DNA of 21,274 nucleotides, from positions 1 through 21,274 of the forward strand of contig PWPN01000088.1 of the NCBI GenBank assembly GCA_003557125.1. Direction: 5' to 3'. The stretch's first letter is position 1. Every line of letters starts with the position of its first letter. Both the position numbers and the translations under genes were made by a program. The notes beneath the pieces are model-generated. The model made no database searches. It worked only from the letters and a program-made list of their open reading frames with translations, and was not told the origin of the DNA. Below are positions 1 to 21,274 of the stretch, piece by piece. Source of the DNA: Phycisphaerae bacterium. Lineage in GTDB: Bacteria > Planctomycetota > Phycisphaerae > UBA1845 > PWPN01.

Positions 1-245
1 AGCCGGGCCGAAAAGTTCGCCGTCTGCATGGGTTCGACGATAGCCAGGTAGCCGCGTGTGACATGAAGCGACCCGAGTCGAGCGGTCGACACGCGCACCG
101 GCGTGGGTGCGAGGCCGTAACGCGGTGCGTCGGCAAGCTCTGACTGCTTGTTCTGAACGAGGCGCACCGCACCGACCGTCAAAGCTGCCAGACAGAGTGC
201 TGCAATGCTGACCTTCGCTGCTTTCGTGAGGCTGCGTCGCATCAT
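1..245 (-). CDS. RND efflux membrane-fusion protein (adaptor), N-terminal part, cut by window edge
   Basis: The minus strand from 245 reads without a stop to the window edge (81 codons). It begins MMRRSLTKAAKVSIAALCLA: a basic start followed by one hydrophobic anchor or signal segment (about residues 10-26). Residues of the type PTPVRVSTARLGSLHVTRGYLAIVEP follow, which is the usual opening of a HlyD/AcrA-type periplasmic adaptor before its barrel-sandwich domain. A strong AGGAGG (plus-strand 250-255) precedes tandem ATGs. The second ATG (at 242) is spaced better, so the start may be 242. The gene starts 16 nt after the tetR stop on the same strand, so the two form an operon, probably with an RND permease further left. 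The family call rests on a short N-terminus and is therefore moderate. Confidence 0.72.
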   Translation of the reverse strand, partial: MMRRSLTKAAKVSIAALCLAALTVGAVRLVQNKQSELADAPRYGLAPTPVRVSTARLGSLHVTRGYLAIVEPMQTANFSAR

Positions 246-261
246 CGTACCTCCTGTGACC

Positions 262-876
262 TCATGATGCGTTCGCCTTGTCGGGGCGGATCGCCCTCAG
301 GAACAGGGGCCAGGAACGGCTCACGTGAGCTTCGACGTCGAATCGACCTTTACTCATCTGCTCCAGAATCGCCGGCGACTGGATAAGGCCCAGAAACAGA
401 ACGCTCACGGTGTCAGCATCGATTGTCGGGTCGGCCAGACCGGCCTTCTGAGCATTGCTTACAAGATCCGCCACGCGGGCCAAGTAGGCCCGAATGCCCG
501 CGTACACACGCCGCCGCCGGTCGGGGCGATGCAGGTAGAAGTCCTGGGAAAGCAGGATCTGCGGAATGCCGCTATGTTGGCGGATCATGCGTGCGTGACG
601 GATGAGCAGCCTTTCCAGATGCTCAACAGGCGAGCCTGGCTCGGCGCAGACCGCATCGACATTTTCCAGCAGACGGCCCAGAATCATCTCCATGGCCGCA
701 TCAAGCACCTCGTCCTTACTGGTAAAGTGCCGGTAAAGGGCCGAGGGTACCACACCCACCCGCCGCGCGACGGCCGCCACACTGACTTTCGCCACCCCCT
801 TGGCGGCGATCAGCGCCAGTGTCGCCTCGGCGATCTGTTCCTGCCGAACCTCTGTACCGAGTTTCTGGGTCGCCAT
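262..876 (-). CDS. TetR/AcrR-family transcriptional regulator
   Basis: This 204-residue protein has the size and layout of a TetR-family repressor. Its N-terminal helix-turn-helix lies at about residues 12-58, with the typical run KVSVAAVARRVGVVPSALYRHFTSKDEVL, followed by an all-helical ligand-binding and dimerisation part to residue 200. The start is ATG at 876, preceded by GGAGG (plus-strand 886-890) at 9 nt spacing. Its own promoter carries a perfect palindromic operator, so autorepression is likely. It leads an operon with the adjoining efflux adaptor on the same strand, and it is divergent from a second, complete efflux operon. Its likely job is to sense a toxic small molecule and derepress efflux. 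The ligand cannot be read from sequence. Confidence 0.93.
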   Translation of the reverse strand: MATQKLGTEVRQEQIAEATLALIAAKGVAKVSVAAVARRVGVVPSALYRHFTSKDEVLDAAMEMILGRLLENVDAVCAEPGSPVEHLERLLIRHARMIRQHSGIPQILLSQDFYLHRPDRRRRVYAGIRAYLARVADLVSNAQKAGLADPTIDADTVSVLFLGLIQSPAILEQMSKGRFDVEAHVSRSWPLFLRAIRPDKANAS

Positions 877-890
877 GGTTCAAAGCCTCC

Positions 891-910
891 ATGTGAATGA
901 TCATTCACAT
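891..910. promoter_or_regulatory. Palindromic TetR-type operator
   Basis: The sequence ATGTGAATGATCATTCACAT is a perfect 20-bp inverted repeat. TGAATG...CATTCA half-sites are typical of operators bound by AcrR-like TetR regulators. It lies between the -10 box and the ribosome-binding site of the tetR gene and overlaps the -10 by 2 nt, so a bound dimer would block transcription initiation. I saw no second copy near the divergent outer-membrane-factor promoter. Confidence 0.85.
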
Positions 911-937
911 TCTAGTCGCTGATATGCGGGGCGTCAA
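909..937 (-). promoter_or_regulatory. Sigma70-type promoter of the tetR-adaptor operon
   Basis: On the minus strand, TTGACG (plus 932-937) and TAGAAT (plus 909-914) are separated by exactly 17 bp, a near-consensus housekeeping promoter. The predicted start site falls inside the palindromic operator, which fits repression by the encoded TetR protein. Confidence 0.75.
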
Positions 938-990
938 ACCCGGCGTCGAATAAGGACTGAAGCGCATCCACTGTTCCACCGTCGTAGATG

Positions 991-1019
991 TTGTTTGTCC
1001 TGCTTTATGGGCCTACACT
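991..1019 (+). promoter_or_regulatory. Probable promoter of the outer-membrane factor-adaptor-permease operon
   Basis: TTGTTT (991-996) and TACACT (1014-1019) are 17 bp apart, about 40 nt before the GTG start at 1059. The match to consensus is partial. It lies about 80 bp from the TetR operator, so direct repression by steric block at that operator is not obvious. Confidence 0.45.
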
Positions 1020-1058
1020 TTACGTGCAATCCCTCTGAAATTCTGGAGGAAGAAGCAC

Positions 1059-2786
1059 GTGTCACCTGCCATAATCTTCGATCTTCGCAGGGATTACCGT
1101 TCACGGATTACGAGAGCTGGCTTATTTTTCTCTCTCATCGCCATCTTGCCTGCCGGGTGTATGGTCGGGCCGGATCATGTCACACCGAATGTTCAGGCTC
1201 CTGACAACTGGAGCAGTCCGCACGAAGCACCCGAACCGACCGTTACGACCCAGCCGGCCGAAGCTGAAATCTCGCTGAGTGCGTGGTGGGGGAACCTGGA
1301 CGATCCCGTGTTGTCCTCGCTGATCGAACGAGCGCTCGACGAGAACCTCGATCTGCAACTGGCCGATGCTCGGATTCGACGGGCGATCGCCCTGCGTGGA
1401 GCGAGCTTTGCCGAGCTGTTCCCAGCCATCGGACTCGATTCCAGCTACCTGCACCAACGAACGGCTCGCAACCGCGTAGCCCGACGCGACTCGAGCGGCC
1501 CGTCAGCTACCCTTTCAAAGTCGGCGTCCAATATCACCGGTCTCGGGCCGCCGGCTGCGAACCTCAGATTCGGGGAGACGTCCGCCACGATCTCCCCACC
1601 CAGGCCGGGCGATCCTGCCCCGAACATCAACGTCACACGGTCGCGGACATTCGGGGGCCCGGGTGACGGGTTCCGGCGGGACAGTAATCTCTACGAAACC
1701 ATGCTCGGGGCGACCTGGGAGATCGATGTCTGGGGCAATATCCGTCGAAGCATCGAGGCTGCCGACGCGGACGTCCTGAGCAGCATCGAAGACCGTCACA
1801 GCGTGCTCGTCGGCCTCGTCGCTGAGGTCGCACGCAATTACATCGTCTTGCGCGGTACCCAGCGGCAACTCGAGATCACGCGGGAGAACATCGACATCCA
1901 GCGCACTACCGTCCAGACCAGCCAGACCCGTTTCGCGGCAAACCTGGCCACCGGTACCGATGTCCTCCAGGCGATCACACAGCTCAAACGGACGGAATCG
2001 GAAGTGCCGCCCTTAGAGGCACTGATTCAGGATGCGGCCTTTCGACTCAGCGTGCTCCTGGGACAGCATCCGTCCGCGCTGCTGGAGGAACTCATCGAGC
2101 AGCGACCGATGCCGTCAACGCCGGACATGTTGGCCATCGGATTGCCGAGCGATCTGCTGCGCAGACGGCCCGACATCCGTGCCGCGGAGCAGCGCCTGGC
2201 TGCTGAGACCGCTTTGATCGGTGTCGAAATTGCCGAGCTTTTCCCGCGGTTTTCGCTGACGGCCTCGTTCGGGCTTCAGACAGCCGACGCGGACCGCTAT
2301 CTTCATCGCGACAGTCTGGCGTGGGGATTCGGACCGGCCGTACGGTGGCGTCTCCTGGAATTCGGGCGCATCGTATCGAGCATCCGGGCCCAGGAGGAAT
2401 CCCAACAAGAGGCCCTGATCATCTACCATCAGACCGTTCTCAATGCGCTTCAGGAAGTGGAATCCTATCTGGCCACCTACCTCGCGGAGCGCCGGCGCGT
2501 CAGCGCACTCGAGGAGGTGAATGAGGCGAATCGTCGGGCGTTTGACCTGGCCAAGGAAGAATACGCAGTCGGCATGCTGGGCTTCCTGTCGGTGCTCGAC
2601 ACGCAACGTTCCCTGTTCGCCAATCAGACGGAGTTGATCCAGAGCCGCCAGCAGTCCCTCATCAACCTCGTCAATCTGTACGAAGCATTGGGCGGGGGCT
2701 GGTATGCCGATCTCGACGCGAGGGACATGCCGCGCGATGAACCTTACGCGGGTGAAAGGATGGAACAGGAGGCTCCGCCCGGTTGA
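1059..2786 (+). CDS. RND efflux outer-membrane factor, NodT/OprM-type lipoprotein
   Basis: This is a 575-residue TolC-like channel subunit that would carry substrates through the outer membrane. It starts at GTG 1059, with GGAGGA at 1045-1050. The signal peptide ends ILPAGC, then Cys34 followed by MVGPDH, the familiar lipidated start of NodT-type factors, although the lipobox -3 residue is Pro rather than Leu. Two OEP repeats follow: the first from about residue 80 with LDENLDLQLADARIRRA, the second from about residue 360 with DLLRRRPDIRAAEQRLAAE, plus the typical GFGPAVRWRLLEFGRI. It is longer than the usual 470-500 residues because a Pro/Gly/Ser/Thr-rich stretch of about 60 residues sits in the first repeat (about 145-210). 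It is the first gene of an operon with the adaptor and permease. Confidence 0.95.
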   Translation: MSPAIIFDLRRDYRSRITRAGLFFSLIAILPAGCMVGPDHVTPNVQAPDNWSSPHEAPEPTVTTQPAEAEISLSAWWGNLDDPVLSSLIERALDENLDLQLADARIRRAIALRGASFAELFPAIGLDSSYLHQRTARNRVARRDSSGPSATLSKSASNITGLGPPAANLRFGETSATISPPRPGDPAPNINVTRSRTFGGPGDGFRRDSNLYETMLGATWEIDVWGNIRRSIEAADADVLSSIEDRHSVLVGLVAEVARNYIVLRGTQRQLEITRENIDIQRTTVQTSQTRFAANLATGTDVLQAITQLKRTESEVPPLEALIQDAAFRLSVLLGQHPSALLEELIEQRPMPSTPDMLAIGLPSDLLRRRPDIRAAEQRLAAETALIGVEIAELFPRFSLTASFGLQTADADRYLHRDSLAWGFGPAVRWRLLEFGRIVSSIRAQEESQQEALIIYHQTVLNALQEVESYLATYLAERRRVSALEEVNEANRRAFDLAKEEYAVGMLGFLSVLDTQRSLFANQTELIQSRQQSLINLVNLYEALGGGWYADLDARDMPRDEPYAGERMEQEAPPG

Positions 2787-2872
2787 GAGGGCACGGGCCT
2801 TCGCCTGAAAACGGATGTCACGGCCGCCGCCGATGGGTGGAAGCGCCCCAATTCCGCTCCTATCATACAATC

Positions 2873-4141
2873 ATGAGGCTGTTCGCGCGGATTCTATTCA
2901 AAGTGGTACTCCCATTTGCGGTGATCGGAGGTGCTGGGTGGGCGGTCTACATGCTCTACCTGACCAGCCCGTCGCCCGCCCGGCGAGACGTGGAATCGCT
3001 GGCTCCCGTGGTGAGCGTCGCGGATCTCCGGCCCGGCAGTGTGGAGATCGAGATTGAAGCGTTCGGAACGGTCGTCCCGGCGCAACAGGTCGAGCTCCGC
3101 GCCCAAGTCGTCGGGCGTATCGTGGAGCGCCATCCGGAGCTGGTTCCCGGAGGGGTTCTTCGGCAAGACAGCGAGGTGCTTCGGATCGATCCGACGGACT
3201 ATGTGTTGCGGGTCAGGCAGGAGGAAGTGGCGATCGAATCCGCCAGGGCACAGTTCGAGCTCGAACGCGGGCAACAGGTAGTCGCCGCTCGGGAGTGGAA
3301 CCTGCTCAAGGACGATATTGAGAACGCCCAGGAGATGGCCGACTTTGCTCTCCGCAGGCCTCAGCAGCGCATGGCCCAGGCCCAGTTGGAGGCTGCCAAG
3401 AACCGCCTCAATCTGGCGCAACTCGACCTTGACCGGACCACCTTGTCCGCGCCTCTCAACGCACTGGTCCTCGATGAGTTCGTGGACGTCGGTCAACTGG
3501 TGACCTCCCAGATGCGGGTTGCCAACCTGGTCGGTACCGACCGGTTCTGGGTGCGGGTTTCCGTGCCGTTGAATCGCCTCGGACGGATCCGATTCGCCAA
3601 CTCGGCAGGCGACGGAGGATCACGGGCGCGCGTCTACGTGGACACCGGGGGCATTCTGAGCCGGCCCCGGGAAGCACATGTCGTGCGGTTGCTCGGGAGT
3701 CTGTCGGAACGGGGGCGCATGGCGCGCCTGCTGTTGGCCATTGATGACCCGTTGAACCTCGGGCCCGACGCCGATCCCGATGCGGAGCCGATCCTCCTGG
3801 AGAGCTATGTGCGCGTGGTCATCGACGCCGGTGTTCTCGACGGCGTGTGCGAGATCCCCCGGGCCGCGCTGCGCGAGAACGATCGTGTCTGGGTACGCGA
3901 TGCCGACGGTCTGCTACAGATCCGCGACGTCGACATCCTTTGGCGGCGACGGGACACCGTCCTGATCAAGAACAATTTCTCACCCAACGAAAAGCTCATC
4001 ACCAGCAGGCTCGCGATGGTTCTTCCCGGAATGCCCGTTCGAACCGCGGCGCTGCCGGGAGCGGACATCGAAGCGCATGCCGAGAAGGCGGTTGAGGACG
4101 AGACGGCGACGGATCCCACCGAATCGCCGGGTGTATTGTGA
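2873..4141 (+). CDS. RND efflux periplasmic adaptor (membrane-fusion protein)
   Basis: With the ATG at 2873 the protein has 422 residues. A short basic start and one hydrophobic anchor (about residues 8-28) are followed by the first barrel-sandwich strand (VEIEIEAFGTVVPAQQVELRAQVVGRIV). A helical hairpin rich in Ala, Gln and Glu (about 120-200) comes next, then the second lipoyl half (LDRTTLSAPLNALVLDEFVDVGQLV), a beta-barrel and a membrane-proximal domain. It links the permease to the outer-membrane factor. The frame is open further upstream to a TTG at 2783 that overlaps the outer-membrane factor stop and has AGGAGG at 2767-2772. That start would add 30 non-hydrophobic residues before the anchor, so I prefer 2873, which however lacks a clear ribosome-binding site. 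The C-terminal tail is acidic. Confidence 0.93.
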   Translation: MRLFARILFKVVLPFAVIGGAGWAVYMLYLTSPSPARRDVESLAPVVSVADLRPGSVEIEIEAFGTVVPAQQVELRAQVVGRIVERHPELVPGGVLRQDSEVLRIDPTDYVLRVRQEEVAIESARAQFELERGQQVVAAREWNLLKDDIENAQEMADFALRRPQQRMAQAQLEAAKNRLNLAQLDLDRTTLSAPLNALVLDEFVDVGQLVTSQMRVANLVGTDRFWVRVSVPLNRLGRIRFANSAGDGGSRARVYVDTGGILSRPREAHVVRLLGSLSERGRMARLLLAIDDPLNLGPDADPDAEPILLESYVRVVIDAGVLDGVCEIPRAALRENDRVWVRDADGLLQIRDVDILWRRRDTVLIKNNFSPNEKLITSRLAMVLPGMPVRTAALPGADIEAHAEKAVEDETATDPTESPGVL

Positions 4142-4157
4142 GATCAACGGGGCGACG

Positions 4158-7100
4158 ATGGTGGATTACGATACAGGGGACGATGCGAAGCGCCTTGCCG
4201 GGCAGCGCGACGGGGTGCTGGGCTGGATGGCTCGCAACCACGTCGCAGCGAACATTCTGATGGCCGTCCTGCTCGGCGGGGGCATCTTTGCATCTTTTTT
4301 CATCCGCCAGGAAGTATTCCCGGTCTACGATCTCGATATCGTCAGTTTCCGGATGCCCTATCCGGGGGCCAGTCCAGAGGAAGTCGAACAGGGCATTATC
4401 CTCGCCGTGGAAGAGCACGTCCGCGGGCTCGACGTGGTCAAGCGCATGACAGCCACCGCGGAGGAGGGCGTCGCCTCTGTCTCCATCGAGCTCGTCGACG
4501 GGGCGGATCCCAACCGTGCCCTTCAGGACATCCGTAATGCCATCGACAGGATCCCCTTCTTCCCCGAGGAGGCGGAGAATTATCTTCTCGAGCTGGCGAT
4601 CCGGATGCGCTACGTTATCCGGCTCGTCGTAGCCGGCGACGTCGACGAGTTTACGCTTTACGAGTTTGTCCAGAGCGTACGTGAAGACCTGCTGGCCATG
4701 CCGGAGATCTCGCGGGTCGATTTCCGAGGCCGACGCGCTCCGGAGATCAGCATCGAGGTGCCCCAGGCGACGCTTCGCGCGATGGGCCTCACGCTCCGCG
4801 ACATCGCGTCCGTTATCCGGCAGTCGGCGCTGGACGTACCGGCCGGCGGGATACGAACCGAAGCCGGGGAGGTTTTGCTTCGGACCACCGAGCGACGTTT
4901 TTATGCCAGCGGCTTCAACGACATTCCCATCGTCAGCATGAACGACGGCACGAAGGTTCCCCTTGAAGCGATCGCGACCATCCGCGAAGGATTCGAGGAG
5001 GAAACCGAAAGCGAGCTTTACTTCAACGGGAAGCGCGCGCTCGGCCTGGCTGTCTTCCAGGTCGGGGATGAGCGCCCGCTGGATATCGTGCGAGCCGTCC
5101 GGGCCTACATTGATGAGCGCCAAGAAAGTCTCCCCGCAGGCATATCCATCACCGCGATACGCGATCACTCCGTCTCCTATCGAGATCGCATGACGCTCCT
5201 GCTGCGCAACGGAGCCATGGGGCTCGTGCTGGTACTTATCCTGCTCGGGCTGTTTCTCAATCCACGGCTCGCCTTCTGGGTCGCGCTGGGCATACCGATC
5301 TCCATCATCGGCTCCCTCCTGCTGCTCCCCCTGGCCAACGCAAGTATCAACATGGTTTCGTTGTTCGCTTTTATTGTGACGCTCGGCATTGTCGTGGACG
5401 ATGCGGTGATCGTGGGCGAAAACATCTTCCACAAGATCGAACAGGGGATGCCGCGCCTCGATGCCGCGATTGCCGGCACGAAAGAAATGACCGTGTCCGT
5501 CCTGTTCGCCGTCATCACGAACATCGTCGCCTTCGTCCCGCTGCTGTTCGTGCCTGGGATGACGGGTCAGTTCTTCGGCGCACTGCCGGCCGTCATTATC
5601 GCGGTATTCGTGATCTCGCTGGTCGAGTGCCTTTTCATCCTGCCGGCCCACCTCGGCCATGGTCGACGCCTTGCGGAGGACCGAGCTCACCGCGGGCCGC
5701 TCTGGCTGCTCCAGTTCACGCAGCGAGCATTCTCCTCGGGGTTCGACTGGGTGGCCCGCCGTCTCTATCAGCCGCTGCTCCGGCTGTCGCTTCATCACCG
5801 CTACCTGACCCTCTCGGTCTTCACTGCGGGCCTGGCCGTCATCTGGGCGTGGTACGACAGCGGGCGGCTGGATTTCAACTTTATGCCTCAGATCACCGAG
5901 GATCGCGTCGACTGCAACGTCCTGCTGCCGTACGGGGCGTCCTTTGATGAAACGATACGTATTTCCGCCTCCATCGAACAGGCGGGCATGAGGGCCGTCG
6001 AGCGCGTCGGAGGCCCCGGGCTCATGGTCGGCGTCGAGCGCTGGGTTGGCCGACACGGCCCCAATTCATCCGATGTCAACATCACGCTGATCCCCCAGTC
6101 GGAACGCGACATCACACCCGCGGAGTTTACCCACATCTGGCGCGAGGAGGTCGGTGACTTACCGGGAATCGAATCCCTTTTCTTCGAGTTCGTAGTCGGC
6201 CCCGGCACGCAGCGTCTGACAATCGAGCTGTCGCACCCTGATCCGGACATTCTCGAGAGGGCCGCGACCGACTTGGCCGCTCAGCTCGCCTTGTACGAAG
6301 GAGTCACCGAGATTGACGACGGCTTCACCGCGGGCAAGCCGCAGATCGATTTCACCATTCGGCCGGAAGGGCGTAGTGTCGGCCTGACACCGGATTTCAT
6401 CGGACGCCAGATCCGCGATGCTTTCTTTGGCGCCGAAGCCCTGCGTCAGCAGCGTGGCCGCGACGAGGTGCGGGTTATGGTGCGGCTCCCGCGCAATGAA
6501 CGACAATCGCTCCTCTACCTCGAAGAATTTATCGTTCAATCCCCGGACGGCACCGAACTGCCCCTTGCCCAGGCCGTCGACCTTCGTTCCGGACGCGCCT
6601 ACACAGAGATCAACCGGGTCGATGCGAGGCGCGTCCTCAATGTCTCCGGTGACGTGATCCCGGAACTGGCGAACGCTGACAGGATACGGATCGATCTGAC
6701 GGAGAACTTCCTGCCCGAACTTACAGCCCAGTATGCCGGTCTGAGTCACTCATTCGAGGGAAGACATCGTGAACAAGTCGATGCCTTGGGCAGCCTTTTC
6801 AATGGCCTCCTTGTTGCCATGCTTGTGATCTACTGCCTGCTGGCCGCCCTGTTCAGGAGTTATGCACAGGGGCTCCTGGTCATGACGAGCGTGCCCTTCG
6901 GTATCGGGGGCGGGCTGGTCGGTCATGTGGTCATGGGCTATGACCTCAGCGTGTTAAGCATCTTCGGCCTGATCGCCGTCAGCGGCGTGGTCGTGAATGG
7001 CGCGCTCGTCCTGACGCTGACCTTGAATAAAGCCGCTTCACTTGGCACGCCATTCCCCGAAGCCGTCGAGCAGGCTGCGTTCCGACGCTTCCGACCCATC

Positions 7101-7385
7101 CTTCTGACCTCCCTGACCACGTTCATCGGGCTGGTGCCCATCATTTTCGAGACCTCCGTGCAAGCGCGTTTTCTGGTCCCGATGGCCATCTCCCTGGGGT
7201 ACGGGATCCTCTTCTCCACAGCCGTCATCCTTATTTTCGTGCCGGCATTGCACCGAGTGGTGGATGATCTGCGTCGGCTGATCCAGCCCGACCCGGTGAC
7301 TCCGCCCAAGGCCAAGGCACCCGCTCCATTACCTTCTGCGGCATCGAAGCCGTCACGTGTGCACTCTGAGGTCGGCGTGGGATAA
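4158..7385 (+). CDS. RND efflux permease (AcrB/HAE-1-like superfamily)
   Basis: This 1,075-residue inner-membrane pump has the expected layout: TM1 (about 20-40), a large periplasmic loop, TM2-TM6, a second loop, and TM8-TM12. The porter-domain opening matches the family (FPVYDLDIVSFRMPYPGASPEEVEQGI). TM4 carries the proton-relay Asp pair D414-D415 in VVDDAVIVGEN. TM10 reads SGVVVNGALVL, so the position of AcrB Lys940 is Val946. The ATG at 4158 lies 16 nt after the adaptor stop, with a GGGGCG-like ribosome-binding site. An upstream in-frame start at 4077 inside the adaptor gene would only add an Arg-rich leader. It forms a pump with the two preceding genes. The substrate cannot be inferred; the Asp pair argues against a plain remnant. 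Confidence 0.94.
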   Translation: MVDYDTGDDAKRLAGQRDGVLGWMARNHVAANILMAVLLGGGIFASFFIRQEVFPVYDLDIVSFRMPYPGASPEEVEQGIILAVEEHVRGLDVVKRMTATAEEGVASVSIELVDGADPNRALQDIRNAIDRIPFFPEEAENYLLELAIRMRYVIRLVVAGDVDEFTLYEFVQSVREDLLAMPEISRVDFRGRRAPEISIEVPQATLRAMGLTLRDIASVIRQSALDVPAGGIRTEAGEVLLRTTERRFYASGFNDIPIVSMNDGTKVPLEAIATIREGFEEETESELYFNGKRALGLAVFQVGDERPLDIVRAVRAYIDERQESLPAGISITAIRDHSVSYRDRMTLLLRNGAMGLVLVLILLGLFLNPRLAFWVALGIPISIIGSLLLLPLANASINMVSLFAFIVTLGIVVDDAVIVGENIFHKIEQGMPRLDAAIAGTKEMTVSVLFAVITNIVAFVPLLFVPGMTGQFFGALPAVIIAVFVISLVECLFILPAHLGHGRRLAEDRAHRGPLWLLQFTQRAFSSGFDWVARRLYQPLLRLSLHHRYLTLSVFTAGLAVIWAWYDSGRLDFNFMPQITEDRVDCNVLLPYGASFDETIRISASIEQAGMRAVERVGGPGLMVGVERWVGRHGPNSSDVNITLIPQSERDITPAEFTHIWREEVGDLPGIESLFFEFVVGPGTQRLTIELSHPDPDILERAATDLAAQLALYEGVTEIDDGFTAGKPQIDFTIRPEGRSVGLTPDFIGRQIRDAFFGAEALRQQRGRDEVRVMVRLPRNERQSLLYLEEFIVQSPDGTELPLAQAVDLRSGRAYTEINRVDARRVLNVSGDVIPELANADRIRIDLTENFLPELTAQYAGLSHSFEGRHREQVDALGSLFNGLLVAMLVIYCLLAALFRSYAQGLLVMTSVPFGIGGGLVGHVVMGYDLSVLSIFGLIAVSGVVVNGALVLTLTLNKAASLGTPFPEAVEQAAFRRFRPILLTSLTTFIGLVPIIFETSVQARFLVPMAISLGYGILFSTAVILIFVPALHRVVDDLRRLIQPDPVTPPKAKAPAPLPSAASKPSRVHSEVGVG

Positions 7386-8049
7386 GCGCCGGGCGGATTC
7401 GACCAAGGCCATACCGGATCGACGGTACGTGTGATCGGCTGTGCGATCGTGCTCCACGCTCACCCGGAGCCGGTTTCGATTCCAGGAGCCCTTGCTCCAG
7501 TTCCCCGCCTTCCTCGAAACGCACTCTCTGTTTTCATGGCCGCAGGTTATCTCCAGCAGTCCGTCGCGTTAACCGCGTGTCGCCAAAGCCTTTCCGCGTC
7601 ATCCGCACAGGCGTTCCAGCCTGCGACCTTGGACTTACGCCACCCCGAACCGCCCCGTTCCGGCCCTGTTTCTCTCTCTTTCGACCGAAACTCTCTGATC
7701 TGTTTGGTCGACCCTCAATCCGTCCAAGGCTGCGTAACTCGTTGCGGCGTCGCTGCTTGCCGGACGGCCCCGCCCTGGCCGCGAATGAGTTCGAAACCAC
7801 ATACTTGCTCGTGCAAGTGGACCAGCGAAACACTTGCCCAAAGGGTGACCACACCACGCTTCATCTGAGTCAATGCTTCAATGGGGCCGTGCTCGGATGA
7901 GCACGGAAATTGCGGCGGTGAAGCTCGTGCGGCAATTCATCGGCATCGCTTCAGTCTTTCACATGCAATTCTGTATCACAGACTCTGCCTTGTAGTAAAT
8001 TTACTTTCCCATGCTTCCGTAAGCAAGAAACGTACTCGACGGACTTGCT
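7386..8049. other. Gene-poor stretch between the permease and the radical SAM fragment
   Basis: Overlapping open frames occur on both strands, but none has a convincing start site, hydrophobic pattern or recognisable family. They look like chance openings in GC-rich DNA. What I can see are hairpins: ACTTGC-TCGT-GCAAGT (7803-7818) and the longer one at 7875-7913, listed separately. I see no clear terminator after the pump operon. Confidence 0.5.
7875..7913. repeat. Single CRISPR-repeat-like hairpin, one copy only
   Basis: The segment starts GCTTCAATGGGG, holds a perfect 8-bp stem CCGTGCTC-GGAT-GAGCACGG (7887-7906) and ends AAATTGC. The layout (TTCAATGG lead, central palindrome, GAAA-type tail, about 37-39 nt) resembles repeat units of some CRISPR arrays. 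No second copy and no spacer ladder is present, so it is not called as an array. It may be a leftover repeat, a regulatory hairpin or chance. Confidence 0.3.
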
Positions 8050-8448
8050 ATGAATCAGGGATCAGACGAAGACCATTATGCCAGCAACGGCCGCGATTCG
8101 ATAGGTGATCGGATGGCACGACTCGAAGAAAGGGACTGCACCTATTTCACCACGGTGCGCGGCATGTGCCGCCAGTGTCGTAGCGTGGTGCCCGCCCGGG
8201 TGTTCTTCCGGGACGGACAGGTGTGGCAGCAGAGCCTGTGCCCAGGATGCGAAAACGAGCCGGTCCTGATCGCGGCCGACAAGGACTGGTACCTTGAGAA
8301 CGTCCTGCGCCTCCTGTCCGACCATGCGCCCCTGCGCGGTGCCCAACCCGGCGCGCGGGGCTGCCCACACGACTGCGTCCCGTGTGTCTGGCACGCATCG
8401 CTCTGTCAGCTCCCCGTGATCACGCCGCCACCACGGCGTCGTCGTTGA
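8050..8448 (+). pseudogene. Truncated radical SAM protein, N-terminal third (tetraether-synthase/MoaA-like)
   Basis: The 132-residue frame begins with a Cys-rich knuckle (MCRQC...SLCPGC, about residues 37-73) and the pattern RDGQVWQQSLCPGCEN...ADKDWYLENV. It then gives GCPHDCVPCVWHASLCQLPVIT (from residue 102), which matches the section just before the radical SAM CxxxCxxC motif in archaeal Tes-like and related bacterial proteins. The expected continuation, a CNLxCPxC-like motif, never appears in any frame. Instead the frame ends in a basic tail PPPRRRR and stops. It therefore lacks the iron-sulfur site and most of the enzyme and should be inactive. The ribosome-binding site is weak. The family call is from pattern memory and is moderately sure; the truncation is clear if the family is right. 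Confidence 0.6.
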
Positions 8449-8510
8449 GACGCGGGTTGGCCTCGTAGTGCTGGATGGTATCGATTTCGCCAGCTTGACG
8501 TTATTTCACG
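8420..8510 (-). pseudogene. C-terminal remnant of an unidentified gene
   Basis: On the minus strand, about 29 codons read RQAGEIDTIQHYEANPRLND, then DAVVAA and a stop at 8420-8422. Upstream the frame carries on as YLQEIVK but is broken by a TAA (8511-8513) and further stops. The composition looks protein-like and the break against the plus-strand radical SAM fragment is sharp, so this may be the tail of a decayed gene joined by rearrangement. I do not recognise the family. Confidence 0.25.
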
Positions 8511-8804
8511 ATCTCCTGCAAGTAGGTTCGCTATCACCAACAAACAAAAAACCGCCGCCCGACCGTTCCCGTCGCCCTCGATGGTTTTTTCGCCACGGTA
8601 GGACCCATGGATTGCAAATGTTCACCACTTGCTGCGCCCTGCCATTGCAGCTGACGGACTCCAGCGAACTTGCCCCTATCGCCTTTGAGCTGGCCACGGG
8701 GTCGGGCCGCACCGTATACAATTGTCTGTACCTGGCATTGGCGGCGAAGGCGGGTTGGGCGCCCGCCCTTGCAAAACGAAGGGCTGTGCATGTTGTCCTC
8801 CGCG
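8449..8804. other. Non-coding stretch before the RRM gene promoter
   Basis: No convincing gene is visible apart from the short minus-strand remnant at its left end. An inverted repeat AAAAAACC (8546-8553) / GGTTTTTT (8583-8590) with a 29-nt GC-rich loop could act as a weak two-way terminator. Near 8748-8770 there is an imperfect AAGGCGGG/CCCGCCCTT hairpin. Neither is strong. Confidence 0.35.
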
Positions 8805-8813
8805 TGCTATAAT
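8805..8813 (+). promoter_or_regulatory. Extended -10 promoter for the RRM gene
   Basis: TGCTATAAT is a perfect extended -10 element (TGn plus TATAAT). At 17 bp upstream there is only a weak -35 (TGTGCA, 8785-8790), as is usual for extended -10 promoters. Transcription would start near 8820 and leave a leader of about 165 nt before the ATG at 8985. Confidence 0.7.
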
Positions 8814-8819
8814 AAGGCC

Positions 8820-8984
8820 GGTCGGTCTGTCGAGTGAGTCGGATATGCGACGTACGTCAATCCGGTTCGCACCGCCTTCTCAGTCGCCCTTCCTGCCTTT
8901 CTAGGCCGAAATGCAGGCCTCTTTCACACGCGATCCGGAAAGCAAAACGTGGATCGCATTGCCCTCACACACAGGAGAGCTTTG
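8820..8984 (+). promoter_or_regulatory. Long structured 5' leader of the RRM mRNA
   Basis: The leader holds several hairpins: CGGAT...ATCCG (8840-8864) enclosing the palindrome GACGTACGTC (8849-8858), AGGCC...GGCCT (8903-8920), and GCGATCC...GGATCGC (8930-8957) with a 14-nt A-rich loop. The last ends 15 nt before the AGGAGA ribosome-binding site (8973-8978). Long folded leaders are known for cold-induced RNA-binding and cold-shock mRNAs, so temperature control is plausible but not shown. Confidence 0.4.
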
Positions 8985-9287
8985 ATGGGCAAGAAATTGT
9001 ATGTTGGGAACATGGGGTACGATGTGGGCAGCTCCGAGCTGGAGCAGTTGTTCACGCCGCACGGCACGGTCCAGAGCGCCGAGGTGATCAACGACCGCAC
9101 GACCGGCCGAAGCAAGGGTTTCGGCTTCGTCGAGATGGGCTCCGACCAGGAGGCCCAGGCGGCAATCACGGCGCTCGATGGCAAGGATCACAGCGGCCGA
9201 ACCCTGACCGTGAACGAAGCCAAGCCGCGCGAAAGTCGCCCCGGCGGAGGTGGCGGTTATGGTAGCGGTGGTAACCGACGCTATTAA
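8985..9287 (+). CDS. RRM-domain RNA-binding protein, Gly-rich tail
   Basis: This 100-residue protein consists almost entirely of one RNA recognition motif (residues 3-80). RNP2 is LYVGNM (5-10) and RNP1 is KGFGFVEM, both with their aromatic RNA-contact residues. A Gly/Arg/Tyr tail follows, with GGGGGYGSGG. This is the layout of the small bacterial RRM proteins first described in cyanobacteria (Rbp), often cold-induced and thought to act on mRNA folding or localisation. The ATG at 8985 has AGGAGA at 6 nt. An upstream in-frame start at 8949 would add 12 unrelated residues and lacks such a site. It is a single-gene unit with its own promoter and terminator. Confidence 0.95.
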   Translation: MGKKLYVGNMGYDVGSSELEQLFTPHGTVQSAEVINDRTTGRSKGFGFVEMGSDQEAQAAITALDGKDHSGRTLTVNEAKPRESRPGGGGGYGSGGNRRY

Positions 9288-9309
9288 TCCGACGGTATGT
9301 TAGGATCGG

Positions 9310-9341
9310 GAGGGCCACATTGGTGGCCTTCTCGTTTCCTT
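9310..9341 (+). terminator. Intrinsic terminator after the RRM gene
   Basis: A stem GGCCAC-ATTG-GTGGCC (9313-9328) is extended to 9 bp by G-U, A-U and G-C pairs (9310-9331) and followed by a T-rich tail TCGTTTCCTTT. It lies 23 nt after the stop codon. Confidence 0.7.
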
Positions 9342-9511
9342 TCCACGGCAGACGGCCCTTCGGCGCACTTCCTGGGAGGGCTCCCTCAGATTGCAGACTT
9401 CACCCCCTATGTTGAAGGCTCGCGAAAGGGTTTTCCTGGGATTCGGCCAAGCTGACCGTGTTTCCGCTAACTCGACAGCTCGGCGTCAAGGTAGCTTGAT
9501 TTCGAAATCGT

Positions 9512-12500
9512 TTGCCCTGCGGCTTTTCCGGGGTCGGCAAATTGGATAAACCCTACAGACTGAGAGTGGCGGTCAACAGGGTTTTCAGGGATCTGACCCG
9601 GCGGGGATTGTTTTTCATTTCCCGCGGCCAAGATGGGGAGCTTCGCGACGAACAGCCGCTACGATCGGAGCTTCTCAGCGCCGACCAACTCAAGCAACAC
9701 GCCAGCTTATTTGCCCGTTCGCACGAGATCGATGAGCGTTGCGGGTATGACCGGTTGTTGCCGCGTTTGGCCGAGAACGAAGTCGCCCTCCTTCGCGCTT
9801 ACGAGCTCGTCACGAATGCCGTGGGACAGGGACGGCGTATCACACCCGCCTCCGACTGGTTGCTGGACAACTTCTACCTCATCGAATCACAGATCAGGAC
9901 GGCGAGGCGGCATCTTCCTAGAGAGTACAGCGCGGAACTCCCGCAGCTCGCAAACGGCCCACTGGCCGGCTATCCGCGTGTCTATGCCATCGTTATGGAG
10001 CTGATTTCGCATGTGGACGGCCGAGTCGACGGCGAAAACCTCACCTGCTTCGTGGCCTCCTACCAGACGGTCGCAACTCTGAAGATCGGTGAACTGTGGG
10101 CGATCCCGATCATGCTCCGTCTGGCCCTGATCGAAAACCTGCGCCGTGTTGCCGTCCGGATCGCGGCGTGTCGCCAGGGCTGCGACAACGCGATACTCTG
10201 GGCAGATCACATCCTGGAGATTGCCGAGAAGGAACCGAGAAATCTGGTGCTGGCCCTGGCCGACATGGTCCGCGAGGACCCTCCTCTCACCAGCGCGTTT
10301 GTCGCGGAATTCGCTCGTCGCCTGCGTGCCCAGAATCCGGGCCTGACCCTGCCCATGAGCTGGCTCGAGCAACAGCTTGCCGAGGCGAATCGCACCATCG
10401 AACAACTCATTGAGATAGCAAGCCAGAGCCAGGCAGCTGACCAGGTCTCGATGAGCAACAGCATCAGCAGCCTTCGATTTCTCTCGACGATGGATTGGCG
10501 CGAGTTCGTCGAGACAATGAGTGCCGTCGAGCACATTCTCCGCGGTGACCCAGCCGACATCTACAACAAAATGGATTTCGCCACCCGCGACCGGTACCGC
10601 CACGTGGTGGAAGACATAGCCAGACGCAGTCCTCTCGAGGAAGGCGAGGTGGCCGACAGGGCCATCCAGTTCGCGCGAAAACGCGTCACACGCATCGGCA
10701 ACGACGACCGCACGGCTCACGTGGGGTATTACCTCATTGACAAGGGACGCCCTCTCCTTGAGCGCGCGGTCGACCTCCGTCCCTCGATCACAATCATCCT
10801 CCAGCGCGTTGGTCGCCGCTGGCCGCTCCTGTCGTATATAGGAAGCATCCTCGCTTTGACGGTGATCCTAACAACGGCAGCCGCTCTCGCGGCCTCTCGA
10901 TACGGCGTGGGAGCCTCGGGCCTCTTGTTGCTGGGTGCCCCTTTTCTCCTGTGTGCAAGCCATTGGAGTGTTATGGCGGTGAGCTGGCTGGCCACCCGTC
11001 TTGCAGCTCCGAGAATGCTGCCAAGGATGGAATTCGCCACCGGGATACCGCCAGAATGTCGCACGATGGTGGTGGTGCCCACAATGCTCACGAGTGCCGA
11101 GGGCATCCAGGGCCTTCTGGACTCGCTCGAGCTGTGTTATCTGTCCAATCGCGACGCCCATCTTCACTTCGCGCTGCTGACCGACCTGTGCGACGCACCT
11201 CAGGAGAAGATGCCGGGCGATGAGGAACTCGTATGTCTGGTCAGCGACGGCATTGAAGAGCTGAATCAGAAATATGCAGCCGAGCGTGACGATGCCTTCT
11301 TCCTCTTTCATCGCCCGCGAAGTCTGAATGAACAGGAAGGCATCTGGATGGGTTGGGAACGCAAGCGCGGCAAGCTCGCCGAACTCAACGCGCTCTTGCG
11401 GGGGAAGGCGAGCGATCGATTCGGCGTAGTGGTCGGCCGGGCCGAGATTCTTCACGCGGTCAGGTTTGTTATTACTCTCGATACGGATACACAACTGACG
11501 CGCGATTCGGCGCGCGAGCTCGCCGGCACAATGGCCCATCCGCTCAACCGCCCACGGTTCGACCCGAATCTCGGACGTGTTGTCGAAGGTTATGGCATTC
11601 TCCAGCCGCGCGTGGGCGTTAGCTTTCCCAGTGCCGGCCGGTCGTGGTTTGCTCGACTCTGTGCCGTCGAACCGGGCATCGATCCCTATACCCGTACCGT
11701 CTCGGATGTGTATCAAGATCTTTTTGGAGAAGGGTCATACATCGGCAAGGGGATCTATGATGTGGATGCCTTTGAGCAGGCGCTCGGCGGCCGACTCCCG
11801 GAGAATCGCATCCTCAGCCACGACCTGCTCGAGGGTTCCCATGCAAGAGCGGGCTTGGTCAGCGACGTGGTGCTTCTCGAATCGCATCCCTTGTCTTACG
11901 CGGCCGACGCCGCCCGCCGGCATCGCTGGATCCGCGGCGACTGGCAGATCGCGCCGTGGGTGTTTCCGCGCGTTCCCGGCCCAGATGGCCGGCGTGTGGC
12001 CAACTGTCTCTCGACCCTTTCGCGATGGAAGATCTTCGATAACCTGCGCCGTAGTCTTGTGCCGATCGGGCTGGTTGCTCTTCTGGTGCTCGGGTGGGTC
12101 CTGCCGGGTCCACCTCTTTTCTATACTCTCATCGTCATCGGGATCATCGCCAGCCCGGCGATATTCATGGGGATCGTTGAACTCCCGCGCAAAGCACCAG
12201 ACCTTCCGACTGCGCTACACCTCAGGGAAGTTGCTCTCTCAGCGGGGAGGAATCTCGCCCAGGCCTTCGTCACGCTCGCCTGTTTGCCTTACGACGCCTT
12301 CGTCAGCCTCGACGCGATAGCTCGCGCTAAGGTGCGCGTGCTCTTCACGCGACGGAAGCTGCTGGAGTGGCAGACCACGGGCGACGCCGAGCGGAACGGC
12401 CATACCGGTCTGGCGGGTTTTTGTGCGTCGATGTGGACTGGGCCGGCCACTGCAATCGCCACCGCGCTGGTGGTGGCGGCCGTGCGCCCCGAGACCCTGT

Positions 12501-15500
12501 ACACGACAGGGCCCATTCTGGGGCTCTGGCTTCTCTCTCCCGTTGCGGCGTGGCGGTTGAGCCGTCCGATCGCGCCGCGCCGATCGCAACTGAAGGCCGA
12601 GGATTATGTTTTCCTCCAGAAGGTCGCCCGTCGCACCTGGCGTTTCTTCGAGACCTTCGTGGGGCCCGCGGACCACTACCTTCCGCCGGACAACTACCAG
12701 GAGCATCCCGTTGCGGCAGTCGCCCACCGCACCTCACCCACCAACGTCGGTTTGTCGTTGCTGGCCAATCTCGCCGCGTATGACTTCGGCTATATCTCTT
12801 CGAGGGAGCTTGTCGATCGTACATCCAAGACGTTCGCAACCATGAGAGAGCTCGAACGGCACCGCGGGCACTTCTACAACTGGTACGACACGCAGACCCT
12901 TCGCCCACTGCCTCCGCTCTACGTGTCATCCGTGGACAGCGGCAACCTCGGCGCGCACCTGCTCACGTTGCGTCCCGGATTGATGGAGTTGGCTCACAGG
13001 AAGATTGTTTCCCCGCGGACCTTTGAGGGGCTCAGGGACACGCTTCGAGTCCTCCTGGAGGTGGCGAGTGACCGGCATGTTCGACCCGAGGGGCCTTCTC
13101 CAGGCCCAACTCCTCCCGAGGTTGTGATTCATCTCCAACGGCTCGAAGAAGAATTACGGGTTGCGCCGCGAACGCTGGCTGCCTCACAAGTCCATCTGGA
13201 ACGCCTGGTGACGGTGGGAGTGAACCTCGCGGCAACACTGAGCACCGGTTCCGACGGTGAGGCGAAGTGGTGGGCCCAGGCCTTCGAGCATCAATGCCGG
13301 GATTTCCTGGATGACCTGCTCTCGCTTGCGCCGTGGTGCAAACTCCCGTCGCCGAGCGAGCTGATGTGGCGCCGTGGATCCGTCGAGCAGGTCCAGCGCC
13401 TGAGCGATCTCCGGACAACGCTTAGGCTCCTGGATGAGATTCCGACGCTACACGATGTCGAGGGGCTCGGCGCTACGATGGTGCAGTCCATCGATGAGAT
13501 TCTGGCCGACCTTCGCGGGCAGGGGCCGGCCGTGCCTGCTACGGAGCATGCGTGGTTCACACAGCTGCGCCACTCGATCATCGAGGCCGGTTGGCGCGCC
13601 GGCAAACGTCTGGCGGAGATCGAGAGCCTCGCATCGTGTTGCCAGGAAATGGCGGACTGCGACTACAGCCTTCTCTATGACAGGTCGCGGCATCTCTTTG
13701 CGATCGGCTACAACGTCGACGCCCATCGTCTTGACGCCGGCTTCTACGACCTCCTTGCTTCCGAGGCGCGACTCGGCAGCTTTGTCGCGGTCGCCCAGGG
13801 CAGAGTACCCCAGGAACACTGGTTCAGCCTCGGACGGCTCCTGACAGCCGCCGGCGGCGAGCACCCCCTGCTGTCCTGGAGCGGCTCCATGTTCGAGTAC
13901 CTGATGCCGCTCCTGGTCATGCCTACATTTGAGAACACCCTGCTGGATCGAACGTACCATGCTGTTGTGGAGCGACAGGTCGAGTACGGTCGCCAGCGTG
14001 GAATCCCATGGGGAATCTCCGAGTCCGGCTACAACGCCACCGATGTTCACCTCATCTACCAGTACCGCACATTTGGCGTACCGGGGCTCGGCCTCAAGCG
14101 AGGACTGGCAGACGATCTGGTCGTCGCGCCCTACGCCAGTGCTATGGCGCTGATGGTTGCGCCTGAGAAAGCGTGTGCGAATCTGCGTCGCCTGGCGAAG
14201 GACGGGCTGCTCGGCGCCCACGGTTTCCACGAGGCTATCGATTTCACTCCCTCGCGCGTCCCGCCCGGCCAACGCGGCGCGATTGTCCGTTCCTTCATGA
14301 CGCACCATCAGGGGATGAGCTTTCTGTCGATGGCCTACCTGCTGCTCGATCGCCCCATGCAGCGCCGCTTTCGGTCCGACCCGCTGTTTCGTGCAACCGA
14401 GTTGCTGTTGCAGGAGCGCGTCCCCAAGGCGGCCCCCTTCCTCCCCCACGACAGCAAGGCAACGGGATTCCGTTGGGATCCCGGAGGAGCCGAGGAGGCC
14501 TTCCGCGTTATCACCAATCCCCAGACCGCGGCGCCCGAGGTCCATCTCCTGTCCAACAGCAGATACCATGTCATGGTGAGTGCCGTTGGCGGCGGCTACA
14601 GCCGGTGGAAGGATCTGGCAGTCACGCGATGGGCGGAAGACTCCACTCGTGATTGCTGGGGAGCGTTCTGTTACCTGCGCGATCTGGATGGCGGAGAGTT
14701 CTGGTCTGCTACGTACCAGCCCACGCTCAAGCGGGGCAAGGCATACGAGACCGTCTTTTCCCTGGCTCGAGCGGAGTTCCGTCGCCGCGACGATGATGTC
14801 GTGACGCACACCGAAATCGCCGTCTCGCCGGAGGATGACATCGAGTTGCGCCGGGTCAGCATCTCGAACCGCGGACAGAAGCGGCGGATGATCGAACTGA
14901 CCAGTTATGCCGAGGTCGTCCTGGCGCCTCCGGCGGCCGATGCGACCCACCCGGCATTCAGCAAGCTCTTCGTCCAGACCGAGATCGTGCGTTCACGCCA
15001 GGCGATTCTCTGCACGCGTCGCCCTCGCTTGAGCGGGGAGCACCCCCCGTGGATGTTCCATCTGGTGGTGCTCCACGGGGCGGCCATCGGTGAGACTTCG
15101 TACGAGACCGATCGCTGCAAATTCGTCGGGCGCGGCCGCACCCTCGCGGATCCCGAGGCGATGCACGTCCCCGTGCTGTCCAATCGCGAAGGATCAGTTC
15201 TTGACCCCATCGTCTCGATCCGCAGCGCCGTGGCTGTCGAGCCCGACGACACGATCCGAATCGACTTTGTCACCGGTGCAGCGGATACGCGCGAGGCCGC
15301 GATGGCCCTGATCGAGAAGTACCAGGATGAGAGGATGATGGACCGCGTTTTCGATCTCGCGTGGACGCACGGTCAGGTCGTCGTCCGTCAGCTCGGTGCC
15401 TCTGAGGCCGATGCGCAACTCTATGGGCGGCTTGCTGGAGCGATCCTCTATGCCAACGCGCGGTGCCGCGCGCCGAGCGACCTCATGGCCCGCAACCGGC

Positions 15501-18355
15501 GCGGACAGTCCGGCCTGTGGGGGTACGGTATCTCCGGCGATCTTCCCATTGTGCTGCTGCGTATCAGCGACCAGGCCAACATCGAGCTCGTGAAACAGCT
15601 TGCCCAGGCCCATGCCTACTGGCGGATGAAGGGCCTTGTCGTCGATCTGGTTATTCTCAACGAAGACCAATCGGGCTATCGCCAGCCACTTCAAGACCAA
15701 ATCGTAGGCCTCATCGCTGCCGGGACAGAAGCCCATCCGATCGATCGCCCAGGTGGCATTTTTATTCGACGCAGCGAGCAAATATCCGACGAGGACAAGA
15801 CTCTGGTACAGGCAGTTGCCCGTGTGGTCCTCACCGACACCGCCGGCACTCTTGCCGAACAGGTCGAGCGTCGTCACCGTGCGGAAATCGCAGTCCCCAG
15901 GTTGGTCCCGGTCCGTGCCCGTCCCGAAGCCCCACGTACCCCAGAAGCGCCTGGAGCCGGCCTGGTTTATTTCAACGGGCTGGGTGGATTCACGCCCGAC
16001 GGCCGCGAATACGTCATTACGACGACGGGCGACAGCATGCCCCCTGCCCCATGGGCGAATGTGCTGGCGAATCCCGAGTTCGGCACGGTTGTGACCGAAT
16101 GCGGGGGCGGCTACACGTGGGCCGAGAACGCCCACGAGTTTCGCCTGACACCCTGGTACAACGACCCCGTCAGCGACGTCGGCGGTGAAGCGTTCTACAT
16201 CCGGGACGAGGAGACCGGCCGCTTCTGGTCACCCGCACCGCTCCCTGTACGCGGGCCTCTGCCGTACACCACGCGCCATGGGTTCGGCTATAGCGTCTTC
16301 GAATATACCGAAAACGGCATCTACTCTGAGATGTGGGTGTATGTTGCGACCGATGCCCCGGTGAAACTCTGCCGGCTGACGATTCGCAACTCGTCCGGCC
16401 GCACCCGCCGTCTGTCAGTGACCGGCTTTGTCGAATGGGTCCTGGGCGAACAACGGGCGAAGAATGCGATGCATATTGTGACCGAGATCGACCCGCAATC
16501 CGGAGCCCTGCTGGCACGAAATCCCTTCAACAGCGAGTTCCCCAAGCGTGTCGGGTTCTTCGCCGTCAGCGAACCACAACGCTCGGTAACTACCGACCGC
16601 ACGGAATTCCTTGGGCGTAATGGGACACCGGCCGAACCCGCAGCCATGGGCCGGGCCGGGCTCTCCGGAAAGAATGGACCGGGGCTTGATCCCTGCGCAG
16701 CCATTCAGACGGTGTTCGAGCTGGAGGACGGTCACGAGCGCGAGGTTGTTTTTATTCTGGGTGCCTCCCGCGATACCGCTGCGGCGCGCAACCTCGTCGG
16801 CCGTTTCTGCAACGTCAGCGGAGCGCGCACCGCCCTGGAGAGCGTGTGGGACTATTGGAGCCACACGCTCGGCGCGGTCCATGTTGAGACGCCCGATTCG
16901 TCAGTGAATTTCCTGGTCAATGGCTGGCTGCTCTATCAGACCCTCGCGTGCCGCGTCTGGGCGCGGAGCGGGCTCTATCAGTCAGGCGGCGCGATTGGCT
17001 ATCGGGACCAGCTCCAGGATGTCTTAGCCCTGATCCATGCCGAACCCCACCTGACGCGCGAGCACCTGCTGCGTTGCGCGGCACACCAGTTCCGGGAAGG
17101 CGACGTTCAACATTGGTGGCATCCACCGCTCGACCGCGGTGTGCGTACGCGGATTGCGGACGACTATCTGTGGCTGCCTTACGCCGTCTGTCGCTACGTC
17201 TCATGCACGGGTGATACCGGCGTGCTCGACGAGACTGTTCCTTACCTGGAAGGTCGCCCCGTGAGGCCGGATGAGGACAGCTACTACGACCTCCCGGTGC
17301 GGTCGGAGGAACTCGGGACGCTCTACGATCATTGCGTTCGTGCGATCGACAACGGACTGAAGTTCGGCGAGCACGGCCTGCCGCTCATGGGGTGCGGCGA
17401 CTGGAATGACGGCATGAATCTCGTCGGCGAGGGGGGCAAAGGGGAAAGCGTGTGGCTCGCCTTTTTCCTCTACGATGTGTTGAGACAGTTCAAGGAGGTC
17501 GCGCTGCGGTACGGGGACGTCGCATGCTCCGAGCGTTGCGAGACTCAGGCGGACAGGCTCCGTCAGTCCATCGAGCAGCACGGCTGGGACGGACAGTGGT
17601 ACCGGCGCGCTTACTTCGACGATGGCGAACCGTTGGGATCCGCCACCAATCCCGAGTGTCAGATCGACCTGATCCCACAGAGTTGGGCGATCCTTTCGCG
17701 CGCCGCAAATCCGGTTCGTTCGCGGACGGCGATGGACGCCATCGCCAGCCGCCTTGTCCGCCGCGACGCGGGGCTTGTCCAGCTCCTGGATCCGCCATTC
17801 GACAAGTCCCATCTGGATCCGGGTTACATCAAGGGTTACATTCCTGGCGTGCGGGAAAACGGTGGCCAGTACACGCATGCCGCCGTATGGGCCGCCATGG
17901 CCTATGCCGCCATGGGCGACGGCGACCGAGCCTGGGAGCTGTTGGCACTGATCAATCCCATCCACCACAGCTCGACAGCAGCGGCAATCCAAACCTACAG
18001 GGTCGAACCTTACGTGGTCGCCGCCGACGTTTACAGCAACCCGCAGCATGTCGGCCGGGGAGGCTGGACGTGGTACACGGGTTCCGCAGGCTGGATGTAT
18101 CGCCTTCTCACGGAGTCGTTGCTGGGCTTGCGGTTGAAGGTGGACCGCCTTCGTCTGGAGCCAGTCTTGCCGGATTCCTGGAAGTCGTTCAAGATTCATT
18201 ACCGTTACCGCGAGACACTCTATCACATCACCATCCACAAGAAGGGCGGCCAGGCTGTGACACGCCTGGTGCTCGACGGCCAGGAACAGGTCGACAAGAC
18301 CATTCCTCTCGTAGACGATCGCCAGGAGCACAACGTGGACGTGGACATGAGCTGA
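9512..18355 (+). CDS. ndvB: Cyclic beta-1,2-glucan synthase (NdvB/ChvB type)
   Basis: This giant inner-membrane enzyme (up to 2,947 residues) makes cyclic beta-1,2-glucans from UDP-glucose for the periplasm, where they serve osmotic adaptation and surface traits. The domains come in order. An N-terminal helical part carries LLPRLAENE and SDWLLDNFYLIE. Membrane helices lie at about 438-500, with further sets at 849-890 and 967-1019. The GT84 domain (about 515-830) has D657-T-D659 and HRWIRGDW (from 804). A glycoamylase-like cyclising domain (about 1030-1620, GH189-type) has WSGSMFEYLMPLL and GISESGYNATD. Two related beta-sandwich domains start near 1660 and 2165. A GH94-type phosphorylase-like domain ends the protein, with CGDWNDGMN (D2630, D2633), which trims chain length in this family. 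No ATG exists near the start: TTG 9512 or, with GGGG 8 nt upstream, TTG 9542. A stop at 9497 bounds the frame. It stands alone, with no obvious exporter beside it. Confidence 0.97.
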   Translation: MPCGFSGVGKLDKPYRLRVAVNRVFRDLTRRGLFFISRGQDGELRDEQPLRSELLSADQLKQHASLFARSHEIDERCGYDRLLPRLAENEVALLRAYELVTNAVGQGRRITPASDWLLDNFYLIESQIRTARRHLPREYSAELPQLANGPLAGYPRVYAIVMELISHVDGRVDGENLTCFVASYQTVATLKIGELWAIPIMLRLALIENLRRVAVRIAACRQGCDNAILWADHILEIAEKEPRNLVLALADMVREDPPLTSAFVAEFARRLRAQNPGLTLPMSWLEQQLAEANRTIEQLIEIASQSQAADQVSMSNSISSLRFLSTMDWREFVETMSAVEHILRGDPADIYNKMDFATRDRYRHVVEDIARRSPLEEGEVADRAIQFARKRVTRIGNDDRTAHVGYYLIDKGRPLLERAVDLRPSITIILQRVGRRWPLLSYIGSILALTVILTTAAALAASRYGVGASGLLLLGAPFLLCASHWSVMAVSWLATRLAAPRMLPRMEFATGIPPECRTMVVVPTMLTSAEGIQGLLDSLELCYLSNRDAHLHFALLTDLCDAPQEKMPGDEELVCLVSDGIEELNQKYAAERDDAFFLFHRPRSLNEQEGIWMGWERKRGKLAELNALLRGKASDRFGVVVGRAEILHAVRFVITLDTDTQLTRDSARELAGTMAHPLNRPRFDPNLGRVVEGYGILQPRVGVSFPSAGRSWFARLCAVEPGIDPYTRTVSDVYQDLFGEGSYIGKGIYDVDAFEQALGGRLPENRILSHDLLEGSHARAGLVSDVVLLESHPLSYAADAARRHRWIRGDWQIAPWVFPRVPGPDGRRVANCLSTLSRWKIFDNLRRSLVPIGLVALLVLGWVLPGPPLFYTLIVIGIIASPAIFMGIVELPRKAPDLPTALHLREVALSAGRNLAQAFVTLACLPYDAFVSLDAIARAKVRVLFTRRKLLEWQTTGDAERNGHTGLAGFCASMWTGPATAIATALVVAAVRPETLYTTGPILGLWLLSPVAAWRLSRPIAPRRSQLKAEDYVFLQKVARRTWRFFETFVGPADHYLPPDNYQEHPVAAVAHRTSPTNVGLSLLANLAAYDFGYISSRELVDRTSKTFATMRELERHRGHFYNWYDTQTLRPLPPLYVSSVDSGNLGAHLLTLRPGLMELAHRKIVSPRTFEGLRDTLRVLLEVASDRHVRPEGPSPGPTPPEVVIHLQRLEEELRVAPRTLAASQVHLERLVTVGVNLAATLSTGSDGEAKWWAQAFEHQCRDFLDDLLSLAPWCKLPSPSELMWRRGSVEQVQRLSDLRTTLRLLDEIPTLHDVEGLGATMVQSIDEILADLRGQGPAVPATEHAWFTQLRHSIIEAGWRAGKRLAEIESLASCCQEMADCDYSLLYDRSRHLFAIGYNVDAHRLDAGFYDLLASEARLGSFVAVAQGRVPQEHWFSLGRLLTAAGGEHPLLSWSGSMFEYLMPLLVMPTFENTLLDRTYHAVVERQVEYGRQRGIPWGISESGYNATDVHLIYQYRTFGVPGLGLKRGLADDLVVAPYASAMALMVAPEKACANLRRLAKDGLLGAHGFHEAIDFTPSRVPPGQRGAIVRSFMTHHQGMSFLSMAYLLLDRPMQRRFRSDPLFRATELLLQERVPKAAPFLPHDSKATGFRWDPGGAEEAFRVITNPQTAAPEVHLLSNSRYHVMVSAVGGGYSRWKDLAVTRWAEDSTRDCWGAFCYLRDLDGGEFWSATYQPTLKRGKAYETVFSLARAEFRRRDDDVVTHTEIAVSPEDDIELRRVSISNRGQKRRMIELTSYAEVVLAPPAADATHPAFSKLFVQTEIVRSRQAILCTRRPRLSGEHPPWMFHLVVLHGAAIGETSYETDRCKFVGRGRTLADPEAMHVPVLSNREGSVLDPIVSIRSAVAVEPDDTIRIDFVTGAADTREAAMALIEKYQDERMMDRVFDLAWTHGQVVVRQLGASEADAQLYGRLAGAILYANARCRAPSDLMARNRRGQSGLWGYGISGDLPIVLLRISDQANIELVKQLAQAHAYWRMKGLVVDLVILNEDQSGYRQPLQDQIVGLIAAGTEAHPIDRPGGIFIRRSEQISDEDKTLVQAVARVVLTDTAGTLAEQVERRHRAEIAVPRLVPVRARPEAPRTPEAPGAGLVYFNGLGGFTPDGREYVITTTGDSMPPAPWANVLANPEFGTVVTECGGGYTWAENAHEFRLTPWYNDPVSDVGGEAFYIRDEETGRFWSPAPLPVRGPLPYTTRHGFGYSVFEYTENGIYSEMWVYVATDAPVKLCRLTIRNSSGRTRRLSVTGFVEWVLGEQRAKNAMHIVTEIDPQSGALLARNPFNSEFPKRVGFFAVSEPQRSVTTDRTEFLGRNGTPAEPAAMGRAGLSGKNGPGLDPCAAIQTVFELEDGHEREVVFILGASRDTAAARNLVGRFCNVSGARTALESVWDYWSHTLGAVHVETPDSSVNFLVNGWLLYQTLACRVWARSGLYQSGGAIGYRDQLQDVLALIHAEPHLTREHLLRCAAHQFREGDVQHWWHPPLDRGVRTRIADDYLWLPYAVCRYVSCTGDTGVLDETVPYLEGRPVRPDEDSYYDLPVRSEELGTLYDHCVRAIDNGLKFGEHGLPLMGCGDWNDGMNLVGEGGKGESVWLAFFLYDVLRQFKEVALRYGDVACSERCETQADRLRQSIEQHGWDGQWYRRAYFDDGEPLGSATNPECQIDLIPQSWAILSRAANPVRSRTAMDAIASRLVRRDAGLVQLLDPPFDKSHLDPGYIKGYIPGVRENGGQYTHAAVWAAMAYAAMGDGDRAWELLALINPIHHSSTAAAIQTYRVEPYVVAADVYSNPQHVGRGGWTWYTGSAGWMYRLLTESLLGLRLKVDRLRLEPVLPDSWKSFKIHYRYRETLYHITIHKKGGQAVTRLVLDGQEQVDKTIPLVDDRQEHNVDVDMS

Positions 18356-18600
18356 CATCGCGTCCGTACATTCCGCCTGCCAGGCCATCCACGGCACGGT
18401 CAGCCTGCGTTCGCCCCTGACGTACAGCGACACTTGACAAGTGGCCGGTAGCCACCCGTATTGAGCACATCAACTTTAAGCCATTGGGCCGCAAGGGGTT
18501 ACTGATGCGCGTGAGGATGGCTACCGGAAATTCCTTGTTATCCTTATTGCGGCTACCTATAGTCATAGTGATGACAGGAGTGGCTTCGAAACGCAAGGCG
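18356..18600. other. Intergenic stretch after the glucan synthase
   Basis: No gene is seen. A perfect 10-bp inverted repeat, CCGGTAGCCA (18445-18454) and TGGCTACCGG (18518-18527), flanks a 63-nt interval and lies just upstream of the promoter at 18535. The left arm sits inside a local hairpin GTGGC-CGGTA-GCCAC. It could be an operator pair or a DNA or RNA stem. I see no clear terminator for the glucan synthase gene. Confidence 0.45.
18535..18563 (+). promoter_or_regulatory. Sigma70-type promoter in front of structured element A
   Basis: TTGTTA (18535-18540) and TATAGT (18558-18563) are separated by exactly 17 bp. Transcription would start near 18570, about 30 nt before the conserved RNA element and 170 nt before the GlsB-like gene. 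Confidence 0.65.
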
Positions 18601-18601
18601 A

Positions 18602-18723
18602 CTCCGGTCAAAACATGAGTCGGATGACTAGATGAAGGGCAAGTCGCCTCGGCGACGGGCCCGATGACGAGTAAGCCGACGAGGTAGAACGCCCTCAGGT
18701 GTTCCTCCTCGTCGGCTTTTTTT
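18602..18723 (+). ncRNA. Structured leader element, copy A (candidate attenuator or riboswitch)
   Basis: This non-coding element is homologous to the one at 19921-20039. Stem P1 is TCCGG (18603-18607) with TCGGA (18620-18624). Next comes GAAGGGCAA, where GGGC (18637-18640) pairs with GCCC (18659-18662) around an inner AA/GG mismatch and the hairpin GTCGCC-TC-GGCGAC (18643-18656). An unpaired GACGAGT leads into a 12-bp terminator stem (18673-18684 with 18707-18718) capped by AACGCC-CTCA-GGTGTT. Seven Ts follow. The U-run ends 4 nt before the AAGGAG of the next gene, so the hairpin can control it. A separate small RNA ending at this terminator is the alternative. Confidence 0.75.
18673..18723 (+). 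terminator. Strong intrinsic terminator inside the leader of the GlsB-like gene
   Basis: AAGCCGACGAGG (18673-18684) pairs perfectly with CCTCGTCGGCTT (18707-18718) and is followed by a run of Ts to 18723. Its position between promoter and ribosome-binding site points to attenuation rather than end-of-operon termination. Confidence 0.8.
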
Positions 18724-18740
18724 ATGCAAGGAGCTGAACC

Positions 18741-19016
18741 ATGGTTATGGGAGTAATCGGCTGGATCGTGCTGGGGCTCATCGCCGGCTACATTGCAAGC
18801 ACGCTGGTAAACACGCGCGGCGAGGGGCTCGCTTTTAACATCCTGCTCGGCATCGTCGGCGCGGTGCTGGGTGGCTTGCTCTTCTTGCTCTTCAATGCTA
18901 TTGGCGCTACTGGAGTGACGGGCTTCAACGTCTGGAGCCTTCTGGTCGCCGTGGTCGGCGCAGTGGTGCTCCTGGTGGTCTGGCATGCCATCCAACGCTC
19001 GGCCCGGCAGGTGTGA
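18741..19016 (+). CDS. GlsB/YeaQ/YmgE-family stress membrane protein
   Basis: This 91-residue inner-membrane protein has three hydrophobic segments (about 4-22, 30-54 and 63-86) joined by short Gly-rich turns. The motif GWIVLGLIAGYIAS...GLAFNILLGIVGAVLGG is the hallmark of the GlsB/YeaQ/YmgE (transglycosylase-associated) family. Members are small stress-induced membrane proteins whose biochemical role is not settled. The ATG at 18741 has AAGGAG (18728-18733) at 7 nt. The gene lies directly behind structured element A and its terminator hairpin, so its expression probably depends on read-through or refolding of that leader. It opens the stress-gene cluster. Confidence 0.92.
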   Translation: MVMGVIGWIVLGLIAGYIASTLVNTRGEGLAFNILLGIVGAVLGGLLFLLFNAIGATGVTGFNVWSLLVAVVGAVVLLVVWHAIQRSARQV

Positions 19017-19054
19017 ACGTCACGAACACGATGTTGATGTGAAAGGATCGCCTC

Positions 19055-19263
19055 ATGTATCCGATTATGTATGCGGTGTTCTTCGTCGTTGCCATTATGC
19101 CAACGCGGTCGAGAGGCAGGCGGACGGTGTCAAGAGGGCTGAGATCAAGAAGGCCGAAGGCAAGCAGGACGAACTGGTGGGTCGGATCCAGAAGCGGACC
19201 GGCGAAACTCGTGAAGCGGTCGAAAAAGCGATCAAGAATGCCTGCTCGTCCTCCTGCCATTAG
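19055..19263 (+). pseudogene. Broken CsbD-like stress gene, frame split after a membrane-type start
   Basis: An ATG at 19055 with a good AAAGGA (7 nt spacing) starts MYPIMYAVFFVVAIMP, which resembles the first membrane segment of small DUF1328-like proteins, but this frame then becomes meaningless Arg/Ser-rich sequence. In another frame, from about 19111 to the TAG at 19261-19263, the reading is NAVERQADGVKRAEIKKAEG, then KQDELVGRIQKRTGETREAVEKA. That is the C-terminal half of a CsbD-family stress protein. The CsbD frame has no start of its own short of an ATG inside the preceding gene. So a start region and a CsbD tail meet out of frame, through a deletion or a one-step frameshift near 19100. 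The CsbD call is fairly sure; the DUF1328 likeness is weak. Confidence 0.5.
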
Positions 19264-19281
19264 GCTTGGGACGACGCTGGA

Positions 19282-19296
19282 GGGTCGCCACGACCC
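19282..19296 (+). repeat. Short perfect hairpin after the CsbD-like remnant
   Basis: GGGTCG-CCA-CGACCC is a 6-bp GC-rich stem with a 3-nt loop, 18 nt after the stop. It lacks a T-run, so it could be an RNA-stabilising 3' hairpin rather than an intrinsic terminator. Confidence 0.4.
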
Positions 19297-19325
19297 CGGG
19301 TTGAATCGATGGATGTGCGCATTCC

Positions 19326-19347
19326 CGATCCGTGGGCTTACGGATCG
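19326..19347 (+). promoter_or_regulatory. Perfect hairpin upstream of the 40-residue membrane peptide
   Basis: CGATCCGT (19326-19333) pairs perfectly with ACGGATCG (19340-19347) around a GGGCTT loop. It ends about 14 nt before the AGGAG of the small gene at 19374. It may shield the message or modulate translation; no T-run follows. Confidence 0.4.
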
Positions 19348-19373
19348 TGGCTAACTCGGACAGGAGACTTATT

Positions 19374-19496
19374 ATGCTGACGACATTAGCTACAACCATT
19401 ACGCCTGCTCTAGGCAACACCGTCTACCTCGGCGGTGGTTTCTTGGGGACGGTCCTGATCATTCTCTTGGTGGTGTGGTTGGTTCGCCGCGTTTGA
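19374..19496 (+). CDS. Small single-pass membrane protein (40 residues), unknown function
   Basis: The ATG at 19374 has AGGAG (19362-19366) at 7 nt and opens a 40-residue frame beginning MLTTLATTITPALGNTVYLG. The second half is one hydrophobic helix (GGGFLGTVLIILLVVWLV) ending in Arg-Arg-Val, so the C-terminus is probably cytoplasmic. Short Gly-then-Leu/Ile membrane peptides of this sort are common beside CsbD and GlsB-type stress genes, but I cannot name the family. It is too short for most gene callers. The good ribosome-binding site, sensible membrane topology and position in a same-strand cluster support it as real. Confidence 0.65.
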   Translation: MLTTLATTITPALGNTVYLGGGFLGTVLIILLVVWLVRRV

Positions 19497-19539
19497 CTGA
19501 TCACAACACCGAGGGTGGGCCTTAGCCGACCCGGTGAAG

Positions 19540-19566
19540 CATGGTCGCCTGGATTCGGCGGCCATG
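19540..19566 (+). promoter_or_regulatory. 10-bp hairpin upstream of the BMC shell gene
   Basis: CATGGTCGCC (19540-19549) pairs with GGCGGCCATG (19557-19566), with one G-U pair and a 7-nt loop. It lies in the spacer before the BMC gene and covers the upstream in-frame ATG at 19564, which speaks for the start at 19600. Confidence 0.4.
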
Positions 19567-19599
19567 GGAAAGGTCCCTGACAAAACGAGCGGAAGGACC

Positions 19600-19884
19600 A
19601 TGACACACGAAGACGCAATCGGACTCATTGAGACCCAGGGGCTCGTGGGCAGCATCGAGGCGGCCGACGTGATGTGCAAAGCGGCCAATGTCGAAATCGT
19701 CGGCAAGGAGAGCATCGGTGGAGGCTACGTTACGGTGATGGTGAAGGGCGACGTTGCCGCCGTCAAAGCGGCCGTCGAAGCCGGGGCTGAAGCGGTCAAT
19801 CGTGTCGGCGGCAAGCTCATATGTGCCCATATCATCGCCCGGCCGCATGACGGGGTGAGTTCCCTCTTGCCCAGGCAGCAGTAA
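19600..19884 (+). CDS. BMC-domain microcompartment shell protein (hexamer type)
   Basis: The 94-residue product is one BMC domain. It opens EDAIGLIETQGLVGSIEAADVMCKAANVEIVG, followed by GGGYVTVMVKGDVAAVKAAVEAG and the closing strand KLICAHIIARPH, as in PduA/EutM-like hexameric shell tiles. The hexamer-edge Lys (CKAANV) is present. The start is set at ATG 19600 because the BMC fold begins there and GGAAGG lies just upstream; ORF extension to 19534 adds only non-family residues. No pentamer (BMC-P), trimer (BMC-T) or cargo enzyme gene is nearby; its neighbours are stress and regulatory genes. It could be a tile for a compartment encoded elsewhere, or a repurposed shell protein. Confidence 0.95.
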   Translation: MTHEDAIGLIETQGLVGSIEAADVMCKAANVEIVGKESIGGGYVTVMVKGDVAAVKAAVEAGAEAVNRVGGKLICAHIIARPHDGVSSLLPRQQ

Positions 19885-19920
19885 GAAGATGCACGGAGCC
19901 ATCGGTGAAGTACGATTCAG

Positions 19921-20039
19921 CTCCGATGACAATTTAAGTCGGAAGACGAGGCGAAGGGCAACTCGGCTTGGCCGGGGGGCCCGTTTAAGAGTAAGCCGGC
20001 GTGGTCAGGCACCTCAGGGTGTTTCATCGCGTCGGCTTT
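19921..20039 (+). ncRNA. Structured leader element, copy B (paralogue of copy A)
   Basis: It shares with copy A, in the same order, CTCCG, AGTCGG, GAAGGGCAA, GGGCCCG, GAGTAAGCCG, CTCAGG and GTCGGCTTT. Stems are kept while bases change: P1 is TCCGA/TCGGA, the central hairpin is CTCGGC-TTG-GCCGGG (19962-19976) inside GGGC/GCCC (19956-19959 with 19979-19982), and the last stem is AAGCCGGCGTG (19993-20003) with CGCGTCGGCTT (20028-20038) using G-U pairs. The cap is CACC/GGTG (20010-20021). The tail is only CTTTATT, so termination would be weaker than in copy A. It sits 47 nt upstream of the MpsC-like gene. No strong promoter is seen; TACGAT (19911-19916) is a possible -10. Confidence 0.72.
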
Positions 20040-20085
20040 ATTCGCTTGCGGTTGTGAAAGACAGCTGCGACCAGGGAGAAACGCT

Positions 20086-20505
20086 ATGGCTAAACTTAAT
20101 CCAGATCCGGCGCTTAATTCAGCAATGGCACGCGAGATTGCGAAGGCGGCGAGTCTTTTCGAGGAGCAGAGGACGGGCAATGCACCAAAGTCCGTGACCG
20201 TGGTGCTGACCGACACCACACTGGTGATCACGCTGCACGGGGTCTTGTCGGAGGCTGAGAAGGCCCTGGCAAGAAAGCCCGAGGGGGCCGCGCAGATCCA
20301 GGACTTTCACCGAAAGCTGTTCGTCAACGCCTCCAATTCGTTGCGGCAGGAGATCAAGCGGATCACGGGGGTGGAGGTGCGCGAGGCTACCGCGGAAATC
20401 GAGCCGGCTTCGGGCGCCGTGGTGGGCGTGTTCACAACCGGCACCACGGTACAGGTGTACTTACTCGCCCATCCCGTGCCTTCGGAAAGTTGGAATCAGC
20501 AGTGA
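20086..20505 (+). CDS. MpsC-family protein (DUF2294)
   Basis: The 139-residue soluble protein matches the DUF2294/MpsC family. A helical start (MAREIAKAASLFEEQRTG) is followed by the core APKSVTVVLTDTTLVITLHGVLSEAEKALARKPEGAAQIQDFHRKLF, then helix NSLRQEIKRITGVEVREATAEIEPASG and a last strand. The name MpsC comes from a sodium-linked membrane potential system; the protein itself has no membrane segment and its exact role is not established. The ATG at 20086 has AGGGAGA upstream. It follows structured element B and leads a probable operon with csrA (36 nt gap) and the host-attachment-like gene. Confidence 0.85.
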   Translation: MAKLNPDPALNSAMAREIAKAASLFEEQRTGNAPKSVTVVLTDTTLVITLHGVLSEAEKALARKPEGAAQIQDFHRKLFVNASNSLRQEIKRITGVEVREATAEIEPASGAVVGVFTTGTTVQVYLLAHPVPSESWNQQ

Positions 20506-20541
20506 ATCGGGCCAGTCTGTCATCATAAAGGAGTCTCAGTC

Positions 20542-20742
20542 ATGTTGATCTTATCGAGGGGAATACGTGAATCCGTGGTTGTCGGAGACCCCGACGGCGT
20601 CGGGCGCCTTTTCAAGGTCACGGTGCTCGAAATTGATTGCGGGAACGTGAGGCTGGGCTTTGAGGCCGGTGACGACTTCCCTGTCCATCCTTGGGAAGCG
20701 TGGGAACGGATATGTGCTGGTGACAGGCGGGACGCGGGCTGA
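20542..20742 (+). CDS. csrA: CsrA-family carbon storage regulator, atypical
   Basis: This 66-residue protein of the CsrA/RsmA family represses or stabilises mRNAs by binding GGA motifs at ribosome-binding sites. It begins MLILSR, keeps Arg6, and ends with the strand and helix NVRLGFEAGDDFPVHPWEAWERI. Two oddities stand out. The position of E. coli Arg44, a main RNA-contact residue (VHR), is Pro50 here (VHP). A six-residue insertion (around PDGVGRLF) also lengthens the turn after Gly15-Asp16. The start has AAAGGAG at 8 nt; that GGA could allow self-control. It lies 36 nt after the MpsC-like gene and 17 nt before the next, so it is co-transcribed. RNA binding may be weakened or retuned. Confidence 0.9.
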   Translation: MLILSRGIRESVVVGDPDGVGRLFKVTVLEIDCGNVRLGFEAGDDFPVHPWEAWERICAGDRRDAG

Positions 20743-20759
20743 TTGCAGGGAGAACACCG

Positions 20760-21203
20760 ATGGGTAAGACGAACGTCGAAGTGCGAGACCACGCCTGGTT
20801 TGCGTTGGTAGACGCGGAGCATTGTCGGCTTTTGTGCTGCTGCTTGACCCGGCAGGGTACGCAACACGTTGACGAGTATGGCAGGTTTGAAAACACATTG
20901 CCGGAGGCTGAGCACGCACGGCCGATGGGCCAGGACGGCATGACGCACGACATCGAAGAGGAGGAGCGCCGCTTCGGGGCTCAGATCGTCGATTGGCTGG
21001 GGAGACAAGCCAGGAAGCACAAGATCGATCGCCTGGTCATCTTCGCGCCCCCTCGGATGCTCGGCGTTCTCCGGAAGGCTTCGTCCGGCCTGCTGGCAGG
21101 GCACCTTAAGGAGCTTGAGGGAAATCTGATGCGCCTCGACGCAGGTCAATTGGCGCAACATCCGATGGTCCGCCAACTGGTCGCTACCACCCACAGTCGG
21201 TAA
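20760..21203 (+). CDS. Host-attachment protein family (baeRF-like)
   Basis: The 147-residue protein fits the host-attachment (Host_attach, baeRF) family. A first strand, HAWFALVDAEHCRLLCC, is followed by a variable loop (ENTLPEAEHARP), helix EEEERRFGAQIVDWLGRQARKHKIDRLVIFAPPRMLGVLRKAS, and helices to LVATT. The family was named from Agrobacterium attachment mutants and is related to the eRF1 central domain, so a role in translation or stress is possible; function is not settled. Two or three adjacent Cys residues (CCC) in the second strand are unusual. AGGGAGA precedes the ATG at 20760. It is the third gene of the MpsC-csrA operon. Confidence 0.85.
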   Translation: MGKTNVEVRDHAWFALVDAEHCRLLCCCLTRQGTQHVDEYGRFENTLPEAEHARPMGQDGMTHDIEEEERRFGAQIVDWLGRQARKHKIDRLVIFAPPRMLGVLRKASSGLLAGHLKELEGNLMRLDAGQLAQHPMVRQLVATTHSR

Positions 21204-21274
21204 TCGGGAGGCGATCGCAAGGCAACGTCGGTCGAGTGATGAAATCAAGCATTGTTCCAATGGGCGCTTCGCAG
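21204..21274. other. Right-end intergenic bases
   Basis: No gene start, terminator or repeat is visible in these last 71 bases. Confidence 0.4.

Follow-up and report, generated by a model that had tools for sequence, protein, structure and literature searches.

ANTAR is an RNA-binding output domain of response regulators, and its target RNAs are paired short hairpins with six-base loops. RAT elements measure about 30 nt and lie near sugar-transport genes, and the targets of CsrA present a GGA in a conserved hairpin loop. The MpsC domain is named after the MpsABC system. We know of no established molecular role for MpsC and, to our knowledge, little is known about the control of stress responses in the Planctomycetota. 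The leaders of the ANTAR systems (EutV, AmiR, NasR) are reported to carry an antiterminator that excludes an intrinsic terminator (PMC3369931, PMC3369936, PMC8934654). In the literature searched, mention of the MpsC domain (DUF2294 / PF10057) was confined to a single paper on an unrelated subject.

Elements of the window

The window is the whole stretch of DNA analysed, 21,274 nt of a contig from a Phycisphaerae bacterium (PWPN01000088.1). It carries two elements, copy 1 and copy 2, whose features are given below. Core coordinates are based on the 48-copy alignment, and the P0 repeats were taken from the sequence.

8949-9287: RRM gene
18535..18563, + strand: copy 1 promoter, -35 TTGTTA 18535-18540, 17 nt, -10 TATAGT 18558-18563 (assigned by consensus match only)
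18577..18605, + strand: copy 1 P0 inverted repeat, GGAGT 18577-18581 / ACTCC 18601-18605
18619..18680, + strand: copy 1 core
18619-18623 / 18676-18680, + strand: copy 1 P1, GUCGG / CCGAC
18627-18629 / 18670-18672, + strand: copy 1 P1b, ACU / AGU
18637-18640 / 18659-18662, + strand: copy 1 P2, GGGC / GCCC
18643-18647 / 18652-18656, + strand: copy 1 P3, GUCGC / GCGAC
18673..18723, + strand: copy 1 intrinsic terminator, 5' arm including the P1 3' strand
18741..19016, + strand: GlsB-type membrane protein (Transgly_assoc, PF04226), start codon 16 nt past the model match
19894..19925, + strand: copy 2 P0, CGGAGC 19894-19899 / GCTCCG 19920-19925
19938..20000, + strand: copy 2 core
19938-19942 / 19996-20000, + strand: copy 2 P1, GUCGG / CCGGC
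19946-19948 / 19990-19992, + strand: copy 2 P1b, third pair G.A, broken
19956-19959 / 19979-19982, + strand: copy 2 P2, GGGC / GCCC
19962-19966 / 19972-19976, + strand: copy 2 P3, CUCGG / CCGGG
19993..20042, + strand: copy 2 intrinsic terminator, U tract interrupted (CTTTATT)
20086..20505, + strand: MpsC-B (PF10057), led by copy 2
20542..20742, + strand: CsrA-family protein (PF02599), after MpsC-B

A sequence-only reading had proposed that 18602-18723 and 19921-20039 align along their length, and they do: identity per column averages 77% across the 212 columns of alignment A1, and 68% when the alignment was guided by the model. Both copies folded beyond shuffled sequences (z -6.16 for copy 1 and -5.58 for copy 2; 0/200 shuffles each). 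Each ends, as the same reading had it, in a terminator-like hairpin before a stress-type gene: a long hairpin with a U tract is followed by the Transgly_assoc gene (18741) or the MpsC gene (20086). The compensation seen in the central hairpin was also recovered, P3 being GUCGC/GCGAC in one copy and CUCGG/CCGGG in the other.

Other details had to be corrected. The blocks described as unpaired are partly paired: the GGGC of GAAGGGCAA sits in P2, the AGT of GAGTAAGCC in P1b, and AAGCC at the base of the terminator. CTCAGG, listed among these blocks, forms the end of the terminator hairpin and differs from one relative to another. Copy 1 does not start at 18602 but earlier: its promoter boxes lie at 18535 and 18558, and the inverted repeat ahead of the core opens at 18577. 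The reading had allowed for a simple local duplication; by identity, however, the window copies rank each other only 21st and 26th of 47, and judged on this measure the pair is not a recent local duplication.

Homologues and Rfam searches

A pattern made of two conserved blocks matched at least 120 stretches in named genomes, mostly by chance. Among these matches, 25 copies outside the window had the same surroundings in other genomes, so the similarity of the window pair exceeds chance. Seed A2 was built from 24 of the 25 outside copies and the window's two; L002 (a duplicate of L001), L075 (a chance match within coding sequence) and L025 (truncated where its locus ends) were left out. Its outside copies come from Planctomycetota, including L109 from Anammoximicrobium, a member of that group. 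With model R1, 48 copies were recovered from 33 loci at E ≤ 1e-12, a total that includes the pair in the window. The core model R2 and its alignment A5 were made from 42 of the 48 rows of A4, with L083:5600, L094:4434, L094:6521, L064:6774, L054:33 and L025 omitted.

Within the window's phylum, R1 matched 10 of 294 genomes at E ≤ 0.001. R2 matched 15 of 392 genomes at E ≤ 0.01, and 12 of these at E ≤ 1.1e-6. One complete chromosome (G373) carries eight copies; the assembly of the window's own genome is 55.7% complete, and its named relatives point to Planctomycetota as its phylum. Degenerate copies exist (e.g. L085:982), and the G381 copy appears degenerate.

A covariance-model search of the whole window against Rfam 15 (E ≤ 5) gave no match at either element and two weak matches elsewhere (5777-5828 and 8049-8073). 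Searches on relatives gave no match at an RNA, either for L083, L094, L102, L151, L161 and others (E ≤ 2) or for eleven further loci (E ≤ 1). Rfam 15 presumably contains the c-di-GMP-I and T-box models, and the result is consistent with the earlier view that the elements are not c-di-GMP-I (GEMM) aptamers. The two outcomes named beforehand as counting against a new family, a known Rfam family and a lack of further homologues or covariation, were thus not encountered. Both window elements are members of an uncatalogued structured RNA family. Its proposed cis-regulatory nature is supported by homologues, two-sided pair changes, upstream promoters and coherent downstream genes, without a match in Rfam.

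Structure of the core and terminator

Inspection of A4 and A5 showed the core, of about 62 nt, to be a single extended hairpin with conserved internal loops and a P3 loop variable in length and sequence. In the 48 copies, 93.1% of the cells of P1-P1b-P2-P3 were paired. Two-sided changes were found in 12 of 18 core pairs, against 5.1 in shuffles (0/500), a test in which relatedness is still contained, and 2-5 in slid controls; in the terminator they were found in 15 of 20 pairs (48 copies). R1, the model to which alignment A4 was fitted, includes P2, P3 and the terminator in its structure but lacks P1 and P1b, so the fit does not favour the pair counts of the latter two. In P1b, a helix of three pairs midway along the core, columns 18-69 show U-A, A-U, C-G, G-C and U-G pairs, and A-U is exchanged for G-C in columns 16-71. 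P1 is the weakest helix, with one invariant pair and outer pairs broken in 22/48 and 8/48 copies. In L155, P1 is kept through a G-C to A-U exchange while the corresponding terminator pair is lost. Upstream of the core, the 55 nt of the P0 region fold beyond shuffles (z < -1.5) in 23 of 52 copies.

Promoters and downstream genes

The best sigma70-type promoter upstream of the core scored 14.89 on average, versus 11.65 +/- 0.19 in shuffled sequences (0/60; 52 copies, L142 being omitted because its locus recurs as L209). The -10 box lay 41-77 nt upstream of the core in 42 of the 52 copies. The copy 1 promoter (TTGTTA-17-TATAGT) scored 16.3. No good promoter was found upstream of copy 2 by the same sigma70-type scoring, and this copy may be transcribed from the preceding gene.

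With a heuristic caller, a same-strand start codon was found within 110 nt downstream in 40 of the 61 copies with downstream sequence (65 copies minus four without it; median 84 nt); for window copy 2 a wrong short frame was called, owing to the locus end, the real gene starting at 20086. For some copies no following gene is evident. Thirteen copies are followed by MpsC-B, one of them at a distance of about 350 nt. Among 30 other downstream proteins, 19 were above the cut-off of a Pfam family and 11 were not. The 19 were a PAS histidine kinase with a receiver, KaiC, CheB/CheR-PAS, CsrA, sigma-70, DUF3309, Ice_binding (2), SufB/D, CsbD, Transgly_assoc (2), BON (2), OmpA, DUF1328, DUF2934, DUF5670 and a radical SAM protein 430 nt distant. 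Beyond those 30 there were the window's GlsB, another gene for sigma-70 and a protein to which no family was assigned. We read this as a general-stress set. In G373, a CheB/CheR-PAS gene and, after it, a receiver-MpsC gene lie downstream of one copy; the next copy leads csrA.

Predicted switch

In the alignment, the 3' strand of P1 (CCGAC) is located inside the 5' arm of the terminator, and with this common strand P1 and the terminator are mutually exclusive. Folding was calculated for 46 of the 48 copies, two being cut off. In 43/46 copies the full RNA formed 12 or more of the 20 terminator pairs, and the RNA without the terminator 3' arm formed at least four of five P1 pairs in 42/46. Forcing the core in the full RNA had a median cost of 9.5 kcal/mol. 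By calculation, the gene is thus preceded by a terminator that an upstream helix excludes, as in an attenuator.

On these models, each element very probably leads the mRNA for a stress gene at its 5' end and acts as a transcription attenuator, with P1 as its probable antiterminator. The leader reads as off by default, terminating unless P1 is held. The nascent RNA would fold its core first. With nothing holding P1, the more stable terminator would capture the common strand and transcription would stop; a trigger bound to the core would hold P1, so that the polymerase could read through and the stress gene be expressed. The most likely trigger would be an MpsC-domain protein that antiterminates by binding the core; some genomes encode the candidate as a fusion to a receiver, next to the gene for a CheB/CheR-type sensor. 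Taken as a whole, this model of an attenuator with a P1 switch and a candidate MpsC trigger is the best explanation, at somewhat under an even chance.

Linkage with MpsC

In 19 of 65 copies a gene of 126 aa, MpsC-A, diverges from the RNA at a distance of 123-353 nt; at the other 46 it was absent within 700 nt on the divergent side. MpsC (PF10057) is present in 28 of 392 genomes: 9 of the 12 RNA-bearing genomes versus 19 of the 380 others (Fisher 2e-9, uncorrected for relatedness or travel on shared islands). RNA-bearing was defined here as an R2 match at E ≤ 1.1e-6, so that G270 (R1 only, 36 bits) was scored negative, as were G345, G354 and G374, whose copies were found later around MpsC; G322, with a partial MpsC (29.5 bits), was omitted from the MpsC-B-like class. 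MpsC was not detectable in three of the 12 RNA-bearing genomes (G033, G220 and G381). The diverged copies around MpsC in the initially negative G354, G345 and G374 (R1, 18-38 bits) lie mostly on the same strand just downstream of MpsC-A, with three tandem copies behind it in G354.

Fusions of a receiver to MpsC are encoded by the genome of the window, where the fusion adjoins a CheB-domain frame, by G111 and by G373, which suggests that MpsC can act as an output domain. MpsC-A had no clear structural or PDB-sequence relative, and nothing in these comparisons marked MpsC as RNA-binding. As MpsC-B is also a led gene, the linkage could partly reflect targets. From gene neighbourhoods and co-occurrence, MpsC as the trigger is the leading, if tentative, idea.

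In the phylum of a Nitrospira genome, MpsC was found in 23 of 100 genomes, and 30 of 36 MpsC matches were turned into loci. R1 matched 14 of these 30 loci at E ≤ 0.004 (two pairs overlap). The control gave one match at E ≤ 0.1 in 388 kb from 50 other loci, unmatched for terminators and phylum. Ten of the Nitrospira-phylum RNAs are divergent from MpsC and lie 11-37 nt before a NuoL-like frame; one of them, L249, matches the core model weakly and was read by eye. The one NuoL-like frame scanned was Proton_antipo_M. R1 also matched 3 of 4 MpsC loci in the phylum of a Desulfobacterales genome (best 45 bits) and 0 of 2 in that of a Verrucomicrobia genome. Core-only scores of these look-alikes were low, at most 22.2 bits, and the RNAs are best called related-looking to the window family.

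Alternative explanations

The main rival, rather unlikely in our estimate, is a metabolite or ion riboswitch with the same P1/terminator switch, in which a small molecule bound to the internal loops would turn the genes on. Its ligand would have to do with stress, inorganic carbon, sodium or membrane potential, and MpsC would be a target or a neighbour. Conserved loop bases within an aptamer-like stem, a closing helix that overlaps the terminator, the lack of detectable MpsC in three of the 12 RNA-bearing genomes and the NuoL-like genes led by the Nitrospira-phylum look-alikes all fit it. Against it, MpsC-A in many cases lies upstream of the RNA or diverges from it and is thus not the led gene there, and the mixed gene set suggests no ligand. 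A riboswitch had been suggested, as a possibility, in the sequence-only reading; the MpsC linkage speaks for a protein trigger no less well. Control of the attenuator by a different RNA-binding protein, for instance CsrA or an RRM protein, is improbable. The GGA in the 5' strand of the core is nearly invariant, csrA is present in the window cluster and directly behind an RNA copy in G373, and an RRM gene lies in the window at 8949-9287. However, the GUC-GGAU-GAC hairpin that would present this GGA, although paired in 90.3% of cells, has two-sided changes in 0 of 3 pairs and its outer pair is broken in 10/48 copies.

A small RNA acting in trans, or as a protein decoy, that has a promoter and a terminator to itself and precedes genes by accident has a similarly poor chance. 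It would account for the promoters, the strong terminators, the copies without an evident following gene and the three tandem copies behind MpsC-A in G354. The downstream genes are nevertheless coherent, and the gap from terminator to start codon in copy 1 (16 nt), like those of the ten Nitrospira-phylum look-alikes (11-37 nt), leaves no space for a second promoter. Still less is to be said for an absence of regulation, the elements being passive intergenic insulators or copies of a terminator cassette that is repeated or mobile, which we consider very improbable. The patchy distribution (15/392 genomes at E ≤ 0.01), the several copies per cluster and degenerate copies such as L085:982 would agree with a cassette; the two-sided changes in the core, upstream of the terminator, the L155 copy, which keeps P1 by G-C to A-U while losing the matching terminator pair, and the promoters immediately upstream speak against it.

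Comparison with known systems

If MpsC is the trigger, response regulators would have a further RNA-binding output domain. The wider proposal is possible, if a shade more doubtful than the trigger itself: MpsC (PF10057, DUF2294) would be a new family of RNA-binding antiterminators with these leaders as targets, occurring in three phyla or more, linked to two-component systems via receiver-MpsC fusions, and controlling stress genes in Planctomycetota and a NuoL-type ion/inorganic-carbon system in relatives of Nitrospira. An attenuator family that marks stress genes would give a handle on stress-response control in the Planctomycetota.

As in ANTAR regulators, a receiver is fused to an output domain and the leaders combine a terminator with an antiterminator, here probably P1. 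The three fusions scanned contained Response_reg and MpsC only, with no ANTAR domain. The output domain here is instead MpsC (PF10057), with a putative role in RNA binding, and unlike the ANTAR targets the leader consists of a single long hairpin, interrupted by internal loops and closed by a variable P3 loop. With c-di-GMP-I (GEMM) it shares an aptamer-like hairpin before a terminator and a GGGCAA followed by a hairpin, but the Rfam model gave no match and the GGGC pairs here with the GCCC directly behind P3. A protein-held, internal-loop hairpin overlapping a terminator would be equal in logic to BglG/LicT (RAT) antitermination; unlike RAT, the core has about 62 nt and precedes stress genes. 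Finally, the Nitrospira-phylum look-alike RNA, placed between MpsC and a NuoL-like gene, recalls the Mps/Dab NuoL-type systems (MpsABC), whereas the genes led in Planctomycetota are of stress type and MpsC is found fused to a receiver.

RNAs beside MpsC genes in other genomes

A conserved RNA with the form GTAGGG...CAGTACAAGCC plus a terminator was found at ten loci from a Nitrospira-containing phylum (L240, L245, L247, L248, L249, L250, L251, L252, L253 and L254). At all ten it was flanked by a divergent MpsC (PF10057) gene on one side and by a NuoL-like gene on the other, the latter lying 11-37 nt downstream of the terminator. No Rfam match to this RNA was obtained in the six of the ten loci that were scanned (L240, L245, L248, L250, L252 and L254). 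At another MpsC locus, L223, the gene was followed by three near-identical copies of the window-family RNA in tandem (1346-1721, minus strand), of which only the first two were closed by a complete terminator.

Shorter RNAs (GGCAGA...TAGGCC, 'type B') with a terminator at the 3' end were located at four loci:

L163, 1924-2021: type B RNA
L164: type B RNA
L165, 2040-2137: type B RNA
L167, 1147-1245: type B RNA

Each was preceded by a promoter-like stretch and had MpsC directly 5' on the same strand. The type B RNAs are possibly distant relatives of the window RNA family.

Receiver-MpsC fusion

Contig C53 of the window's own genome encodes a 284-aa protein in which an MpsC domain is joined to a response-regulator receiver (L162, 425-1279, minus strand). 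A CheB-domain frame begins at 1808 on the opposite strand.

Genes and frames around the window copies

9512-18355: single 2947-aa frame, directly upstream of the stress-gene cluster
18985-19263: frame with a partial CsbD match (last part only; 24.5 of 40 bits, below cut-off)
19374-19496: 40-aa frame that matches the end of DUF3309 below the cut-off (18.4 of 22.3 bits)
19600-19884: lone BMC-domain gene (microcompartment shell type), directly 5' of copy 2
20760-21203: Host_attach/baeRF family 12 protein, last gene of the cluster

The 18985-19263 frame looks like a gene fragment. A putative counterpart of the BMC-domain frame was noted at L085 (724-936), where it precedes that locus's own RNA copy. 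The 2947-aa frame appears to resemble cyclic beta-glucan synthases.
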